From Actinomycetes bacterium (GTDB lineage: Bacteria > Actinomycetota > Acidimicrobiia > Acidimicrobiales > Ilumatobacteraceae): a stretch of 64,000 bases of DNA. This document shows, piece by piece, positions 1-64,000 of this stretch. A model generated the notes under the pieces. That model saw only the letters and a list, made by a program, of their open reading frames with translations. It had not been told where the DNA came from and ran no database searches. The stretch lies in contig JAKOUY010000006.1 in assembly GCA_029782355.1 (NCBI GenBank), positions 1 through 64,000 of the forward strand. Direction: 5' to 3'. Position 1 is the stretch's first letter; each line of letters starts with the position of its first letter. The position numbers and the translations under genes are program-made.

Positions 1-1031
1 GCACCGGCCATCGCCTTTTCCACGAACGAGAGTTCCGCCGACGTGCTCTTCCCCGTGTCGGCGAGCGCCCGGCTGTTGATCTCGGCCTGGTTGAGGTCCA
101 GCCCGAACTTGGCGGCGAACCGACCGCCACGAACGAGGGCGGTGGACATGGCGTCGGTCACGTCGCCCACGTCGCCGAGTTCCGGGTTCAGCGCGACGGC
201 ACGTGCGCCCATCGCCGCCATCTGCTGCACGAATACCGACGCCTCGCGCTCGCCGATCCCCGACGCTTGGGCGAGTTCGTACAGCCGGGCGACGACCGAG
301 CGGATCTTGTCGTCGTCGCTCCCGAGGGTGAGGGCGAGGTCCCCGAGGTTCGTGTTCAGCCCCTGGATGTCCTTGAGGTTCTCCACTCGGTCGCCCATGT
401 CGCCGAGCACGGCCTCGAAACGCTGGGTCGCTCCGGTGGCGTCGATGGCCTCGCCCGCCATGATCCCGAGCACCCCGCCGAGCGCGCCCGCCGCGGCGAC
501 CGGGGCGGCCAGTGACGCGCCGAGGCCACCGGCCGCGGCGCTCAACCCCGACACGTCGCCGGTTGCCACGCCAGCCGCGGCCCCGAACGCGTCGACACCA
601 GCGGCACCACCACCACCACCGCCGCCACCACCACCGCCCACCGAATCCATCGAGGTCCCGAGGTCCTCAACGCTGGTGGCGAGGGCTTCCACCGACGCCT
701 GCGCGTCGGCGGTGTCCACGGTGATCTCCACCGGCGGAGCGTCGGCGGACGTGACCGCCTCGGCGATCGCTCCGGGGATCTCCGACGCGTCGCCCTCGAT
801 CGCCGCCGTCGCGTCCGCTCCGGTTACTGCGTCCTCGATCTCGGGGGCGACCGCCGACGCGTCGGCCTCAACCTCGACCGCTGGCACGTTCCCCGTGGCG
901 TCGGCCATCGCCGACGCGAACGATTCGACCGCCTCGGTGAGCGAGGACTCCACCTGCGAGCGGAGTTCCTCGACGGCGCGGAGCGAGGACTCGATCGAGA
1001 GTTCGAGGTCCGCTTCCAACCGCTCGGCCAC
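1..1031 (-). CDS. tail tape measure protein, N-terminal part (runs off left edge)
   Basis: Only the first 343 residues are in the window; the rest lies beyond position 1. The visible part is Ala/Glu/Ser-rich and helical, has an 11-residue glycine tract near residue 150, then a motif of the type seen in phage tape measures (alternating helical stretches with QQMAAMG and LGDVGDVTDA-like segments). The GTG start at 1031 lies 4 nt downstream of the stop of the frameshifted chaperone frame, with a G-rich ribosome-binding site just upstream. Tape measures set tail length and follow the tail assembly chaperones, as here. The call rests mostly on position and composition. Confidence 0.85.
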   Translation of the reverse strand, partial: MAERLEADLELSIESSLRAVEELRSQVESSLTEAVESFASAMADATGNVPAVEVEADASAVAPEIEDAVTGADATAAIEGDASEIPGAIAEAVTSADAPPVEITVDTADAQASVEALATSVEDLGTSMDSVGGGGGGGGGGGAAGVDAFGAAAGVATGDVSGLSAAAGGLGASLAAPVAAAGALGGVLGIMAGEAIDATGATQRFEAVLGDMGDRVENLKDIQGLNTNLGDLALTLGSDDDKIRSVVARLYELAQASGIGEREASVFVQQMAAMGARAVALNPELGDVGDVTDAMSTALVRGGRFAAKFGLDLNQAEINSRALADTGKSTSAELSFVEKAMAG

Positions 1032-1034
1032 GCC

Positions 1035-1885
1035 CTACCCCCGGACCTCTCGGTGACGGATCTCCCGGGCCCGGCGTCGGCGTTCGCGCCGCGGGCTGTT
1101 GCGGAGGCGCTCCTCCTCGGCGGCAAGTTCGGCGGCGAACGCCTCGTCGGTGAGGGGCACCGGCCGGATCTCGGCCACCTCGTCCAACCCGAGGAGGCTC
1201 ACGATCTGGCTCAAGGTGAGCCGGTCAACCTCCGCCGGGCTCAGGGGGTAGAGGGCTCGGTACCAGGGGGCGAGGATGCCTCGGTAGCCGGTGAATCGGG
1301 AGCCGTATCGCTGGTTGACTCCGGCTCCGGCTCGGGCTCGGGGTCGGCCGTCGCGGTTGCGGCTTCCACCAGCGCCGCCATCGCGGGCGGGACGACCGGT
1401 CCACCTAAAGGGGCCTCCCACACCTCCAGCAGTGCCGTGCACGTGCGGACCTCCAGGGCCTCGGCGGGGAGGTCGTCCAGGGTGATGTCCACTCCGCCGA
1501 GGCGTCGCGCCACCTCGATCACACACGCCCCGTACGGGCTGGTGTCCTCGCCCTTCACGTAGTCGCGGCGGGCGATCATGGCGGCCTGCGCGGCTTCCTG
1601 GTACGCCAGCACCGCTGCGCGGGCCTCGGCCTCGGGCGTGTCCGGCGTGACGGTCGGCGGCTCCGGCGCGGGGAACATGTCGCGGACCTGCCGGTCCACG
1701 GTCACGATCCGCTCCCGGAGTTGGGCGTACTCCCGCGCCGTGGGCTCCAACAGCAGGACCTCGCGCGAGGTCCGGGTTGGCTTCCCGTCCACGACCTCCA
1801 CCGGCCCCAAGAGCCTGAGCGTGATCGTCCCGTCGGCGTTGTCGGTGATACACGAGACCGTCTGGCCCCCGGAGGTCGTGAACAT
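1035..1885 (-). CDS. tail assembly chaperone, long product by -1 ribosomal frameshift
   Basis: Slipping at 1406-1412 joins the first 160 residues of the short chaperone to 123 residues of the -1 frame, giving about 283 residues. The added part begins RWTGRP, passes through a low-complexity linker and ends in a well-formed domain (YGSRFTGYRGILAPWYRALY, then SPAEVDRLTLSQIVSLLGL) and a very basic tail. The new stop is 4 nt before the tape-measure start. This second frame has no good start of its own near the domain, which supports frameshifting rather than a separate gene. By analogy with GT, the long form should bind the tape measure. Confidence 0.78.
1241..1885 (-). CDS. tail assembly chaperone, short (zero-frame) product
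   Basis: 214-residue protein starting at ATG 1885, 8 nt after a GGAG site; the longer open frame upstream is only the antisense-like shadow of the previous gene. The N-terminal ~150 residues look folded and the C-terminus ends in a low-complexity Pro/Glu run. In long-tailed phages the gene just before the tape measure makes a short chaperone and, by -1 frameshifting, a longer one (lambda G and GT). Position, overlap of a second open frame and a canonical slippery site all fit. Confidence 0.8.
   Translation of the reverse strand: MFTTSGGQTVSCITDNADGTITLRLLGPVEVVDGKPTRTSREVLLLEPTAREYAQLRERIVTVDRQVRDMFPAPEPPTVTPDTPEAEARAAVLAYQEAAQAAMIARRDYVKGEDTSPYGACVIEVARRLGGVDITLDDLPAEALEVRTCTALLEVWEAPLGGPVVPPAMAALVEAATATADPEPEPEPESTSDTAPDSPATEASSPPGTEPSTP
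1406..1412 (-). promoter_or_regulatory. programmed -1 frameshift slippery heptamer CCCTTTA
   Basis: On the minus strand the zero-frame codons are GCC CCT TTA; the heptamer C-CCT-TTA has the X-XXY-YYZ form needed for simultaneous -1 slippage. It is the only A/T-rich spot in the neighbourhood and uses the Leu codon TTA, which is very rare in this genome and could promote pausing. Confidence 0.8.
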
Positions 1886-1938
1886 GGGCGTGCTCCGAAC
1901 GTCGTGGATGTCCCGGGAAGCGTATCCCCCGCGGAGCC

Positions 1939-2466
1939 CTACGACGTGGACGGCCGCCCGAGCACCACCTGGAGCCGCCAGACCAGCCCGGCCGCGCCGC
2001 CGTTCGCCCCGCTCGGGGTGACCCCGAGGAAGCGGGGCTGGTGCACCGCGCCGAGCAGCGCGGCGAGGAACTCGTCGGCGTCGTCGGGCACCGAGTCGGC
2101 GCACGTGAGCCCGACGAGCGCCGCGGCGACACACTCGGCAGCGTCGGCCAGCGTCGCGGCGTCGCCGTCCCACCCGTCATCGAACAGCGTGATCCCGTCC
2201 TGGGTCACGTCGGCGATGCGCCAGCACTGGACGTACTTGGCGGCGAGGGTGACGGGGAGCGGGCCCGGGCACGGTTGGCGGCCGTCCCGAGGGACGAGCG
2301 CCGGGCCTTCCCACCACACGGCCAGGTACGACCCCGTGCAGTCCACGTCCTCGGGCGGGGCGTGGCCGTGGTAGCGGAGCACCCGGCCCGGCTCGTCCAG
2401 CCCGCACGTGTTCACCAGCCGGTCGCCGACGAACTCGGCGTAGGCGGTCAGGACCTCGGCCAGCAC
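1939..2466 (-). CDS. probable tail terminator / minor tail protein
   Basis: 175 residues from GTG 2466, a start that nearly abuts the stop of the HK97 gp10-like gene (2471); the open frame continues upstream only as a shadow of that gene. The sequence (AEVLTAYAEFVGDRLVNTCG, later FDDGWDGDAATLADAAECVA and LGVTPSGANGGAAGLVWRLQ) looks like a small alpha/beta protein. In siphophages the gene between gp10-like tail completion and the chaperones usually caps the tail tube. Function is inferred from position; no diagnostic motif was seen. Confidence 0.5.
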   Translation of the reverse strand: MLAEVLTAYAEFVGDRLVNTCGLDEPGRVLRYHGHAPPEDVDCTGSYLAVWWEGPALVPRDGRQPCPGPLPVTLAAKYVQCWRIADVTQDGITLFDDGWDGDAATLADAAECVAAALVGLTCADSVPDDADEFLAALLGAVHQPRFLGVTPSGANGGAAGLVWRLQVVLGRPSTS

Positions 2467-2470
2467 GGCG

Positions 2471-2887
2471 TCACCCGCCGACCGACGCGCGCCGCACGAT
2501 CTGGTCCCACATCGCGACGGTCTTGGTCCACCAGCGGGTGGGCTCCGACCCTTGGACCGAGTGGGCGAACACGATCCCACCGGCGGCGGGCCAGTCGAAC
2601 CGGAGGACCCGAGCACGGACCGGCGTGATCGGCCGACCCTCGGGCCCGAAGATGCCGGTGCCCTCGTCCTGGTAGATGCCGTGCTCGGCCCCGACCTCGA
2701 CGTGCACGGTCACGGTGTCGCCCGACATGGTGGCGGCCTCGGCGACCACCGAGTCGGCCATCGCTCCCGTGCGGCGCGACGCATGATCCTTGGCCTGCTG
2801 CACGAACCGTTCGCCGAGCGAGTCGCCGAGGCGGAGCGCCATCTCGCGCAGCCCCTCGCCGAGCGTGTCCGTGACGACTTTCGCCAT
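2471..2887 (-). CDS. HK97 gp10-like tail completion protein
   Basis: 138 residues. Two ATGs lie in tandem; the second (2887) is better spaced from the GGGGAG site. The layout is typical of the HK97 gp10 family: an amphipathic N-terminal helix, a central 'R-TGAMADSVV' segment, then beta strands (VTVHVEVGAEHGIYQDEGTG) and 'ARVLRFDWPAAGGIVFAHSV'. The family joins head and tail in the neck of the virion. The start overlaps the stop of the upstream adaptor gene (TGATG), implying coupled translation. Confidence 0.7.
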   Translation of the reverse strand: MAKVVTDTLGEGLREMALRLGDSLGERFVQQAKDHASRRTGAMADSVVAEAATMSGDTVTVHVEVGAEHGIYQDEGTGIFGPEGRPITPVRARVLRFDWPAAGGIVFAHSVQGSEPTRWWTKTVAMWDQIVRRASVGG

Positions 2888-3888
2888 CATCGACTCCCCA
2901 TCGGGGAGTAGCCGCCGGGGCGGACCTCGGCCCGTCCGGCCTTCGCCGCGGCGAGGGCCAAGTCGACGGTGTAGATCCCGGTGCGGCCCTCATCGAGGAA
3001 CCGCTGCGAGTCGATCACGGTGTAGGTGACGCCCTCTCGGGTGATGGACGTGACCCGCTCGGGGATCGCGCAGCGGAGCGTGCCCCCCGCGCACTTCTTC
3101 GCCAACTCGAACGCGAACACGGCGGCCGCGTTGCGGAGCCCCACGGGCGGGACCCGGCCGTACGCGAAGGACACCTGGAACGCGTCGGGGTCGGTGAGGT
3201 CGGCGTAGGACGGCCACGACTGCCCATCGATGCGGGTGAGGTAGCGGCGGCCGCGGACCGTGTAGGCCGAGTCGTCCAGCGTCACGCCGTCCACGATGAC
3301 CGACCATGCGCCGTGCACCGGGAAGCGCCCGCCCGAGAGGTCGATCTCGTCGCGCACTCCGCAGCCGCACGTGCCGCGGCAGGTGACGCAGGTCCGGCAC
3401 ACCTGCCGGGTGGTCTCACACACCCCCGGGTAGCGGCGGCCGGTGAGCGAGTAGAGGACCCACGTGGCGACATCGAGCACGTGCTCGCGCGTCGCGTTCG
3501 GGAGGGCGGCCAGCGCGGTCGAGGTCGTCGTGTCGGTGCACAACGCCTCCACGTCGGCCCACGTGACCCACGGCGAGCACGGCCCACCCGAGAGGGACGC
3601 GTCCCCGGCGAGGAACATGAAGCCCTGCGAGACCGTCGCGCCGTCCACCGTCGCGACGGCTTGGACCCGCCACACCCCGACCTCGGTCACGGCCAGGGGG
3701 TACTCCCACCGGGACTGCACCGCGGGCGGCGTGTCCGGCGAGGTCATGTCGACCTTGGTCTTGGTGACCGTCGCGCCCGTCGGTGGCGTGATCGTGAGCG
3801 TGATCGCCGACGGCTCCGTGTCCTCCCGCTCCGCGTTCCACCAGGCGGTGAGCACCGGCCACGTTTCGCCCACGTCCACGATCTGCAC
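2887..3888 (-). CDS. head-tail connector/adaptor with N-terminal Ig-like domain
   Basis: 333 residues, GTG start 7 nt after GGAGG. Residues ~1-100 form a beta-rich, Ig-like segment (ITLTITPPTGATVTKTKVD, WRVQAVATVDGATV). From 'SPWVTWADVEALC' onward it resembles actinophage head-to-tail adaptors: a helical part, a cysteine-rich insert (CRTCVTCRGTCGCG), and a conserved end of the type ERVTSITREGVTYTVIDSQ...GRTGIYTVDLALAAAK. The adaptor docks onto the portal under the capsid. It is followed by the gp10-like and terminator genes, the expected neck order. Confidence 0.7.
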   Translation of the reverse strand: MQIVDVGETWPVLTAWWNAEREDTEPSAITLTITPPTGATVTKTKVDMTSPDTPPAVQSRWEYPLAVTEVGVWRVQAVATVDGATVSQGFMFLAGDASLSGGPCSPWVTWADVEALCTDTTTSTALAALPNATREHVLDVATWVLYSLTGRRYPGVCETTRQVCRTCVTCRGTCGCGVRDEIDLSGGRFPVHGAWSVIVDGVTLDDSAYTVRGRRYLTRIDGQSWPSYADLTDPDAFQVSFAYGRVPPVGLRNAAAVFAFELAKKCAGGTLRCAIPERVTSITREGVTYTVIDSQRFLDEGRTGIYTVDLALAAAKAGRAEVRPGGYSPMGSR

Positions 3889-3899
3889 GACCCGACCTC

Positions 3900-5333
3900 C
3901 TACGTTCCCGAGGCTAGACCGGCGGTGCCACCCCCGCCGGGACCCCCGCCGATCGTGCCGCCCCGACCGAGGCCAGCACCGACGGTGCCGCCGTCACCCT
4001 CGCCGAGCCCGGCCGAGCCGGAGCCGGGAGGCCCGAGGCCCACCGTCGCGCCGACCGGCCCGCCGAGGCCCAGCGACCCGCCACCCGAGGGCAACGAGCC
4101 GTCCTTGATCCCGAACGCCGCGGCGATGAGCGCCACGAACGGCCGAGCACCGCCAACCCTGGCGGCCACGCCCGAGCCGCGGGCCACCACCGCGAGGCCC
4201 GCGCGCACCTGCCCCCGCCCTGCGTGGACGCCCACCGGCCCCCGAGCCCCGAGGCCCACCACCGCCGCCGTGCGGCCCGCAGCGCCGTGCACCCCGGTCA
4301 CGCGGCCCTGAGCCGCTACAGCGCCCCTGACGGCCCCGGCGGTGGCCTTCGCCGCCACCGCCGCCGGGAACGTCCCCACGGCCGCCACGGCCACGCCCGC
4401 ACGGGCGGTGACGCCTGCCCCGGCGGACGCTCCGATCCCCACGTAGGCCGACACGCGGCCGAGCACTACGTCCGCTTCCGCCGCCGTCCCCGGAGCGGAG
4501 GCGGGAAGCCCCAGCGCCGCCCGTGCCGCTCCCGTGGTGGCTCGGGTCCCCGTCGCCGCCACGGGGAGGCCCAGCGACGCCTGAGCGGCCCCCAGCGCCC
4601 CGTGGGTCCCCGTCGCCCGTGCCGCCACCGCCAGGGCCGCGAAGGCCCGCCCAGCGCCGCCCTTCGCGGCCAAGACCACCGCCGAGGCCCCGAGCGCCGC
4701 CCGCACCGCGCCCGAGGTCGCCCGAGCCCCCGGAGCCGCCACCTCGACGCCGAGCACCGCCTGTCCGGCTCCCGTGGTGGCCTTCGCCCCCGAGGCCACG
4801 CGCGCCCCCACCCCGAGCACCGCCCGCACCTGACCCGCCGCGGCCTTGGCCCCCGCCGCGGTGGCCGCCGCCGGAGCGTGCGCCGAGGCGCGCCCGAGGC
4901 CCTCCTCCTGGCCGCGTGCCACCGCCGATACGGCGAGCACCGCCCGCACCTGACCCGCCGCGGCCTTGGCCCCCGCGACCGCCGACGCTGCCGCGACGAC
5001 CGGCGCGGCGATGCCCTCGGCGACGACCGCCGGAGCCCCCGCGGCCGAGGCGGTCACGGCCAGCGCCGCGGACCCCGCACCCGCGGTGGCCTTCACCCCC
5101 GCCGCCCGGACCCCCACCCCCAGGTACGCCCGGACCTGCCCCGACGCGGTCTTCGCCCCGAGGACCTGCGCCGAGGCCGTCGCCGCCGCGAGCGCGGCAC
5201 CGCTCCCAGCCTTCCGGCCAGTGACCTGCGCCGAAGTAGGAGCCGCAACGACCGCGGCACCCGCCACGTTCGGCGGAGGAGCGCCACGCAAGATCAGGAC
5301 GTTCGTCGGTTGCCCGCGCCCGAGGATCGCCAT
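3900..5333 (-). CDS. Ala/Gly/Val-rich tandem-repeat virion protein
   Basis: 477 residues made almost entirely of degenerate 20-residue repeats of the pattern GxKAxxGxxRAxLGVxAxAx, ending in a Gly-rich tail. Two repeats are identical at DNA level over 43 nt (4814-4856 and 4934-4976, exactly 120 nt apart), showing recent duplication. Start ATG 5333. It sits among neck and tail genes, so it is probably a structural repeat protein (fibre, decoration or spike), but no known family was recognised. The antisense strand is also open because of composition, so coding on the minus strand is inferred from context and repeat logic. Confidence 0.6.
   Translation of the reverse strand: MAILGRGQPTNVLILRGAPPPNVAGAAVVAAPTSAQVTGRKAGSGAALAAATASAQVLGAKTASGQVRAYLGVGVRAAGVKATAGAGSAALAVTASAAGAPAVVAEGIAAPVVAAASAVAGAKAAAGQVRAVLAVSAVARGQEEGLGRASAHAPAAATAAGAKAAAGQVRAVLGVGARVASGAKATTGAGQAVLGVEVAAPGARATSGAVRAALGASAVVLAAKGGAGRAFAALAVAARATGTHGALGAAQASLGLPVAATGTRATTGAARAALGLPASAPGTAAEADVVLGRVSAYVGIGASAGAGVTARAGVAVAAVGTFPAAVAAKATAGAVRGAVAAQGRVTGVHGAAGRTAAVVGLGARGPVGVHAGRGQVRAGLAVVARGSGVAARVGGARPFVALIAAAFGIKDGSLPSGGGSLGLGGPVGATVGLGPPGSGSAGLGEGDGGTVGAGLGRGGTIGGGPGGGGTAGLASGT
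4814..4976. repeat. 43-nt exact direct repeat, 120-nt period
   Basis: Positions 4814-4856 and 4934-4976 are identical, exactly 40 codons apart in the repeat-protein gene. The in-frame spacing points to expansion by unequal recombination or slippage of coding repeats. Confidence 0.9.
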
Positions 5334-5338
5334 CTACG

Positions 5339-6394
5339 TCACCACCGGCTCGCCCGGTGCACCGCGTGGTCATGCACCGCGATTGTCCGGCCGGTCCGGA
5401 GATCCATCGCTGACCAGTTGTCCAGTTGCCCTCGGGCGACACCCGTGTTCGCGAACAGGTGGAACCCGGCCCGGGTGCCCGACGTGATCGCCGTGTCAGT
5501 AGCGGTGATCGTATGGTTCACGGTCTCCGCACCGCTGGCGACGTGGTGGCCGAGAATGGACGAGCCGCTGACGTAGCAGCGGTGCCGCTGCGCGCCGAGC
5601 GCGTACGTCCGGGCCGTGTTCCCGAGCGACGTGTAGACCCCCGCGACCCACTTCCCCGCGTTCAGGTTGTTACCCGCCGGGTTGATGCACCGCCGCCCCG
5701 CCCCGTACATGGTGAACGCCGACGACGACCACCGCACACACGCCATCGACGCGCCGTGCCCGGTGTTCGTGCCGATCGTGAGCGTGTGGATGCTCATCAT
5801 GTCGGACGAGTCGAGGTCGGTCTCGGCACGCGCGCCGTTGTCGGTCTGTGCGATGGCGGACGGCTCGACGTGGTTCGACACGATCTGCATCCCCGACCCG
5901 TTCTCGGTCCAGGTGTACGTCGGGCCGAGCGTCGTGCTGTTCGCCGTATTGAAGTTCTCCGACAGGAACGCCCCGCCGCTCGCCCGGGGGATCGCGACGA
6001 TCCGCTCGCCGCCGAGCCACACCTCGTAGAACCCGCGGTGCGTCGGCCGCAGCGCGTTCCACCTGTCCGCCCGCCGGTCGTCGGCATGACCGATGAGGAG
6101 TTCGGCGAGCACGTCCGCCAACCGGTTCGCGTCGAGGGTCACGCCCAGCAGGTTCCCGACCCGTTGTCGCGCCGGATGCGCCCAGCCCGCGTCGTCGTGC
6201 ACGTCGTCGGCGAGCACCCGAGCGCCCGGCCGCAGCGCGTCGGGGGAACACGCAACGACCGCCAACCCTTCGGGGACGGTGCAATCGCCACGCAGGTCGA
6301 TGCCCGTCCACTCCGCCGTAGCGGCGTCCTCGATGTCGGGGAAGAAGCCCGACCGCTCGGCGTCCCACCGGTACCCGACCAGGGCGACGGTCAT
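5339..6394 (-). CDS. virion/minor tail protein with LamG-like beta-sandwich
   Basis: 351 residues, ATG 6394. The N-terminal ~140 residues are mixed; from 'FLSENFNTANSTTLGPTYTW' to the end the sequence has the alternating beta pattern of concanavalin/LamG-like domains (GSGMQIVSNHVEPSA, DSSDMMSIHTLTIGTNTGH, RCYVSGSSILGHHVASG). Such domains are common in actinophage structural proteins and may bind host sugars. It ends 5 nt before the repeat-protein start. Exact virion role unknown. Confidence 0.55.
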   Translation of the reverse strand: MTVALVGYRWDAERSGFFPDIEDAATAEWTGIDLRGDCTVPEGLAVVACSPDALRPGARVLADDVHDDAGWAHPARQRVGNLLGVTLDANRLADVLAELLIGHADDRRADRWNALRPTHRGFYEVWLGGERIVAIPRASGGAFLSENFNTANSTTLGPTYTWTENGSGMQIVSNHVEPSAIAQTDNGARAETDLDSSDMMSIHTLTIGTNTGHGASMACVRWSSSAFTMYGAGRRCINPAGNNLNAGKWVAGVYTSLGNTARTYALGAQRHRCYVSGSSILGHHVASGAETVNHTITATDTAITSGTRAGFHLFANTGVARGQLDNWSAMDLRTGRTIAVHDHAVHRASRW

Positions 6395-6413
6395 GGCCGC
6401 CTCCTCCCTCGGG

Positions 6414-6887
6414 CTAGTTGCGGGCGACGATCAGCCCGCCCCGGAAGTCCGTCGCTGACGGTGCCGTGAGGCGGAGCACGAACCCCTCACCCAGCGCGCA
6501 GTCGGGCTCGTTGCCGAGCGGGAAGTTGTAGATCACGAGCCCGCCGTTCGGCGTGACCGTGAACTCGGGGTACGCCAGGGTGAGCGCCGTCGGTTCGGTC
6601 GTCCAGTTCCTCCCGGCGGTGAACCCGGCCGTGAGCGACCGGCCGTTCATCTGCCGCGGCGTCGTGCTCGTTGAGTTCGTCCCGGGCGAGTTCGTCGCGA
6701 ACGTCGCGTACATCAACTCGCACAGGACCGGGACCTCGGCCGCGTTCGTGTCCGGGAACGAGAGGACCGCGGCGACCACTTGCAGCCCGCTGTTGGCGTG
6801 GGCCTTGACCCCGACGACGCTCTTGGCCGTCGCGGCCGACAGGGAGACCGCCCCCTCCGACGAGCAGGTGTACTGCGGCTGGGTCAC
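6414..6887 (-). CDS. hypothetical virion-block protein
   Basis: 157 residues; GTG start at 6887 overlaps the TGA of the upstream gene. The sequence is beta-rich with small polar residues (ATAKSVVGVKAHANSGLQVV, FTVTPNGGLVIYNFPLGNEP) and looks like a virion surface or fibre-type domain. No family was recognised. Its place between other structural genes suggests a virion component. Confidence 0.65.
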   Translation of the reverse strand: MTQPQYTCSSEGAVSLSAATAKSVVGVKAHANSGLQVVAAVLSFPDTNAAEVPVLCELMYATFATNSPGTNSTSTTPRQMNGRSLTAGFTAGRNWTTEPTALTLAYPEFTVTPNGGLVIYNFPLGNEPDCALGEGFVLRLTAPSATDFRGGLIVARN

Positions 6888-7207
6888 GTGGTCACCGTCC
6901 CCCGAGCATCGCCGCGCACGCCGAACGGCCCGGCACGCTCGGCGTGGAACGCGTCGCGCAACGCGACGAACGCCTCGACCTCGGCGTACGGCACCGGGTC
7001 CACGTCCTCCCAGACCTCGGTCGCGACCGAGCAATCGGGGCAGACCACCGACAGGCCCCGACGCACGATGTTCCCGTCGGCGTCCGTGAACACGTCCCAC
7101 AGCCACGGGGCGTCGCCCCGCGGTTCCTCGACCTCGCGGCCGCACCCCGGGACCGGAGGACGGAGGAGCGCCGTGTCGGCCTTGGCTCCCGTGCAGGTCA
7201 CCTTCAT
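6884..7207 (-). CDS. hypothetical protein with paired cysteines
   Basis: 107 residues from ATG 7207 (GAGGG site 7 nt upstream). Contains CTGAKAD...PGCG and a later CPDC pair, which could form one zinc site, followed by an acidic/helical C-terminus. It overlaps both the upstream and downstream genes' ends closely, so it belongs to the structural operon. Function unknown. Confidence 0.6.
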   Translation of the reverse strand: MKVTCTGAKADTALLRPPVPGCGREVEEPRGDAPWLWDVFTDADGNIVRRGLSVVCPDCSVATEVWEDVDPVPYAEVEAFVALRDAFHAERAGPFGVRGDARGTVTT

Positions 7208-7217
7208 CGGGCGGCCC

Positions 7218-7817
7218 TCAGACCAGGTTGCCGATGATGTCGAGGTCGCCCGCCGCGATCGTGTACGTGCCCGCCGCGGCGAAGGTCTCGGGGATGCACC
7301 GGGTGAAGAAGATCTCGCCGTCGGCGGAGATCGCCACCGCACCACCGCCCGAGGTCGTCTCGACCTTGAACGTGTCGGTCGCCACGTCGCGCACGTAGTA
7401 GACCGTGCCCTCGGTCAGTCCGGTCGGGAGGCCGCCGCCGGTGATGTCCATGACCACGACCCGCTGGCCGTTCGTGAGGCCGTGCGCCTTGGACGTGATC
7501 GTGTCGTCGTCCGTTTCCACGACCCCGACCTGCAGCGGCTGCCCGCCGACGGGCCACCACCCGGCGGTCTTGCCGTCGCCCGCGGCGAGGGTGGTCTCGA
7601 AACCGACGAACGCCACGGTCGCGCCTGCCGGGACGTTGAACGTCTCGGCGTCCGTGTTATCGCCGATCGCCGACGCGGCGGCGTCCCACGCGACCGCGTT
7701 GCGCGCGTAGGTGCCACCGGCCAACTCGGTGAGGGACTCATCGAGCAGCGCCAGGTGAGAGATCCCACCCGTGACCGCGTCGACGGCGGCGTTCTGGCGT
7801 GCGGTGCTGAACGGCAT
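7218..7817 (-). CDS. virion structural protein (tail- or fibre-like)
   Basis: 199 residues, ATG 7817. It begins with a motif common in actinophage virion proteins next to the tail tube gene (VTGGISHLALLDES, ARNAVAWDAAA, FNVPAGATVAFVGFETTLAAG), then a beta-rich segment resembling 'TDDDTITSKAHGLTNGQRVV' attachment-type repeats. A minor tail or head-fibre role is likely. Which is uncertain. Confidence 0.55.
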   Translation of the reverse strand: MPFSTARQNAAVDAVTGGISHLALLDESLTELAGGTYARNAVAWDAAASAIGDNTDAETFNVPAGATVAFVGFETTLAAGDGKTAGWWPVGGQPLQVGVVETDDDTITSKAHGLTNGQRVVVMDITGGGLPTGLTEGTVYYVRDVATDTFKVETTSGGGAVAISADGEIFFTRCIPETFAAAGTYTIAAGDLDIIGNLV

Positions 7818-7835
7818 GGCGCGAGCCCTCCGGGG

Positions 7836-8510
7836 CTAGGACAGGACCGGGATCTCCGCGTAGTCCACGGGGGACGAGGCGGCGGGCAGGGCGTCGTCGT
7901 AGAAATCGAAGTAGACGACGTTGCTCAGGTCGCCGACCACGTCGAAGTCATCGAACGGCCCGTTGCCGATGTTCGGGTTGGCCTGGGCGAAGCCCTGGTA
8001 CACGGGCATCGCCGTGCCGTCCTCCCGGGTGTAGCCCTGCGGCGTGAGGAACGCCCGGGGGAGCACCGCCCGCTGGTACGGGTAATCGGCCTTCGGCGCG
8101 TCGCAGTCCCACAGGTCGGACCACAACTCGATGAGGACGCCGTTGCTCGCCACGGCGTCGCCGCACCCCGCACCCGACACGATCGCCCGACCCATCGGGT
8201 AGTCGTTCGCGTCGGTGAGGAGCGTCGCTCCGCCGTGCAGGATGATCTCGGTCAGGCGCGGGTCGTCCCGGCACAGCGTGAGCGTGAACGTCGTCCACTT
8301 CACGGTGTCCTCACGCTTGCGGATCACGCACGCGTTCCCCGAGGCGTCCCGGTCGAAGATGTTGCTGCCTTCCTCGACCTCGAAATTGTGCTCGAAGGTC
8401 GAGATGCCGCCGCGCATGACGAACGCGCCGACGGCGTTGCCGTAGTCCGGCGTGCCGTCCTCGGTCAGTCGGGAGATCCGAACGGCGCGTGCACCGATGA
8501 TCGATTCCAT
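7836..8510 (-). CDS. putative major tail (tube) protein
   Basis: 224 residues, ATG 8510. The N-terminus (MESIIGARAVRISRLTEDG) and core (GGISTFEHNFEVEEGSNIF, IRKREDTVKWTTFTLTLC) have the single beta-rich domain layout of siphophage tube proteins. No other candidate lies between the terminator-like gene and the chaperones, the usual place, so the tube gene must be here or outside the window. It is preceded by a small CGC-type protein and the capsid genes. Confidence 0.5.
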   Translation of the reverse strand: MESIIGARAVRISRLTEDGTPDYGNAVGAFVMRGGISTFEHNFEVEEGSNIFDRDASGNACVIRKREDTVKWTTFTLTLCRDDPRLTEIILHGGATLLTDANDYPMGRAIVSGAGCGDAVASNGVLIELWSDLWDCDAPKADYPYQRAVLPRAFLTPQGYTREDGTAMPVYQGFAQANPNIGNGPFDDFDVVGDLSNVVYFDFYDDALPAASSPVDYAEIPVLS

Positions 8511-8520
8511 GTTGCTGCTC

Positions 8521-8658
8521 CTACCGGTCGCGGCGGGTCGCCGTCAGGGTCTGCGTACGTCGGGGAGGTCGGGGTGCCCGCGGCCGAGGAGCCGCGGTGG
8601 GGGTGATCGTGCGCGCCGGGCTCGGGGCCGACGCGGTGCCCTTGCAGCCGCAGGGCAT
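8521..8658 (-). CDS. small CGC-motif protein
   Basis: 45 residues: MPCGCKG followed by a Pro/Arg-rich tail. ATG 8658 overlaps the TGA of the upstream gene. Tiny proteins beginning M(P/A)CGC are frequent beside actinophage capsid genes. Function unknown; the short cysteine cluster may bind metal. Confidence 0.5.
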   Translation of the reverse strand: MPCGCKGTASAPSPARTITPTAAPRPRAPRPPRRTQTLTATRRDR

Positions 8659-9650
8659 CACGAACCCCCAGCGGCGTAGGGGTTCGCCGCGAGCGCGGCG
8701 AACGCGGTGCACGGGTCGAACCGGAAGATGCCAGCCCGCTGGGCGACGACCGCTTCCGTGTTCTGCCGTCGGGCGTCGGCCGTGTCCGGCACGGTGAGCC
8801 GCACCGACGAGAGGGCGTACTCGACGGGGCCGGTCACGTACACCCACGCCTCGTCGGCCGCGTTGCCCGCGTAGTCGGGGTCGGCCGAGTCGCCGTCGGC
8901 GACGATCGGGCCCGCACCGTTCGCGCCGGTCACCGTCACGCCCCACGGGTAGCCGGGCCCGGGGGACACCAGCGACCCGAGCGGGCCGCGGTACACGTTG
9001 CCCTCCGGCGTGGCGATCTTGCCGCCACCCGGGAGGCCACCGAGCGCGCCGGTCATCAGGATCGAGGGCACGTGCAGCACCGCGCCGCCGAGGCCGTTCG
9101 TGGCGGCCTCGTACTCGGCGAGGAGCCGGGCCACCACCACGTCGAGGTCCTCGGCCGTGCTCCCACCGTCGGCGAGCGTCGCCGACCGGCGGAGCGTCAC
9201 CGGGAACCCGAACTCGGACGACGCGGCCACGGGCAGGCCCTCGCCCATCCACAAAGCGCGGGCCAGCCCGTGAGCCGTGTGCGCCTCGGTGAGCGCCCTC
9301 GCGGCGTCGCTCAGGCCAGCCTCGGCCCCGGCCCAATCGCATTCCAGCGGCGTGTAGACGTGGAACACGGGGGACCAGGCGGGCGACCCGTACGACGACC
9401 GTTCCATCGGGGACCCCTCGGGGTCCGTGGGGCAGTCCTCCCACGGGTAGGACTGCTGGCACCCGAACGACTGCCACGCGATCCCACTCCGCCAGGAGGC
9501 CCGGTTCATGTCCACCCCGGGGAGTGCACCCGCCACGTCCTCGGGGATCGGGGCCGAAGCCCCGAACCCGTCGGACGAGCGGTCACGCGCCGTGGTGAGG
9601 ATGCTCGGGACCGGAGCCTGGACCGGGATCGGTCCTACCGGTTGCGCCAT
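8658..9650 (-). CDS. conserved capsid-adjacent protein of unknown role
   Basis: 330 residues, ATG 9650, directly after the major capsid gene. It has an N-terminal Pro-rich stretch, a helical centre (LSDAARALTEAHTAHGLARA, DLDVVVARLLAEYEAATNGL) and a C-terminus ending RFDPCTAFAALAANPYA. Proteins with a similar C-terminal 'FDPC...F' end follow capsid genes in some actinophage-like elements. A minor capsid, encapsulated or tail-connecting role is possible. No known domain recognised. Confidence 0.6.
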   Translation of the reverse strand: MAQPVGPIPVQAPVPSILTTARDRSSDGFGASAPIPEDVAGALPGVDMNRASWRSGIAWQSFGCQQSYPWEDCPTDPEGSPMERSSYGSPAWSPVFHVYTPLECDWAGAEAGLSDAARALTEAHTAHGLARALWMGEGLPVAASSEFGFPVTLRRSATLADGGSTAEDLDVVVARLLAEYEAATNGLGGAVLHVPSILMTGALGGLPGGGKIATPEGNVYRGPLGSLVSPGPGYPWGVTVTGANGAGPIVADGDSADPDYAGNAADEAWVYVTGPVEYALSSVRLTVPDTADARRQNTEAVVAQRAGIFRFDPCTAFAALAANPYAAGGS

Positions 9651-9708
9651 CGTTCCACTCCTCGGGCGTGTGTTACTCCGTCAGGGACCTTGCCGAACCG
9701 CTCGCGAC

Positions 9709-11589
9709 TCAGGAGAAGTCGCAGGCGGGCGGCTCGATCCACCCGGCACGTGCGCCGTTGCCGCACACGTTCACGTCGATGCTGAACCAGGGGGCCGGGC
9801 CCTGCTTGGCGAGGAAGAGGAACTCCTCGGCGAAGTACTGGGTCCGGTTCTGGCGGAGCAGCGCCGTGTCGGTGGTGGTGCCGACGTTCACCTGCCCGGT
9901 CTCCGAGTAGAGCGCCGCGCCCGGGTCGATGACCCGGATGCGGTACGTGTCGGAGAGGGGGGACAGGGCGACGGCCGCCTGGCCCACCGGGTTGAGGGTC
10001 TGGAACGGGAGCGAGGGCTCGCCGCCGAGGCTCGGGTCGAGCGAGGCGACGACGTTGCCCACGTCCACCCGGTCCCGCACGTACGCGAGGGCGTCGGTCA
10101 CGTTGATGCCCTCGAACCCGCGGGAGGCCAGGTCGATGCGGAGCAGGTGCACCAGCCCCGGCGGGAGGATCACGTCGTACGTGGTCTCCTCCTCACGGTT
10201 GAGGTAGGTGGCCTGCGCGATCGCCGTGTTCACGGCCTCGATCACGGTGGGCACCGCGCCGTACTCGCCCTCGAACGTGTAGCGGTGGGACAGGGCGTCG
10301 ATCCGCTGGAGGATGCGGCCCTCCTTGGTCCGCGACCGGAGCGCCCGCAGGGCGTTCATGAGGTTCGCCAGGTTCTCCGGGTTGGACATCTCGTGCGTGA
10401 TGTCCCACAGGAGGCAGGCGGTCACGGCCTCGGCCTTGATCGACTCGGCGCTCGGGCAGTCCACGACGAGGCACGGCTTCCACGTGCTGCTGTCGTCGGG
10501 GTCCACCGCGGCCTGGTCGTCCTCGTCCCACAGCGCCACCGCTCCGTTGAGGTCGGCGAGGCCGACCGAGCGGAAGTACTGGAACCCGAGCCGGGTCGCC
10601 GGGGCCGACGGGAACATGTCCCGCACCGGCTCCGACGTGTTGAACGCGTCGGGGATGTCCCGGCGGATGTCGAGCGGCTCGCAGATCGCCGCGGCGCGTG
10701 CCGTCGGGTCACCGGTGAGGGCGGCCGAGCGGGCGGCGTACCAGTCCTCGCGGATCTGGCGCATCGCCGCCGAGTTGCCCTCGGCCGACTCCCGGCCGAT
10801 CACCGCGTCGCGGTCGAACCCGGCCATCTCCTCGTAGGACTGGAGCGAGGCCACGATCGTCCGCTGGCGGGACTTGTTGGTCCGGTCCAGCGCCTCGCCC
10901 AGGTCCTCCATCGCCATCTCGCCGCCGACCGCGGTGCGGTCGGTCGAGAGGGCGGCGACGAGCGCCGCACGGGGACGGGTCCGGGCCGGAGCCGCCGACG
11001 CCTGCTGCGCCGCCGCGGGCTGGGTACCACGCGCCGCCGCGATCTGCGCCGAGGTCGGCCGGGCCGGGGTCACGCTGGCGAGCGCCATCTCGGGCTCGGG
11101 GAGCGGGGCCTCGTTCTCCAGGTCGGCGGCGAGGGCGGCGAGGCCGTCCTGCACGGCACGCTGCTCCTCGATCCGCCGCCCGAGTTCGGCGGCGATCGCG
11201 TTCCGGCGGCCGGTGGCCTCACGGATCGCGTCGAGGTCGGCCTGCGTGCGGGCCGTCTGGCGGAGCGCGTCCCGGGCCTCCTCGATCGAGTGGGCGAGGG
11301 CCTGGAGGTCCTCGGGCGACTCGGCGGTGAGGTCGGTCGGCAGGGCCGGGATGCTGGCCTCGGGGGAGGTCGCGCCCTCGGTGCTGGCCTCGGCCGGAGC
11401 GTCACCCTCGGCGGGTGCACCCTCGGCGGGGGCGTCGCCCTCTGTGGCGGGCGCGTCGGTCGCGCCTTCGGCGGCGTCGCCCGCGGGGGCGTCGTCGTCG
11501 CCGTCACCACCACGGACACCGGCGAGGTAGATCGCCAGGTTCCGAGGCGAGAGGTCGGAGAGGTCGTCGTGCGAGTGGATCGGGGCCAT
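9709..11589 (-). CDS. major capsid protein, HK97-type, with N-terminal scaffold-like region
   Basis: 626 residues. ATG 11589 is preceded by GGGAG at 7 nt; an in-frame TTG 15 nt further up is a weaker start. Residues ~25-90 are Ala/Glu/Asp-rich; ~90-160 form a predicted coiled coil (LQALAHSIEEARDALRQTAR, IAAELGRRIEEQRAVQDGL), as in delta/scaffold domains removed on maturation. The C-terminal ~400 residues look like an HK97 coat protein (LMNALRALRSRTKEGRILQR, TYDVILPPGLVHLLRIDLAS, YFAEEFLFLAKQGPAPWFSI). The protease gene lies upstream across the non-coding block. Confidence 0.8.
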   Translation of the reverse strand: MAPIHSHDDLSDLSPRNLAIYLAGVRGGDGDDDAPAGDAAEGATDAPATEGDAPAEGAPAEGDAPAEASTEGATSPEASIPALPTDLTAESPEDLQALAHSIEEARDALRQTARTQADLDAIREATGRRNAIAAELGRRIEEQRAVQDGLAALAADLENEAPLPEPEMALASVTPARPTSAQIAAARGTQPAAAQQASAAPARTRPRAALVAALSTDRTAVGGEMAMEDLGEALDRTNKSRQRTIVASLQSYEEMAGFDRDAVIGRESAEGNSAAMRQIREDWYAARSAALTGDPTARAAAICEPLDIRRDIPDAFNTSEPVRDMFPSAPATRLGFQYFRSVGLADLNGAVALWDEDDQAAVDPDDSSTWKPCLVVDCPSAESIKAEAVTACLLWDITHEMSNPENLANLMNALRALRSRTKEGRILQRIDALSHRYTFEGEYGAVPTVIEAVNTAIAQATYLNREEETTYDVILPPGLVHLLRIDLASRGFEGINVTDALAYVRDRVDVGNVVASLDPSLGGEPSLPFQTLNPVGQAAVALSPLSDTYRIRVIDPGAALYSETGQVNVGTTTDTALLRQNRTQYFAEEFLFLAKQGPAPWFSIDVNVCGNGARAGWIEPPACDFS

Positions 11590-11749
11590 GAGCGGCGCTC
11601 CCAAGGTGTCCGGCGACGGTCCTACCGTCGCGGTGTCCTACGTGTGGGGGATCGACCGCGCCGCTCGATGGCGACTCGCGTTCCGGGATCGCTCGTAGGC
11701 GGGCCCGTCGGAGGGCAACGGTATCAGGTTCCGTGGCGGAGTCAAGGGA

Positions 11750-11764
11750 TCTCCGCGCGGAGAC
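11750..11764. repeat. palindromic 15-mer TCTCCGCGCGGAGAC, copy 1
   Basis: Near-perfect palindrome also found at 43775-43789 and 59328-59342. This copy is non-coding and overlaps the 21-nt direct repeat. The other two are inside genes and both encode Glu-Ser-Pro-Arg-Gly-Asp with the rare serine codon TCT. Confidence 0.6.
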
Positions 11765-11777
11765 GCGACGAACCCCC
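11757..11777. repeat. 21-nt direct repeat, copy A
   Basis: Identical over 21 nt to 13092-13112. This copy lies near the capsid-proximal end of the non-coding block; the other lies just outside its promoter-proximal end, so the two bracket the block. Confidence 0.85.
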
Positions 11778-12269
11778 CGACCCGTGCCCGGCTCCGTGGC
11801 CGAGGATTGGGTCGAGGGGCTCGCGGCTCCCGGGATCACCGGCGGGAGTGCCGGGGCCCGATTGGCGACTCGGGACCTGGACGGCTCGGGGTTGCACCCC
11901 CGGCGGGTGACCGGCATGGCTCCCGGTAGAGCGCCACGGCACCGCCGAGGCTCGGGCCCGGATCACGCTCCGGGCGGCGGGACTGCGTGGCAAGGTCGGC
12001 GGCTCCCCGAGTGATCAGCCCGGCGAGCCGTCGTGCGGTCGTCGTGTCCGGCGCGAGGACTCCGGCACCGGGACCGCGTGCCCGCGGCCCCGTCCGGCTC
12101 TTCAGGGCCTGCGCCCTGCCCCGACGGTCTCCCGACCTCCTTGCCCGTGTAGCGGTCCGGCGGCCCACCGAGGAACCCCGGCGGGATCGCCCCGAGTGTC
12201 CAGCGCGGGAGGCGTGAGCCCGACCCCGCGCAGGGCTGCGACCCGGTGAGCCGCCGCATCGCTACACGT

Positions 12270-12396
12270 CGTGAGTGCTGATCGCTCGGGCTCGCCGTCC
12301 TCGGGTACCGCGCCCGAGGTCGCGCCTCGGCCCTTGCGGGCAGGTCCGGGTTCTTCGCCGGAACGTTCCCGACGAGCCCGAGCGATCAGCCTCACG
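12270..12396 (-). other. predicted four-way RNA junction
   Basis: GCTGATCGCTCGGGCTCG at 12277-12294 is perfectly complementary to 12373-12390, and pairing extends through CGTGAG/CTCACG with one bulge. The enclosed 78 nt holds three further hairpins: 12299-12319 (7 bp stem, 7-nt loop), a GCCC/GGGC stem and a TCCGG/CCGGA stem. This layout is expected of a folded RNA and not of coding sequence. Confidence 0.7.
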
Positions 12397-12996
12397 TGTG
12401 CCGACTGGCCCGGCGGCCGCCTCACCCGCCAATTCGGGAGTGTTGGCGACCGCCCGGCGCTCCGGTTGCGGGGGTCTCAGGCGGCCTGTAGCGGCTCCGC
12501 CGCGTACCTCACTGGACCCCGGCCGGGTCGGCGATCGTGGTGAGCGAGCGATGCGGCCGGGGCCGTACAACGGCATCCACCAGCGGGCGTCCCCGCCGAG
12601 CCCCAAGGTCCCCGGCGCTCGTAGTCCGGTTCGTGGTTGGGTCACCACCGCGCACCGTCCCGGTCCTGGCCCGGGCACGCGGTCCCGATGCACCGTACGC
12701 CGTACGGCCCTGGTCGCATCACTCGCTCGCGAGCACCGGCGGGTCGTGCTGCTCGGGTCCTCACCGCTCGGCGGTGACCTCCCGGCCAGCGACGCTGGGG
12801 CCACGCCCCGCCGTGCTCGCTCGTTCGTCATCCCGTGGCCCGTACGTTTGGGTGCCGGGGACTCTCGTCCCGCCCTCCGCCTGTGGGGCCTCTCGGTGCT
12901 TGTCCGCCGGAGCGGGGGAGGGCTCGTGCCCTGCCCCCGCCTACCGGTTCGCTCTTGGGGGTTCGATCGTCGTGGTGGGCTCCTTCGCTCGCCGTG

Positions 12997-13036
12997 CTGG
13001 ACATGTCCAGTATACATCGGCGGCGGAGGATTGCAA
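12997..13036 (-). promoter_or_regulatory. repeated phage promoter-operator, copy P1 (orphan)
   Basis: -35 TTGCAA at 13031-13036, 16 bp spacer, -10 TATACT at 13009-13014, palindrome CTGGACATGTCCAG at 12997-13010. Upstream is GAAGAAATC. The leader GAGCGAAGGAGCCC downstream matches that of the plus-strand copy P7, but instead of ATG there is ACCACGACG and no gene follows. Confidence 0.85.
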
Positions 13037-13091
13037 GCCCTCGCGCGAGATTTCTTCGGATTCCCTCGCGAGCCGCCACCGGCTTGGCCGA

Positions 13092-13112
13092 GCGGAGACG
13101 CGACGAACCCCC
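13092..13112. repeat. 21-nt direct repeat, copy B
   Basis: Second copy of the repeat at 11757-11777, here forming the distal flank and part of one arm of the terminator hairpin after the capsid protease gene. Confidence 0.85.
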
Positions 13113-13136
13113 GAGAGGATCGCCCTCGGGGGTTCG
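13104..13136 (-). terminator. terminator hairpin after the capsid protease gene
   Basis: CGAACCCCCGAG pairs perfectly with CTCGGGGGTTCG across a 9-nt loop, 26 nt after the protease stop. No U-tract follows, as is common in high G+C genomes. It insulates the downstream promoter P1. Confidence 0.7.
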
Positions 13137-13161
13137 CGCGCGTCCGGGTCCGTGTGCCAGC

Positions 13162-14769
13162 CTACGAGGGCAGGGGCACGTCCTCGGCGATGATCCGCTC
13201 CGCCTCGGCCGCGACCGGCGACGGGATCGGCACGTCCTCGGCGACGAGCGACGCCACCTGCGCCTCGATCATCGCCGACGCGAACTCCTCCAGCGCCTGC
13301 ACCCGCACGGCGAGGGCGTCGAACTCCTCGCGGGTCGGGGGCTCACCCGGTGCACCGTCCTCCGGCGCACCGTCGCCGCCGTCCTCCGCCATCGGCATCG
13401 CGTCGCCAGGCGCGGCGGTCCACGGAGCCTCGGGCGCGGCGTCGCCGAGCGCGGCCGACATCCGGGCGTAGTAGAGGTTCAGCGCCTCACGGAGCGCGGC
13501 GGCCGCGTCCATCGGGAGCGCCCGGTCGACCCCGGGGTGGTGGTCGTGGATCGCGGCGGCCGCGGCGCGGATGCCCGAGGGCATGGCGACGAGCGACCCG
13601 TCCACCACGTCGGCGATCGGGAACCGCGGCTCGGCGTCGCCCTCGGCCCACAGGAACGCGGAGGCGTAGCGGGCCCGGTCGAGGTTGCCCTCGTCGTCGG
13701 TCGCCCACCGGGTCAGGCGGGCACGTACCCCGTCCTCGTCCCAGCCGCGCTCGGGGTCGCCGAGCGGGAGGTCGAGCGCCACGGTCATGGCCTCCTCGAT
13801 CGCCGCCGCTCGGGCTCGGGCCGTTGCCTCGGCGGGCGTTTCGTCCTCGATGACGATCGCGCCGTCGGGGCCGATCGTGGTACGTCGGGCCATGCCAGCC
13901 ACCTCCTGGTCGATGCGGAGCGTACCGTCGGGCTCCGCGGTGATCGGGGACCCGTCGGCCGGGTCCTCCAGGTCCACGCCACCGGCACCGCCGAGCAGCA
14001 CGGTCGGAGCACCCCCGAGGCTCGCCGCGTACCCGGCGACGAGCGGGAGCGCGGGCCGGGTGACGAGCGTCGGGCCGATGCAATCGAACCCTTCCGCGGC
14101 GTTCACCGCCGCGGCCGTCACGCCGTTCATCTTCCACCACGACGGCGGCATCGAGCGCCAGTCGCCCGAGAGGGCGCACCGGCGGAGCATCGCCACGTCG
14201 CCCCACGTGAGGCCGGGCACGACGGCCCCGGCGATCCATGCGCCGCGCTCGTTGTCCCCGGCTCGGCACACGATCATCTGCGCGTTCGGGTCGGCGTAGT
14301 GCCGCTGCGCCTGCTTCCAATCGATCCACGGCGACGCGTGGCCGTGAGTGTTCCCGATCACGCCGCACTGGAGGACCTTGCCGCCCGCGACGACGACCTC
14401 GTTCTGGTGGAACGCGGCGTACCCCGTGGGGCTCGGGCCCGGGCACGCGGCCTGGTCGTGGATGATGCACGCGCCGAAGTCGAAGAAGTAGCCGCCGACC
14501 CTGCCCTCGTCGGTCACGGTCAGGCGGAGCACCCCGGTCTCCGGGTCGAGGCTCGGGCCGAGCCCGTGCTCGGCGCGCCAGTCCTCCACCCAGGTCGGCT
14601 CGGTGAACCACTCGGCGGGCGGGTACTCCGGCGTCGGGAACGGAGCGTCGAACGGCTCGGTGAGCACCGCCGCACGGGTGAGGTTCCCGGCCGCGCCGTC
14701 GGCGACGATCACGGGTCCGGCGACGACCTCGGCGGCGGGGTGCTGGCAAGAGCACGCGGGGCTGGTCAC
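13162..14769 (-). CDS. probable capsid maturation protease
   Basis: 535 residues from GTG 14769, with GAGGA 5 nt upstream; a GTG at 14784 has a poorer site. The central part matches by eye the actinophage protein usually named capsid maturation protease: 'LTVTDEGRVGGYFFDFGACI', then YAAFHQNEVVVAGGKV, GVIGNTHGHASP, and 'AQMIVCRAGDNERGAWIAGA' followed by LRRCALSGDWRSMPP. The conserved His/Ser residues fit a protease, but the catalytic set was not proven. The C-terminus is acidic and helical, possibly scaffold-like. The gene precedes the capsid gene, as expected. Confidence 0.6.
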   Translation of the reverse strand: MTSPACSCQHPAAEVVAGPVIVADGAAGNLTRAAVLTEPFDAPFPTPEYPPAEWFTEPTWVEDWRAEHGLGPSLDPETGVLRLTVTDEGRVGGYFFDFGACIIHDQAACPGPSPTGYAAFHQNEVVVAGGKVLQCGVIGNTHGHASPWIDWKQAQRHYADPNAQMIVCRAGDNERGAWIAGAVVPGLTWGDVAMLRRCALSGDWRSMPPSWWKMNGVTAAAVNAAEGFDCIGPTLVTRPALPLVAGYAASLGGAPTVLLGGAGGVDLEDPADGSPITAEPDGTLRIDQEVAGMARRTTIGPDGAIVIEDETPAEATARARAAAIEEAMTVALDLPLGDPERGWDEDGVRARLTRWATDDEGNLDRARYASAFLWAEGDAEPRFPIADVVDGSLVAMPSGIRAAAAAIHDHHPGVDRALPMDAAAALREALNLYYARMSAALGDAAPEAPWTAAPGDAMPMAEDGGDGAPEDGAPGEPPTREEFDALAVRVQALEEFASAMIEAQVASLVAEDVPIPSPVAAEAERIIAEDVPLPS

Positions 14770-14827
14770 GTCGTCCTCGTCCACGACCCGCGAGGGTAGA
14801 CCAGCCGGGTGGGGGTGCCGAGGATCA

Positions 14828-14887
14828 CCCCCCGGGGACGCTCGCCGCTCGGCCGCAACCGAGCGACGCGCGGAGGTCCCCGGGGGG
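14828..14887 (-). promoter_or_regulatory. strong nested hairpin in the protease-gene leader
   Basis: CCCCCCGGGGAC (14828-14839) pairs perfectly with GTCCCCGGGGGG (14876-14887), 12 bp; inside it CGCTCGG and CCGAGCG form a second 7 bp stem. It lies between the terminator of the upstream small gene and the protease start, so it may be a leader regulatory structure, an attenuator or a second terminator. Confidence 0.6.
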
Positions 14888-14947
14888 AGGAGGGCTGCGC
14901 CGGGGGTCTCTTCGGTCCCGGCTCCTCGGTCGTCCCTCCTTACGCGA

Positions 14948-14978
14948 ACGGGCCCGAGGCGGTGAGCCTCGGGCCCGT
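14948..14978 (-). terminator. terminator hairpin after the 56-residue gene
   Basis: ACGGGCCCGAGG and CCTCGGGCCCGT form a perfect 12 bp stem with a 7-nt loop immediately downstream of the stop at 14985. There is no U-run. Confidence 0.75.
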
Positions 14979-14984
14979 GGTGGA

Positions 14985-15155
14985 TCAGCCGCCGAACACC
15001 ACCAGCGGCACCGCCGGAACCGGCGGGTGCACCTTGGCAAACGGCACGAACACGAACGCGCCGCCGGGCATCGCGACCTTGTAGGCCGTGAGCGTCATGG
15101 CCGCCACGTGGCCGCCTGCGAGCGGAGCACCGAGCGGGAGAAAGTGAGCGCCCAT
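14985..15155 (-). CDS. small hydrophobic protein, single-gene operon
   Basis: 56 residues rich in Ala, Gly, Val and Pro (LGAPLAGGHVAAMTLTAYKV, GGAFVFVPFAKVHPPVPAVP). ATG 15155 follows an AAGGAGGCCCC site and promoter P2; a terminator hairpin follows the stop, so it is its own transcription unit between regulated blocks. It may be membrane-associated or a small structural protein. No family was recognised. Confidence 0.65.
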   Translation of the reverse strand: MGAHFLPLGAPLAGGHVAAMTLTAYKVAMPGGAFVFVPFAKVHPPVPAVPLVVFGG

Positions 15156-15195
15156 CGGGGCCTCCTTGGGGTCGTGGGGCTCGTCGCCCCCGTGC

Positions 15196-15235
15196 TGGAC
15201 ATGTCCACCATACATCCTCGGGCGGCGGAGTGCAA
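15196..15235 (-). promoter_or_regulatory. repeated phage promoter-operator, copy P2
   Basis: -35 TTGCAC at 15230-15235, 17 bp spacer, -10 TATGGT at 15207-15212, palindrome TGGACATGTCCA at 15196-15207. Drives the 56-residue gene at 14985. The upstream GAAGATTCC element is inside the end of the preceding gene. Confidence 0.85.
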
Positions 15236-15238
15236 CCC

Positions 15239-15598
15239 CTACAGCGAGGAATCTTCGGGCGGGTCCAGCCGCACGCGGCCGAGGGTGGCGTCGTCGGCGA
15301 GGCGGACGAACTCGGCGGCGGAGCGGACGTGCTCCATGCTCCGGCCGAACACTCGGCCGGGATCGGCGAGGGCGACCTCGACCTCCAGGTCGTTGCCGGT
15401 CGTGCCCCACATGGCGTTCCACTCGGTGCGGGGGATGTCGCCGAGGCCAGCGGCGGCGAGGGCCCGGCGAGCCGCCGCGCCCGAGGGTGCGGCCACGATC
15501 ACCCGAACCTGACGCTGCCACGGGTGGTCGGGGTTCACGGCGTCGGCGATCACGTTGCACACGACGTTGCCGCCCCACACGTCCAGCGGGCGGCTCAC
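15239..15598 (-). CDS. hypothetical protein
   Basis: 119 residues. GTG 15598 overlaps the TGA of the upstream gene (GTGA). Segments such as VRVIVAAPSGAAARRALAAAG and MWGTTGNDLEVEVALADPG suggest a small alpha/beta fold. Third gene of the P3 operon. The 3' end encodes PEDSSL and doubles as the upstream element of promoter P2. Confidence 0.65.
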   Translation of the reverse strand: MSRPLDVWGGNVVCNVIADAVNPDHPWQRQVRVIVAAPSGAAARRALAAAGLGDIPRTEWNAMWGTTGNDLEVEVALADPGRVFGRSMEHVRSAAEFVRLADDATLGRVRLDPPEDSSL

Positions 15599-15981
15599 GC
15601 CCGGACCTCCCCGCGGCCGATCGCCGCCAGGTACGAGCCGGGGAACATGACCAGCCGGTCGAGGTCCTCCACCTCGACCCACGGCTCGCGCACGGCGTGG
15701 CGCATCGTGAGGGCCCGGGCGGGCTCGCCGTCGGGGTGGAACACGATCACGTCGCCGACCGACAGGCTCGGGCCCATCTGGCCGCACGGCCGGTCGTCGC
15801 GGTTGTGCCGCTGGAACAGCGTCCACGCGGTCGCCACCAGGTCGCCGTCGGGCGGCTCGGCGATCTCGCCCTCGTAGTAGGTGGCGAGGCGGTGCTCGGG
15901 CCGGTACTCGCCCCACACGTTGTCGGCGTTGTCGGCCGAGCGGGAGTACTTGTCCAGGTTGTGGAGCAGGGCGTAGCGCAT
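15595..15981 (-). CDS. hypothetical protein
   Basis: 128 residues, ATG 15981. Contains MRYALLHNLDKYSRSADNAD, ATAWTLFQRHNRDDRPCGQM and 'SLSVGDVIVFHPDGEPARAL', the last resembling short beta-barrel 'SVGDVV' motifs of phage accessory proteins. Second gene of the P3 operon. Function unknown. Confidence 0.65.
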   Translation of the reverse strand: MRYALLHNLDKYSRSADNADNVWGEYRPEHRLATYYEGEIAEPPDGDLVATAWTLFQRHNRDDRPCGQMGPSLSVGDVIVFHPDGEPARALTMRHAVREPWVEVEDLDRLVMFPGSYLAAIGRGEVRA

Positions 15982-16022
15982 CGGTGGTCCTTCCTCTCGG
16001 GTCGGTGGTCGGCGGTCGGTGG

Positions 16023-16412
16023 TCAGGCTCGGGCGGCCTTGTAGGCGGCCCGAGCGGCGGCGAACCCGCCGAGCGCGTCGATCTGCTCGCGGCGGTCGGT
16101 GCGGCCGGTCGTGGCGACGAGGTAGGCGTCGAACAGGGCGTCCTCGGCGGCGGCGGCGGCCCGGCGGGCCTCGGCCGCGGCGGAGGCAACGGCCCGGTCG
16201 GCCTCGCGGGTGTGGCGGGCGAACTGCGCCTCGCCGATCCCCATCGCGCGGGCGGCGCACGTGGACCCCAGCCACACGATCCCGCCGTCGGAGGCGACCA
16301 TCTTCACGGTCCGCTTGAGGCCCTGGCGGCCGCAGCAGCCGCACTCGGTCGGAGTGTTCAGCCGCTCCTGGGCGGTCATCCCGGCGGGGGTGTAGGTGCG
16401 GGGCTCGGTCAT
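16023..16412 (-). CDS. small zinc-ribbon-like protein
   Basis: 129 residues; ATG follows AGGAGCCCC, 19 nt from promoter P3. It has a CGCCG...STCAARAM cysteine set at residues ~24-52 and a long Ala/Arg-rich helical C-terminus. Possibly nucleic-acid binding; unassigned. Confidence 0.65.
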   Translation of the reverse strand: MTEPRTYTPAGMTAQERLNTPTECGCCGRQGLKRTVKMVASDGGIVWLGSTCAARAMGIGEAQFARHTREADRAVASAAAEARRAAAAAEDALFDAYLVATTGRTDRREQIDALGGFAAARAAYKAARA

Positions 16413-16430
16413 TTCGGGGCTCCTCCGTGC

Positions 16431-16470
16431 TGGACATGTCCAGTATACACACGGGCCCCGAGGTTGGCAA
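16431..16470 (-). promoter_or_regulatory. repeated phage promoter-operator, copy P3
   Basis: -35 TTGCCA at 16465-16470, 17 bp spacer, -10 TATACT at 16442-16447, palindrome TGGACATGTCCA at 16431-16442. The -35 lies in the loop of a GC-rich inverted repeat (CGGGGCCC arms) that could act as terminator of the upstream gene. Confidence 0.88.
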
Positions 16471-16499
16471 CCCCGGGGCCCGGATTTCTTGCGGCCGGA

Positions 16500-16871
16500 T
16501 CAGCCGACCTGGACGAGGCGGCGGCTCGCCCGGTGGACGTACCCGTGGGCGATCATGCCCTCGGCCGAGTAGACCTCGTACCGCACGTAGTCCTCGATGT
16601 CGGCCTCGCCGTCGTGCCACGACGACCGGACCGCGTCGAGCCCGTCCTCCGTGAGCGTCACCTCGTCGGCGACGGCCTCACGGGCGAGGATCGCGCCCAC
16701 GTCGGTGCCCGGGGCCCACGTGCCGTGGTTCACGACCATCGGCATCCCGTCCGTGTTCGTCACCGCGTCACCGGCGCGGACCCCGGCGAGGAGGTCGCCG
16801 ACGAACCGCTGCATGCGGTCCCGGCACTCCGCCAGGTGGGCGTCGAGGTCTAAGGTGGGGGTCTGGCTCAT
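16500..16871 (-). CDS. hypothetical protein
   Basis: 123 residues, own transcription unit from P4. Acidic, with DLDAHLAECRDRMQRFVGDL at the start and 'DGLDAVRSSWHDGEADIEDY' later. It carries a rare TTA leucine codon at residue 7, so expression may depend on a scarce tRNA. No family recognised. Confidence 0.65.
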   Translation of the reverse strand: MSQTPTLDLDAHLAECRDRMQRFVGDLLAGVRAGDAVTNTDGMPMVVNHGTWAPGTDVGAILAREAVADEVTLTEDGLDAVRSSWHDGEADIEDYVRYEVYSAEGMIAHGYVHRASRRLVQVG

Positions 16872-16909
16872 GGGGCCCTCCTAGGCTCCGGGGCTTGCGC
16901 CCTCCGTGC

Positions 16910-16949
16910 TGGACATGTCCAGTATACACACGGAGCGGGAGGGACGCAA
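16910..16949 (-). promoter_or_regulatory. repeated phage promoter-operator, copy P4
   Basis: -35 TTGCGT at 16944-16949, 17 bp spacer, -10 TATACT at 16921-16926, palindrome at 16910-16921. Its AAGAAATC upstream element overlaps the final codons (Glu-Glu-Ile-Arg-Pro) of the preceding gene. Confidence 0.88.
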
Positions 16950-16952
16950 CCC

Positions 16953-17285
16953 CTACGGCCGGATTTCTTCCGGGCCCTTGGGCCGGAGGTTGCCGGGCCA
17001 GCGGGCCGCACGCGGGCGGGCCAGGTGCGGCGCGACGCGAGCGGCCTGCATGAGGGCGGCGGCGAGGGCTCGGGCCTCGGTCGGGGTGAGGCGGGTGGAG
17101 CCGAGGAACGGCGGGGCATCGACGCGGCCGTGCGGATGCTCGGGCGACGGGCCGAACGCGTACACGTGGCAGTCCGGCCGCCACGTGAGCCGCCGGGCTC
17201 CGGGCGAATGCTCGTCGGCCGGTTCGTCCTCGAACGCCAGGGTGACCCCGGCCTCGACCGTGTGGCCGCTCACGACCGGGCTCAC
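16953..17285 (-). CDS. hypothetical protein
   Basis: 110 residues; GTG 17285 overlaps the upstream TGA. The C-terminal half (STRLTPTEARALAAALMQAA) resembles the end of the plus-strand gene at 20853, so the two may be distant paralogues. Last gene of the P5 operon. Confidence 0.65.
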   Translation of the reverse strand: MSPVVSGHTVEAGVTLAFEDEPADEHSPGARRLTWRPDCHVYAFGPSPEHPHGRVDAPPFLGSTRLTPTEARALAAALMQAARVAPHLARPRAARWPGNLRPKGPEEIRP

Positions 17286-17485
17286 GTCGCCACGTCCTCG
17301 GGCTCGGCGAGGTCGATGAGCGACCCGACGGGCAACGGCTCGGGCGACGACCTGACCCGGTGCGGGAGCGGGCACGCGTTCCCCGCGTCGTACGACCGGG
17401 CGACCTGCTCGGCACGCTCGGGCGAACGGAGGTCGGCCGAGCGGTACTCGTCGCACTCGGCGTAGTGGTGCAGGCGGTCGGTCAT
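17282..17485 (-). CDS. hypothetical small protein
   Basis: 67 residues beginning MTDRLHHYAECDEYRSADLR. Start overlaps the stop of the upstream gene by 4 nt and its stop overlaps the next start. No motif beyond one Cys/His-containing N-terminus. Function unknown. Confidence 0.6.
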   Translation of the reverse strand: MTDRLHHYAECDEYRSADLRSPERAEQVARSYDAGNACPLPHRVRSSPEPLPVGSLIDLAEPEDVAT

Positions 17486-17730
17486 CGGCGGGTCCTTCCG
17501 GGCTCGGGAGCGGGGGTGAGCATGGCGCGCAGGTGCTCGGTCGCGGCGGCGAGGCGGTCCACGTACGGGCGGAGCACCGCGGCCGACATCTCGGGGACGA
17601 GCGTGGCGGGCACCGAGGCGATCTCCTGGTACGTCGCCGCGGCTCGCTCGGCGTCGATGGCGGCCGAGTGGATCGCGTTCAGCGCGTCGCCGACGAGCGC
17701 CGCGGCTCGGCGTACGTCCTCGGCGGCCAT
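17482..17730 (-). CDS. hypothetical helical protein
   Basis: 82 residues from ATG 17730, which overlaps the preceding stop (TGATG). Ala/Glu/Arg-rich and almost entirely helical (ALVGDALNAIHSAAIDAERA, VLRPYVDRLAAATEHLRAML). P5 operon. Function unknown. Confidence 0.6.
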   Translation of the reverse strand: MAAEDVRRAAALVGDALNAIHSAAIDAERAAATYQEIASVPATLVPEMSAAVLRPYVDRLAAATEHLRAMLTPAPEPGRTRR

Positions 17731-17936
17731 CAGTCGTCGTCCCCGTGCCAGGCGGCGCGCACCTTGCGCCACGCTCGGTTGAGGGCGTCCCGGTCGGCGC
17801 GTGCTCGGCGTCGCTCGGCCGCGTGCTCGGCGTCGTCTACGCGGTCCTCCAGGCCCACGTCGGCGACGGCGGTGGCGTGGGCCAGCATCCCGAACTCGCG
17901 CTCGGTGAGCCGGACCGTGATCGTGCGGGCCGTCAC
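17730..17936 (-). CDS. small DNA-binding-like helical protein
   Basis: 68 residues, GTG 17936 in GTGA overlap. It opens with TARTITVRLTEREFGMLAHA, a beta strand then helix pattern suggestive of ribbon-helix-helix proteins, then a highly charged helix. Regulatory role possible, not demonstrated. Confidence 0.55.
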   Translation of the reverse strand: MTARTITVRLTEREFGMLAHATAVADVGLEDRVDDAEHAAERRRARADRDALNRAWRKVRAAWHGDDD

Positions 17937-18370
17937 TCGGCCGACTCCGTGGCGGTGATCCCGGCGGCGGCGAGCACCGCGGCGATCTGCTCGGGCCCCA
18001 CGTTCAGCCGCTCGACCTCGGGGTCGGCGAGCACCCGGTCGGGGTCGGCCGTCGGCGTGATCGCGCGGGCGGCGTGGGCGTCGGCCTCGGCCGCCTCGCG
18101 GGCGAGTTGGTCGAGGCTCAGGTTCGTCACTCCCCACGTGACCCGGTGGACGACCTCGCCGACGAGGGCGGCCATCGGCGTGTACCGGTCGGGCCCCACG
18201 CTGGTCGTGTACGGGCCGCGCTTGGCGATCCGGTCCACGTCGTCGGCGAGGTCGCGCAGCCGCTCGGCGACGTGCTCGACCTTGGCGATCACGCGGGGCA
18301 CCTGGTGGGCGGCCACGTCGCCGTGGATGCGGCGGTCGCGGGCGTCGTGGCTCTTGGTCGTGGTGGTCAT
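17933..18370 (-). CDS. hypothetical protein
   Basis: 145 residues, ATG 18370. Has VIAKVEHVAERLRDLADDVD, GPDRYTPMAALVGEVVHRVT and WGVTNLSLDQLAREAAEADA, patterns seen in actinophage helical hypothetical proteins. Second gene after promoter P5. Function unknown. Confidence 0.65.
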   Translation of the reverse strand: MTTTTKSHDARDRRIHGDVAAHQVPRVIAKVEHVAERLRDLADDVDRIAKRGPYTTSVGPDRYTPMAALVGEVVHRVTWGVTNLSLDQLAREAAEADAHAARAITPTADPDRVLADPEVERLNVGPEQIAAVLAAAGITATESAE

Positions 18371-18402
18371 GGTGCGGGCCTCCTCGGGCTCGTCGGGCCG
18401 GG

Positions 18403-18747
18403 TCACCGCTCCCACTTGTTCGGGCGGCGGTCGATCATGGCGAGGACCGCGGCGCGGACCGCGGCGTCGATCACGGACTGGCCGAGGTAGTCGCCGCCGG
18501 TGAACCGGGCCTCGAACAGGACCACCTCGTTCGCCGTCATGGCGTACACGGTGAGCCCGTCCTCGGGCCCGTACTCGTGGGCGAGGCGGACGATCGAGCG
18601 GGCGTGCTCGCCGCCGATCAGCAGGTCCTGGCCGTGCCAGCGGTTGCCGGTCGTGGCGACGTACTGCGGGAACTCGGCCTCGATGGCCTCGGCGCACGCG
18701 GCGGCGGTGAGGCTCGGGGTAGTGGTGGTGGGGGTCGGGTTGCTCAT
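18403..18747 (-). CDS. hypothetical protein, first gene of P5 operon
   Basis: 114 residues, ATG 18747 after AAGGAGGCCC. It begins with the Thr/Pro-rich MSNPTPTTTTP leader also seen in the plus-strand gene at 19818. The middle (WHGQDLLIGGEHARSIVRLA, LTVYAMTANEVVLFEARFTG) suggests an alpha/beta domain. Function unknown. Confidence 0.65.
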   Translation of the reverse strand: MSNPTPTTTTPSLTAAACAEAIEAEFPQYVATTGNRWHGQDLLIGGEHARSIVRLAHEYGPEDGLTVYAMTANEVVLFEARFTGGDYLGQSVIDAAVRAAVLAMIDRRPNKWER

Positions 18748-18772
18748 CGTGGGCCTCCTTGGGGCTCCGTGC

Positions 18773-18812
18773 TGGACATGTCCACCATACATCATCGGGC
18801 CCGGGGTGTCTA
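18773..18812 (-). promoter_or_regulatory. repeated phage promoter-operator, copy P5
   Basis: -35 TAGACA at 18807-18812, 17 bp spacer, -10 TATGGT at 18784-18789, palindrome at 18773-18784. The -35 sits in the 7-nt loop of a perfect 11 bp hairpin (CGGGCCCGGGG/CCCCGGGCCCG) right after the upstream gene's stop, so terminator and promoter are merged. Confidence 0.85.
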
Positions 18813-18832
18813 GCCCCGGGCCCGGGTTTTCT

Positions 18833-19642
18833 TCAGCGGCGCTTGGCGGCCCGCTTGGCGGCGGCGGCGAGTTCGTCGGCGGCCGTCGTCCCGAGGCGGG
18901 CGGCGAGCACGTCGGCGAGGGCGTCGCGCACGTCGTGCGGGTAGGCGGGGTGCTCGCCCTGTCCCCACGCGTCGCGCTCGGCGGCGTCGGTGAGCCATGC
19001 CTTCGCGGCGTGGATCGTGCTGATCGTTCGGGTGAACTCCCGGTCGCCGATCCGCTCGGCGTACGTGAACCCGCCCTCCACGTCCTCGGGGTCGAGGGCC
19101 TTGGCGGCCTTCTTCGCCGCGCGCTCGGCCTTGGCGTTCGCGCGCTCGGCCTTGGCCTCGGCCGAGTACCGGGCGAGGGTGCTCGTCCCGTCGCCGAACC
19201 CGCGCATCGTCGGGGCGGCGGGGAAGCACACGGTGCAGGCCATCTCGCCGTACTCGGCGACCATTGCCGCCTCGTCGCAGTCGGCGAGGTCGGTGAGCCA
19301 CTGGTACTGCGTGGACGGGTAGCACGTGCTGCAGCCCATGCCGCGGTGGACGTGGCCGCCGGAGTTGTTGACCAGGAAGTAGCGGAGCCAACCGCCGCGG
19401 GCCTTGAACTCGGCCTCGTAGGGCTCGGCCTCGGTGCGGGCGGCGAGGAGGTCGGCCTCGGCCTTGGCGATCGCTCGGGCGTCCCAGGCGGACGGCTCGC
19501 CGGTGCGGCGGGTGGCCTGCCGGGAGTAGAACTCCAGGGTCTGGCGGGCCCGGTCCTCCGCCGTCCACAGGTCGGCGAGGCGGGCGTCGATCTCCGCCGG
19601 GGTCATCTCGGTGGGGTTCGGGGTGGCCGTCGTGTCGGTCAT
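18833..19642 (-). CDS. conserved actinophage cysteine-motif protein
   Basis: 269 residues, ATG 19642 after AAGGAGCCCCCG of P6. The N-terminal half is helical (MTPAEIDARLADLWTAEDRA); the centre has HVHRGMGCSTCYPSTQYQWL and, later, MACTVCFPAAP, two CxxC pairs likely to hold zinc. The C-terminal half is Ala/Lys-rich. Proteins of this layout are widespread in actinophages, function unknown. Own transcription unit. Confidence 0.75.
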   Translation of the reverse strand: MTDTTATPNPTEMTPAEIDARLADLWTAEDRARQTLEFYSRQATRRTGEPSAWDARAIAKAEADLLAARTEAEPYEAEFKARGGWLRYFLVNNSGGHVHRGMGCSTCYPSTQYQWLTDLADCDEAAMVAEYGEMACTVCFPAAPTMRGFGDGTSTLARYSAEAKAERANAKAERAAKKAAKALDPEDVEGGFTYAERIGDREFTRTISTIHAAKAWLTDAAERDAWGQGEHPAYPHDVRDALADVLAARLGTTAADELAAAAKRAAKRR

Positions 19643-19662
19643 CGGGGGCTCCTTCGCCGTGC

Positions 19663-19702
19663 TGGACATGTCCAATATACATCCGACCGCCGGGGATTGC
19701 AA
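19663..19702 (-). promoter_or_regulatory. repeated phage promoter-operator, copy P6
   Basis: -35 TTGCAA at 19697-19702, 17 bp spacer, -10 TATATT at 19674-19679, palindrome at 19663-19674. Back-to-back with the plus-strand copy P7, so the 85 bp between them is a divergent control region. Confidence 0.9.
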
Positions 19703-19747
19703 CCCCTCCGGGCCAGAAATCTCCCGGAAGAAATCCCGAGGTAGGGG

Positions 19748-19787
19748 TTGCCAGCGTCCCACCCCCGATGTATAGTGGACATGTCCA
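19748..19787 (+). promoter_or_regulatory. repeated phage promoter-operator, copy P7 (plus strand)
   Basis: -35 TTGCCA at 19748-19753, 17 bp spacer, -10 TATAGT at 19771-19776, palindrome TGGACATGTCCA at 19776-19787. AAGAAATC lies upstream. It drives the only plus-strand operon in the window. Confidence 0.9.
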
Positions 19788-19817
19788 GCACGGAGCGAGT
19801 GAGCGAAGGAGCCCCCG

Positions 19818-20291
19818 ATGAGCAACCCCACCACCACCACCGAGTCCCACGAGATCCGGGTCACGATCCCCGCCGCCCACGTGTGCGGCATGAACGAGCG
19901 GAGCGTCGCAGTCCTCGCCGCCGACAACGGCGGCAAGATCGCCGCCCGCCTCGGCGGCCACCCCGGCCGCCCCGACGTGACGCTGGTCGTAGCGTTCGGC
20001 GACGCCGAGGACGCCTCCTACGAGTTCGAGGATGCGGTCCACGGCGAGTGGTACACGTTCACCACCGAGCAGCGCCTCGGGTGGGCCGCCAAGGACCGCA
20101 ACGGCGCGGTCGTGGTGGTCGGCGACCGGGTGCGGTTCGTGAACGACGACGGCGAGGAGCAGATCCTCCCCGTCGGCCGCACCGGCCGCGAGGAGCCCTG
20201 GCTGGCGAAGTTCGGCGATGTCGAGGTCACCGACGAGTACGCCGAGCGGTGCCACCACCTGCGCTACGACGCCATCGAGGTGGCGTCGTGA
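19818..20291 (+). CDS. hypothetical protein, first gene of plus-strand operon
   Basis: 157 residues; ATG after GAAGGAGCCCCCG. Thr-rich start (MSNPTTTTESHEIRVTIPAA) then a beta-rich body (GRPDVTLVVAFGDAEDASYE, AVVVVGDRVRFVNDDGEEQI). Its stop overlaps the next start. No known domain recognised. Confidence 0.7.
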   Translation: MSNPTTTTESHEIRVTIPAAHVCGMNERSVAVLAADNGGKIAARLGGHPGRPDVTLVVAFGDAEDASYEFEDAVHGEWYTFTTEQRLGWAAKDRNGAVVVVGDRVRFVNDDGEEQILPVGRTGREEPWLAKFGDVEVTDEYAERCHHLRYDAIEVAS

Positions 20292-20539
20292 GCGCCGCCC
20301 GCACGCCCGCCGAGCGGATCGCCGCCGCCGGGCTCGTCCGCCACCGCCTCGGCCCCGTGTGCTGGGTCCTCACCCGTGAGGACGGCACCGAGGTCGGCCG
20401 GTACGGCGGCCGCGCCGGGTACCGGTGGGCACGCCTCGCCGACGGCACTCGGGTCACCGAGATGGCCTCCTCGCCCGAGTTCGCCGAGCACTCCGGCGCG
20501 GACCTCGCCGCGGCGCTCCTCGCCGAGTTCGGCGGGTGA
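20288..20539 (+). CDS. hypothetical protein
   Basis: 83 residues, GTG in GTGA overlap with the upstream gene. Sequence (AERIAAAGLVRHRLGPVCWV, EVGRYGGRAGYRWARLADGT) suggests a compact alpha/beta domain. Plus-strand operon; function unknown. Confidence 0.65.
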   Translation: MSAARTPAERIAAAGLVRHRLGPVCWVLTREDGTEVGRYGGRAGYRWARLADGTRVTEMASSPEFAEHSGADLAAALLAEFGG

Positions 20540-20544
20540 CCACC

Positions 20545-20856
20545 ATGACCGTGACCGCCCCCGAGCCCGAGGCCCGCATCGAGGACCGCCTCGGTGCTCG
20601 GGTGGCAGTCACCCGCATCGAGGCGGGGCTCCTGCCCGCCGCCGTGCGGATCACGATCCACGCCACCCACGGGCCCGAGGCCCGGTGGTGGTCGGCCTAC
20701 GCTTTCGGGCCCGACGCGGCGGTGCCCGGCTACGAGCATCCGACCGTCGAACACGACCCGCGCGACGGCCTCACCGGCCCCGACCTGTGGGCCGCCGACA
20801 TCGCCATCGACTACGCCCACGAACTCGCCCACCGCCTGGAAGGACCCCGCCGATGA
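20545..20856 (+). CDS. hypothetical protein
   Basis: 103 residues from ATG 20545; a GTG at 20536 overlapping the upstream stop is an alternative. Contains LPAAVRITIHATHGPEARWW and 'LWAADIAIDYAHELAHRLEG'. The HELAH string is not clearly a protease site in this context. Plus-strand operon. Confidence 0.6.
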   Translation: MTVTAPEPEARIEDRLGARVAVTRIEAGLLPAAVRITIHATHGPEARWWSAYAFGPDAAVPGYEHPTVEHDPRDGLTGPDLWAADIAIDYAHELAHRLEGPRR

Positions 20857-21119
20857 GTACCCCGCTGCCCGAGCACGACGTGGCGATCGACCACCGCGAG
20901 CCGTCGGAGTTCCGCCCCGAGCAGATCGTCTACACGTGGGCCAGCGGCGACCCGAACCGCGGCTGGCGTGTCCGGCTCACCGGAGCGAACCGGCTCCGCC
21001 CCGCCGACATCGTGTGGTCCGGCACCGGCACCGAGGACCCCGCCGAAGCCCGAGCCCTCGCCGCCGCGCTCGTCCTCGCTGCCGAGGCGTTCGCCACGAT
21101 CCGGCCCATCGCCCGATGA
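20853..21119 (+). CDS. hypothetical protein
   Basis: 88 residues; ATGA overlap with the upstream stop. The C-terminal part (EDPAEARALAAALVLAAEAF) resembles the 16953 gene, suggesting paralogy between the two arms of the regulated region. Function unknown. Confidence 0.65.
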   Translation: MSTPLPEHDVAIDHREPSEFRPEQIVYTWASGDPNRGWRVRLTGANRLRPADIVWSGTGTEDPAEARALAAALVLAAEAFATIRPIAR

Positions 21120-21373
21120 CCACCGAGCGGGAGCGAATCCCCGCCGAGGCCTACGACCTCATCGAGTGGGACCTCGGCGACTGCCCGTACTACCAGCGGC
21201 AGGCCCTCGGCGTCCCGTACCCCGAGGGGTGGCTCGACCGGGGCGGGTGCGGCGGGTGCTCCCAGGAACCCGAGTGCGTCACGATGCGCCCGACCGAGGG
21301 CTGGCCGTCGGTCGTCGGGTACACCCCGGAACTCCTCGCCCTGTGGCGGGACCTCGGGGCGGGCGACGCCTGA
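21116..21373 (+). CDS. hypothetical cysteine-containing protein
   Basis: 85 residues; ATG overlaps the upstream TGA. It has DCPYYQRQALGVPYPEGWLD followed by RGGCGGCSQEPEC, a cysteine cluster compatible with zinc. Last sure gene of the plus-strand operon. Confidence 0.65.
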   Translation: MTTERERIPAEAYDLIEWDLGDCPYYQRQALGVPYPEGWLDRGGCGGCSQEPECVTMRPTEGWPSVVGYTPELLALWRDLGAGDA

Positions 21374-21399
21374 AGAAAACCTCGCCCCAGGGGTTGCAC
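21373..21399 (+). promoter_or_regulatory. degenerate remnant of the repeated promoter
   Basis: GAAGAAAAC, a GGGG stretch and TTGCAC occur with the spacing seen in the nine intact copies, but at the expected -10 and operator positions there is no TATNNT or TGGACATGTCCA. It looks like a decayed or truncated copy. Confidence 0.45.
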
Positions 21400-21407
21400 C
21401 CGAGCCC

Positions 21408-21542
21408 GTGCGGGTCGGCCTCGGGCCCCTCGACCCGCACCGCGAGGACCCCGACGACCTCACGCTCCCCGAGGTCACGCACCGGTACGTGAGCCGGGCC
21501 GCGCTCCGGGCGGCGATCGCCGACGGGTCGGCGTTCCGCTAG
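21408..21542 (+). CDS. possible 44-residue protein
   Basis: GTG 21408 to TAG 21542 gives a charged peptide (REDPDDLTLPEVTHRYVSRA, then ALRAAIADGSAFR). It sits just after the promoter remnant and overlaps the end of the convergent winged-helix gene by 4 nt. There is no ribosome-binding site, so this may be only a remnant. Confidence 0.3.
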   Translation: MRVGLGPLDPHREDPDDLTLPEVTHRYVSRAALRAAIADGSAFR

Positions 21543-21793
21543 GCCAGCGGCACGGGCCAGCACAGGGGCCGGAGCGCGCCCGCGACGCCCTCGCCGACCC
21601 CGGCGACCAGGCCCTGCTCGGCGAGGGCCAGCAGATGACCGAACGTCGTCCCCACCGAGCGGTCCGCTTCCGCCGCCACCGCCCGCACCGTCGCCCGGCC
21701 GTCGTCGGCGTATACGCGCCACAGCGCCGCCAGGATGCGAGCCTCGCCCTCGCCCACGACCTCCACGCCCTCGGGGAGCGTCGCGACGCTCAC
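21539..21793 (-). CDS. winged-helix DNA-binding protein
   Basis: 84 residues; GTG 21793 overlaps the TGA of the MerR-like gene. The core (EARILAALWRVYADDGRATV, RAVAAEADRSVGTTFGHLLA, LAEQGLVAG) has helix, turn, recognition helix and wing of a small winged-helix protein like the LexA N-terminal domain. With the MerR-like protein it forms a two-gene regulator cassette convergent with the plus-strand operon, and is a candidate for binding the TGGACATGTCCA operators. Confidence 0.7.
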   Translation of the reverse strand: MSVATLPEGVEVVGEGEARILAALWRVYADDGRATVRAVAAEADRSVGTTFGHLLALAEQGLVAGVGEGVAGALRPLCWPVPLA

Positions 21794-22137
21794 GGGGCCA
21801 CCACGACCGCAGCGCCACCCGAGCGGGCCACCGCGGCGAACACGTCCGCCGGGGAGCACGCCTCGATGCCGCCGTCCGCGTCGGCGACGAGCACCCGCTC
21901 GGGGTCATCGCCGAGCACGTCGAGGAACTCGGCAATCCGGGCCAGCGGGCACCCGAGCCCGCGGAGCGCCACGACCAGCCGGACCTCGGCCACGTTCGCG
22001 TCGGAGAACGCCCGCGCCGAACCCGAGCCTCGGGCCTCGACCGCCGGGACGATCAGCCCGCGGCGGCACCAGTAGTCGACCTCCCGGTACGTGGCACCGG
22101 TGAGGCGGCAGACCTCGGGCGTCGTGTAGGTCCTCAC
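21790..22137 (-). CDS. MerR-like HTH regulator
   Basis: 115 residues, GTG 22137. Residues ~4-45 are a MerR-type winged HTH (YTTPEVCRLTGATYREVDYW, GLIVPAVEARGSGSARAFSD), followed by AEVRLVVALRGLGCPLARIA and a short effector-like tail. MerR-like proteins in phages act as regulators or recombination directionality factors. No integrase is present here, so a regulatory role is more likely. The 38 bp upstream shows no copy of the repeated promoter. Confidence 0.75.
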   Translation of the reverse strand: MRTYTTPEVCRLTGATYREVDYWCRRGLIVPAVEARGSGSARAFSDANVAEVRLVVALRGLGCPLARIAEFLDVLGDDPERVLVADADGGIEACSPADVFAAVARSGGAAVVVAP

Positions 22138-22175
22138 GGGCCCACGGTAGGTCGCCGTGCCGCCACGTGGGCGGA

Positions 22176-22901
22176 TTACCCGGGTCGGCGTTCCCGGGCT
22201 CCCGGGCGGCGGCTCACGGCGTGCACGGGCCGCTGGGCCCGCCTCACGGGGGCGACGTGCACCGGGCCCCACCACTCCACCCCGAGGGCCGAGGCGTCCG
22301 CACCGAGGAACCGCCAGGCGCGCCGCTCACCACCACCGTGGGCCAGGAGGCTGGGCCCGTCGCGGTGGTCCACCAGCGACGGCCACGGGTACCACACCGG
22401 GATCTCCGCCCGGACCAACCAGCGGGAGATCCGCCGGTCGTACTCGGGGAGCCCCGAGCGGTCCTGCTCCCGCACCAGCGGCGGGATCGTCCACACGGGG
22501 AGCACCACCCCGACGCCCCACAGGAGTTCCCGGAGCACGATCCACACGGCCTCGGCGTCGTCGGCCGCGGCGACCGCCTGGGCGATCTTCCCCGGGCGGG
22601 GCTTCGTCTGGCCGAGGTACAGCCCGAGCGCCGCACGCGCCGGGTCGGGGATCGCGTCGAGCGCCGCCTCGATGCCGGGGATCAGGTCCCGGCAGGGCAC
22701 GGCGTCATCTTGGAGCACGACGTGGTGGGTCGCCTCGGGCTCGTACGCGAGCAACGCCCGGCGGCCCGTGTCCCACTCGTTGCCGTGACGGTCCCACACG
22801 ACGGTCGGCTCGAACGGGCGGAGCGCCGCCCGGAGGTCGGCGACCCACTCGGCCCGGTCCGGGTGCGCCATGATCGCCACCGAGCACCGGGACAGGATCA
22901 T
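22176..22901 (-). CDS. glycosyltransferase-like protein
   Basis: 241 residues, ATG 22901. It resembles phage GT-A-type glycosyltransferases: SVAIMAHPDRAEWVADLRAA at the N-terminus, then EATHHVVLQDDAVPCRDLIP with a DD metal/nucleotide-sugar motif, and a WGVGVVLPVWTIPPLV stretch. Last of the glycosyltransferase block; it overlaps the upstream one by 4 nt. The sugar and acceptor are unknown (virion protein, DNA base or host envelope). Confidence 0.7.
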   Translation of the reverse strand: MILSRCSVAIMAHPDRAEWVADLRAALRPFEPTVVWDRHGNEWDTGRRALLAYEPEATHHVVLQDDAVPCRDLIPGIEAALDAIPDPARAALGLYLGQTKPRPGKIAQAVAAADDAEAVWIVLRELLWGVGVVLPVWTIPPLVREQDRSGLPEYDRRISRWLVRAEIPVWYPWPSLVDHRDGPSLLAHGGGERRAWRFLGADASALGVEWWGPVHVAPVRRAQRPVHAVSRRPGARERRPG

Positions 22902-23695
22902 GCCACCGGGTCCTCGATGAGCCCGTCGGCCGTCGGGTCCGCCGAGTGGAACCAGCGGAGGTAGTGCGCGGCGAGGGCGTCGGGTCCGTGCTCGGCGAGC
23001 GTCGCGCCGTACGACCGCCAGTGAGCCCCCTCCGACTCGGGGAGATCGGTCGCGGCGTACGCGGCAGCGCCGTTGCGGGCCTTCCGCACGAACTGCTCGG
23101 CCGACCGGTACGGGAAGTGGTGGATCTCCAGCACCGGTTGAGGCGTCCGGCCCGGCCTCGGGTAGTGCGCCCCGTGGTTGCCCTGCTCGATGACCACGGG
23201 GAGCACCGGCCGCACCGCGACCTTCGGGAACCGGCCCGGCTCCGCGCGCCGCCAGCGGATGCGCCGGTACGGGTTGCCCTCGGCCGCGTCGTCGGCGTCG
23301 GTGGTCACGTGGTCGTAGAGCGCCGCCTCGGCGATCGACTCCGACGGCGGGAGCCCGAGCAGCACGTCGCCGATCCTACCCCACGGGGAGCGCCACCACT
23401 CGTCGGCGTCGAACGGCACGACCCACCGTGCGCCCTGCTCGGCGGCGACGCTCGCGAGGAGGCTCATCTTGGCCGACTGGTAGTAGGCCGGGTCCGGGTC
23501 GTCGGTGACCATGACCGTGCCCGGGTACGCGCGCGCGATGTCGGCGAGGAGGTCGCGGGTCCCGTCGGTGCTCCCGTTGTCGGCGACGAGCACGGCGTCG
23601 ACGTGGCCGAGCAGGTTGCCGACCGTGTGTCCGATCACGTCGGCCTCGTCCTTGACCATCGACACGGCCCACACGGGCGGGCGGGCGAGGCTCAC
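22898..23695 (-). CDS. GT2-family glycosyltransferase
   Basis: 265 residues, GTG 23695 in GTGA overlap. Typical GT2 features: WAVSMVKDEADVIGHTVGNL at the start, VADNGSTDGT, then VVPFDADEWWRSP with the DxD-type metal site, and a C-terminal basic/aromatic region. The 'MVKDEAD' entry is common in bacterial glycosyl transferase 2 proteins. Part of the block at 22-28 kb. Confidence 0.85.
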   Translation of the reverse strand: MSLARPPVWAVSMVKDEADVIGHTVGNLLGHVDAVLVADNGSTDGTRDLLADIARAYPGTVMVTDDPDPAYYQSAKMSLLASVAAEQGARWVVPFDADEWWRSPWGRIGDVLLGLPPSESIAEAALYDHVTTDADDAAEGNPYRRIRWRRAEPGRFPKVAVRPVLPVVIEQGNHGAHYPRPGRTPQPVLEIHHFPYRSAEQFVRKARNGAAAYAATDLPESEGAHWRSYGATLAEHGPDALAAHYLRWFHSADPTADGLIEDPVA

Positions 23696-23841
23696 CGGTA
23701 CTGCCCCTCGTCCGTCATCAGCCCCGACTCGTCGCGCCAGAAGAACAGCCACCGCTTCCACCGCGGCCACACGTAGCGGGCGACCGTGAAGCGCCCCGGA
23801 TCGTCGCGGCAGTCACACTCCCACGGGCACGGGCCGCTCAT
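23692..23841 (-). CDS. small aromatic/cysteine protein
   Basis: 49 residues: MSGPCPWECDCRDDPGRFTV then ARYVWPRWKRWLFFWRDESG. ATG 23841 overlaps the methyltransferase stop. The WP-W-W-FFW run may be membrane-interfacial. Function unknown. Confidence 0.55.
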   Translation of the reverse strand: MSGPCPWECDCRDDPGRFTVARYVWPRWKRWLFFWRDESGLMTDEGQYR

Positions 23842-24518
23842 CGGGGCCGCCTGGCGTCCCACAGCACGGGGTGGATCACGTAGTGCGGCGGGTGGTCGGC
23901 GAGGCACGCGGCCGGGTCCGGCATGAGGTTCCACGCCTCCGACGCGACGGCGATCAGCAGGTTCTGCGCGTACCAATTCTCCACCCGGGAGTCGTGCCAC
24001 AACCGGCGGCGGAGGTAGCCGCTCGCGGTGTAGCCGTGCTCGGCGAACGCCGACGCCCACCAGTCGGGCGGCTGCTCGTTCAGGTGGCCGGTGCCACCCT
24101 GGCCGGGGATCGCCGCGGAGAACGCCACGATCGGAGCGAGGGCGCACAGGTCGGCGACGAACCCCGCCGCCCGTTCCGGCGGTAGGTGCTCGGCGACCTC
24201 CAGCGACACGGCGAGGTCGAACGGGCCGAGGTCGTCCTCGACCGTGAACGGCGCGCGCAGGTCGGCGTGTACGAACCCGAGCCCGGGCTCCTGGCCGTCG
24301 TCCACGTCGTAGTCCACGCCGAGCGCCGCACCCCCGAGCGGAGCGAGCCGCGCAGCGAACTCCCGAGCCCACCACCCCTCGCCGCACCCCACGTCGACCA
24401 CCCGCCGCACGTGGGGGAACTCGGCGAGGAGCATCGGGACCACCACCCGCGCCGACCGCTGCGTGCCCTCCCGGATCGCGTCACGGATAGCCGGGGTGAA
24501 CCCGGTCACCCCGGTCAC
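23838..24518 (-). CDS. class I SAM-dependent methyltransferase
   Basis: 226 residues, GTG 24518 in GTGA overlap. Motif I VVDVGCGEGWWAREFA at residues ~40, then LGVDYD, and LAVSLEVAEHLPPERAAGFV typical of small-molecule/sugar methyltransferases. The later PGQGGTGHLNEQPPDWWASA segment is seen in methyltransferases that accompany glycosyltransferases. It probably methylates the glycan made by its neighbours. Confidence 0.8.
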   Translation of the reverse strand: MTGVTGFTPAIRDAIREGTQRSARVVVPMLLAEFPHVRRVVDVGCGEGWWAREFAARLAPLGGAALGVDYDVDDGQEPGLGFVHADLRAPFTVEDDLGPFDLAVSLEVAEHLPPERAAGFVADLCALAPIVAFSAAIPGQGGTGHLNEQPPDWWASAFAEHGYTASGYLRRRLWHDSRVENWYAQNLLIAVASEAWNLMPDPAACLADHPPHYVIHPVLWDARRPR

Positions 24519-24919
24519 AGGGTCGCTCGCCGGTCGAACTCGGCGAGGTCGGCGAGCACCCGGTCCGCGATCCGCTCGGCCTCCGCCTGCTGCTCCGCCG
24601 TCACGGCCACCCGGAACGCGCCGCCACCGAACATGGCGTGCCCGACGGCGTTCACCGCCACCGAGCGGCGCGGGTCCGCTGACGGCGGTTCGGCGTGCAC
24701 CACTCGCCCCAGGAACTCCGCACACTGGCAGCCGCGCACCGGCGACCACGACGGGCACACCGACTCGTAGCCGGGGTGCCCGCACGGCTCGTTCTCCGGG
24801 CCGTGCTCCGTTCCCGGCGGCCACTCGCGCGCGCCCGTCACCCACCCTCCGCAGGTGGTGCACACCTTGTACGGGTCGGCGAACGTGACCACCGTGTAGG
24901 TGCTCGTCGTCGTGTGCAT
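24515..24919 (-). CDS. hypothetical protein with CxxC zinc motif
   Basis: 134 residues, ATG 24919. CTTCGGWV near residue 20 and CGHPGYESVCPSWSPVRGCQC look like two metal sites; the C-terminal half is helical. It lies between two glycosyltransferase genes. Function unknown. Confidence 0.6.
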   Translation of the reverse strand: MHTTTSTYTVVTFADPYKVCTTCGGWVTGAREWPPGTEHGPENEPCGHPGYESVCPSWSPVRGCQCAEFLGRVVHAEPPSADPRRSVAVNAVGHAMFGGGAFRVAVTAEQQAEAERIADRVLADLAEFDRRATL

Positions 24920-24933
24920 TCGTCGCTCCTCGC

Positions 24934-25635
24934 TCAGTAGCCGGTGCCGACTCGTTCGGCCCCGATGTGTGTCACCCACTCGCCCGAGTCGCGCGCGCCC
25001 CAATACGCGAACCGGAGCGCCGGATCGGTGAGGAGCCGGTGGGTGAACTCGCCCTCCGACAACGCGCCCGAGGGCCACCCCCGCTCGATCAGGTCGGCCC
25101 GGTACAGGCTCGGGTTCGTGGTGAAGAAGAGCCGGTGCTCCAGCCACCGGTGCCCGGCCGCGTCGTGGTGCTCGGCGTACTCGTCGGGGTGCATCTCCAC
25201 GACCCCGCCCGCCTCACGTTCGGCGGCGTTCCACGGCTGGCGGCGGAGCGCGATCTGCGCCAGGTGCGGCCGGTCGGCGAGCACCGCGGCGAGGGCGTCG
25301 AGGTCCACGTCGTGCTCGAAGAGGAAGTCGTCCTCCAGGTGGAACACGTGGGTCACCTGGTCGCCGGTGGTGGTGGCGTTCCACGCGGCGAGGTAGTCCC
25401 ACGCGTGGGCGATCGCCCCACCGAACCCGCGGCGCACCGCGTTCGCCGAGGCGGTCGGTAGGACCTCCCACTCGGGGTAGCGGATGCGGAGCGACCGGAC
25501 GTGCTCGGGGTTGCCCGTGTCATCGTGCATCACCTGCAGCACCGGGCCCGAGTGGTGCACCCGTTCCCGGTACGAGTGGAGCGTCTGGCGGAGCAGGTCA
25601 TCACGGCCATCGGTGAACACGATCACGGCGAGCAC
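24934..25635 (-). CDS. glycosyltransferase-like protein
   Basis: 233 residues; GTG 25635 overlaps the end of the upstream gene by 13 nt. It starts LAVIVFTDGRDDLLRQTLHS and has VTHVFHLEDDFLFEHDVDLD with the DD motif of GT-A enzymes, then LFFTTNPSLYRADLIERGWP. Fits the phage GT-A group. Substrates unknown. Confidence 0.75.
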   Translation of the reverse strand: MLAVIVFTDGRDDLLRQTLHSYRERVHHSGPVLQVMHDDTGNPEHVRSLRIRYPEWEVLPTASANAVRRGFGGAIAHAWDYLAAWNATTTGDQVTHVFHLEDDFLFEHDVDLDALAAVLADRPHLAQIALRRQPWNAAEREAGGVVEMHPDEYAEHHDAAGHRWLEHRLFFTTNPSLYRADLIERGWPSGALSEGEFTHRLLTDPALRFAYWGARDSGEWVTHIGAERVGTGY

Positions 25636-25919
25636 GTGGGAGCCTCCGGGTAGGTGGGGTCGAGGATGCGGGCGAGGTCGGGGGCGTGCTCGGCGGCCGA
25701 GGCCAGCGCCGAGCGGAGCGTCGCGCCAGCACCGAGCGAGCAGCCCTCGGGCCACATGGCCCACTCCGACAGGGACCGGAACAGCCGCTGGTCGTTCGGG
25801 CCGAGGCGGACCCACACGCGCCACCCGCCGTGGAGCGAGGACACCCCGGCGACGACCTCGCCGCGGCCGAGCACCGCACGGAGTGCGGCGAGTCGGCGGT
25901 GCAACGCCCGGCCCGTCAC
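25623..25919 (-). CDS. hypothetical protein
   Basis: 98 residues, GTG 25919 in GTGA overlap. Contains ALHRRLAALRAVLGRGEVVA and GGWRVWVRLGPNDQRLFRSL. No family recognised. Between glycosyltransferase genes. Confidence 0.6.
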   Translation of the reverse strand: MTGRALHRRLAALRAVLGRGEVVAGVSSLHGGWRVWVRLGPNDQRLFRSLSEWAMWPEGCSLGAGATLRSALASAAEHAPDLARILDPTYPEAPTCSP

Positions 25920-26566
25920 GCGTTCACCAGGCGGCCAGCACGTAGGAACCCGTGCCAGGTGGGCTTGGCGATCGACCCGGCCCCGGCGGCGCACGTGTCG
26001 CCGTCCTTGTCCACGGTGAGCGTGCACGGGATCGCCCGGGGGTCGCCGTGACGGACCCAGCAGTAGTGGGCGTCGTCGTCGGGTCGGGTGCAGTTACTCG
26101 CCCGGAGGTCCGGCATCCAATCGTCGCCGAGGCCCGCCGGGCGGCCGTCGCCGCGTGGGGTGCGGACGACGAGGCAGATCCCGTCGGGCCCCTTCCGCGG
26201 GTACCAGTAGGCGTCCCACATCGCGCCGGGCGGAGCGTCGCGGAGCACCCCCGACCAGCGGCCGTCGGCGGCCAGGTGGATCGGGTCCTGGTTCACCTGC
26301 CACGCATCCTCCGCACGGAACACGTCGGCGCACGCGTCACACGACGTGGGCCAGCGCGGGTCGTCGCGGTAGTCGGCCGGGTCGATCGCCGCGATGAGCC
26401 CGTCGTCGTGGTGCACCGTCGGCACCCCGTCGGCGATCACCACCGACGCGTTGTGGTATCCCGCCGGACCCGGGCACGGACGCCCCGCCGACGAGTAGAC
26501 GAACCGGCGGAGCGACACGCGAGCGAGGCCCGACGGTGCGGTCCAGAAGCACTCCCACTCGGTCAC
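25916..26566 (-). CDS. conserved actinophage protein (WVRHGDP-type)
   Basis: 216 residues, GTG 26566 in GTGA overlap with the glycosyltransferase above. The C-terminal part (SNCTRPDDDAHYCWVRHGDP, then CAAGAGSIAKPTWHGFLRAG) is a pattern I associate with actinophage hypothetical proteins located near glycosyltransferases; conserved Cys and His residues suggest a metal site. Function unknown. Confidence 0.7.
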   Translation of the reverse strand: MTEWECFWTAPSGLARVSLRRFVYSSAGRPCPGPAGYHNASVVIADGVPTVHHDDGLIAAIDPADYRDDPRWPTSCDACADVFRAEDAWQVNQDPIHLAADGRWSGVLRDAPPGAMWDAYWYPRKGPDGICLVVRTPRGDGRPAGLGDDWMPDLRASNCTRPDDDAHYCWVRHGDPRAIPCTLTVDKDGDTCAAGAGSIAKPTWHGFLRAGRLVNA

Positions 26567-28077
26567 TCGTCCCACCCCCCACGGGCGGCGTGCTCCTCCG
26601 CCCGGATCGCATCGTAGGTTGCGCGCGCCTCGGGCCCGGCGTTCCGTGACCCCGGCCGACGGTGCGCCCGGTACACCGCGCCCGGCACGTCCACCAGCGG
26701 AGCGCCGAGGGTTTCACACCGGAGCCACAACGCCCAATCCTCGTAGATCGGCCAGCGTGGGTCGAACCCGCCCGCCTCGGCGAACAGCGCCCGGTGGACA
26801 AGCGTGCCGACCACCGCCCGGTTGATCACGTGTAGCGGCCGCCCGTCGTTGAGCACCCGAGCCCGGCCGGGTCGCCCCGAACCGTCCACGTACCGGACCG
26901 CCGGGACGAGCAACGGTGGCACCCTCGGGGAGAACGGGTCCGGCTCGGCGTAGTGGCACGCGTCGCCGTCCTGGCACGGGCACGTGTAGTCGAACCCCGG
27001 GCAGACCGGTGCAGCGGCCGCCATCGCCGCCATGTAGCCCGGCTCGATCTCGTCGTCCGCATCGAGGAAGCACAACCACTCCGACCGCGCCAGGTCCGCC
27101 CCCATGTTGCGGACCTCGGCGAGCGACCCGTGCGGATCGTGGACCTGCACCACCCGATCCGGCGCGACCTCACGGAGCGCCGACGGCACCGCCCGCTCCT
27201 GGGCGAGCCGTTCCCACCGGGCGTCGCCGAACGTCGCCACGATCACCGTGACATCGATCGGCGGCACCGCGCCCGGCGGAACCTCGGGCACGTCGTCGGG
27301 ACGGGCCGACACCCGAGGCCGCCGCGACCGGACCGACACCTGGTGGATCGTCTGCGCTCGCCGAGCACGCGGCCGCACGTGCCGCCACAGGTGCATCCGC
27401 GACTCGAACAGGCGGCGGCCTTGCGCCATCCGGTCGGGCTGGCGGGCGTCGCTCGCGTCGGCGGGCCGCTTCCCCCAATTCGGGTGCAGGTGCTCGACCC
27501 GGGAGTCGGTCGCGTGGGCGTACACGTGGCGGGCCTTCGCCGTCGCCACGAACTCGTCGTCCACGAACTCGTGCCAGTACCCCTCATGGAGCACCCGGCC
27601 CGGTTCGTCGGCGGTGCCGAGCCGGTCCACGTAGTCGCGGGTCACCGCCGTGTGCGTCGAGTGGCGGCCCGACATGGTGCGCGGGTTGCTCCCGTCGTTC
27701 GTGCCCACCACCTGCGCGCCCTCGGCGATCGCTCGGGCGATCGGCCGCCACCACCCCGGCTGGAACACGATGTCGGTGGCACCGAGGAACAGGACCGGGG
27801 CATCGCCTAGGAGGTAGCCCATGTTCACCTTGCGGGCGTAGTCGCCGGGCGTGCCACCCTCCCACGGCGCGACGTGGACGACGAGGCCGGGCCGAAACCC
27901 TCCACCGCCCATCGCCGTGAGGACGGAGTGCAGGTCAGTGAGCCCCGCCGGGTCGTTCGGGCTCACGATCAGCCGGAGCCGCCAGTCGCAGGGCGTCGTG
28001 TCGGCGAGCGAGTCGTAGAGCCCGGCCAGGAGTTCCGGGCGTCCCCACACGGGGACGATCACGTCGAGGTCGATCAC
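26563..28077 (-). CDS. two-domain (tandem GT2) glycosyltransferase
   Basis: 504 residues, GTG 28077 in GTGA overlap with the AAA gene. Domain 1 starts DLDVIVPVWGRPELLAGLYD and has APVLFLGATDIVFQPGWWRP; domain 2 starts IDVTVIVATFGDARWERLAQ and has SEWLCFLDADDEIEPGYMAA with a clear DxDD site, then PIYEDWALWLRCETLGAPLV. The linker is Arg-rich. The frame is continuous through the junction, so this is a true fusion and could carry out two successive transfers. Domain 1 lacks an obvious DxD. Confidence 0.8.
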   Translation of the reverse strand: MIDLDVIVPVWGRPELLAGLYDSLADTTPCDWRLRLIVSPNDPAGLTDLHSVLTAMGGGGFRPGLVVHVAPWEGGTPGDYARKVNMGYLLGDAPVLFLGATDIVFQPGWWRPIARAIAEGAQVVGTNDGSNPRTMSGRHSTHTAVTRDYVDRLGTADEPGRVLHEGYWHEFVDDEFVATAKARHVYAHATDSRVEHLHPNWGKRPADASDARQPDRMAQGRRLFESRMHLWRHVRPRARRAQTIHQVSVRSRRPRVSARPDDVPEVPPGAVPPIDVTVIVATFGDARWERLAQERAVPSALREVAPDRVVQVHDPHGSLAEVRNMGADLARSEWLCFLDADDEIEPGYMAAMAAAAPVCPGFDYTCPCQDGDACHYAEPDPFSPRVPPLLVPAVRYVDGSGRPGRARVLNDGRPLHVINRAVVGTLVHRALFAEAGGFDPRWPIYEDWALWLRCETLGAPLVDVPGAVYRAHRRPGSRNAGPEARATYDAIRAEEHAARGGWDE

Positions 28078-29411
28078 CCTCGCCCGCCTACCCTGTCCGC
28101 GGCCGAATCGTCCATCGCCCGGAGTACCCGCTCCACCATCGCCGACCGAGCCAGCCCCGGCGAATGGAGGAACGGCTTGGCCGCCTCCAACAGGTCGGCG
28201 TGCGCGAGCCTGGCGTCGCCGAGCGTCAGCGACGCCTCGCCCGGAGTGCCGGTCACCAGGTCCACCAGCCGTCGGGCCTGGTCGTCGTCCAACAGCCCGA
28301 ACTCGGCCAGCACGTCCGCACGGCCAGCACGGCGGAGCGCCGGGTCCAGCGCCGCGAGGTTGTTCGTGGTCATCATCGTGACCAGCCCATGCGGCGTCGT
28401 GAACCCGTCCAACGCGTTCAGTAGCCCCGACAGGGACACCCGCCGGGATTCGTCGGTGCGGTGCGTCGCCGCGTGCACCACGTCGATGTCCTCCATGACC
28501 AGCATCGAGCGGGCGCTCACGTCGGCGAGCATCGAGAGGAGGTTCGTGTCGGCCTCCAAATCCGAGAGGGACAAGAAGTAGACGTCGAGCCCGTAGTGCG
28601 CAGCGAGTGCCTTGGCGGCGGAGGTCTTGCCGGTACCCGGCGGACCGTGGAACAGGTAGCCGCGGTGCCACGGGATACCGACCGCGTTGTAGCGCGCCTC
28701 CGACGCGATGAAGGTCCCGAGGTCGGCGACGATCCGGTCGAGCATCCCGTCGGCCAGGATCACCGTCGAGAGGTTCCGCTGCGGGGCGTCCTGCACTCGG
28801 GTCCATCCGCCCCACCGTGCGGCGGTCCACATGCGCGGTGTCCGCTGCTCGGCCTGCCGTTCGTCGGCGAGCCCGGCGAGGAACCCGAGCACCGCGTCGC
28901 GCGCTGCGGCCCCGTGGCAGGTGAACACGATCTGGTAGAGGGTGCGGGTCCAGTCCGTTCCCGAGTTCACCGAGAGGCTGAACCCCTCGGCCCGGGCGGA
29001 GCGTTCGACCTTCACGTGGACCCGGTGGCCGTCCACGATCACGGGCTGTTCGCGGCTCCCGTCGTAGTGGAGCCGCACCCGCCGCGGTTCGGGCGGCCGT
29101 CCATCCTCCGGCGTGCTGTCGTGCGTCAGCGACCGGGTGCTCACGGCGACGCTCCGCCGACGGTTCGCCGGGACGTGCTCGACCATCCAGTCGTGCACCG
29201 CGTCGTAGATATCGTCCTCGGCGGGCACCGTTACCGTGTACGCGATCCGTTCCCGGCTCCACGTCCAAGCCTTTCGGCCGACCTCCCACGCGGCGAGGCC
29301 CGCCGTGGCGTACCGGGCGGCACGACGGGCACGCGGTCCGGCCGCGGTCGCGAGCAGATCGCGTACCCACGTCGGCGACCCGCCGTCCTGGCGGATCGCG
29401 ACCTGACTCAC
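28074..29411 (-). CDS. BCS1-type AAA+ ATPase
   Basis: 445 residues, GTG 29411 in GTGA overlap. Residues ~55-230 form a BCS1_N-like region; from YNAVGIPWHRGYLFHGPPGT onward it is a BCS1 AAA+ domain: Walker A GPPGTGKT (~256-263), Walker B MLVMEDID (~303-310), sensor TTNNLAALDPALRRAGRADV with the arginine finger. A weak hydrophobic patch near residues 34-45 may replace the transmembrane helix of mitochondrial BCS1. BCS1 proteins translocate folded proteins; bacterial homologues are little studied. It lies between a DUF-like gene and the glycosyltransferases, so a role in secretion or remodelling is possible. Confidence 0.85.
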   Translation of the reverse strand: MSQVAIRQDGGSPTWVRDLLATAAGPRARRAARYATAGLAAWEVGRKAWTWSRERIAYTVTVPAEDDIYDAVHDWMVEHVPANRRRSVAVSTRSLTHDSTPEDGRPPEPRRVRLHYDGSREQPVIVDGHRVHVKVERSARAEGFSLSVNSGTDWTRTLYQIVFTCHGAAARDAVLGFLAGLADERQAEQRTPRMWTAARWGGWTRVQDAPQRNLSTVILADGMLDRIVADLGTFIASEARYNAVGIPWHRGYLFHGPPGTGKTSAAKALAAHYGLDVYFLSLSDLEADTNLLSMLADVSARSMLVMEDIDVVHAATHRTDESRRVSLSGLLNALDGFTTPHGLVTMMTTNNLAALDPALRRAGRADVLAEFGLLDDDQARRLVDLVTGTPGEASLTLGDARLAHADLLEAAKPFLHSPGLARSAMVERVLRAMDDSAADRVGGRG

Positions 29412-30301
29412 GGCCGGGCCCCCGTGTCGGTCACGCCTCTCCCGCGGCGCACCCGGGTCCGGTACACCGTCGCCACCACCGCGGCGACCGCTTCCTCGGC
29501 CCACCGCTCACCCGGCAAGTACTCGGCCGCCGTGCGCGTGATCGTGCACCCCGTCCCGTAGATCCGGTCCTGGCCGTCGTAGAAGTCCGACTCGGAGTTG
29601 CCCGGCACCGGCACCCCGTCGGGGATGCTCACGTCAGCGCTCCACGTCGTGTGCACGTTCCACGGGCACACCCAGCGGAACCGGCGCGACGCCGTGCGGG
29701 TGAGCGAGTACGGGCCGACGACGAGCGCCCACCGCTCCCGGTGGAGCGTCACCACCGCCGGGTACTCGCCCTCGGGCATCGGGATCGCCCGGTGGGCGTG
29801 CGCGACCTCCTCCGACGCGATCCGGGAGCGGTGCACCTTCCACCAGGTGAGGTCGTTGCGGCGGAGCCGTTCCGGCCACGACGCGTACCGCTCCCATGAT
29901 TGCGGGTCGGGGCCGAGGCACCACCGGACACCGGTCGGGTTCACCGCCACGTCGAACCGGACCGGCGGCAGGCGGAGCGAACCCCACCGCCACCACCGCG
30001 ACCGCTCGCCGCTCGGGTGGCGGCTCACCGTCACCTTCCAGTAGTGGGCGAGGACCTTGCCGAGCGAGTACGCCACGTCGAGGGTTTCCTCGCCGGTAGT
30101 GCTCACCTTCAGCCGGAGGGCGTCGTGGTGCTTCGCCCGGAAGTGCGCCCACTCCAACCCGAACTCCACGACGAGCGGGGCCTCGTCGCGTGGCGTCGGG
30201 GGCTCGCCGAAGTGGAACCAGCGGACCAGCCGGGCGTAGCGCCACCCGCGGCCCTTGCCGTCCTCCACCGTGTAGAACCCGTGGCTACGAAACCGCCCCA
30301 T
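29408..30301 (-). CDS. conserved hypothetical protein next to BCS1 ATPase
   Basis: 297 residues, ATG 30301. Tryptophan- and arginine-rich, with VAYSLGKVLAHYWKVTVSRH, RWWRWGSLRLPPVRFDVAVN, and FRWVCPWNVHTTWSADVSIP. No domain recognised. Its stop overlaps the AAA start, so the two are translationally coupled and may be a functional pair. Confidence 0.7.
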   Translation of the reverse strand: MGRFRSHGFYTVEDGKGRGWRYARLVRWFHFGEPPTPRDEAPLVVEFGLEWAHFRAKHHDALRLKVSTTGEETLDVAYSLGKVLAHYWKVTVSRHPSGERSRWWRWGSLRLPPVRFDVAVNPTGVRWCLGPDPQSWERYASWPERLRRNDLTWWKVHRSRIASEEVAHAHRAIPMPEGEYPAVVTLHRERWALVVGPYSLTRTASRRFRWVCPWNVHTTWSADVSIPDGVPVPGNSESDFYDGQDRIYGTGCTITRTAAEYLPGERWAEEAVAAVVATVYRTRVRRGRGVTDTGARP

Positions 30302-30446
30302 CTTGGGCCTCCTCGATCGGGATCGTCCACGACGATCCGCACCGCCAGCACGTCGCCGCGGTGCCGTTCACCGTCACCTGGCCGCCGTCGTACGGGCACA
30401 CCGGCGAACCGTCCACCGTGCGGAGCGGTTCGGCCGGGCGTGCCAC
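30285..30446 (-). CDS. 53-residue zinc-ribbon protein
   Basis: GTG 30446 to TAG 30285, overlapping the start of the next gene by 17 nt. VCPYDGG...ATCWRCGSSW provides C-x(n)-CxxC for one zinc ion. The ribosome-binding site is weak. Probably real because the cysteines and codon pattern are ordered. Confidence 0.5.
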   Translation of the reverse strand: MARPAEPLRTVDGSPVCPYDGGQVTVNGTAATCWRCGSSWTIPIEEAQDGAVS

Positions 30447-30455
30447 GACGCGCGC

Positions 30456-30761
30456 CTACAGGTCCAGCAGCCGCAGGATCGTGCGGAGCCGATCGGCCTT
30501 CGCGCGCAACGCGGCGGAGTGGGAGTGCATCCGGGCGACGGCCGACGAACGGGCGTCGACCTCGGCGAGCACGGCGCGGCCGTCGAGCGCCTCGGACGGC
30601 TCGGGCCGCAGGTAGTCGGTGAGCCGCTGCTCCAGCGTGGCGATCACCGAGCCGAGGTCGGCCTCGGCTTCCTGGGCCTCGGCGAACGCCAGGTCGAACG
30701 GCGAGGACGGCGACACCGGGGTGTAGGTGCCGTCGTCGGGGTAGTCGAGTGCTGCGTCCAT
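30456..30761 (-). CDS. hypothetical helical protein
   Basis: 101 residues, ATG 30761 after GGAGGTTCCGAC. C-terminal two thirds form coiled-coil-like helices (AEADLGSVIATLEQRLTDYL, SAVARMHSHSAALRAKADRL). Function unknown. Confidence 0.65.
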   Translation of the reverse strand: MDAALDYPDDGTYTPVSPSSPFDLAFAEAQEAEADLGSVIATLEQRLTDYLRPEPSEALDGRAVLAEVDARSSAVARMHSHSAALRAKADRLRTILRLLDL

Positions 30762-30807
30762 GTCGGAACCTCCGGTGGATGATGGACGGGTTGGGACCTC
30801 GGGGACG

Positions 30808-31257
30808 TTACCGCGCGGGAGTGGACCCCTCGGGGGATGCTCGCCACGTCCGGTGCTCGGTCCCCCGCGGGTGCGGGCCGAGCGTGCACGCCTCCAAGTA
30901 GCAGCGGCTCGTCGGGTCGGCGTCGCCCGCCTCACGGAACGGCACCTCGTCGGCCTCGCCGTCGTCGTCCACGAACTCGAACGTGTCGGCGAACGGCTCC
31001 GGCTTGCACGGGTACCACTCGCCCCGCGTGCCACGGATGAGCCAGTCGGTGCGGGGGCCGAGCATGTCGCCCTCCAGCGTCACGACCACGATCGACCGTT
31101 CACCCGAGAGGCCCCGATCCGTGAGCCGCCACCGGCCCTCCAGGTACGCGTCGCGCACCGGCTCTGGTAGGTCCTCCCACCGTCCCGCCTCGGCGATCGC
31201 GACCAGCGCAGCGATCGGCCAGGCGTCCACCACCACCGGCCGCTTGCGGAACTTCAC
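30808..31257 (-). CDS. phage conserved protein (PGDYIIRG-type)
   Basis: 149 residues, GTG 31257 in GTGA overlap. MKFRKRPVVVDAWPIA and 'GPRTDWLIRGTRGEWYPCKP' followed by DTFEFVDDD match the widespread small phage protein whose core reads PGDYIIRGVKGE-YPC-P. Its function is unknown in any phage I know of. Confidence 0.8.
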   Translation of the reverse strand: MKFRKRPVVVDAWPIAALVAIAEAGRWEDLPEPVRDAYLEGRWRLTDRGLSGERSIVVVTLEGDMLGPRTDWLIRGTRGEWYPCKPEPFADTFEFVDDDGEADEVPFREAGDADPTSRCYLEACTLGPHPRGTEHRTWRASPEGSTPAR

Positions 31258-31520
31258 CGGGGCTCCCGGCGCGCGCACGCCTCGATGCGGACCCCGAGCC
31301 CGGCACGGAACGCGGCCGACCCCTCGGGCCCGTGCACCTCCACGATCTGCCAGTCGAGCCACAGGGCGAGCACCGCCGCCGCGGCTCGGGCCTCGTCGGC
31401 CGTCAGGGCGTCCAGGTAGCGGCCGACGAGCGTCGGGTCGCCCGGGCTCGCCGCCGCCGCCGACAGGACCCCGAGGGCGTGCCGCTGGTCCTCGGGCGTC
31501 AGGAGCCGCGGGGTGGTCAC
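31254..31520 (-). CDS. hypothetical protein
   Basis: 88 residues, GTG 31520 in GTGA overlap. Helical (LTPEDQRHALGVLSAAAASP, ADEARAAAAVLALWLDWQIV). Between the portal gene and the PGDYIIRG-type gene. Function unknown. Confidence 0.6.
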   Translation of the reverse strand: MTTPRLLTPEDQRHALGVLSAAAASPGDPTLVGRYLDALTADEARAAAAVLALWLDWQIVEVHGPEGSAAFRAGLGVRIEACARREPR

Positions 31521-31762
31521 GGCTGCACCTGCACGGCCAACCAGCCGGGCCCGTTGTCGGCCACCGTGAACCGGTGGCCCGCTTCCATGAGCCGGACCAG
31601 CATCTCGGCCGTGTCCTCCCCCACCAGCACCGTGACCGGCCGCTCCTCGGGCGGCAGGGTGAGGGCGTAGACCATCCCGACCTGCACGCCTCGCGTGAAC
31701 TCGGGATCGTCGGAGTCGAACGGGAGGACCAGCGCGAACTCGTCCTCGGGTTCGGTCGGCAC
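31517..31762 (-). CDS. hypothetical protein
   Basis: 81 residues, GTG 31762, just after the portal-MuF stop. EDEFALVLPFDSDDPEFTRG and VTVLVGEDTAEMLVRLMEAG suggest a small alpha/beta protein. Function unknown. Confidence 0.6.
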   Translation of the reverse strand: MPTEPEDEFALVLPFDSDDPEFTRGVQVGMVYALTLPPEERPVTVLVGEDTAEMLVRLMEAGHRFTVADNGPGWLAVQVQP

Positions 31763-31769
31763 CGTCGGG

Positions 31770-34550
31770 CTACTCCGTGGCGTCGGCGACCGCGGTGTCC
31801 ACCGACTCGGGGAGCAACGCCACCCACTCACACGTGCAGCCCAGGTGGTCGCCCGGCTGGTAGAGGTTGCCCTCCGGCCACCCCTCGTCGTTGTAGAGGT
31901 TCGGGTCGCCCTCCGGGTCCACCGTGATGTACCCGTCCAGCCGTTCGTGCGGCTCGAACGGGCGGGACGGCTGGCCGTAGAACCCCCACGTCCACACGTA
32001 CTCGGTGGTCGTGGTGGACGCCTCGGCGATCGCGTCCTCCAGCCGGGCTCGGGCCTCGGGGTCGTCGGTGATCGTGGCCTCGTCGCGGAGCGTCGCCGCG
32101 AGGCGGTCCCGGATCTCCGCCGTGAGGTAGTCCTGCACCGCGGCTCGGCCAGTCGGGAACGAGTGCACCGTCGGGAGCACGTCCGGCGACGTGGCCCGCT
32201 GCACCGTCGCCGTACCCTGCGCCACCCGGAGGGCCTGCGCCGCGAGTTGGGCGGGCACCGTCCCCGAGACCTCGCCCGGCACCGCCAGGCTCGTCGGGTC
32301 GCCGCCCTGCATGATCCGCTGGCGGGCCAGCGCGAGAAGCGCCGCGGACAGGAACCCGGCGGCCGCGAGGTCCGGGTCGTTGCCCGATTCGGGGCCTGGC
32401 ACCGCCACGTCCGGGTCGAACCCGGCCGCCTGGATCGCCGAACGTTCCTGCTCCCGGAGGGCCCGCAACCACTCGGCGGCCTGTTCCTCGTAGGACGTGA
32501 ACGCCCCCGAGAGGAGTTGGTCCTCGGTCATGCCGAGCGCCGCCAGGTGAGACCCGATCGGCTGGCGGGCCTTCCACGCTTCGGAGATCGCCGCCGCCGT
32601 CGTGCGGCTCTTGTTCCGGGCCTTGCTCACCGCCCGCACCCCGGCGAGCCGCAACGCCTCGGCGAGCGCGACCTCGGCACCGGCGAGCAAACGCTGCGCC
32701 GTGTCCCGCCGTGCTCGGGCCAGGCGATCGAGGAGCCGCCGGTACTCGCGGACCTGGGCCCGGGCCTTCTTCCCGCCCTCGGTGCGGGGCCGTGACCGGC
32801 GCACCGGGTTCAGCGGAGCGGTGCTGGTGCTGGCCGCCGTGCGGAGCGACCCGGCCGGAGCATCCCCCGACGTGGCCGCTGGGCTGGCCTCCGCGCCCGT
32901 GGGCGGAGCGCCCCCAGCACCGGCACCGTCCGCGTCCGTGATCGCCGACGCGACGAGCGCGACGGCGAGGTCCTGAGCGCCGAACCCCGAGGGCGTCGGC
33001 GTGTCGCCCGGCAGGAACGGCGCGAGCGCCGCCTGCGGCGTCGGGAGCGTCACCGCACCCGGAGCAGCGGGCGGTTCCGGCGGGGCCTCGGTCGTCGTCG
33101 CCGGACCGACCGGAGCGTCACCACCCGGCGGCGTCGTGACCGTGCCCGGCGCGGGCGGAGCCCCACCCGTGGCGAACTTGCCGAGGATCTTCGCTAGGCG
33201 GTCCAGGTCCTCGGGCGTCGCCAGGTCTTCGGCGGCGAACCCCAGGTGGGTGAGCGCGACCTCGGGCTTGAGCAGCCCGGCGAGCCACGCCCGCAACGCG
33301 GCGTCGCTCTTGTCCGGGTGGACGATCACGTCGGTCGCGTCATACCCGACCCGGTAGCGGCCAGCGTCCCGGCCGAGGAGCCGGAGCCGCGGCGTGAGGT
33401 ACGCGGCGGTGAGGTCCTGGTGGGTCATCCGGTTCAGCAGCGGGGCGACCGTGCCGTGGAACCGTTCCTCGTTGAGCCACTCGTTCCAGTGGTTCCCCGT
33501 CGCGCCGCCACCCGCCTCGATCATGGACCCCGGCGCGTCCACGCCTCGGGCCCAATCGAGCAACGCCTCGCGGCGGTGGGCGATGCCCTGCTCGTCCAAG
33601 CCGCGGCCGACCTGGACCCACTTGGGCTCGTCGCCCGCCTCGCCCCACCAGACCATCGGCGGGACCACCGACTCCAGCCGGTCGTCCTCGGCGATGGACG
33701 TGCGCGAGATCTGCTGGTACAGGTCGACCAAGGTGTCGCGCTTGGCGACCTCGGCCATCGCCTCCGTGAACTCGTCATCGAGCGCGGCGTCGTCGTCGTC
33801 GTCCTCGGTCTCGTGGGCCTTCTTCGGCGTCCACAGCATCCCGTTCATGGCGAGGTAGTTGCGGGCGACGCGGTGGGCGTAGCGGGTCAGGTCTTGCCAG
33901 CGGCGGAGGTCGTCCATAGCCGAGGTCATGGGCGACACGGGGAGCGCGCCGAACTCCTCGTCGGGCATCCAGTAGCGGACGGCCATCCGGCGGTCCACGG
34001 CGAACGCCTCGCCGGTCTTGATCGAACCGCCCGGCGTCAGGGCGAAGATCACCTGCCCCTTGGTCGGCTTGTCCCACTCGGCGACTCGGGTCGAGAACAC
34101 GAACCACTCGGCGTACCCCGCCGCGCCGTCACGGGTGACGAGCAACCCCTCGCCCGCGACCTGGTAGTGCCAGGCGTGGAAGCGCAGCAACTCGGCGGGC
34201 CCTTGGCCGAGCACGTCGTTGCGGTAATCGTCCATGATCCCGACCAACTCGGGGTCCTCGGTCGGGGCCCACGTCCGCCCATCGAGCGAGCGTTCCTCGA
34301 TGACGAGCGTCACGCGTGCGGCCGTCGCCGCGAACATGTTGGCCGTGAACCGGGCCACACCGATCGTGCGGGCCGCGGCCTTGGCGTCGCCCTGCCAGTC
34401 CTCGTACGCCCGCTTGAACGCGCTACCGCTCGCCGAGCCTCGCCCCGCGCCTGCGCCTCGGGTCAGTACCCCCGAGGACGGCGCGGCGTTCGACGGTTGG
34501 AGCGCGGCCGTGCGGGCCTCGCGCAAACGGGGAGCGGGCGCAGCCCTCAC
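31770..34550 (-). CDS. portal protein fused to MuF-like domain
   Basis: 926 residues, GTG 34550 in GTGA overlap. The first ~480 residues are a portal (FKRAYEDWQGDAKAAARTIG, TANMFAATAARVTLVIEERS, LAMNGMLWTPKKAHET, HWNEWLNEERFHGTVAPLLN, LLGRDAGRYRVGYDATDVIV). A low-complexity Ala/Pro linker follows, then a basic helical region and a C-terminal MuF-like end: YVWTWGFYGQPSRPFEPHER, LDGYITVDPEG, and HLGCTCEWVALLP. Portals form the DNA entry ring; MuF proteins are minor capsid proteins usually encoded separately. One uninterrupted frame covers both. Confidence 0.85.
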   Translation of the reverse strand: MRAAPAPRLREARTAALQPSNAAPSSGVLTRGAGAGRGSASGSAFKRAYEDWQGDAKAAARTIGVARFTANMFAATAARVTLVIEERSLDGRTWAPTEDPELVGIMDDYRNDVLGQGPAELLRFHAWHYQVAGEGLLVTRDGAAGYAEWFVFSTRVAEWDKPTKGQVIFALTPGGSIKTGEAFAVDRRMAVRYWMPDEEFGALPVSPMTSAMDDLRRWQDLTRYAHRVARNYLAMNGMLWTPKKAHETEDDDDDAALDDEFTEAMAEVAKRDTLVDLYQQISRTSIAEDDRLESVVPPMVWWGEAGDEPKWVQVGRGLDEQGIAHRREALLDWARGVDAPGSMIEAGGGATGNHWNEWLNEERFHGTVAPLLNRMTHQDLTAAYLTPRLRLLGRDAGRYRVGYDATDVIVHPDKSDAALRAWLAGLLKPEVALTHLGFAAEDLATPEDLDRLAKILGKFATGGAPPAPGTVTTPPGGDAPVGPATTTEAPPEPPAAPGAVTLPTPQAALAPFLPGDTPTPSGFGAQDLAVALVASAITDADGAGAGGAPPTGAEASPAATSGDAPAGSLRTAASTSTAPLNPVRRSRPRTEGGKKARAQVREYRRLLDRLARARRDTAQRLLAGAEVALAEALRLAGVRAVSKARNKSRTTAAAISEAWKARQPIGSHLAALGMTEDQLLSGAFTSYEEQAAEWLRALREQERSAIQAAGFDPDVAVPGPESGNDPDLAAAGFLSAALLALARQRIMQGGDPTSLAVPGEVSGTVPAQLAAQALRVAQGTATVQRATSPDVLPTVHSFPTGRAAVQDYLTAEIRDRLAATLRDEATITDDPEARARLEDAIAEASTTTTEYVWTWGFYGQPSRPFEPHERLDGYITVDPEGDPNLYNDEGWPEGNLYQPGDHLGCTCEWVALLPESVDTAVADATE

Positions 34551-34759
34551 CGGTGAACCTCCACGCGTACTACTCCGTCCGGTCGGAACGTGTCGGGGGC
34601 TGGCGAGTCGGTACCGAGCGCCATCTCCACGACGAAGTGTTGCACGTGCACGCGGCACGTGGGCTCATGCCCCGGCGTCGCGCACCCGAGGACCTGCTGG
34701 GCGTCCAGCGCGTGCGGCCGGTAGGTGGCCGTCGCGGTGAGGCGGTCGCGGGCCCTCAC
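34547..34759 (-). CDS. hypothetical small protein
   Basis: 70 residues, GTG 34759 in GTGA overlap on both sides. Contains ATYRPHALDAQQVLGCATPG and VHVQHFVVEMALGTDS. Between the membrane protein and portal genes; function unknown. Confidence 0.6.
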   Translation of the reverse strand: MRARDRLTATATYRPHALDAQQVLGCATPGHEPTCRVHVQHFVVEMALGTDSPAPDTFRPDGVVRVEVHR

Positions 34760-35127
34760 CGCTCCTCCGGCGGCTCCGCGGCGATCACGAATTGGGCGAG
34801 TGCACCCTGCACCCCAGCGACGGCGAGCACGACCACCACGGCCTGCGCCACGTCGCCACCCCACCGCCACCCGGCGTACACGGCGACGGCGATCCACACC
34901 CCGAGGCACCACTGGCAGGTGGCCAGCATCCACGCCCACGTGCGCCACCCTCCGCCCCGAGGCGTCGGGGTCAGGTGCCCCGTGCCGTCGTCGGTGAGGA
35001 CCTCGTCGTTCCACGCCCACCGGAAGAGCCACCCGCGCCACGGGTCGGTGATCGTGTCGGCGGCGAGTAGCCGCGTGAGGCGGAACGCGGCGAGGGCGAG
35101 GACCACCACGACCCCGAGGTCAGGCAT
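34756..35127 (-). CDS. DUF1360-like membrane protein
   Basis: 123 residues, ATG 35127. Three or so hydrophobic segments (LGVVVVLALAAFRLTRLLAA, CQWCLGVWIAVAVYAGW, AQAVVVVLAVAGVQGALAQF) with the ADTITDPWR motif and CxxC-GVW, as in DUF1360 proteins of phages and sporulating bacteria. Predicted to sit in the host membrane; function unknown. Confidence 0.75.
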   Translation of the reverse strand: MPDLGVVVVLALAAFRLTRLLAADTITDPWRGWLFRWAWNDEVLTDDGTGHLTPTPRGGGWRTWAWMLATCQWCLGVWIAVAVYAGWRWGGDVAQAVVVVLAVAGVQGALAQFVIAAEPPEER

Positions 35128-35317
35128 CGGCGTCACGCTCGGCGGGCGGTGCGGGCTCGGTGCTCGGGTCGTCGGGCAGGCGGGCCAGGCGGCCCCGCTC
35201 GATCGCCCCGGCGAGCGCCTCCTCGGCCTCGGGGTCGAGGTCGTAGACCTCCCCGATGCTGAACCGCCGATCGATCAGCGGGTTCGAGAAGTTCTGCTTG
35301 GCCTCGTACCGTGCCAC
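35120..35317 (-). CDS. hypothetical small protein
   Basis: 65 residues, GTG 35317: ARYEAKQNFSNPLIDRRFSI, GEVYDLDPEAEEALAGAIER. Resembles short phage head-region proteins with a small barrel-like start and helical end. The 70 bp upstream hold no gene. Confidence 0.6.
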   Translation of the reverse strand: MARYEAKQNFSNPLIDRRFSIGEVYDLDPEAEEALAGAIERGRLARLPDDPSTEPAPPAERDADA

Positions 35318-35387
35318 CCCCGGCCCCTCCGTGCTCGCGTCGTGTGCTCGGCCGTAGGGTAACCGGCCGCGCTCGGTGGCAGGCGGA

Positions 35388-35978
35388 TCACGCGGGCGGG
35401 ACCGCTCCCGCCATCGCCATGCCCCACCGGCGCGCACCCGCCGGGCGAAGGTGCGCGCCGTCGTCCTCACGGAGCACCCCGAGGCCGAGGAAGCAGTGGC
35501 CGAGCGACACGTCGATCGAGTCACACGGCACCCACATCGGGTAGGACCCCGCCGACGCGAGCGCGTGCGCGGCGTCGTAGTAGCGGACCCCGTATGCGGC
35601 GTACTTGGCGGCCGTGGCCTGGAGGATCGGGATCGTCCAGTTGGCGGCCTCGGTCGTGCCGACCGGCCCGGGCGTGGACATGAGCCACGTGTTCCGCCGC
35701 CCGAGGTACACCTGGATCGCGACGAACTCCTCCACGTCGGCGGCGTACACCGCCTCCTTGGAACCTCGGCCCTGCGTGCACGGGGTGATCATGTTCCCGG
35801 AGAACGCGGCGATCCGAGCCGGGCTGCTGTGGTGGATGGCCTTGTCGCGCCAGTCACACCAGGCGGTCCCCGGCCAGTAGTAGACCTCGGCGCGGTTGTG
35901 ACCGCGCAACCCGAGGAACCACCCGAGGTAGTCCCCGGCCTGGCCCATGAGCGAGTCCCCGAACACGGCGAAGTCCAT
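35388..35978 (-). CDS. SGNH/GDSL-type hydrolase
   Basis: 196 residues, ATG 35978. FGDSLMGQAGDYL at residues 6-18 holds the GDS block I serine; 'RAEVYYWPGTAWCDW' and SGNMITPC give the G and N blocks; REDDGAHLRPAGARRW near the end supplies the D-x-x-H pair. The family includes esterases and acyl hydrolases. It lies between terminase and portal, so it may be carried by the virion or modify host surface polymers. No signal peptide is visible. Confidence 0.7.
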   Translation of the reverse strand: MDFAVFGDSLMGQAGDYLGWFLGLRGHNRAEVYYWPGTAWCDWRDKAIHHSSPARIAAFSGNMITPCTQGRGSKEAVYAADVEEFVAIQVYLGRRNTWLMSTPGPVGTTEAANWTIPILQATAAKYAAYGVRYYDAAHALASAGSYPMWVPCDSIDVSLGHCFLGLGVLREDDGAHLRPAGARRWGMAMAGAVPPA

Positions 35979-36005
35979 CGCCGGAACGTAGCGCGCGCCG
36001 TCGTG

Positions 36006-37685
36006 CTACCGGGGGATGGCTCCCGTCGCGGTCGCCATGCCACCACCACCGCCGGGCTTGGCGTGCAGCACCTTCAGCCCGAGCGACGACGCGTCGACCT
36101 GGTCGTCGTGCAACCCCTCGGGGAACGCGGTCACCTCGTCCAGGTAGCCGTCCACCCACGGAGCACCCGCGGGGAGGCGGAGGTTCCCCGAGTCGGCGTA
36201 CCGGCCGATGTAGATCCGAGCCCGGACCGGCTTGGCCCCCTCGGTCACCTTCTCGGCGACGAGGTTGGTCATGCCCGAGCGGCGAAGGTGCTCCACGGCG
36301 CGGGCCTCGTCGTCGGTCATCCGTAGCCGGGCCTGCATCTCGGGACTGACCACGTACCCGGCCTGCGGCGTGCGGAGCAACGCGGTCACCTCCTCGATCG
36401 CCCCGGCCGATTCGATGTGGTGCCGGTGGATCGTCGGCACCCGCACCTGCAGCAGCGCGATGGCGTTCGCCGTCGTCGCGTGATCCCACTGGCCGCGCAC
36501 CTGATCCACCAGGTACCGGGCCGCGCCGACCGGCCACCACGCCTGGCCGACCACGAAGTCTCCCCGCTCGTTGTCCTTGAGTTTCAGGTCCCACGACGCG
36601 ATCGCCCGGCGGGTGGGCTTGCCGGGCCATTCCTCGGGCGGGACGAGCACGAACCAGTCCCGGCGGATCTCGGTGCCCTCGGCCTTGAGGGGGCGTTGCT
36701 GCTCCTGCGCCGCGGCGAGGTACGGGCCGAGGCCACGCGCTCGGGCGTGCACGTCGTCGCCGGAGAACCGCTCGGGCTCCAGCGGCTCGCCGGGCTCACG
36801 GCCGAGGGGGTCGGGCGTGCCGTCGTCGTACGCCAGCGCGGGCAGGCACACGTGCTCCCACGTGTCGCCCGTCGCGTTCGCCGTGTCCTCCAGCAGCGTG
36901 TGCGTCAGGTCCTCGTCGTGGAGGCGTTGCTGGATGACGATGATCCACGCCTCCTCCTCGTCCAGCCGGTTGCGGATCGTGCCCTTGAACTGGTCGCGGA
37001 CCTTCTTCCGTTCGGCGGCCGAGTGGGCCTGAGCCCACCCGCCGTACGGGTCGTCCAGCATGATCCCGCCGCGCACGAACTCGCCCAACTCCGGGTCGTA
37101 CGCGCCGCCTCCCGCGCCGAACCCGAGGATGCCGCCCATGATCCCGTCGCTCTTCAGCCCGCCTCCGGCCGACGTGTTCCACCGGTCCTGCTGGCGGCGG
37201 TCGGGTTGGAGGTCGAACGCCAGGTGGTCGGCGTAGGTGCGGGCCATGTCGCGGACGATCACCGAGTTCTCGCGGGCGAGGCTGTCGGCGTACGAGACGA
37301 AGATGAGCCGGGCTTGGCCCGAGGACCGGTCGAGCGCCCACGTGACACCCCACCGGGCGATCGTGCTCTTCCCGTACCGGGTGGGCAGGTTCCAAATCTG
37401 GCGGGGGCTCCGGCCGGTCGCGGCGTCCACGAACTTGCGGGACAGGTACTCCACGTAGCGCCAGCGGCGGAGCACCCCGCCCGTGAGGTACGCGCCCATC
37501 GCCGAGGGGGAGCGCCGCCACCCTCGGGCGAGCCGCTGCTGGAGCAGCGTGACGAGGGCGTCGATGTCGGCCTCGGCCCCGGCGGCCTCGGCCACGGCGA
37601 TCGCCCGGCGGATCGCATCGAGGGACGGCTCGCCCGGTTCGTCGGGGAGCACCAGGTCCTGCGGCGGGACGAGGAGCCCGGTCAC
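36006..37685 (-). CDS. terminase large subunit
   Basis: 559 residues, GTG 37685, 8 nt after GAGG. ATPase: Walker A-like IWNLPTRYGKSTIARWG (~98-114), Walker B GGIMLDDP (~207-213), coupling region VIQQRLHDEDL. Nuclease domain: ASWDLKLKDNERGDFVVGQA, HRHHIESAGA and FPEGLHDDQVDASSLGLKVL with the expected acidic residues. Packages DNA into proheads via the portal. The upstream 120 bp carry a repeated motif that might be a recognition site. Confidence 0.92.
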   Translation of the reverse strand: MTGLLVPPQDLVLPDEPGEPSLDAIRRAIAVAEAAGAEADIDALVTLLQQRLARGWRRSPSAMGAYLTGGVLRRWRYVEYLSRKFVDAATGRSPRQIWNLPTRYGKSTIARWGVTWALDRSSGQARLIFVSYADSLARENSVIVRDMARTYADHLAFDLQPDRRQQDRWNTSAGGGLKSDGIMGGILGFGAGGGAYDPELGEFVRGGIMLDDPYGGWAQAHSAAERKKVRDQFKGTIRNRLDEEEAWIIVIQQRLHDEDLTHTLLEDTANATGDTWEHVCLPALAYDDGTPDPLGREPGEPLEPERFSGDDVHARARGLGPYLAAAQEQQRPLKAEGTEIRRDWFVLVPPEEWPGKPTRRAIASWDLKLKDNERGDFVVGQAWWPVGAARYLVDQVRGQWDHATTANAIALLQVRVPTIHRHHIESAGAIEEVTALLRTPQAGYVVSPEMQARLRMTDDEARAVEHLRRSGMTNLVAEKVTEGAKPVRARIYIGRYADSGNLRLPAGAPWVDGYLDEVTAFPEGLHDDQVDASSLGLKVLHAKPGGGGGMATATGAIPR

Positions 37686-37723
37686 CGGCCGACCTCGGGC
37701 CCGGCGATCCGGTTCCGCTCAAC

Positions 37724-37764
37724 ATGTCCGATTCGCCTGTTGCAAGCACAGGATGTCCGATTCG
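37724..37764. repeat. two 12-nt direct repeats flanking a small inverted repeat, upstream of terminase
   Basis: ATGTCCGATTCG occurs at 37724-37735 and 37753-37764, 29 nt apart; CCTGT and ACAGG around TGCAAGC form an inverted repeat between them. It lies in a 124 bp gap just before the large terminase gene. A terminase-binding (cos/pac-like) or operator role is possible. Confidence 0.6.
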
Positions 37765-37809
37765 GCCGTTCCGGCGTTCGAGGGTCCACTGCGAAACCGG
37801 GTTCCGGGC

Positions 37810-37932
37810 TCACCGGCCGAGCACCGCCCGGCGCACACGGAGCCACCACCACCGACGGCGGGACGGCACACGGGCGAACAGGGCCCGAACCTCGCCCGGG
37901 CTCGCCCACCCCTCGGGCTCGGGGCCGCTCAC
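37810..37932 (-). CDS. possible 40-residue basic protein
   Basis: GTG 37932 in GTGA overlap with the gene above. SGPEPEGWASPGEVRALFAR then VPSRRRWWWLRVRRAVLGR: short, basic, Trp-rich. It could be a real micro-protein; support is only the overlap and start. Confidence 0.4.
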   Translation of the reverse strand: MSGPEPEGWASPGEVRALFARVPSRRRWWWLRVRRAVLGR

Positions 37933-38240
37933 CGGCCGAACCGCCGAGCGTGCGCGGCCTTCCACGGCGACGGCCTCACCGGGCGGCGGCGCGCCGCCGC
38001 CCGGAGCAGCCCGGCCAGCACCCGCCACCCGTGCCGGGTCACGTGGCCCCGCCACGCTCCCGCCCGAGACGGAGACGGCACGGCAGACGGCACGGCAGAC
38101 GGCGACCACCGGAGGGTGAACCCGGCGATCTCCACGGGCTCGCCGTCACCGATCCGCACCCGAGCCGGGCCGCTCACGACCCGAGGCGTCGGGTACGGGC
38201 TCCCACCCGACAGCGTGCCCACCGGCACCACCGGGCTCAT
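37929..38240 (-). CDS. hypothetical basic protein
   Basis: 103 residues, ATG 38240 overlapping the upstream stop. Beta-like N-terminus (VVSGPARVRIGDGEPVEIAG), a duplicated Ser-Ala-Val-Pro (from a 12-nt tandem repeat near 38082), then an Arg-rich C-terminus (HGWRVLAGLLRAAARRRPVR). Possibly DNA-binding. Unassigned. Confidence 0.5.
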   Translation of the reverse strand: MSPVVPVGTLSGGSPYPTPRVVSGPARVRIGDGEPVEIAGFTLRWSPSAVPSAVPSPSRAGAWRGHVTRHGWRVLAGLLRAAARRRPVRPSPWKAAHARRFGR

Positions 38241-38413
38241 GCTCGGGCCGCCACGTGCTCGGCGTGATCCTCGGCCAGCACGTCCTCCAGCATGGCCTTC
38301 GCCGCCGCCTCACCGTCCCGCACGATCGCCGCCCGGACCTCCGCCCCCAGCGACACGTCCGCCCGGAGCAGGGCCTCACACTCCGCACACCCGAACACCC
38401 CGGCGTCGCCCAT
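38237..38413 (-). CDS. hypothetical small protein
   Basis: 58 residues, ATG 38413 overlapping the small-terminase stop (TGATG). DAGVFGCAECEALLRADVSL has a single CxxC; the rest is an acidic helix. Sits between the two terminase genes. Confidence 0.55.
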   Translation of the reverse strand: MGDAGVFGCAECEALLRADVSLGAEVRAAIVRDGEAAAKAMLEDVLAEDHAEHVAARA

Positions 38414-39030
38414 CACCCGGCCTCCTCGGCCACCACCCGCGACTCGGCATCGATCGCCGCCGCCGCGTCCGCTTCCACCGCCTCGACCTCCCGCACCAGC
38501 CGGAGGGCACGCTGGACCTTCTCCGCCGCCGACGACTCCGCCACCGGACCACCCGCCTGCGGGAACATGACCTCCTGACGGACCGGGGCGTTCAGCCCGA
38601 GCAACCGGGCCCGCTGGCGGCCGATCCGATCCAGCACCAGCGCCGCCTGCGCCGCGGCCGTCACCTGCTCCGGCGTCGCGTTGTCCGGCGGGATAGCCAA
38701 CCCGATCCACGACCGCTCCAGCGTGTCGAGTTTCGCGACCTCCTCGGCCACGTGCTCCCCGTACGTCGCCGCCGCCCGGGTACGCCACTGCTCCCGGATC
38801 ACCTTCACGTCGTCGGCCACCGTGCTCCGGCCGATCCCGAGCATCGAGGCGATCGTTCGGTACGGGACGTGGGCGAGGACGAGGACCGCGACCTCCTGGC
38901 GGCGTTCCTCGATCGCGAGGCGGCGGTCGGCGGTGCCGTTCCCGATCGGGCCGCGCGGTGCGGGCACGTCCGGGGTCTGTGGTCCGGCGGTGTCCGGGTC
39001 CGGGGTGGGGGGCTCGGCGTGTTCGGTCAT
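38413..39030 (-). CDS. terminase small subunit-like HTH protein
   Basis: 205 residues, ATG 39030. Pro-rich N-terminus, then an HTH (ERRQEVAVLVLAHVPYRTIA, SMLGIGRSTVADDVKVIREQ) and a long helical segment (YGEHVAEEVAKLDTLERSWI, VLDRIGRQRARLLGL), the layout of small terminase proteins that bind the packaging site. Its position two small genes upstream of the large subunit agrees. Confidence 0.7.
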   Translation of the reverse strand: MTEHAEPPTPDPDTAGPQTPDVPAPRGPIGNGTADRRLAIEERRQEVAVLVLAHVPYRTIASMLGIGRSTVADDVKVIREQWRTRAAATYGEHVAEEVAKLDTLERSWIGLAIPPDNATPEQVTAAAQAALVLDRIGRQRARLLGLNAPVRQEVMFPQAGGPVAESSAAEKVQRALRLVREVEAVEADAAAAIDAESRVVAEEAG

Positions 39031-39081
39031 GGTGGCGGAGCGTACCCCTGGGTTCCGGTCGGGGGGCGGAGTGTCCGGGGG

Positions 39082-39474
39082 CTACTCGGTGAGGCGCGCG
39101 CACTCGGTGGCGCACGTGCGGGAGCACGGCTGGTCGTCGTGGGGGCAGCGCCAGTCGAGGACGGGGAGGTCGCCCGACGGGCGGTGGGCGGGGGCGAGGT
39201 CGTCCAGGCGTCGGGTGACGGTGCGGACCTGCCAGGCCACCCAGCGGTGCCACCGGTCGAGGCAGGTGGGGCACACGGGGCGGGGGTCGGCCTCCCATTC
39301 GCCGGTGCGGTGGTCCCACTGGCGGACCCGCCATGTTCCGCCGTACCGGCCGACACGTCCACACGCGGGGGAGATCGTGGCGTCGGCGAGGCGTCCTGCG
39401 GTCGTGGGGGCGATCAGGTGGCGGTACTGGCCCGAGGGGGTCACGACCTCGGCGACGAACCCGAACCCGCTCAC
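39082..39474 (-). CDS. hypothetical zinc-binding protein
   Basis: 130 residues, GTG 39474 in GTGA overlap. Has ISPACGRVGRYGGTWRVRQW, RPVCPTCLDRWHRWVAWQV and CPHDDQPCSRTCATECARL, at least two Cys clusters. The 50 bp downstream hold no gene. Function unknown. Confidence 0.6.
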   Translation of the reverse strand: MSGFGFVAEVVTPSGQYRHLIAPTTAGRLADATISPACGRVGRYGGTWRVRQWDHRTGEWEADPRPVCPTCLDRWHRWVAWQVRTVTRRLDDLAPAHRPSGDLPVLDWRCPHDDQPCSRTCATECARLTE

Positions 39475-39569
39475 TGGTCGCCCGGGTCGGCGTCGAGGCA
39501 CACGGCGACGGCCGCGGCGAGGATCGTGACGGCGAGGACGGCGACGGTCACCACGGTGCGGCGGCTCAT
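39471..39569 (-). CDS. 32-residue membrane peptide
   Basis: MSRRTVVTVAVLAVTILAAA then VAVCLDADPGDQ: one transmembrane helix with a basic N-terminus. Overlaps its neighbours' ends by 4 nt on both sides. Confidence 0.5.
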   Translation of the reverse strand: MSRRTVVTVAVLAVTILAAAVAVCLDADPGDQ

Positions 39570-39892
39570 CGGGCGTTGTCCAGGTGCCAGTCGTGGCCGC
39601 ACCGGGCGTACCCGAAGTGGGTCGCTACCTGGCCGTGGTGGTCGCGGTTGCGGGACCGGCAGTCGGGGCACCGTTCGGCGATCAGCCGGGCGTACGTACG
39701 GCGGAGCACCTCCTCGATCGCCGTGCGGGACTCGGGCGACAGGTCCGGCGGGGCTCCGGCCATGAGCCGGTCCACCGGGTCGGGAGCGTGGCGCGACGGG
39801 TTGGGGTTGGGGGTGGCGCGGAGGCAGGCGTCGTTGCACTCGCAGCGTTCACGATCGCATACCGCCCCGCACCGAGGGCACCGGCCGGTCAC
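39566..39892 (-). CDS. zinc-ribbon protein
   Basis: 108 residues, GTG 39892 in GTGA overlap. TGRCPRCGAVCDRERCECND at the N-terminus and AERCPDCRSRNRDHHGQVAT with a later YARCGHDWHL near the C-terminus: two zinc ribbons bracketing a helix. Possibly nucleic-acid binding. Confidence 0.65.
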   Translation of the reverse strand: MTGRCPRCGAVCDRERCECNDACLRATPNPNPSRHAPDPVDRLMAGAPPDLSPESRTAIEEVLRRTYARLIAERCPDCRSRNRDHHGQVATHFGYARCGHDWHLDNAR

Positions 39893-40479
39893 GGCGTCAC
39901 GTCCGGCCGCACGTGGAACCAGGGCGTCGGGCACGGGTCGTAGGCGATCCCGAGTTCACACCCGGCGTCGACCTCCTCCGGCGTCGCGGCCCGTTCGATC
40001 CCTCCCGGGTCGGAGCCACCCTGACCGCACCCCGGGCACCGGGACGTGATCGCCCGAGCGTCCGCCACGACCTCGGTCCCGTGCTCGGTCAGGACCAGGC
40101 CACCCGCCAGCACCGAGTCGGTGATCTGGCCGACCAACGCCCGTAGCGCCTCGGTCGCCCGGTAGGCGTACCCGGTCAGGTCCGGCGGGGCGTGCACCGC
40201 GGCGAGCACACGATCGGCGAGGGCCCGGTAGGTGCCGCGCACGTCCTCGCCCGAGTCGTCCCACCCGTGGGGTCGGTCGCCGTACGCGTAGGCGTCGTCC
40301 AACATCATGCGGGCCACCACGTCGCGGAGCGGCACCGTCCGGGCACGGTCGGCCGCATCGAGGCGCGCCAGCGCGGCTCGGGCCACCGCCTCGGCGAAGA
40401 TCCGGTCGGCTCCGGCACGGAGCCCGGTCACCGACAGGACGGCCTCCTCGATCGCTTCCTGGCGGGGGTCGGGGATCAT
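39889..40479 (-). CDS. hypothetical protein
   Basis: 196 residues, ATG 40479. Helical N-terminal two thirds (EEAVLSVTGLRAGADRIFAE, LRDVVARMMLDDAYAYGDRP) and a C-terminal CPGCGQG...CELGIAYDPC cluster. Function unknown. Confidence 0.6.
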   Translation of the reverse strand: MIPDPRQEAIEEAVLSVTGLRAGADRIFAEAVARAALARLDAADRARTVPLRDVVARMMLDDAYAYGDRPHGWDDSGEDVRGTYRALADRVLAAVHAPPDLTGYAYRATEALRALVGQITDSVLAGGLVLTEHGTEVVADARAITSRCPGCGQGGSDPGGIERAATPEEVDAGCELGIAYDPCPTPWFHVRPDVTP

Positions 40480-40688
40480 GTTCGGGGCCTCTCGGTCGGG
40501 GGTCGGGTCAGGGTCATCTCGGCGGCCGGGATCAGCCGGTCGAGGCCCTCGGCGAGTAGGCGGCACGCCAACCAGTTCGCGGCCACGTCGCGGTCGTCGG
40601 CCTCGGCGATCAGCCGGGCATGGAGGTCGGCCGGTAGGCGCAGCGTCACGTGCACCCGGTCCGGCGGATACTGGCGGGGACGGCTCAC
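40476..40688 (-). CDS. ribbon-helix-helix-like DNA-binding protein
   Basis: 70 residues, GTG 40688 in GTGA overlap. DRVHVTLRLPADLHARLIAE then ADDRDVAANWLACRLLAEGL is a classic strand-helix-helix repressor pattern (compare Arc/CopG). May regulate the local operon. Confidence 0.7.
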   Translation of the reverse strand: MSRPRQYPPDRVHVTLRLPADLHARLIAEADDRDVAANWLACRLLAEGLDRLIPAAEMTLTRPPTERPRT

Positions 40689-40966
40689 GACCGGTCCTCG
40701 TTTCCTCGGTGGATCAGGGCTCGGCCCTCCGGCTGCGGCGGCGGTGAGGTCGGGCGAGGGAACACGAACCAGCGGGTCCCGTCCCACACGTGAACGCCAC
40801 CACCCACCCCGGGGAGCGCCAAGTGGTAGTCGCCCGGTTCGGAGATCCCGAGCACCCGCCGATCCCACGCCCCATCCGACGCGGCGGCATCGAGCACCCA
40901 CAAGGTCTCCGGGCATCCGCACCACCGGCGCGCATCCGCCGGGAGCGGCACCGCGTCGTGGATCAC
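40685..40966 (-). CDS. hypothetical protein
   Basis: 93 residues from GTG 40966 (GGGAGG 7 nt upstream; GTGA overlap). RRWCGCPETLWVLDAAASDG and VGGGVHVWDGTRWFVFPRPT. Function unknown. Confidence 0.55.
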   Translation of the reverse strand: MIHDAVPLPADARRWCGCPETLWVLDAAASDGAWDRRVLGISEPGDYHLALPGVGGGVHVWDGTRWFVFPRPTSPPPQPEGRALIHRGNEDRS

Positions 40967-41385
40967 CCCGCCGACCTCCCACACGTGACGAGCCGGTCGT
41001 CCAGCGTCAGGAGGTCCGTGCGGGCCAGCGCCATCGGCGAGCGGCCGCAGCACGGCGTCAGGTCCTCACCGAGCGGCGGGCACCGGTGCACCGGCGCGAC
41101 CGGCGGCCGCACCCCGCGCATCACCCGCAGCGGGAAGTCCTGCGCGTACAGGAACCGGGGCTCGGTCCACTCCGGGCCGTACACCACCACGTCGTCGGCC
41201 ACGATCCCCTCGGGCACCAGGCGGCAACGGCCCACGATCACCAGCACCGGCGACACGCCACCCGGAGCACGGAACCCGACGGTCGACACCTCGATCGTGT
41301 TCACGAACTCGGCCGACTCGCCGAGGGAATCCCCCGGCCGCAGGTCCTCCCAGCGGTCCACCGTCACGACCTCGGGGCGGCTCAC
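40963..41385 (-). CDS. hypothetical protein
   Basis: 140 residues, GTG 41385 in GTGA overlap. WEDLRPGDSLGESAEFVNTI is followed by beta-rich VSPVLVIVGRCRLVPEGIVA and a C-terminal CGRSPMALARTDLLTLDDRL. Function unknown. Confidence 0.55.
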   Translation of the reverse strand: MSRPEVVTVDRWEDLRPGDSLGESAEFVNTIEVSTVGFRAPGGVSPVLVIVGRCRLVPEGIVADDVVVYGPEWTEPRFLYAQDFPLRVMRGVRPPVAPVHRCPPLGEDLTPCCGRSPMALARTDLLTLDDRLVTCGRSAG

Positions 41386-41543
41386 CGCCAACCCGCCGGA
41401 GGGTCACGGAACCAGCGGCCCGTCGGGTCCACCCCGAGCGGAGCGCGCCACTCGATCGCCGTGCAGCCCTTCGCCGCGGCGTCGGCCGTCAGGTACCGCA
41501 CCCGGTAGCCGCGCACCCCTCGCCGCACCAGGCGGCCGGTCAT
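41382..41543 (-). CDS. 53-residue basic protein
   Basis: ATG 41543 to TGA 41382, overlapping both neighbours. GRLVRRGVRGYRVRYLTADA then AAKGCTAIEWRAPLGVDPTG. Basic start and compact beta pattern. Function unknown. Confidence 0.5.
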   Translation of the reverse strand: MTGRLVRRGVRGYRVRYLTADAAAKGCTAIEWRAPLGVDPTGRWFRDPPAGWR

Positions 41544-41947
41544 GCTGCAACCCCGAGCACCAGCGGCAGGGTCGGGCCCGGCAGGTCGGTCGCCTCGATC
41601 AGCGCGCCGACGCTGGCGAGTTCCACCCGCAGGCGGGCCAACTCGGTCACCGTCGCCGCCTCGGCGTCGGCCTTCCGGTCGTAGCGGTCACCGGCCAGCA
41701 GCACGCCCGGCAGGTACAGGTCGCCGCGGGCGTCGCCGAACTCGGCGGTCAGGTCCCGGTCGCCGACGAACAGGTGCAGCGTCCACGTGACCCGCTCGCC
41801 GCGGGCGTAGCCGTTGCGGGCCCGAGCGTTCGGGGAGATCCGGTCCTCGGTCGGGGAAGCGTGGCGCACCAGGCGGAACTCGGCGGCGGCGAGGAACGGG
41901 GCGACGGCCTCGGCCCACGCGGCCCGGTTCGTGGGGAGGGCGTTCAC
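41540..41947 (-). CDS. hypothetical protein
   Basis: 135 residues, GTG 41947 in GTGA overlap. NRAAWAEAVAPFLAAAEFRL, RVTWTLHLFVGDRDLTAEFG, RLRVELASVGALIEATDLPG. The same frame stays open upstream as far as the P8 start codon, but only the part from 41947 looks like protein. Function unknown. Confidence 0.55.
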   Translation of the reverse strand: MNALPTNRAAWAEAVAPFLAAAEFRLVRHASPTEDRISPNARARNGYARGERVTWTLHLFVGDRDLTAEFGDARGDLYLPGVLLAGDRYDRKADAEAATVTELARLRVELASVGALIEATDLPGPTLPLVLGVAA

Positions 41948-42217
41948 CGGTCGGCCCTCGCGCACCGCAGGCAAGCGGCCGAGTGGGGGCGGACCGAACC
42001 GGTACCGACCAGCGGGCTCGCCGACCGGTCGAGCAGCACCGACGCGCCGCACAGGGCCGTGTCGCCCTGCGGCGTCGCCGCCCGGTGCCACTTGCCGCGG
42101 CCGTCCACCGGCGGCCAGTAGTCCACCGCCGGAGCCACCCCGAGCGCCGCGAGGCGGGCCAGGCGGTCCTCCCGGGACTCCGGGCTCTTGGTCGGGGTGG
42201 TCGGGTTCTCGGGTCAT
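41944..42217 (-). pseudogene. zinc-type small gene with apparent one-base frameshift after the start
   Basis: The P8 ribosome-binding site leads to ATG 42217, but the frame with a sensible protein (NPTTPTKSPESREDRLARLA, then VDYWPPVDGRGKWHRAATPQ and CGASVLL...CLRCARADR) is out of register by one. Removing a single C in the run at 42211-42213 would restore an 89-residue protein starting Met-Thr-Glu-Asn. As the sequence stands, translation could begin only at an internal GTG (42138), giving 64 residues. Either a real mutation or a sequencing error. Confidence 0.55.
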
Positions 42218-42238
42218 CGGGGGCTCCTCTCGCCGCGC

Positions 42239-42278
42239 TGGACATGTCCAGCATACATCCGGCGGGGCTCGGGGGCAA
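42239..42278 (-). promoter_or_regulatory. repeated phage promoter-operator, copy P8
   Basis: -35 TTGCCC at 42273-42278, 17 bp spacer, -10 TATGCT at 42250-42255, palindrome at 42239-42250. GAGAAATCC lies upstream in a 118 bp gap. It heads the long block that includes the terminase and portal genes. Confidence 0.85.
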
Positions 42279-42335
42279 GGCTCGGGCCCGGATTTCTCGA
42301 GGCCCTGACCTGGGGTTCTTCCGGTTTCTCCGTGT

Positions 42336-42788
42336 CTACGGTGCACGCCACCGGATCGGCGGGAGGTCCGGCGGCGGGGCGTGCGGGCACGGCGAGCACT
42401 CGACCCACCGGTGCGGCACGTGGATCTGGTAGCGGCGGCCCTCGTCCATCCTCGCGCGGAGCGGGTTCCGGGCTCGGTCCTCCGCCGCCTCGGCGGCGGT
42501 TTCGTCGCGCACCACGTACACCCACCACTCCTCCGGGGCGCGCTTGGACGCCTCCGCCCACGCCTGATCCGACGGCCAGGCGTGGCTCGACGCAAGCGCC
42601 CGGCGGCGGTTCTCGTTCACGTCGCGTCGGTACACCCGGCCCGGGCTCGGCGACGTGGGGAACGTCCCGTTGTACGCGTCCATGCGGGCCAGCACGTCCG
42701 CCGAGCAGTGGAACTCGTCGCCCACGATCACCCACCCGTCGGGGAGCCCCGCAAGCCACGACGCGTCGGGATGGCGGGGCACCCTCAT
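42336..42788 (-). CDS. hypothetical protein
   Basis: 150 residues, ATG 42788 overlapping the upstream stop. WLAGLPDGWVIVGDEFHCSA, ADVLARMDAYNGTFPTSPSP, and RRYQIHVPHRWVECSPCPHA. The C-terminal HxxxxC/CxxC set may bind metal. Last gene before P8; function unknown. Confidence 0.6.
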   Translation of the reverse strand: MRVPRHPDASWLAGLPDGWVIVGDEFHCSADVLARMDAYNGTFPTSPSPGRVYRRDVNENRRRALASSHAWPSDQAWAEASKRAPEEWWVYVVRDETAAEAAEDRARNPLRARMDEGRRYQIHVPHRWVECSPCPHAPPPDLPPIRWRAP

Positions 42789-43099
42789 CGGGGACACACG
42801 ATCACCCCCGAGAGGTCCAGCGGCGGTTGGGCGAGCACGTCCATCAGGTGCCCGTGGTCCGGGCACCACAGCGACCCGGCCGGGCCGTGGGTCCGCCACA
42901 CGTTCCGCGCGCACGGCCAGTCGTCGGGCTCGTCCCGCTCGCCGCACGTGAGGCCCGTGACCGGCGGCGGCTCGGGCCACACGTCGCCGGGGAACACGCC
43001 CGACAACGGCTCGCAGCCGCCGTGGAACCGACGCCAGCACTCGGCGTCGCATTCGTGGTGGCAGGCCCCACCGTCGGGGCACCGCCGCGCCGAGGTCAC
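42785..43099 (-). CDS. hypothetical cysteine/histidine-rich protein
   Basis: 104 residues, GTG 43099 in GTGA overlap. CPDGGACHHECDAECWRRFH and GLTCGERDEPDDWPCARNVW then WRTHGPAGSLWCPDHGHLMD: several probable zinc ligands. Function unknown. Confidence 0.6.
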   Translation of the reverse strand: MTSARRCPDGGACHHECDAECWRRFHGGCEPLSGVFPGDVWPEPPPVTGLTCGERDEPDDWPCARNVWRTHGPAGSLWCPDHGHLMDVLAQPPLDLSGVIVCPR

Positions 43100-44103
43100 G
43101 GCCGCTGCTCGTCGGGTAGGCCCTCGCCGAGCACGTCCAACATGTCGCCCATCGTCACGCCCTCCGGGAACGCGCCACGCTCGCCGCCCTGCTCGCCCTG
43201 GTCGTGACCCCGGTCGTACCCGGCCATGATCGCCCCGGCGAACCACGCCAGCATCGCGCCCTCGTCGGTCGCGAGGCTCGGCGACCGGCGAGCCCGAGCC
43301 GCGAACCTCGCGGCCCACCACCGGGCGTCGAACCGGCCGAACAGGTCCGTGTCGCCCTCCGGGGCCATCGTCCACCGTCCCGCACCACGGCCCGCGGTGC
43401 AACCGTCGTGGCGGTGGTCCGCGTGCGGGGCATCGATCCACTTGGCGGCGTAGAGCGGCGTCACCCACCAGCACGTGCCGCACGTGTCGCAGACCGCGAG
43501 TGCGCCGACCGGTCCGGCCAGGCGCGGCGGCACGTCGGGGGGGTCCGGCGGCGGAGCGGTGGGCAGGTCGTCGGCGGGCTCGGTCATCGAGGGCTCCTCG
43601 GGGTAGGGGTCGGTGGGGAACTCGTCGGGGTAGTAGCGGCCGAGGCGCGCCCGGAGCCGCATCCGCACCAGGAACGACTCGGCGAGCACGTCGCCGAACT
43701 GGTCCTCGGCTCGCTCGGGGTACTGGCCCATCAGGTACGCGTGGAACGCCCGGGCGGCGTCGGCCAACTCCGGGTCTCCGCGCGGAGACTCCGGGGTGGC
43801 GTCGGGGTGGCGCGGGCCCGGCACCGTCGCGAGCAACGCCTCGACCTCGGCCAGCGTCGCAGCCGCCTGTTCCTCGGCGGCGGCCGAGGTACGGCGGTAG
43901 TGCTCGCCGTCGGGGTCGTTCTCGTCGGTGAACGTGCGCGCGCTCGGCCCCCAATACGAGGCGACCTGGATGCGGTCACCGAGCGCCGGGAGGACGTACA
44001 CCTGCCGGTAGTACCCCCCGTGGATCGACTCCCGTTCGATCGTCGCGCCCGTGATCCAATCGAGCACGACCACCCGGCCGTTCGGTGCTCGCCACGTCCT
44101 CAC
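43096..44103 (-). CDS. hypothetical protein, possibly with an internal start
   Basis: 335 residues, GTG 44103 in GTGA overlap. The first half (VRTWRAPNGRVVVLDWITGA, YRQVYVLPALGDRIQVASYW, a helical AAEEQAAATLAEVEALLAT) and the second half (GALAVCDTCGTCWWVTPLYA, TDLFGRFDARWWAARFAARA) look like separate domains. Between them GAGGAGCCCTCG precedes an in-frame ATG (about 43587), resembling the leader of promoter-proximal genes, so a second product may start there. Contains one copy of the 15-nt palindrome. Confidence 0.6.
   Translation of the reverse strand: MRTWRAPNGRVVVLDWITGATIERESIHGGYYRQVYVLPALGDRIQVASYWGPSARTFTDENDPDGEHYRRTSAAAEEQAAATLAEVEALLATVPGPRHPDATPESPRGDPELADAARAFHAYLMGQYPERAEDQFGDVLAESFLVRMRLRARLGRYYPDEFPTDPYPEEPSMTEPADDLPTAPPPDPPDVPPRLAGPVGALAVCDTCGTCWWVTPLYAAKWIDAPHADHRHDGCTAGRGAGRWTMAPEGDTDLFGRFDARWWAARFAARARRSPSLATDEGAMLAWFAGAIMAGYDRGHDQGEQGGERGAFPEGVTMGDMLDVLGEGLPDEQRP
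43775..43789. repeat. palindromic 15-mer TCTCCGCGCGGAGAC, copy 2
   Basis: Inside the 43096 gene; extended here to the 16 bp perfect palindrome GTCTCCGCGCGGAGAC. Confidence 0.6.
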
Positions 44104-44798
44104 GTTCCGACCTCCGCCCACTGCTCGGGATGCACGCGTCGGAGGCCCTGACCGCCACGCCAGCGGAGCGGGTCACACCCGCCGCGGCCGCCACACGTCG
44201 GGCACGCGTACGCGCCCTCGTCGGCGTTGTACGCAGGCCCGATCGTGAACTCGCGCTCGGCCGTGTTCCCCGTCCCCCAGCACCGCGGGCACCGCGCCAG
44301 GGTCGGGGCCACGTCGTCCAGCAGCCACGCGAACCGGCAGGGGGTGTAGTCGCCGAACGGCAACTCCTCGTCGGCGCGTACGTCGGGGCCGTCGGGCAAC
44401 GCCACCCGGAGCCGGGCCCCGTCGGGCGACTTCTCCACGAACCCGTCCGGGTTGGGCGGCCCCTGCCAGTCGATGATCGGCACCACGTCGGTGAGCACCG
44501 CCGACGCGACGATCGCGCCGAGGGGCAACGGCCAGGTGTCGTGCTCGGTCACCCCGTCGGCCAGGACCCGGCCGCGCGTGTCGGCGAGCGTGTAGCCCTC
44601 GTTCACGTGGTCGGGCCAGGTGATCCGGTAGTGGCCCACCGAGTACGGGCCGAGGATCGTGGGGAGGTCCGGCGGGCGGGCTCCGGCGTGGATCAGGATG
44701 CGGCCCCGGTAGGCCGTGGACCACGACCGGGTCTCGATCCGCTTGGCTCCGATCGCGACGAGCGTCGCCCACGGCTGGCGGAGCGTGAGCACCCTCAC
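44100..44798 (-). CDS. ASCH-domain-like protein with C-terminal zinc ribbon
   Basis: 232 residues, GTG 44798 in GTGA overlap. LTLRQPWATLVAIGAKRIET followed by RSWSTAYRGRILIHAGA is the ASCH/PUA-like signature (QPWA, K-E-RSW, RG-I-IHA). The C-terminal part has CPRCWGTGN...CPTCGGRGGC, a DnaJ-type zinc pair. ASCH proteins bind RNA or modified nucleobases. Adjacent to DUF5131, a common phage pairing. Confidence 0.75.
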   Translation of the reverse strand: MRVLTLRQPWATLVAIGAKRIETRSWSTAYRGRILIHAGARPPDLPTILGPYSVGHYRITWPDHVNEGYTLADTRGRVLADGVTEHDTWPLPLGAIVASAVLTDVVPIIDWQGPPNPDGFVEKSPDGARLRVALPDGPDVRADEELPFGDYTPCRFAWLLDDVAPTLARCPRCWGTGNTAEREFTIGPAYNADEGAYACPTCGGRGGCDPLRWRGGQGLRRVHPEQWAEVGT

Positions 44799-45001
44799 GA
44801 CGACCCCGCGGTCGACACGGCCACCACCGCGAACACGATCGCCACCGCCAGGTACACGGCGGCGGCGATCGGCCAGGGGCAGGTGCGCGGCCCCGAGGGC
44901 GGCCGGAAGGTCACCAGCCCGACGGCGATCCCCGCGCACAGGATCGCGGCCAGCGCGGGGAACGGCCACAGCGGGATGGTCACGGTCTCCGCGCCGATCA
45001 C
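44795..45001 (-). CDS. small two-helix membrane protein
   Basis: 68 residues, GTG 45001 in GTGA overlap. Hydrophobic segments LWPFPALAAILCAGIAVGLV and PIAAAVYLAVAIVFAVVAVS. Inner-membrane protein of unknown role. Confidence 0.6.
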   Translation of the reverse strand: MIGAETVTIPLWPFPALAAILCAGIAVGLVTFRPPSGPRTCPWPIAAAVYLAVAIVFAVVAVSTAGSS

Positions 45002-45981
45002 GGGGTCACCGTCACCGGCTCGGGGTACTCGTCCCACGTGCGGCCATCGAGCAGGCGTCCGGCGGCCTTCTTCCCGAACCGGCCGACGAGGCGCGCGCCG
45101 GGGGTGTCCACGGCGTCGGGGACGTGGCGGCCGTCGGGGGCGACGAACAGGTGACGCCCGGGCCCGGCGTACTCGGCGGCGGCGCACGGCCGCCACTCGC
45201 CCCACTGCTTGAAGTGGAACGCGACGCCCTCGGCGATGCAATCGTCGCGGATCTGGCGGACCCAATCGGGGTGCATGGGCCGTGCTCCCGGGCCGGACTC
45301 GCCGCCGACGATCACCCAATCGAGCAGCGGGTGCCGAGCCCCGGAACCTCCGCCGGGGCCGCCGATCCAGTCGGGCACGATGGCCCCGGCGGTGAGGTCG
45401 ATCGGGCCGAGTAGCGGCTCGGCCGACAGGAACCGGACCGCGGCGTCGGCCGAGAGGAGGTCGGGGATGCGCCGGTCGGCCCACGCCTGGTCCTCGACCG
45501 ACGTGCCGAGCCACACGTTCGGGAGCGGCCACGGGCGGAGGTCGCCGCCCGCCTTGTCTATCACGGCGTCGTGGAACCCCGGCGAGCGGGACAGGGCGGC
45601 CATCCGCTTGGGCCTCTTGGTCAGGACCTGGAACGTGTGCTGCTCGGCGCGGGCCATGACGGCGAACGCGTCCTCGATGAACGCGTTGGGGACCGCCGGG
45701 TGGAACAGGTCGCTCATCGAGTTCACGAACACGCGCCGCGGCTTGCGCCAGCGGAGGGGCTGGTCGAGCCGTTCGGGGAGCGTGCGGATCTCGCCCGTGA
45801 AGCGGGGCAACTCGTCGGGGGTGCGGCGGTGGGCGAGCCCGGCGTACACGGGGACGCCCGAGAGGCGGCCGAACGCCTCGCGTGCGGCGTAGCAGCCGTC
45901 GCAGCCGGGGCTCGCGTGCTGGCACCCGACGAGCGGGTTCCAGGTGGCCTCGGTCCAACTGATCCCGGTGCGGTCACCCAC
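44998..45981 (-). CDS. DUF5131 (phage Gp37/Gp68) family protein
   Basis: 327 residues, GTG 45981. The family signature is clear: GISWTEATWNPLVGCQHASP, GCDGCYA, then RRVFVNSMSDLFHP, HTFQVLTKRPKRM, WLGTSVEDQ, VRFLSAEPLLGPIDL, DWVIVGGESGPGARPMHPDW and FHFKQWGEW. The CxxxxxxCxxC resembles a radical-SAM-type cluster site. Common in phages; biochemical function unproven. Confidence 0.92.
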   Translation of the reverse strand: MGDRTGISWTEATWNPLVGCQHASPGCDGCYAAREAFGRLSGVPVYAGLAHRRTPDELPRFTGEIRTLPERLDQPLRWRKPRRVFVNSMSDLFHPAVPNAFIEDAFAVMARAEQHTFQVLTKRPKRMAALSRSPGFHDAVIDKAGGDLRPWPLPNVWLGTSVEDQAWADRRIPDLLSADAAVRFLSAEPLLGPIDLTAGAIVPDWIGGPGGGSGARHPLLDWVIVGGESGPGARPMHPDWVRQIRDDCIAEGVAFHFKQWGEWRPCAAAEYAGPGRHLFVAPDGRHVPDAVDTPGARLVGRFGKKAAGRLLDGRTWDEYPEPVTVTP

Positions 45982-46456
45982 GGCGGGCTCCTTCCCGTCG
46001 GTGGTGGCACGCGGAGCACACGACCTCGACGTGTTCGTGGTGCTCGGGCGCGTACCCCAGGTGGTGGTCGTATTCGTGGCGCGGGCCGTTGCCAAGATGG
46101 CCGCAGTCCGTGCACGCCACCGAGTCGGGCGGCGGGAGCAGCCCCACGTCGACCAGGTGGTTCACCCGGCGTCGGGCCTGGTGGCGGTCATCGTCGCGGG
46201 CGTCCACATAGCGGCGGCCGCGTGCTCGGGCGCGGGGCGTGTACGTGTGGCGTGCCGCGGCGTTTTGCGTGCGGCGACACGCCGCGGCACGACCTCGGCC
46301 CCGGTTCCGGTCGGTGGCGAACTCGGCGGCGGGGTGCCACTCGCGGCACCGCCAGCACCACAGAAGCCCGGCATCCAGGTGCTCCTCGTACTCGGCGAGC
46401 GAGAGGCCCAGCCGCGTCGCGGCGGCTTTCCTCACGCCCTCGGGGGTTCCTGCCAT
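45974..46456 (-). CDS. HNH-like nuclease
   Basis: 160 residues, ATG 46456. WCWRCREWHPAAEFATDRNR at the N-terminus and ACTDCGHLGNGPRHEYDHHL with VVCSACHHRREG at the C-terminus: paired CxxC motifs around an H-x-DHH, fitting the beta-beta-alpha-metal fold. Could be a free-standing homing or a packaging-associated HNH. Confidence 0.7.
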   Translation of the reverse strand: MAGTPEGVRKAAATRLGLSLAEYEEHLDAGLLWCWRCREWHPAAEFATDRNRGRGRAAACRRTQNAAARHTYTPRARARGRRYVDARDDDRHQARRRVNHLVDVGLLPPPDSVACTDCGHLGNGPRHEYDHHLGYAPEHHEHVEVVCSACHHRREGARRG

Positions 46457-46458
46457 CG

Positions 46459-46650
46459 TCAGTCCTCGGGGTTGTCGGGGCGGGTGGGGGAGTGGTCGCC
46501 GTCGTGGCCCTCGGCGAGCACGCAGCGTTCGATGTCGGAGCCGATGCCACGGTTCCACACCTGGCGGTACGCGGGGCACGGCGGGATGGGGAACCGCCAC
46601 GGGCCCGCGGGCCGTTCGGCGGTCACCGGCTCGGTGGGTTCGTCGCTCAC
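46459..46650 (-). CDS. hypothetical small protein
   Basis: 63 residues, GTG 46650 in GTGA overlap: AGPWRFPIPPCPAYRQVWNR, ERCVLAEGHDGDHSPTRPDN. The C-x-L-x(2)-GH-x-GDH pattern is frequent in actinophage and actinobacterial small proteins and may bind metal. Confidence 0.6.
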   Translation of the reverse strand: MSDEPTEPVTAERPAGPWRFPIPPCPAYRQVWNRGIGSDIERCVLAEGHDGDHSPTRPDNPED

Positions 46651-46880
46651 GCGGCACCACCACTGAGGAACCGGTCGCGGGCGTCGAGCACGTTGTCGGG
46701 CTCGGGCTCCACGATCCGCACGTGGGACACGGGGCGGCGGGTCCGCTGGCACGGTACGTCGCGCCAGCGGGTCATCGCTCGGCGTTCCTCGGCCGTCGGC
46801 CGGGTCGCCCACGCGGTCGCGAACGCGCCGACCACGGCGACACCGACGACGAACCCTTGCCAGAAGTCAGGAAGTGACAC
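46647..46880 (-). CDS. small membrane-anchored protein
   Basis: 77 residues, GTG 46880. One N-terminal transmembrane helix (FWQGFVVGVAVVGAFATAWA) then a charged tail. Its start lies inside the end of the upstream HNH gene. Function unknown. Confidence 0.55.
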   Translation of the reverse strand: MSLPDFWQGFVVGVAVVGAFATAWATRPTAEERRAMTRWRDVPCQRTRRPVSHVRIVEPEPDNVLDARDRFLSGGAA

Positions 46881-47256
46881 GGCGCGCCTCTCGTTCCCGG
46901 TGGCACCGTCGGCACCGCCGCTCCTCGCCCCCGCGTCGGCGGAGGATGGTCGTGTTCTCAGGCGTGAACGCATGTCCGTTGCAGCAGTGGGTCTTGCCCG
47001 TGTGCGGCGAGTGGGTGCGGCCGTGCTCGCCGGGAGCGAGCGCGGCCAAGTGGTCGGGCCGGACGCACAGCGCCGACTCGCAGGTGTGGTGCACATGAGC
47101 GCCCGCCGGGATGGGGCCGCGGGCCTCACGGTAGGAGCGCCGGTGAGCGAGGTCGCGCCCGATCGTCCCGTAGCCGTGTGACCCGACCGGGCCCGTCCAG
47201 ATCCAGCACTCGCCGCGGACGGCATAGCGCCCCTGCCACCAGTCGCTCAGGTGCAC
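46867..47256 (-). CDS. HNH endonuclease
   Basis: 129 residues, GTG 47256. ECWIWTGPVGSHGYGTIGRD, then AGAHVHHTCESALCVRPDHL and AALAPGEHG is the standard phage HNH core (HH-C...C-NP/RPDHL). A second CxxC set (CCNGHAFTPENTT, CRRCHRER) lies C-terminal. Likely a homing endonuclease. Confidence 0.85.
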   Translation of the reverse strand: MHLSDWWQGRYAVRGECWIWTGPVGSHGYGTIGRDLAHRRSYREARGPIPAGAHVHHTCESALCVRPDHLAALAPGEHGRTHSPHTGKTHCCNGHAFTPENTTILRRRGGEERRCRRCHREREARRVTS

Positions 47257-47642
47257 GGGTGGTCCTCCTTGGGGACGCGGCGGCGCGGGCCGCCGGGGGC
47301 TCGGGGCACCGCGCGTTCGCGGCACCCGATCGAACAGCGGGGGACGTAGCCGGAGGCGGCCACGTCGGCACGGAGGCGGACCTCGGCGTCGCCGCATCGG
47401 CACACGACGTGGACGAACGCGAGGTCGGTCGCGGCGGCCCGGTAGCGGGTCGGCCGGGGGTTGGTCCGCTCGGCGGGCAACGTGTCGGGCGTGTGCGCGC
47501 ACAGCGTCACGTCCGCGGCGTCGGAGTTCCGACGCTTCACGGGGAGGAACAGCCCGATCCGCTGGGGCTCGGCGTCGGCCCGCTGGCGGCGACGGCGAAC
47601 GCCTCGTCGGTCCTTGCGGCTCGGTGCCGCTCGGTCGCTCAC
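47247..47642 (-). CDS. hypothetical basic protein
   Basis: 131 residues, GTG 47642 in GTGA overlap. Very basic N-terminus (RKDRRGVRRRRQRADAEPQR), then VCRCGDAEVRLRADVAASGY and RCSIGCRERAVPRAPGG. Possible zinc ribbon and nucleic-acid binding. Confidence 0.55.
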   Translation of the reverse strand: MSDRAAPSRKDRRGVRRRRQRADAEPQRIGLFLPVKRRNSDAADVTLCAHTPDTLPAERTNPRPTRYRAAATDLAFVHVVCRCGDAEVRLRADVAASGYVPRCSIGCRERAVPRAPGGPRRRVPKEDHPCT

Positions 47643-47848
47643 TTCCGGCCCTTCTCCACGTCCCGGATGATGCCGGTGAGCACGGCGGCCATCGCCGAGC
47701 AGATCAACGCGACACCCAGGACGCCCCCGGCGACCTCGTTCCACTCGGCCACGGCGGCCACGGCCACGATGCCACCGGCGACGAGCCCGGCCATCCCGAG
47801 CAGGATGGCCCACGCGATCAAGAACACGTGCACGGTACGGCGGGTCAC
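47639..47848 (-). CDS. small two-helix membrane protein
   Basis: 69 residues with hydrophobic segments VFLIAWAILLGMAGLVAGGI and VLGVALICSAMAAVLTGIIR. Overlaps neighbours by 4 nt. Function unknown. Confidence 0.65.
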   Translation of the reverse strand: MTRRTVHVFLIAWAILLGMAGLVAGGIVAVAAVAEWNEVAGGVLGVALICSAMAAVLTGIIRDVEKGRK

Positions 47849-48090
47849 GGGGTCGCTCCTCCCGTTTGCAGGGCTTCGTGGACGGTCCGCACGATCGGGC
47901 CCGGCGGGGAGCCGGGGGCCTCTCGGCGTGCGGCTTGGATCTGCTGCAGCAGCACGGTGGCCGTGGTGCCGACCTCGGCGGCGTAGTCCTCGGCGGCGTC
48001 GATCATGGCACGTGTCCAGTCGGCGTCGCCGGGCTTGGCGTCCCAGCGCTCGTACGCGGCGAGGAACACGTCGAACGCCTCGGTGGTCAC
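47845..48090 (-). CDS. hypothetical helical protein
   Basis: 81 residues, GTG 48090 in GTGA overlap. FDVFLAAYERWDAKPGDADW, RAMIDAAEDYAAEVGTTATV. Function unknown. Confidence 0.55.
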   Translation of the reverse strand: MTTEAFDVFLAAYERWDAKPGDADWTRAMIDAAEDYAAEVGTTATVLLQQIQAARREAPGSPPGPIVRTVHEALQTGGATP

Positions 48091-48281
48091 GGTCGGACCT
48101 CGGGGCAGTCGACGGCGAGGCACACGACCTCGGGTGCGGTGGGCGTCGTGGTGGCGCACCCGTCGGCGGTGCGGTGGTCCTGCGGCTCGGTCGGGGCGGG
48201 GGCCAGGAGTGGGCCGCACGCGCCGAGCACGGCGACGGACACGGCGATCGCCGCGAGGCGGCGGAGTACGCGGATCGTCAT
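48087..48281 (-). CDS. predicted small lipoprotein
   Basis: 64 residues, ATG 48281. Signal peptide TIRVLRRLAAIAVSVAVLGA ends in a lipobox Leu-Gly-Ala-Cys, so the mature ~43-residue chain would be anchored in the host membrane. Phage lipoproteins often act in superinfection exclusion; that is inference. Confidence 0.65.
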   Translation of the reverse strand: MTIRVLRRLAAIAVSVAVLGACGPLLAPAPTEPQDHRTADGCATTTPTAPEVVCLAVDCPEVRP

Positions 48282-48430
48282 CGGGGCCATCCGGTGAACG
48301 TGGCGGTCGCTCCCATGAGCAACCCGCCGAGGTACACGCGCCACGTGGTCGCGCCGAGCACGGCGAGGAGCGTCGCGTACGCGCCGCCGACCAAGAGCCC
48401 GAGGCCGAACGCCTCGCGTCGGCCGCCCAT
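48278..48430 (-). CDS. small membrane protein
   Basis: 50 residues, ATG 48430. Hydrophobic LGLLVGGAYATLLAVLGATT and VYLGGLLMGATATFTG. Adjacent to the lipoprotein, possibly working with it. Confidence 0.55.
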   Translation of the reverse strand: MGGRREAFGLGLLVGGAYATLLAVLGATTWRVYLGGLLMGATATFTGWPR

Positions 48431-48660
48431 CAGTCGGCCCCGTCGTCGTAGAGGCAGCCGTCCGTGTGGCCGTCGGCGTCGTGGCACAGGTCGTGGCCGC
48501 ACCCGTGGCGGCTCGGGTTCGGGGCGATCCCGAGGCGGGCGGCGAGCGCGCGCTCGGCCCACGCACGGTCGGCCGCCGTGGTCGCGGTGACCGACCAGCC
48601 GCCGTGGCGGATCGTGAGCATCCCGCGGTCCTCGGTGCGGGTCACGGCGTCGGTGGTCAT
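48430..48660 (-). CDS. hypothetical protein
   Basis: 76 residues, ATG 48660. MLTIRHGGWSVTATTAADRA, then HGCGHDLCHDADGHTDGCLY with several Cys/His ligands. Function unknown. Confidence 0.6.
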   Translation of the reverse strand: MTTDAVTRTEDRGMLTIRHGGWSVTATTAADRAWAERALAARLGIAPNPSRHGCGHDLCHDADGHTDGCLYDDGAD

Positions 48661-48866
48661 CGGTCGGCTCCTTCCAGGTCGGTGCGGATCGCGGCGAACG
48701 CTCTGCGTGCCCGCTCGGCGCGGATCGCAGCGCGGATCTCCGGCCGGTATCCGGCGTGGAGCATCGAGCGGAGGTCGTCGTCGGTGAGGTTCACGAACGC
48801 GGCCTCGCCGCGGCCGCGCAGCGCAGCGTCGGCGGCTTCGCTGATCCGGTAGGGCGCGGTCGTCAT
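48657..48866 (-). CDS. hypothetical protein
   Basis: 69 residues, ATG 48866: YRISEAADAALRGRGEAAFV, LTDDDLRSMLHAGYRPEIRA. Helical, charged. Function unknown. Confidence 0.55.
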   Translation of the reverse strand: MTTAPYRISEAADAALRGRGEAAFVNLTDDDLRSMLHAGYRPEIRAAIRAERARRAFAAIRTDLEGADR

Positions 48867-49168
48867 CGGGGCCGCCTCGGGGTGGGGGCGTTGCCGCTCC
48901 GGGCCCGGAGGATGCGCGCGGTTCGGAGCATCCCCTCGATCGACATGGCGTGGCCGACGTGCCACGCCAGCACGGGGATCTCGTGCTCGTCGGCGAACGG
49001 GCAGGTGTAGGCCTCCAGCGGACCGATGTCGGGGTCCTGCTCGGGGGTGCGCGACGTGGCGGCGATCTGGCGGGCGACCTTCGCCGTCAGGCACGCCTTC
49101 CCCGTGCACTTGACGGCGCGGAGGTCGGCGAGTTCGGCGTCGAGGTCGGAGGGCACGGTCATGGTCAT
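48863..49168 (-). CDS. hypothetical protein
   Basis: 101 residues; ATG 49168 has GAAGGGG 6-7 nt upstream, with a GTG at 49174 as alternative. ELADLRAVKCTGKACLTAKV and ALEYT-like CPFADEHEIPVLAWHVGHAM. Cysteines may form a metal site. Second gene from P9. Confidence 0.55.
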   Translation of the reverse strand: MTMTVPSDLDAELADLRAVKCTGKACLTAKVARQIAATSRTPEQDPDIGPLEAYTCPFADEHEIPVLAWHVGHAMSIEGMLRTARILRARSGNAPTPRRPR

Positions 49169-49170
49169 GG

Positions 49171-50199
49171 TCACCCCTTCTTGCGGCACTCGGGGCCGAT
49201 CCCGAGGCGGCGGGACTCCTCGTCGGTGAGGGTCCGGTTGCACCGGTAGCAGCGGCCGATCTCCTGGCCGTAGAGCGCCCCGGCCTCGGCGGGCCCGTAC
49301 TCGGCGATCCGAGCGAGGACCCGGCCGACCTGCTGGCGGCCGAGGTTCTGGTCGGGGTGGCCGCCGATCACGATCTTGACGAACACGCGCCCGGCGTAGG
49401 GGCCGTCCTCGGGGCGGTCCACCCGGTAGAACGCCAGGTCGTTGTCGCCGGTGCTCGGGATCGCGTAGTGCCCGGCGGGCACGTCGGCGAGCGGAGCCTC
49501 GACGGGAGCGGCGGCCGGGGTGGCCGAGCACTCGCCGTCGTTGTGGGCGACCGCCCACTTGCCTGCACGCTTGGCGAGGCGGCCTGCCTCGTCGGCGACG
49601 TGGCCGCCGCACAGGACGCACGCGCCGCCGTAGCGGTTCGTGCGGGTGAGGATCTCCACGCCCGCCGGGAGCGCCGAGGGGGTGGCGGCCGGTGCGGCGG
49701 GGGTCGGGTGGGCGGTGTCGAGCAGCCGGTCGATCGTGGCGCTTGCGCCCTTGCGGGTCCACGTCCCGGCGGCGACCATCTCGGCCTCGGCGGTGGTGGC
49801 GTCGATGCCGTGGCGGGTCCACAGCGTGCGGAGGAACGCCTCCTGCTTGGCGGTCGGGCCCTCGGGGGCGGAGTGGTGGCCGTGGCCGCAGCCGGTGCCG
49901 TGCTGGTGCTCGGCGACCCGCTCGGCGATCTCGGCGGCCGTGGGGGCCGGGGCACCCTTGGCGTTCGGGAGGAGGTTCACGGGGACACACTGGCCGCACG
50001 TCCACTCGTTGAGGACCTGGTCGAACGTGAGGCCGTCGGCGACGATCGTCGCGCCGTGGGCGGCGGTGCAGGCGGGGTCAAGGTGGCCGAGGCGGGCCAC
50101 GACCGGGTGCGGGTTCGGGCGGGCCTTGGTCGGGGCGGGCGTCCACTCGCGCTCGGTCACGTACCCGGTGGCGGTGGTGGTGGCGGGGGAGTGGGTCAT
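49171..50199 (-). CDS. DUF6011-like zinc protein, first gene of P9 operon
   Basis: 342 residues, ATG 50199 after GAGGAGCCCCCG. It has NEWTCGQCVPVNLL, a GTGCGHGHH segment, a wHTH-like stretch (PTAKQEAFLRTLWTRHGIDA), ACVLCGGHVADEAGRLAKRA, and ends GRCYRCNRTLTDEESRRLGI-GPEC, a zinc motif matching DUF6011. Likely nucleic-acid binding. Conserved in actinophages. Confidence 0.75.
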   Translation of the reverse strand: MTHSPATTTATGYVTEREWTPAPTKARPNPHPVVARLGHLDPACTAAHGATIVADGLTFDQVLNEWTCGQCVPVNLLPNAKGAPAPTAAEIAERVAEHQHGTGCGHGHHSAPEGPTAKQEAFLRTLWTRHGIDATTAEAEMVAAGTWTRKGASATIDRLLDTAHPTPAAPAATPSALPAGVEILTRTNRYGGACVLCGGHVADEAGRLAKRAGKWAVAHNDGECSATPAAAPVEAPLADVPAGHYAIPSTGDNDLAFYRVDRPEDGPYAGRVFVKIVIGGHPDQNLGRQQVGRVLARIAEYGPAEAGALYGQEIGRCYRCNRTLTDEESRRLGIGPECRKKG

Positions 50200-50219
50200 C
50201 GGGGGCTCCTCGTTCGTGC

Positions 50220-50259
50220 TGGACATGTCCACCATACATCCTCGGGAGCGGTCGCGCAA
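50220..50259 (-). promoter_or_regulatory. repeated phage promoter-operator, copy P9
   Basis: -35 TTGCGC at 50254-50259, 17 bp spacer, -10 TATGGT at 50231-50236, palindrome at 50220-50231. The GAGGATTTCC element upstream coincides with the last codons of the HNH gene. Confidence 0.87.
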
Positions 50260-50262
50260 CCC

Positions 50263-50736
50263 CTATCCGGGGAAATCCTCGGGGCGGGTCCACGGGGTGG
50301 TCGGGGGCCCGTCGGTGGAGCGGATCAGGAGCCCGAGGTCGTAGGCCCGAGCGCCCATCCCGTGCACCGAGTCGGGGCCGATCGTGTGGCACCAGTCGCA
50401 GGCGGCGACGATGTTCTCGGCGGTGTCGGGGCCTCCCTGGCCTTGGCGGAGCCGGTGGTGGGGCTTCACCGGGGTGCGCCAGCAGCGGGGGGCTCGGATC
50501 TCGCACGTGCTCCCGGAGCGGCGGAGCACGGCGGCCCACACGTCGGGAGCCCGCTCGGCGGTGGACGGCTTCCGGCTGCTGGCGGTGAGGGTGGACTCGG
50601 CGGGCGGGTAGCACTCGGGGCAGGGACGCATCCGTTCGGTCTCGCGCGGGCGGGGCCGTCGGGCCTCGGTGCCGCACGCGGCCGCGCCGTGGTCGGACCG
50701 GTGATACCGGTCGTCGGTGCCGACGAGCCGGGCCAC
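50263..50736 (-). CDS. HNH nuclease
   Basis: 157 residues; GTG 50736 overlaps the upstream TAG. RMRPCPECYPPAES, SGSTCEIRAPRCWRTPVKPH, HHRLRQGQGGPDTAENIVAA and CDWCHTIGPDSVHGMGARAY form an HNH core (C..C, HH, N, CxxCH). A shorter start at the internal ATG is possible. Ends at promoter P9. Confidence 0.8.
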   Translation of the reverse strand: MARLVGTDDRYHRSDHGAAACGTEARRPRPRETERMRPCPECYPPAESTLTASSRKPSTAERAPDVWAAVLRRSGSTCEIRAPRCWRTPVKPHHRLRQGQGGPDTAENIVAACDWCHTIGPDSVHGMGARAYDLGLLIRSTDGPPTTPWTRPEDFPG

Positions 50737-51437
50737 TACACGCGCCCCGTGCGGCGGAACACGAGCAACTGCGAGTGGGTGCGGCGGGCGGTTCGCTGCT
50801 GGCGGTCGCCGGGCTGGGGGATGCCCTGGTTCGGGTAGTCGAACCGGTCCACCTTGCGCGCGCTCGGCGTGAACGTCGCGCACGCGCCCGAGCGCAGCCG
50901 GTCGATCGGGTCGTGGTGCTCCCACCGGCCGTGGCCGCACCGGCACACGTCGGCGAGGCGTTCGGTTACGAGGTCGGTCTGCCACCGCATCTGGCCGCCT
51001 TCCACCTGGTCCATGACCTTGACGAGCAACCAGCGGCCGGTGAGCCGCCAGCACTCGCGCGCACCGTCGGCGATCGCGCCGAGCACGTCGCCGCGCGTCG
51101 TGCGCCGCTCGGTGCCGTAGCGGTGGTCCATCTCGCCCATCGCCGGGGTCCCGTTCAGTTTGTACGGCGGGTCGAACACGACCACGTCGAACGCCCGGTC
51201 GGGGAACGGGAGGGCTCGGAAGTCGGCGCACACGGCGGCGCGCTTGTAGAGGTCCACGGTGGTCAGGTGCTCGGGTCGCCACACGGTCCAGAAGTTCCCC
51301 TCGCCGTACGTGGCGTCGAGCACGGTGCCCACGTCGTCGGGGTCGTCGGGGCTGTTCGAGAAGTAGCCGAGGGCGTGAGCGTCGGCGATCAGGTGGGCGT
51401 TCGTCGGCCAGTGGCCGATGGATCGGATCGCGCTCAT
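50736..51437 (-). CDS. DNA methyltransferase (DPPY type) with zinc-like insert
   Basis: 233 residues, ATG 51437. GTVLDATYGEGNFWTVWRPE is the SAM motif, DVVVFDPPYKLNG the catalytic DPPY, WLLVKVMDQVEGG a later strand. The C-terminal VCRCGHGRWEHHDPIDRLRS segment resembles the Cys/His motif of the 54519 gene. N6-adenine or N4-cytosine methylation is expected. Confidence 0.8.
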   Translation of the reverse strand: MSAIRSIGHWPTNAHLIADAHALGYFSNSPDDPDDVGTVLDATYGEGNFWTVWRPEHLTTVDLYKRAAVCADFRALPFPDRAFDVVVFDPPYKLNGTPAMGEMDHRYGTERRTTRGDVLGAIADGARECWRLTGRWLLVKVMDQVEGGQMRWQTDLVTERLADVCRCGHGRWEHHDPIDRLRSGACATFTPSARKVDRFDYPNQGIPQPGDRQQRTARRTHSQLLVFRRTGRV

Positions 51438-51763
51438 CGGGCGAGCACTCCCAGGATTCCGTGAGCCCACCGCGGCGCGGCGAACTCGATGGACACGGAC
51501 ACGATGGGGTCGCTCCCCGAGTCGGCGAGGCCGAGCGAGAGGGTTCCCACCGGGTCGTCGGCCGCGGCGAGTGCCGGGCGCGTGTAGAACCCTCCCGCCT
51601 CGTCGGCGTCGGGCTCGTTGCATCGCTCGGTCCCGTCGGCCCCGACGCTGATCCGGTCGTAGGTTCCGCCGCGCCAGTACCACCCGAGGCGCGGGAGGGG
51701 GATGTTGCTCACGTCCCACGACCACGACCACCGGCCGTGGCGGGCATGGCCCCACGCGTTCAC
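51434..51763 (-). CDS. hypothetical protein
   Basis: 109 residues, GTG 51763 in GTGA overlap with the intein-containing methylase. Beta-rich: LGWYWRGGTYDRISVGADGT, DPIVSVSIEFAAPRWAHGIL. Function unknown. Confidence 0.55.
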   Translation of the reverse strand: MNAWGHARHGRWSWSWDVSNIPLPRLGWYWRGGTYDRISVGADGTERCNEPDADEAGGFYTRPALAAADDPVGTLSLGLADSGSDPIVSVSIEFAAPRWAHGILGVLAR

Positions 51764-54522
51764 AGCAGCGCTCCTTGCTCCCACCCGTCGCCCTTGGTCC
51801 GCACCTTCGGCGGCGGCGGTGCTCCCGGCTCCCACGCGCGGGGAGCGACGCGGGCATGCTCGATGCGGGCCTCGGCGATCGCCACGTACTCCGCCTCGCG
51901 TTCGATGCCCACGAACGCGAACCCCTCCAGCACACAGGCGATGCCGGTCGTGCCCGACCCGAGGAACGGATCGAGGACGGTGCCGCCGGGCGGGGTGACC
52001 ATCCGCACCAGGTGGCGCATCAGGTCCACGGGCTTCACGGTGGGGTGCACGTTGCGGGTCGGCGGGGACGGGACGAACTCGAACGCGTCGCGGTCGTGGC
52101 CGCACGTGCCGGGCGTGCCGGGTCGGGTGCGGCTCCCGCACTCGCGACACAGCGACGACCAGGCGGACTGGTCGGAGCGGTCCCGCTCGGGGAACCCGGC
52201 GAGGCCGCGGTTCCGTTCGGCGGTGCTGGCCTTGGTCACGTAGAAGAAGCGCGACGCCCCGCCCGCGTCGGCATACCCGACCCCGACGCCCTGGTCGGCA
52301 CCCTGGCGCGACCTCGGGCCGAGCGGCGTCGCCCCGAGGCTCGGCCCGCGGGTTACCGGCCCGCTCGGCGAGGACGAGTCCCCGGATTGGGCATCGAGTT
52401 CGGCGACGGGGCACCCGGGCACGCAGGCCCACTCGGGGATCATCTCGCGGCCGCCCTCACCGTAGGACACGTCGGGGCCCTGGCGGACCGGCGCGTGGAT
52501 CGGCACCGCCGAGTCGGTCGGCGACCCCTCGGGCGGACGGTTCCGGTTCACCGCGGTGCCGGTCGGGACCTCCCGCCACCCGACCTGCTCGCAGGCGGGA
52601 TCGTGGGAGAGGATCACGTTCGTCGGGTAGCGGCCCTTGGGGTTGGTCACGTAGTCGGCGTCGGCGTCGGGGTCGGTCTTCCACGGACGGCCGCGGGGTT
52701 CGGTCCACGTGCGGGCGTGGCCGTCGAGGCGGCTGGCGTCGATGTTCAGCGCGCCGGTGCCGTAGGCCAGCACGTTGTCGGCCACGGTGCCGATCAGCGG
52801 CTTGCGGGCGACGACGATCGGTTCGTGGCCCGGCTTCAGCGCGGTGCCCCACCCGTTCCACGCCTGCCCCTCGGGCGACGCGGGGTGGTACTCGCGTGCG
52901 AGGCGGTCCATCGCCTCGGGGTCGTCGTGGAGCCCCGGGCGGTCCCAACCTTCGTGGCCCTGCGACTCGCCGGGCTTGCCGCGCATCCGGCCCCGTTCGA
53001 TCCACCCGGCGTGCTCGGCGCTCTTCGGTGCTCCGAACGTGCCCTCCACCCCGAGGCGCGCATCGAGGGCCTTCGCCACGTCCAGGCTCTTGGGGAACCC
53101 GGAGTTGCCGGTGACGAAAACCCGGCCGTTGCGGCGCGCGAGGAACGCGCCGGTCGGGACGCCCACGCACCAGACCTCGCCCGTGTAGTGCTCGGCCGCG
53201 TCGGCCAGGTGGCGGTGCTGGAGTTCGGTCATGGCAAACTGGCGGAGGTACACCGCGCCGCCCGTACGGTCGCGGCGCATACCGACCTTGCCCGCACGGC
53301 CAACGAGGGCGAGCAAGGTCTGGAACCAGGTGAGGTCGTCCTCGTGCTGCTGGTGGAACTGCTCGGCGCGGGAGCCCCACCCGGAGCCGTCACCGAGCAT
53401 GGCCGCCCGGAGGAACGCCTGCTTCTCGGTGACGGTCATACGCCAGAGGAGCGGGTACGTCGGTCGCTTCCCGGGGAGATCGCCGCGCACGCTACGAGCG
53501 AGGGCTCCCGACAGAAACCAGGTGGTCTCGGTGTAGTCGTGCCGTTCGCCGTTTCGGCGCGTGTAGGTCCGGGCGCGGTCGTACCGCTTGTGCGGGCCGA
53601 GCCATCCGAGCCGGTCGAGCAACACGGCGATCTCCGCGACCTTCTCGGCGTTCACCGACGATTGGTACACACGGACCCCGGAGCCCGAGAGGTCGAACCC
53701 GCCCTCGGTCCACACCCACCCGAGCAGCGCGGCGTAATCCTCGCCGCCGATCCCGTCGCCGTCATGGAACCCCCCGAGCGGGAGCCGCACGGGGGCGCTC
53801 GTCGTGACGGCTTGCGCCTCCGCCGCCGCCCAGCCCGAGTCGTACCAGGTGCGGCGCACTCCGTCGACCTGCTGGCGGCGCTTCTCGCGATGCCAGACCC
53901 GGTGGTTCGGCGTGAGCACCTGGTCCGTGTCGGCGTTGCGGAGCACCCGCATCGGTCCATCCCACGGGACCCGGTAGGTCCGCTCGACGGGAGCGAGGGT
54001 GACGGCTTCCGTCGTCGGGTCCCATTGCGCGATCCGGTCGCCGACCTCCACCTCGATGCCGGGCTTCCAGCCGTGCTCGGTCAGGACCTCGGCGTCGGCC
54101 GTGAGGCACCCGTAGAGCCAGTCGATCATGTCGCGGATCTCGTAGCCCGCGTCCTCGATCGCCGAGGCGAGCCGGTGGTAGGTGCGGGTGCCGGAGAACG
54201 CCAGCAGGTAGCCGCCGGGCTTGAGCACCCGGAACGCGGCGGCGGCCCACCGCTCATGCCACGCCTGCATCTCGCGGGCTCCGGTCGCGCCCGCGCCGTC
54301 GCCGTAGCGGATGCGGCTGTACGGGTTGCCACCCGCGCCATCTTGGAACCCGCCGACCTCGGCCGGGTCGTCCACCACCGAGCCGCCCCCGTCGAGGCGG
54401 TCCCACGCCTTGCCCATGAACTCCAACCCGTAGGGCGGATCGCACACGATGGCGTCGATCGAGTTGTCGGGGAGCCCGGCGAGCACGTCCACGCAGTCGC
54501 CGTGGTGCACGGTCACGCTCAT
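51760..54522 (-). CDS. DNA methyltransferase interrupted by an intein
   Basis: 920 residues before splicing, ATG 54522. N-extein (1-138): VTVHHGDCVDVLAGLPDNSI, IVCDPPYGLEFMGKAWD, SGTRTYHRLASAIEDAGYEI, DMIDWLYG. Intein 139-473. C-extein resumes SGFPKSLDVAKALDARLG and ends with GGTVLDPFLGSGTTGIACVL. Joined, the exteins restore the common phage methylase string LYG-SGFPKSLDV, giving a ~585-residue enzyme. It adds methyl groups to DNA (N4-C or N6-A class). Confidence 0.9.
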   Translation of the reverse strand: MSVTVHHGDCVDVLAGLPDNSIDAIVCDPPYGLEFMGKAWDRLDGGGSVVDDPAEVGGFQDGAGGNPYSRIRYGDGAGATGAREMQAWHERWAAAAFRVLKPGGYLLAFSGTRTYHRLASAIEDAGYEIRDMIDWLYGCLTADAEVLTEHGWKPGIEVEVGDRIAQWDPTTEAVTLAPVERTYRVPWDGPMRVLRNADTDQVLTPNHRVWHREKRRQQVDGVRRTWYDSGWAAAEAQAVTTSAPVRLPLGGFHDGDGIGGEDYAALLGWVWTEGGFDLSGSGVRVYQSSVNAEKVAEIAVLLDRLGWLGPHKRYDRARTYTRRNGERHDYTETTWFLSGALARSVRGDLPGKRPTYPLLWRMTVTEKQAFLRAAMLGDGSGWGSRAEQFHQQHEDDLTWFQTLLALVGRAGKVGMRRDRTGGAVYLRQFAMTELQHRHLADAAEHYTGEVWCVGVPTGAFLARRNGRVFVTGNSGFPKSLDVAKALDARLGVEGTFGAPKSAEHAGWIERGRMRGKPGESQGHEGWDRPGLHDDPEAMDRLAREYHPASPEGQAWNGWGTALKPGHEPIVVARKPLIGTVADNVLAYGTGALNIDASRLDGHARTWTEPRGRPWKTDPDADADYVTNPKGRYPTNVILSHDPACEQVGWREVPTGTAVNRNRPPEGSPTDSAVPIHAPVRQGPDVSYGEGGREMIPEWACVPGCPVAELDAQSGDSSSPSGPVTRGPSLGATPLGPRSRQGADQGVGVGYADAGGASRFFYVTKASTAERNRGLAGFPERDRSDQSAWSSLCRECGSRTRPGTPGTCGHDRDAFEFVPSPPTRNVHPTVKPVDLMRHLVRMVTPPGGTVLDPFLGSGTTGIACVLEGFAFVGIEREAEYVAIAEARIEHARVAPRAWEPGAPPPPKVRTKGDGWEQGALL
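53104..54108 (-). mobile_element. 335-residue intein with LAGLIDADG-like homing domain
   Basis: Begins with Cys (CLTADAEVLTEHGWKPGIEV, block A) and has block B-like RVLRNADTDQVLTPNHRVW with the TxNH motif. Two LAGLIDADG-like helices, YAALLGWVWTEGG (~125) and KQAFLRAAMLGDGSG (~230), mark a homing endonuclease. The end is AFLARRNGRVFVTGN followed by Ser as +1. The penultimate residue is Gly instead of the usual His. Insertion exactly in a conserved methylase motif is typical of inteins. Confidence 0.9.
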
Positions 54523-54734
54523 CCGAGGACCCGCTCCAAGGTCGGGCCGGTCACGTCCTCGGTGCGGCGAGCGGCGCGCACGCGCCACTGGTCCATCGTG
54601 AGCAGCGACCACCCGGCCGGGGCGGCGTCGGCGAGGGGGAAGTCGTCCTCGTCGTAGTGCGGGCAGTCGCAGCCCGGCGACCAGCACTCGGGGTCGTGGT
54701 CCTCGATCGGGTGGCCGCACACACACGGGCCCAT
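54519..54734 (-). CDS. small Cys/His-rich protein
   Basis: 71 residues, ATG 54734. CVCGHPIEDHDPECWSPGCD then CPHYDEDDF: a dense zinc-ligand cluster recurrent in actinophages. C-terminal helix. Overlaps the methylase start. Confidence 0.65.
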   Translation of the reverse strand: MGPCVCGHPIEDHDPECWSPGCDCPHYDEDDFPLADAAPAGWSLLTMDQWRVRAARRTEDVTGPTLERVLG

Positions 54735-55357
54735 CACGCCACCACCTGAGCACGGGCGAGGTCCTGCGCCTCGATCACCCGAGCCCGGGCGACGAGCACG
54801 GCCTCGCGCATCGCGGTCCACGACTCGGCGACCGCGGCCCGGTCCAGCGCGGTGAGGGCGTCGGCCATCGCCTCGTCCAGCGTGCGGGGTTCCACCCGCT
54901 CCGGCTCGGGTTCGGGCTCGGGCTCGGGCGCGGGCGGGTTGGCCGTGCCCTTGATCTCCCGGACCTTCTCCCGGACCTCGTACTCGCTCAGGTGCTCCTC
55001 GGCCGCGGCCTTGAGCAACGTGCGGCGCGGCTCGGGGTCCAGCGACGCGGCGGCGCGGTGCACCGAGAACGGAACCTCGGGGTTCCGCTCACCCGGCGGG
55101 AACCGCTCGGCGACCCATTGCGCGTTCTTCAGCGTTTGCACGGCGTAGCCCGTGGCCTCCACGGCGTCGACGTACTTCTCGCCGAACCGGTGCTCGCCGT
55201 AGCGGAGCCAGTCGCCGACCCACCACATCGCCGACTGAGCCATCGCGATGAGGATCGGCCCCTCGGCCGCCCACTCGTCGTAGGTGAGCCCGGCGGGGAG
55301 TGAGTAGCCGGTCGGGCTCACGGTGCCCTTCAGCGGGCCTCTCGGTTCCAGCGTCAT
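54734..55357 (-). CDS. phage HTH-type DNA-binding protein
   Basis: 207 residues, ATG 55357. ILIAMAQSAMWWVGDWLRYG, EHRFGEKYVDAVEATGYAVQ, LKNAQWVAERF and later LKAAAEEHLSEYEVREKVRE match an actinophage family annotated as DNA-binding (WWxGDWL...GYxxQTLxN). A Pro/Glu repeat linker and helical C-terminus follow. Sits among methylase genes and may regulate them or replication. Confidence 0.7.
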   Translation of the reverse strand: MTLEPRGPLKGTVSPTGYSLPAGLTYDEWAAEGPILIAMAQSAMWWVGDWLRYGEHRFGEKYVDAVEATGYAVQTLKNAQWVAERFPPGERNPEVPFSVHRAAASLDPEPRRTLLKAAAEEHLSEYEVREKVREIKGTANPPAPEPEPEPEPERVEPRTLDEAMADALTALDRAAVAESWTAMREAVLVARARVIEAQDLARAQVVA

Positions 55358-55596
55358 CGCTTCCGACCTCCTCGGGTCGTCGTGGTGAACACGGCGTCGG
55401 CACGTCCGCCGCCGTGGCCGTCCAGGTGGCGTTCCATCTTGGCGAACACTCCGGTCACGACCTCGCCGCACCCGCGCGAGCCCGCGCAGCGCCACGTGCC
55501 GTGGTTGGACTGCCCCGCGCCGCGTGCCCGCTTGGCCTTCGGTTGCGCCTCGGCGACGCGAGCGTTCGGGGGGAGCCGGTCCCAGCGTGCCGTCAT
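55354..55596 (-). CDS. small basic zinc-finger-like protein
   Basis: 80 residues, ATG 55596 overlapping the methylase stop. CAGSRGCGEVVTGVFAKMER then HLDGH gives C-x5-C-x(n)-H-x3-H, a C2H2-like spacing. Basic flanks suggest nucleic-acid binding. Confidence 0.55.
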   Translation of the reverse strand: MTARWDRLPPNARVAEAQPKAKRARGAGQSNHGTWRCAGSRGCGEVVTGVFAKMERHLDGHGGGRADAVFTTTTRGGRKR

Positions 55597-56339
55597 AGCC
55601 CCAGCGATTCCTGAGCCAAGCGGCGGGCCGCCAACTCGCAGAAGCGTTCCGAGAGTTCGATCCCGATCGCGCGCACGCCGCGATCCTTCGCCGCCCGCAA
55701 CGTCGAGCCGGAGCCCATGAAGGGGTCCACGACCGAGGCGGCCCCCGTGGCGTCGATGCATCTGCCGGGGAGCGCCGCGGGGAACGGGGCGGGGTGGTCG
55801 GGGACCCCGGTTTCGATGCCGAGCCGCCACACGTCGCCCATCCCGGAGGCGGCGTGATCCACCAGGGCGAACTCGGGCGTGGCGAAGACCATGATCCACT
55901 CCGCACGTGTGCAGAAGTGGCGAAGATTCACGTCGATGCCCGTGCCGCGGTCCCACGTGATGATCTGCCGGAGCGGCAACCCGTAGTCGAACCCGAGCGG
56001 AACCTGCAGGCGTCCGTGGATCACGCGCGGCCGGTGGTTGTAGAAGATCCCGAGGCGCACCCGTTCCCACAACGCGGCGAGCACGGATCGCTGCCAGGCG
56101 TCGTAGTCCTCGGCGGGCATGGCGTCATCGTGCTCGCCGTACCCGTCGCGAAATCGTCCACCCTTGGTGCTCGCTCCGGGCGCGTACAACCCGCGACCGT
56201 TGCCGCCCGGCACAAGTCCCATGTTGTAGGGCGGGGAGGTCACGGCGATGTCCACCGTGGGGATCTCGGGGAGGACCGCGAGGCAATCCCCGTGGTAGAT
56301 CGTGCAGGTCCCGTCGTCGTAGAACGGCGTGAGGCTCAT
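55593..56339 (-). CDS. DNA methyltransferase (SPPY type)
   Basis: 248 residues, ATG 56339. CTIYHGDCLAVLPEIPTVDI, DIAVTSPPYNMGLVPGG (catalytic SPPY, N4-cytosine-like), VVDPFMGSGSTLRAAKDRGV and RAIGIELSERFCELAARRLA (SAM site). Paralogous in layout to the next upstream gene, with the same MSxTPFYDDG start, so the pair arose by duplication. Confidence 0.88.
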   Translation of the reverse strand: MSLTPFYDDGTCTIYHGDCLAVLPEIPTVDIAVTSPPYNMGLVPGGNGRGLYAPGASTKGGRFRDGYGEHDDAMPAEDYDAWQRSVLAALWERVRLGIFYNHRPRVIHGRLQVPLGFDYGLPLRQIITWDRGTGIDVNLRHFCTRAEWIMVFATPEFALVDHAASGMGDVWRLGIETGVPDHPAPFPAALPGRCIDATGAASVVDPFMGSGSTLRAAKDRGVRAIGIELSERFCELAARRLAQESLGL

Positions 56340-57001
56340 CCGAACAGGACCTCCTGGCCGAGCCGTTGCGCGGCGTGCTGGCAGTACCGCTCCTCGACCT
56401 CGATCCCGATGGCCTCGCGGCCTTCGTCCTTCGCCGCTCGGATCGTGGTGCCGCTCCCCATGAAGGGGTCCACGATCACGGCGTCGGCCGGGCAGTAGCG
56501 GACCAGTTTCCTCATGAGTTCGATCGGCTTCTCGTGGGGGTGGACGAGCGACCCGCGGTACACGCGGAGCGGGAACGTGAGCACCGACGACTCGCGGCCT
56601 TGCGGGTTCTCCCACTCGCGGCCGCGCACGTAGATCAGTTCCCAATCGGGCTTCCACGGAAGGGCGAGGTCGCCCATCCCCGAGCCCGGCTTGCTCCAGA
56701 TCAGCGTGGCGTTCACCGGGTCGGGGATCGGCGGGGCCTTCGGTGATCCGAACACGATCGCCGGACGTTCGCCCCACAACGCGAGCACGGCGTCGCGTGC
56801 CGCCGTGTCGGCGTCGCCCTCGATGCCGGTCGGGTATTGGACGCCTCGGTGCATCGAGGTCTTGTACGCGATCCCGTAGGGCGGGTCGGTGACGAGCACG
56901 TAGCGCGACCGGCGGTGGGCGAGGACGGCGGGCAGGATCTCCAGGGCGTCGCCGTGGAAGATCCTGCACCGCCCGTCGTCGTAGAACGGGGTGGGGCTCA
57001 C
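56336..57001 (-). CDS. DNA methyltransferase (DPPY type)
   Basis: 221 residues, GTG 57001 in GTGA overlap. PTPFYDDGRCRIFHGDALEI, YVLVTDPPYGIAYKTSMHRG (catalytic DPPY, N6-adenine or N4-cytosine), VYRGSLVHPHEKPIELMRKL, VIVDPFMGSGTTIRAAKDEG and EAIGIEVEERYCQHAAQRLG. Divergent paralogue of the downstream gene with a different catalytic tetrapeptide, so they may recognise different sites. Confidence 0.88.
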   Translation of the reverse strand: MSPTPFYDDGRCRIFHGDALEILPAVLAHRRSRYVLVTDPPYGIAYKTSMHRGVQYPTGIEGDADTAARDAVLALWGERPAIVFGSPKAPPIPDPVNATLIWSKPGSGMGDLALPWKPDWELIYVRGREWENPQGRESSVLTFPLRVYRGSLVHPHEKPIELMRKLVRYCPADAVIVDPFMGSGTTIRAAKDEGREAIGIEVEERYCQHAAQRLGQEVLFG

Positions 57002-57549
57002 CCCCGCTTGCCGCCTCGGCGGCCACGTGCGGCGGCCACCTCGTCGTCGGCGTGCTCGGCCGCGGCTTCGGCGTCGGCAATCGCCGCGGCCTCGCGTGCG
57101 GCGTCGGCCTCGGCGGCTTCCAGCCGGGCTTCCTCGTCGCAGGGCTCGCAGCCGGGGACGCGCTTCTTCGCGTGCTTGCCGTCGTCGTGCTCGGCGGCGA
57201 GGATCGCCATCGAGATCGTGACCTGGCCCGACACCTTGTCGGCGTGCTCGCGCTCGCGCTCCTTCTGCCGCTGGATCGCGGCGGAGGCGTCGGCCTCATC
57301 GATGAACGTCGCGGTGCCCGCCGACAGGACCGGGATGCGCCGCACTCCGCCGATCGCCGGGTACTTGGGGTCCTCGACGGGGTAGTGCATGTCGACGCAC
57401 GTGGCCTCCAGGAGGACGTACACCTGGTCGCCGATCGTGAGGTCGCGCGGGTCCACGGTCATGGCCTTGCTCAACCCGTCGCCCGTGTTCCTGATGATGA
57501 TGCCGGTGCCGACGATCGGTCGGCCGTTGTATTCCCCGAGGTCGCTCAT
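56998..57549 (-). CDS. hypothetical protein
   Basis: 183 residues, ATG 57549. Beta-rich start (EYNGRPIVGTGIIIRNTGDG, LTIGDQVYVLLEATCVDMHY), then a helical charged tail (EEARLEAAEADAAREAAAIA) ending RGRRGGKRG. Resembles actinophage proteins of the replication region. Function unknown. Confidence 0.65.
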   Translation of the reverse strand: MSDLGEYNGRPIVGTGIIIRNTGDGLSKAMTVDPRDLTIGDQVYVLLEATCVDMHYPVEDPKYPAIGGVRRIPVLSAGTATFIDEADASAAIQRQKEREREHADKVSGQVTISMAILAAEHDDGKHAKKRVPGCEPCDEEARLEAAEADAAREAAAIADAEAAAEHADDEVAAARGRRGGKRG

Positions 57550-57983
57550 GGCGTCGCTCCTTGGTCGTGGGGGACTGCGGCGCGGGCGCGCCACACCTTT
57601 GCCCACCGGCGGGACGGCAACCGCTCGCTCCGGCCGGTGTCCTCGACTCGCCCATCTTCGGCGAGTTCGGAGCGGCGCGTGCGGATGCCGGAGTCGGCCT
57701 GGTGGGGAACCTCGCCGCGGACGACGGCGAGGCGGTACTCGGCGACGAGCCGCACGTCGGTCGAGGGACCGATCCTGGCGAGCACGTCGAGCACGGCCTG
57801 TTGGCTCGCGCGGATGGATTCCGACGGGAGCGACAGGGCCGCGGCGTGAGAGGTCCACGGGTCGTCGGCCCGGGCTCGGGCCGACGCGGGGGCGGTGTCG
57901 TCGGCGTGCACGGCGGCGATCGGCGCGAGGCCGCACGTGGCGCACAGCCCGTCGTCGCGTTCGGTGAACGGGTGCGGGTCCAC
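57546..57983 (-). CDS. winged-helix phage protein
   Basis: 145 residues; GTG 57983 overlaps the helicase stop (TAGTG). An N-terminal CATCGLAPIAAVHAD, then SIRASQQAVLDVLARIGPST, RLVAEYR, SGIRTRRSELAEDGRVEDTG and SRRWAKVWRA, a wHTH motif common in phage replication modules. Confidence 0.65.
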   Translation of the reverse strand: MDPHPFTERDDGLCATCGLAPIAAVHADDTAPASARARADDPWTSHAAALSLPSESIRASQQAVLDVLARIGPSTDVRLVAEYRLAVVRGEVPHQADSGIRTRRSELAEDGRVEDTGRSERLPSRRWAKVWRARAAVPHDQGATP

Positions 57984-59521
57984 TAGAACACCTCGTCGGT
58001 TCCGAGCAGGTCGGGCTGGGTGGCCTCGCCGAGCAGGTGGTGGAGGTCCATCGCCCGGAGGATCGCGGCGTAGTCGCCGTCGCTCACCGACCACGGGAGC
58101 CGCGCCGTCGGGCGGGAGAACAGGCGGGTCGGCCAGCAGCGGCCCGTGTAGCGGTCGCGCCTGGCGCGGATGACCTCGGCCTCGCGGGGCTCCTTGCTCA
58201 CCTCTTTGAGGCCGTGGGAGAACGCGGGCCATGACCGCCACACGGAGGACCCGCGCAGCCGCCAGTCCTCGTCGTGGCTCCGGTCGTTCCCGGCGTGGCC
58301 TTCCAGCACCAGCCCGAAGTCGTAGCGATGCATCAACTCGCCGAGCACGTTCGTGAGTTCGTCCACCACGTCCTCGCCGTAGCGGCTCCGCCCGTCGGGC
58401 GCGCGGTACATCTTCACCACGGGGCCGACGAGGACGAGCCGCGGGCGGTGCTCGTCCAGCAGCCCTTCCAAGGTCCGGAGCCCGCGGGGCGAGAGGAGGT
58501 CGAGGCCCTCGGGGCGCGACACCGCGTGGTACATGCCGGGCACGTACCGGCCCTCGACCGCGGCGCGGAGTTTCGCCACCTCGTCGGCCATGTCGAGCAC
58601 GTCCTCCTGGAGGTCCACGAACAGGACGGGGAGCGGCGCGGCGATCCCGACCCCGAGCCCGGTGAACGGGTGGAGCCCCGACGCGACGCACACGCCGATC
58701 TGGCGCAGGTAGGTGCTCTTCCCCAGGCCCTCGCCACCGGTGTAGGCGATGACCTCGTTCGTGCGGAGGCAACCCGGGATCACCCACGGCTTGCTCGGGT
58801 CCTCCCGCTCGCGTTCCGACATGTCCCACAGGTCGGCGAGGTCGTAGGACTCGGCGCGGATCATGTTCGGGGCGAGGCGGTGCGCGGCCTCGGTGGCGAG
58901 CGCCTCGAACGTGTCGAAGTCGCGCGCGCGTCCGGCGTTGAGGAGGTCCGCGCCGAGGGTCATGCCGGACCGGAGCCGGGCGTAGCGGGCCACGGTTTCG
59001 GCGTACGCCCCCGCGCTCGCCGAGGCGGGCGTGTCGGCCTGGAGGACCATGATCGCCGAGCGGGGCATCTGCTCGGCCACGTCCGGGTCGTGCTCGCGCA
59101 GCCACCCGTGGACGGTCACGGGGTCCACGGGTTGCCCGGCGTCGTGGAGCCCCTCGATCGCCCGGTACACGGCACGGAGGCGGGGGTCGTAGAGGTCCTC
59201 GGCGGAGCACCCGCGGAGGCCGCGGCGGCGGGCGTCGGAGGACAGGAGCATCGCCCCGACGAGGGATTCCTCGGCGTCGCGGTCCCACGGGGCGGAGTCG
59301 GCCGCGGTGGGGCGGGGCGGGGGGCGATCTCCGCGCGGAGACTCTGCCCAGCGGGCGGGTTCACGCTCGGGTTCGGGGGCCGTCTGTCCCGCCGTCTGGC
59401 GTTCCGTCTCCGGTGCCGTCTCCGTCTCCGGCTCGGCGGGGGGCTCGGGCTCGGCGGGCGGCGGCGGGCCTTCCTCGGGGGGGAGGACCTCGAACCCGTC
59501 CTCGTCGTAGATCGGGCTCAC
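57983..59521 (-). CDS. DnaB-like replicative helicase
   Basis: 512 residues, GTG 59521 in GTGA overlap. After a Pro/Glu-rich N-terminal ~70 residues, PWDRDAEESLVGAMLLSSDA to RAVYRAIEGLHDAGQPVDPV is a DnaB N-terminal domain. The RecA-like core has AYTGGEGLGKSTYLRQIG (Walker A variant, ~260-275), VLFVDLQEDVLDMADE, and RPRLVLVGPVVKMYRAPDGR. The Walker A variant and short C-terminus suggest a RepA/gp4-like relative. Works with the loader just upstream. Confidence 0.8.
   Translation of the reverse strand: MSPIYDEDGFEVLPPEEGPPPPAEPEPPAEPETETAPETERQTAGQTAPEPEREPARWAESPRGDRPPPRPTAADSAPWDRDAEESLVGAMLLSSDARRRGLRGCSAEDLYDPRLRAVYRAIEGLHDAGQPVDPVTVHGWLREHDPDVAEQMPRSAIMVLQADTPASASAGAYAETVARYARLRSGMTLGADLLNAGRARDFDTFEALATEAAHRLAPNMIRAESYDLADLWDMSEREREDPSKPWVIPGCLRTNEVIAYTGGEGLGKSTYLRQIGVCVASGLHPFTGLGVGIAAPLPVLFVDLQEDVLDMADEVAKLRAAVEGRYVPGMYHAVSRPEGLDLLSPRGLRTLEGLLDEHRPRLVLVGPVVKMYRAPDGRSRYGEDVVDELTNVLGELMHRYDFGLVLEGHAGNDRSHDEDWRLRGSSVWRSWPAFSHGLKEVSKEPREAEVIRARRDRYTGRCWPTRLFSRPTARLPWSVSDGDYAAILRAMDLHHLLGEATQPDLLGTDEVF
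59328..59342. repeat. palindromic 15-mer TCTCCGCGCGGAGAC, copy 3
   Basis: Inside the N-terminal linker of the helicase gene; see the copies at 11750 and 43775. Confidence 0.6.
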
Positions 59522-60168
59522 CGGTCGGCCTTCCGCCGGTCGGGGCCGGTCACCGTCAGGACGAGCGCGCCGTCGGCGAGGCGCGACACGAACCGGGCGT
59601 CGAGGACCTCCCGGAGTGCGGCGGGCGTCGCGTTCGTGGTCACGATCGTGGGGAGTTCGGCCGCCCAGCGGGCGTCCATGATCAGGTCGAGCCGCTCCCG
59701 GGTCCACTCGGTCGGCTTTTCGGCGGCGAGGTCGTCCAGCACCAGCACGTCCACCGTGAGGACCGACCGGCCGACCTCGGCGCGGTCGGGGTCGCCGGGG
59801 CGCATGGCGTCCATGAGCCGGGCCACGGACCACCAGGCCACCGACTGCCCGGCCGAGTACCGGCCGAACGCCGCGGCCGCGGCGGCGTGGCTCTTGCCGG
59901 TGCCGACCGGGCCGCACAGGACCAGGTTCCGATCGCGGGGCCCGAGGACCCAGGCGGCGACCTCGGCGCGGACGGGCTCGGGGAGGTCGCCGACGACCGC
60001 CAGCGCGAACCGGGCCGGGACGATCCGCCGCCACTCGTCCAGCCGGGCCTCGGCCCACAGCGCCACGTGCTCGGCGACGATCTCCTCGGGCGTCGGGGCG
60101 ACCGGCCCCTCCACCGGGACCGGGTGGTCGTGCAGCCCGCGCCCATTGCACCCCGGGCAGTCGGTCAC
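59518..60168 (-). CDS. DnaC-like helicase loader
   Basis: 216 residues, GTG 60168 in GTGA overlap. It begins TDCPGCNGRGLHDHP (CxxC), then FALAVVGDLPEPVRAEVAAW and an AAA+ core: LVLCGPVGTGKSHAAAAAAF (Walker A ~86-93), VDVLVLDDLAAEKPTEWTRE (Walker B), ELPTIVTTNATPAALREVLD. Loads the DnaB-like helicase encoded next. Confidence 0.85.
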   Translation of the reverse strand: MTDCPGCNGRGLHDHPVPVEGPVAPTPEEIVAEHVALWAEARLDEWRRIVPARFALAVVGDLPEPVRAEVAAWVLGPRDRNLVLCGPVGTGKSHAAAAAAFGRYSAGQSVAWWSVARLMDAMRPGDPDRAEVGRSVLTVDVLVLDDLAAEKPTEWTRERLDLIMDARWAAELPTIVTTNATPAALREVLDARFVSRLADGALVLTVTGPDRRKADR

Positions 60169-60908
60169 AGCGCCGACCTCCCCGATTCGATGCCGTCCCA
60201 CTGGCCGAGGTCCTGCGCGCGACCCGTCGGCCTGCCACCCCGAGCACGGAGCGCCCGATCGAGCACGCCACCCGAGAGGGGCGGGTCCACCCGGCGGAGC
60301 GCCGCCGCGACCTGCTCGGGTTCCCACCCGGCACGCAGCGCGGTGCTCACGATCCCGCGCACCGCGACGAACGGCTGCACCGGGCGCGGGGTCTGGCCTT
60401 CCCACCACTCGCGGGTGAGCGCGTCCGCGCGCGGGTCGGTCTTCCGTTCCTTGGAGCCCTTCGCTGCAGGGGGCGAGGGCTTGCCCGAGCCTTGGTCCTT
60501 GGGGTCTTGTTCCAAGGGGGTCTTGTTCTGTGCCGCATCCGTACGGCCACCGGTCGCCGTATCCGTGCCCCCTACCGTCGCCGTAGCCTCACGGCCACCC
60601 GGGGGCATCCTGTGCACCGTGTAGAGGTTGCTCGTCCGGTCCCCGGCGTCGTCGTAGCGGGGGGCGATCGTGACCGCTCCGGCGGAGATGAGTTCCTTGG
60701 TGAACCGGTCCACCGAGTCCACCGAGCACCGCAGGCGGGTGGCGAGCGTGCGGCGCGAACGGAACGAGCCGCCGCTGGCGTCTGCGTATTGGGCGAGCAC
60801 GGCGTAGAGCCTCACTGCCCCGTGGGAGATGTCGCCGTCGATGACCCACTCGGGCACGATCGCGAACGGCCCGGTGTCGGTGCGGACCTGCTCCGGGTGC
60901 TCGGTCAC
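60165..60908 (-). CDS. replication-initiator-like HTH protein
   Basis: 247 residues, GTG 60908 in GTGA overlap. The N-terminal domain (FAIVPEWVIDGDISHGAVRL, AVLAQYADASGGSFRSRRTL, ATRLRCSVDSVDRFTKELIS) is the winged-helix of phage replication initiators, as in DnaD/phage-O-type proteins. A charged linker and a C-terminal helix-rich part (REWWEGQTPRPVQPFVAVRG) follow. Directly upstream of loader and helicase. Confidence 0.75.
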   Translation of the reverse strand: MTEHPEQVRTDTGPFAIVPEWVIDGDISHGAVRLYAVLAQYADASGGSFRSRRTLATRLRCSVDSVDRFTKELISAGAVTIAPRYDDAGDRTSNLYTVHRMPPGGREATATVGGTDTATGGRTDAAQNKTPLEQDPKDQGSGKPSPPAAKGSKERKTDPRADALTREWWEGQTPRPVQPFVAVRGIVSTALRAGWEPEQVAAALRRVDPPLSGGVLDRALRARGGRPTGRAQDLGQWDGIESGRSAL

Positions 60909-61165
60909 CGCTCGTCCCCAAGGATCACCTGGTTCGCCGCGCGCTCGGCGAGCCACAGGAAGTGGTGGGAGGACGTAGCGGGCCCGCCATGCTCGGCGGC
61001 TTGGGCGCGGGCCTCTTCCGCCGCCTCGGGGTGCGCGGCGCACCACAGCCGGGCGGCCTCGGCCACCAAGTCGGCGGCGTGAGCGTCGGCGAGCGCGCGC
61101 ATCGCGTGATCGGATACGCCCTCCACGGTCACGCCCGTGCGCCGCAGCGCGTCGTGTAGATCCAT
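60905..61165 (-). CDS. hypothetical helical protein
   Basis: 86 residues; ATG 61165 is chosen because GGGAGGA lies 5 nt upstream. DLHDALRRTGVTVEGVSDHA, ADLVAEAARLWCAAHPEAAE. First gene of the initiator-loader-helicase operon. Function unknown. Confidence 0.65.
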   Translation of the reverse strand: MDLHDALRRTGVTVEGVSDHAMRALADAHAADLVAEAARLWCAAHPEAAEEARAQAAEHGGPATSSHHFLWLAERAANQVILGDER

Positions 61166-61262
61166 CGGTCCTCCCATGTCGCTCGATTGGCGTGCCCACG
61201 GGAGGGGCGGGGGTATGATCCCCGTCAGACCCGGGACGACTCGCGCTCGTTCCGATCGGTCG

Positions 61263-61302
61263 AGACACGCTCCCGCCTGACCCGGCGGGGGCGTGTCGCT
61301 TG
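61263..61302. terminator. hairpin between the UvrD-like gene and the replication operon
   Basis: Within the 151 bp gap, GACACGCTCCCGCC pairs with GGCGGGGGCGTGTC (one mismatch) around a short loop. A GCTTGTT tail follows on the plus strand; on the minus strand it follows the UvrD-like stop. Likely terminator of the upstream minus-strand unit. No copy of the repeated promoter is present in the gap. Confidence 0.55.
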
Positions 61303-61316
61303 TTGGGGGTGGAACC

Positions 61317-62807
61317 TTACCTCACCGTGTCCTCCACCGTGGGAACCTCCGCCGCGCCGGTCCGGCGGGCGTCACGCTCGGCGGGGGTTTCCAGCGCCGT
61401 CCGGTCCAGGTGCTCGATCGCTCGGGTCACCGCCACGTACTGGAGCCGCAACTCGGGCGTCGTCGGGTCGAGGTCGGCGAAGTCGCCGCCGAGGCGGACC
61501 ACCGGCCACTGGCGGCCCTTCGCCCGGTGGGCGGTGCTCACCGTGAGCACGCCCGGGCCCTCGGGAATGGTGCCGCTCACCGCGCGGAGGATGCCCTCGG
61601 TCCCGAACTTCTCGACCAGGCTCACCATGAGCCGGAGTTCGGAGCCGCCCGGGTCGTGGGCCACGTAGTCCTGCACGTCGCCCCACGTGTCGAAGCACGC
61701 CAGGTCGGGGTGCGCGGTGAACCCGGTGGTGCGGAGGTCGGCGACGGCCTTGGCGAACGCGGCGGCCTCGGTGCCGTTGCCGACCAGGTGCACGGGCTGG
61801 CCGCGGGTCTGCGCGCCGAGCACGACGTGGAGCGCCTCGGCGTTCGTGCGGCACAGGATCGCGTCGGGTGCACGTCCGGCGAGGGGGCCGACGGTCGTCG
61901 TTCGCTCGGGGTTGCCGACGATGCGGAGCGACGCGTCGAGCGCGTCGAGGACCTCGTTCGCCACGTCGGCGAGCGCGAGCCCGAACCGGAAGGTCTGCGT
62001 GAGGCTCCGCCGGTGCTCGGGCGCGAACGTCGCCATCGCGTCCACCGCGCCACGCCACGCGTACAACTGCTGATTCTCGTCGCCGACGTACACGACCTGC
62101 GCGGACTGGCGGGCGAGCACGTCGGCGAGGACCGGGTTCGTGTCCTGAGCCTCATCGAGGAGCACGTAGTCGGCCTCGATCGTCGGGTGGCCGAGCGCCC
62201 AAATCTTCAGGTAGTGGTCGTGGGTGAACCGGAGCGACCCGTCGGGGTGGGTGATGTCCTGCCACGCCTTCCGCAGCGCGCCTTCCAACTCCTCGGCCAC
62301 GATCCGGTTGTTGACCGTGGACCGGCGGCCGGTCACGTCGGGCAGGTCGATGCCCTCCCGGTACGGGAAGTGCGCCGCGGTCGGTTCGGGGTCGGCCGAG
62401 TTCGCGAACGCGGCGAGGCCCTGCATCACGTGACCGGCCAACCAGCCGGGCGCGAGCCGCTTGGGGTTCGGGAGGCCGTGGTGCACGACGATGGGCCGGA
62501 TGCCGAGGCGTTGCGCGACCTCGTAGGAGCGGAGGCGCGGCTGGCCGAGGCGATGCCGGTAGCGGTGCCCGACGGCGCTCATCGCGAGCGAGTGGGCGGT
62601 GCGGGCCGAGCACCGCCACGGGAGGCTGGTGGCCACGTCGTCCACGATCGCCCGGTTGTACGCGACGTACACGCCGCGGCGTCGGGTGCTCGCGGCGAGG
62701 AGCCGGAGCGTGGTGGTCTTGCCGGTCCCGGCGAGGGCGTCCACGACCATTGTGTCGCCCTGGCGGAACAGGTCGGCGACGGCGATCTGTTCGGCGGTGG
62801 GCTTCAT
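61317..62807 (-). CDS. UvrD/Rep-like superfamily 1 helicase
   Basis: 496 residues, ATG 62807. TAEQIAVADLFRQGDTMVVD, DALAGTGKTTTLRLLAAST (motif I ~24-40), TAHSLAMSAVG (motif Ia), YVLLDEAQDTNPVLADVLAR (motif II), VYVGDENQQLYAWRGAVDAM (III), LTQTFRFG (IV), VLTVSTAHRAKGRQWPVVRL (V) and LRLQYVAVTRAI (VI): all SF1A motifs are visible. Shorter than full UvrD. Probably acts in recombination or replication. Confidence 0.9.
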   Translation of the reverse strand: MKPTAEQIAVADLFRQGDTMVVDALAGTGKTTTLRLLAASTRRRGVYVAYNRAIVDDVATSLPWRCSARTAHSLAMSAVGHRYRHRLGQPRLRSYEVAQRLGIRPIVVHHGLPNPKRLAPGWLAGHVMQGLAAFANSADPEPTAAHFPYREGIDLPDVTGRRSTVNNRIVAEELEGALRKAWQDITHPDGSLRFTHDHYLKIWALGHPTIEADYVLLDEAQDTNPVLADVLARQSAQVVYVGDENQQLYAWRGAVDAMATFAPEHRRSLTQTFRFGLALADVANEVLDALDASLRIVGNPERTTTVGPLAGRAPDAILCRTNAEALHVVLGAQTRGQPVHLVGNGTEAAAFAKAVADLRTTGFTAHPDLACFDTWGDVQDYVAHDPGGSELRLMVSLVEKFGTEGILRAVSGTIPEGPGVLTVSTAHRAKGRQWPVVRLGGDFADLDPTTPELRLQYVAVTRAIEHLDRTALETPAERDARRTGAAEVPTVEDTVR

Positions 62808-62950
62808 CCGAGCATCCGAGCCGCGCCGACCACCGCCGACGTGACGAGGGCGACGCCTACGAGGAGCCACCAGTCGGAGTCGCGCACGGCGGAGCGGTAC
62901 ACGGCGGCGAACCCGAGCACCACGAACGCGGCGACGATCACCCAGCCCAT
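62804..62950 (-). CDS. 48-residue membrane protein
   Basis: ATG 62950 to TGA 62804, overlapping both neighbours. Two hydrophobic segments (WVIVAAFVVLGFAAVYRSAV, WWLLVGVALVTSAVVGAARM). Function unknown. Confidence 0.6.
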   Translation of the reverse strand: MGWVIVAAFVVLGFAAVYRSAVRDSDWWLLVGVALVTSAVVGAARMLG

Positions 62951-64000
62951 CACTCGCCGCCGAACGCGGGGGCGCAGGCCACGTGGTACGGCTCGTCGGC
63001 CTCACCGAACACGGGGAGGTCGTCGGGGCCGATCACCTGGCCGCACGTCGGGAGCGAGCACGTGAGCACCTCGTCGCCGGTCTCGCCGGGCTCGGCGTCG
63101 CCGTCGGGGAGCGGCCACTCGTCCTGGTCGCCGGGCGTGCCGGGGCCGGGCATGGCGGGGAAGTCGGTCGCGGCGAGCGCGCCGCCGGGGTCGTCGCTCG
63201 GGATCGTCCCCGACGCCTCGGGCTCGGGCTCGGGGTTGGCGGCGGCCTCGGCCTCCTTGGCCTCGGCCCGCTTCCGGCAGTCGGTGGCGTTCGCGCAGCG
63301 CCGCACCCCGCGCACGATGGCCTTGGCCGCCCGGGTGGACCCGCAAATCTCACACGGCCCGTCGACCGGCACGTCGTCGGCCGGGGGCAGGGTGCCAGCA
63401 CCGGGCGGCGGGGGCGGCTGCGTCCACGTGGACCGCTCCGCCGGGTCCTCGGGGGCCGTGGACCCCTCGGGGGGCGCAGCGGGCCCCTGAGCGGCCGTGG
63501 CGTCGCCCTCCGGGTCCTGGGAGCCCTCGCCGGTCAGGGCGTCCATCTGGCGGAGCATGACGGCGCACGCGGCCTTCGGCCACGGCCACGGGAACCCCTG
63601 CTGGTCCTTCCACGCCCGGAACGCCTCCTGCTGGTCGGCGGTCAGGGTGTCGATCCGGCGGGTGACCTCGGTGATCTTGTCCTGGTCCACCGTGCTCGGG
63701 TCCACGCCCGGCGACGACGTGGCCGCCGGAGCCGGAGGCGGGCCGTCCACCGCGGCTTCCCGCTGGTCGTGGAGGTCCTCCTTGGACCACAGGTCGAGCG
63801 CCACCCCGAACCGCATCGCGGCGTTGCGGATCGCGTCGGAGATCAACTCCTTCTCGACCTCGTCCTTGCGGGCCTCGGCCGTGCCGACCCCGAGGCGCGA
63901 CACCCCGGCGATCGTGAGCCTGATCCACAGCCGGTGCACCCGGTCGCCCCGCTGGATCGCGGGGAGGCCGTCGGGCCCGTACGCGACGGGCTCCCACGTC
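62950..64000 (-). CDS. Rad52-like annealing protein with C-terminal zinc motifs (start beyond right edge)
   Basis: About 350 residues visible; the N-terminus lies beyond 64000. RGDRVHRLWIRLTIAGVSRL, TAEARKDEVEKELISDAIRN, AAMRFGVALDLWSKEDLHDQ match the Rad52/Rad22-type pattern (beta strand, then SDAL/I-RNAA-RFGVALDLW). A long Pro/Asp-rich region carries CEICGSTRAAKAIVRGVRRC and CSLPTCGQVIGPDDLPVFGE-type zinc sites. It probably anneals single-stranded DNA in recombination-dependent replication. Erf-type is an alternative. Confidence 0.7.
   Translation of the reverse strand, partial: TWEPVAYGPDGLPAIQRGDRVHRLWIRLTIAGVSRLGVGTAEARKDEVEKELISDAIRNAAMRFGVALDLWSKEDLHDQREAAVDGPPPAPAATSSPGVDPSTVDQDKITEVTRRIDTLTADQQEAFRAWKDQQGFPWPWPKAACAVMLRQMDALTGEGSQDPEGDATAAQGPAAPPEGSTAPEDPAERSTWTQPPPPPGAGTLPPADDVPVDGPCEICGSTRAAKAIVRGVRRCANATDCRKRAEAKEAEAAANPEPEPEASGTIPSDDPGGALAATDFPAMPGPGTPGDQDEWPLPDGDAEPGETGDEVLTCSLPTCGQVIGPDDLPVFGEADEPYHVACAPAFGGE

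Follow-up and report, generated by a model that had tools for sequence, protein, structure and literature searches.

The 64-kb window, i.e. the whole stretch of DNA analysed here, is part of an 82,997-base phage contig with 74% GC (C10), and a crude gene caller places its genes mostly on the minus strand. Terminase, portal, protease-related and major capsid genes are present in the window, and minor tail genes in the remainder of C10, outside it. The major capsid protein gene (9712–11589, minus strand) is recognized by its match to PHROG 777, major head protein (E 4.7e-19). Capsid proteins of Gordonia and Arthrobacter phages, 17 out of 50,697 phage records, share 25–28% identity with its product over 47–58% of the length, and we infer for C10 a tailed phage whose host is actinobacterium-like. 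The gene positioned upstream (13165–14784, minus strand) codes for a protein related to capsid maturation protease and portal families (PHROG 859 and 18402 among four families). Between these two genes lies a block of ~1243 nt (11757–12999, minus strand, predicted ends), proposed as a structured non-coding RNA on the basis of its flat codon phase and folding excess. DNA methyltransferase-like genes were also observed, at 51763–54753 and 56339–57001 in the window and at 7072–8472 in locus L029 (whose segment ~4957–5356 equals 68957–69356 of C10); one of them is 997 aa long and one also matches ParB-like families.

Coding potential and borders of the block

The three codon phases of the block have GC contents of 0.73/0.77/0.75, as compared with 0.72/0.53/0.96 for the capsid and 0.75/0.55/0.94 for the protease gene. 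Codon phase is flat in ten consecutive 300-nt windows (starts 11551–12901), and the longest flat runs of the whole window fall in the block. Other gaps of C10 longer than 1.2 kb left by the crude gene caller are not flat throughout and are therefore taken as genes of another codon profile. The longest ORF in the block has 189 aa, a length equalled in 55% of 200 shuffles. A Pfam search with nine ORFs overlapping the block on both strands, up to E 0.1, disclosed a single match (E 0.092), far below the cut-off, and a PHROGs scan of two overlapping ORFs gave none. The initial annotation, in which no frame of the interval looked like protein, thus holds: codon phase is flat, the longest ORF is of chance length, and a protein with convincing database matches was found neither among the nine ORFs compared with Pfam nor among the two compared with PHROGs. 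As far as can be read from its sequence, the block is non-coding. Its limits were originally set to 11590–12997; 11757–12999 is retained as RNA, but 11590–11756 looks like the promoter and leader of the capsid gene itself.

The promoter scan identified a phage promoter, TTGCAA-16-TATACT (13036–13009, minus strand), directly abutting the palindromic operator TGGACATGTCCA, the two together occupying 12998–13036 on the minus strand. This bears out the earlier reading of a complete phage promoter firing into the block. The exact operator palindrome is present in ten copies in C10, each behind a similar promoter (promoters with exact operator TGGACATGTCCAGC at 13009, 15207, 16442, 16921, 18784, 19674, 19776, 42250 and 50231 of the window and at 69261 of C10). 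Allowing up to one mismatch, TAT..TGGACATGTCCA is matched 11 times in the assembly and in no contig other than C10, and a search of genome contigs for the operator gave one match, in a Defluviitaleaceae contig. Because the palindrome follows the −10 box in ten copies, the block may be under repressor control, and the ten operator-bearing promoters likely make up a phage repressor regulon. Six of the nine other copies are situated at 15–20 kb, largely before short ORFs, possibly accessory genes, and not in the capsid operon. GGAG and then ATG follow within 60 nt after nine of the ten exact copies, the block copy being the exception. Its leader-like transcript start (12941–12997, minus strand) has a Shine-Dalgarno-like AAGGAG (12985–12980) followed after six bases by ACG (12973–12971), where the sister leaders carry ATG, with 10 codons to a stop.

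Divergent operator-promoter pairs were observed at 19674/19776 and, with one mismatch, at 69160–69176/69261. The strongest-folding 400-nt minus-strand window of the contig (68957–69356 of C10, z −10.8) contains a divergent pair of this kind and is likely a control region. Beside the divergent promoters in the window there is a 23-bp helix (G-U allowed; 19943–19821, minus strand) which is not explained by operator repeats.

At the 3′ end of the block, a terminator-like hairpin of 16 pairs (13 Watson-Crick and 3 G-U; 11768–11824, minus strand) has z −5.33 (0 of 200 shuffles); it is without a U-run, and the terminator scan found no terminator. The 3′ arm of this hairpin, together with its tail, duplicates the 3′ arm of a strong hairpin located after the protease gene (13147–13088, minus strand, z −5.56). 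The two resulting 25-nt direct repeats, both on the minus strand, mark the 5′ border (13088–13112, the 3′ arm of the post-protease hairpin) and the 3′ border (11753–11777, its copy) of the putative insert; they are identical in 24 of 25 letters and 1335 nt apart. A separate promoter-like sequence before the capsid gene, TTGACT-16-TACCGT (11718–11745, minus strand), was read by eye; the promoter scan listed only the promoter at 13036 and not this one. The capsid ATG is at 11589, ~180 nt past the hairpin. The promoter and operator of the block, the terminator-like hairpin and the separate capsid promoter-like sequence argue for a stand-alone unit and not for a capsid leader. Expression with the capsid genes, as initially proposed, is unsupported, since the operator class mostly stands before short ORFs at 15–20 kb and the hairpin and promoter-like sequence intervene.

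Predicted folding of the transcript

Fold and helices are predictions from one sequence, compared with shuffles. Folded as a whole, the 1243-nt transcript reaches a minimum free energy of −751.5, versus −680.2 (sd 11.9) in 100 shuffles (z −6.0); on the opposite strand the values are −747.8 and −697.7 (sd 11.4; z −4.4), and the energy difference between the minus-strand transcript and the plus strand has z −2.06. Folding of the block with 60 shuffles gave z −6.2 for the minus and −3.9 for the plus strand, and controls at six other positions, on both strands with 16 shuffles each, ranged from +0.8 to −3.8. Among 207 distinct windows of 400 nt along the minus strand of C10, 12157–12556 ranks second (z −8.0). 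Two more of these windows fall in the block, with z −3.0 and −1.7, the latter (12557–12956) being unremarkable, and several 150-nt windows in the block fold with z near 0.

On the minus strand, the predicted structure consists of successive domains with hardly any linker between them. Domain 1 (12728–12542, 187 nt, z −5.25) is closed by a helix with 31-nt arms, Domain 2 (12532–12400, 133 nt, z −3.48) is branched, in Domain 3 (12396–12270, 127 nt, z −8.24) a 21+6-bp helix closes a three-hairpin head, and Domain 4 (12268–12146, 123 nt, z −6.07) stacks helices of 9, 15, 7 and 8 bp; for these four, each folded alone, none of 200 shuffles was as stable. Domain 5 (12145–11989, 157 nt), taken from the whole-transcript fold, is closed by GGCAAGG/CCTTGCC and includes a hairpin with the loop CTGATCA, in which TGATCA is self-complementary; such a loop could support pairing between RNA copies but, by our own estimate, loops of this type are not unusual in random sequence. 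The 5′ CGAACCCCC (12965) can also pair over 9 bp with GGGGGTTCG (11777), in competition with the 3′ hairpin.

The closing helix of Domain 1 (12728–12698 with 12572–12542) is the largest stem, and it is absent from the stems listed in the initial annotation. On the minus strand 29 of its 31 positions are paired (26 Watson-Crick and 3 G-U, with two A-C mismatches), and on the plus strand 28 of 31; with three G-U and two A-C, this largest inverted repeat is thus hardly strand-specific. Over 12 listed helices, G-U and A-C number 14 and 2 on the minus strand, a ratio biased by taking the helices from the minus-strand fold.

With G-U allowed and spans of up to 220, the block has five helices of at least 13 pairs, with 0.47 expected and at most two in 100 shuffles; in a control with A-C replacing G-U, i.e. 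the wobble of the other strand, there are 2 versus 1.8 expected. Along the contig, long helices per 1243 nt average 1.3 on the minus and 1.5 on the plus strand (sd 1.3 to 1.4), with maxima of 6 and 7, respectively; the contig-wide comparison assigns 6 to the block, and up to 8 to the minus strand of the related contig L030, described below. Helix number alone proves little, because the coding DNA of this genome, at 74% GC, often forms long helices too, and the long-helix count was dropped as a feature unique to the block, with contig windows reaching 6–7. Short perfect hairpins (stem at least 7, loop 3–10), with five entries (four distinct) in the block, a window mean of 3.4 and a maximum of 12, are no commoner here than elsewhere and were dropped as evidence. 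Perfect stems recurring throughout, as first described, are therefore confirmed in part: the stem of 12270–12396 does exist and is exceptional, with 27 bp in two pieces, but short perfect hairpins are not in excess.

Relatives of the block and of its neighbours

Searching the window with Rfam at gathering thresholds gave no match, and among the ten sub-threshold matches obtained for 11400–13300 with E up to 10 there was no GOLLD, ROOL or group I/II intron. Rfam likewise gave no match for it in the rest of C10 and in L030. The likeness to known giant RNAs, drawn in the initial annotation, was thus not reflected in a match of the block to any such Rfam family. Covariance models of the group I/II intron core did not match, and the block is located between two ORFs, not within one. 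No matches were found by blastn with the block in 50,697 phage and 72,556 plasmid records. The comparison with 100 genomes (own included) returned short matches only, in 15 others, with best E 2.7e-5, and 395 genomes of the class (own included) contributed matches of 32–53 nt in seven others (E 8e-6 to 1e-4), none convincing. A lenient comparison with the L030 record and two host assemblies again showed short matches only (best E 0.008, and 0.05 in L030).

When the block was compared leniently by blastn with 136 loci, match E-values went down to 5e-6, the best being in loci fetched with the block itself; in the 124 loci left after their removal, the best match is 61% over 229 nt, which is ascribed to chance because 17 of 40 shuffled blocks reach as much. 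In the same 136 loci nhmmer detected none at E 1, and exact operator, terminator-arm and stem patterns had no occurrence each in viral contigs. Two covariance models, each made of one sequence entered twice, represent Domain 3 (R1) and Domain 4 (R2). In 57 sources (747 kb, window included) they found their own place, on both strands, and the best other hits (E 0.015 and 0.032, as rough E-values) were taken as chance; R1 with strict filters in 397 genomes of the order identified its own genome only. A single-sequence covariance model is close to a sequence search, and these results are therefore weak evidence of absence.

The only close relative found for the contig is L030, an 87.6-kb IMG/VR contig (IMGVR_UViG_3300050500_000423). 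Its capsid protein is 54% (best segment) to 58% (alignment) identical and its protease-related protein 57%, and it shares with C10 20 DNA segments of 65–80% identity in largely kept order. For 18 window proteins, tblastn against L030 gave a match in seven cases; the terminase of the window has none. Between the end of the protease ORF (5710) and the start of the capsid ORF (5881), L030 has 170 nt and the block is absent. When the window flanks are joined, their spacer aligns loosely with that of L030, best near the capsid gene. The exact operator palindrome was not found in the L030 record. The block may therefore represent either an insertion in the C10 lineage or a loss in that of L030, and the simpler reading would be that a unit of promoter, RNA and terminator was inserted next to a hairpin arm that is duplicated. 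Just upstream of its protease ORF, L030 carries imperfect ~38-nt repeats (GAGCGAGCCG...CCCC) at 3950–4420 in an apparently non-coding stretch; with fold z +0.9 and +2.2, this stretch was not retained as a counterpart of the RNA.

The capsid protein alone as a query had no match in viral contigs, and an alignment of the window and L030 capsids retrieved only L030 from viral contigs and nothing from genome contigs. A six-sequence capsid alignment yielded 172 relatives, and among the best 80 of these only L030 exceeds 30% identity; the protease alignment yielded 25, the next best after L030 having 38%. In 395 genomes of the class (own included), the capsid protein has relatives in five others, and the best by E-value (L026) is 31% identical and lacks a flat run under the rule applied. 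From the best 80 of the 172 capsid loci, 33 with GC above 0.6 were screened by codon phase, and flat runs of at least 700 nt occur in two (L032 and L071); the other 47 were screened for ORF-free stretches of 300 nt, and there were none. L032 and L071 were rejected as similar blocks, as the run in L071 is inside the capsid ORF and neither is strongly structured (best z −2.8). Flat runs were also present in three of the 25 protease loci (L134, L143 and L153).

Known large RNAs and the nature of the block

GOLLD RNAs are described as large, highly structured and non-coding, encoded in phages and prophages, of unknown function and with expression up during lysis (PMC12286853). The same source presents ROOL as a large ornate RNA of phages and prophages without known partner or function, and reports that GOLLD and ROOL form RNA-only cages whose job is not known (PMC12286853). 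In ICP1, a lytic phage without tRNAs, an RNA of ~800 nt from an orf-less space adjoining lysis genes is the most abundant transcript according to RNA-seq (PMC7567579). For phage K, two long non-coding RNAs of 635 and 1154 nt are given near tRNA genes, the 1154-nt RNA of the table lying in a region to which the text assigns its own early promoter (the names lnc001 and lnc002 are swapped between text and table; PMC9241854).

From what these sources describe, the block shares with GOLLD its large size, predicted high structure, non-coding nature and location in a phage, and by its predicted fold it resembles ROOL as a large ornate phage RNA. It differs from both in having no Rfam match and no tRNA cluster, from GOLLD in adjoining capsid genes and in its length of ~1240 nt, many GOLLD RNAs exceeding 800 nt, and from ROOL in this same length as compared with 659 nt in the solved example. 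With the ICP1 RNA it has in common an orf-less phage space with its own transcript, predicted in the block; the ICP1 RNA is by lysis genes and documented by RNA-seq, whereas the block is by capsid genes and known from sequence. The phage K RNAs are likewise large, intergenic and provided with their own promoter (an early promoter for one of them) but are near tRNA genes; neither for ICP1 nor for phage K did blastn of the block in the phage collection give a match. ARAGORN made one call in the window, a 90-nt tRNA-Pro (9584–9673, plus strand) over the start of the minus-strand gene after the capsid gene, which is probably a false positive, and no tRNA was found in the other 19 kb of C10. In phage phi29, head assembly involves a structural RNA of ~174 nt, the packaging RNA, which is attached to the packaging motor; the block is linked to packaging by gene order alone.

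A literature survey on GOLLD/ROOL, large phage RNAs and actinobacteriophage RNAs, mostly at the level of abstracts and with few subscription journals, disclosed nothing that could be linked to the block. The kind as such is already known, since the long RNAs of ICP1 and phage K, as described, precede it. In its sequence the block displays what characterizes this kind, a kilobase-scale non-coding unit with its own promoter, and it is a candidate new member without an Rfam match.

The block is, in our opinion, probably an orphan gene of a large structured phage RNA under phage operator control. A large structured RNA, as suggested from the beginning, remains the best reading of the missing coding signal, promoter, hairpin and fold, but its co-expression with the capsid is given up. 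In the proposed scenario, the phage would have acquired a stand-alone RNA gene between the protease and capsid genes. Its transcript would start near 13000 at the promoter with overlapping operator and end at the long hairpin near 11768, the downstream capsid gene being driven by its own promoter. With ACG replacing ATG in the leader, it would stay untranslated and fold into at least five densely packed domains. Most likely this structural RNA would be abundant and act in trans, either while the phage infects or once derepressed. That the block is transcribed, that its transcript terminates, that a repressor controls it, that it was inserted here and not lost in the relative, and that it acts in trans are what we infer here. 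By analogy with GOLLD and ROOL, the RNA might serve as scaffold for a host factor or as its sponge, perhaps in multimeric form, a guess in which a multimer or host-factor scaffold is rather unlikely to prove right. We further suggest, tentatively and as a view that may well fail, a new class of giant phage RNA of ~1.24 kb, larger than the named ROOL and ICP1 examples: a mobile operator-controlled module with 25-nt repeat borders in the head-gene block, possibly multimeric through self-complementary loops.

It is unlikely that the capsid mRNA carries the block as a very long 5′ leader, with read-through from the 13036 promoter and a fold that controls capsid translation or mRNA stability. Strand and direction are the same, termination is deduced for a 3′ hairpin without a U-run, and the capsid ATG comes only ~180 nt past it; however, the 3′ arm of this 16-pair hairpin repeats that of the terminator-like one after the protease gene, a separate TTGACT-16-TACCGT (by eye) follows, and L030 has just 170 nt before its capsid gene. 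Excess folding of the plus strand, too (z −3.9 to −4.4), an almost strand-neutral 31-nt-arm repeat (3 G-U, 2 A-C) and 25-nt direct repeats at the borders would suit a DNA-level element as well, i.e. a palindrome-rich insertion acting as replication origin, packaging site or recombination hot spot, its RNA being incidental. Such an element is improbable for a block that is ~75% GC and not AT-rich, has a dedicated promoter with no start codon behind it, and counts 14 G-U against 2 A-C in its 12 minus-strand helices, with the bias of the minus-strand fold.

Drift of an operator-controlled gene after loss of its ATG (now ACG), leaving a decayed protein gene or junk insert, is not expected to yield folding at z −6 or paired arms of 27–31 nt, and the block retains neither codon periodicity nor a protein-family match. 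This origin we hold to be very improbable, even if operator and AAGGAG are kept with ACG six bases on, where the sisters have ATG, and nothing convincingly similar occurs in the searched collections.

If the reading as an orphan structured RNA gene is true, the absence of the block at the same place in the nearest relative suggests that phages would acquire large RNAs as modules. With definable promoter, operator, leader and terminator, it would be a compact gene to delete or express. It also suggests that more such RNAs would escape family-based searches, with lineages having their own.
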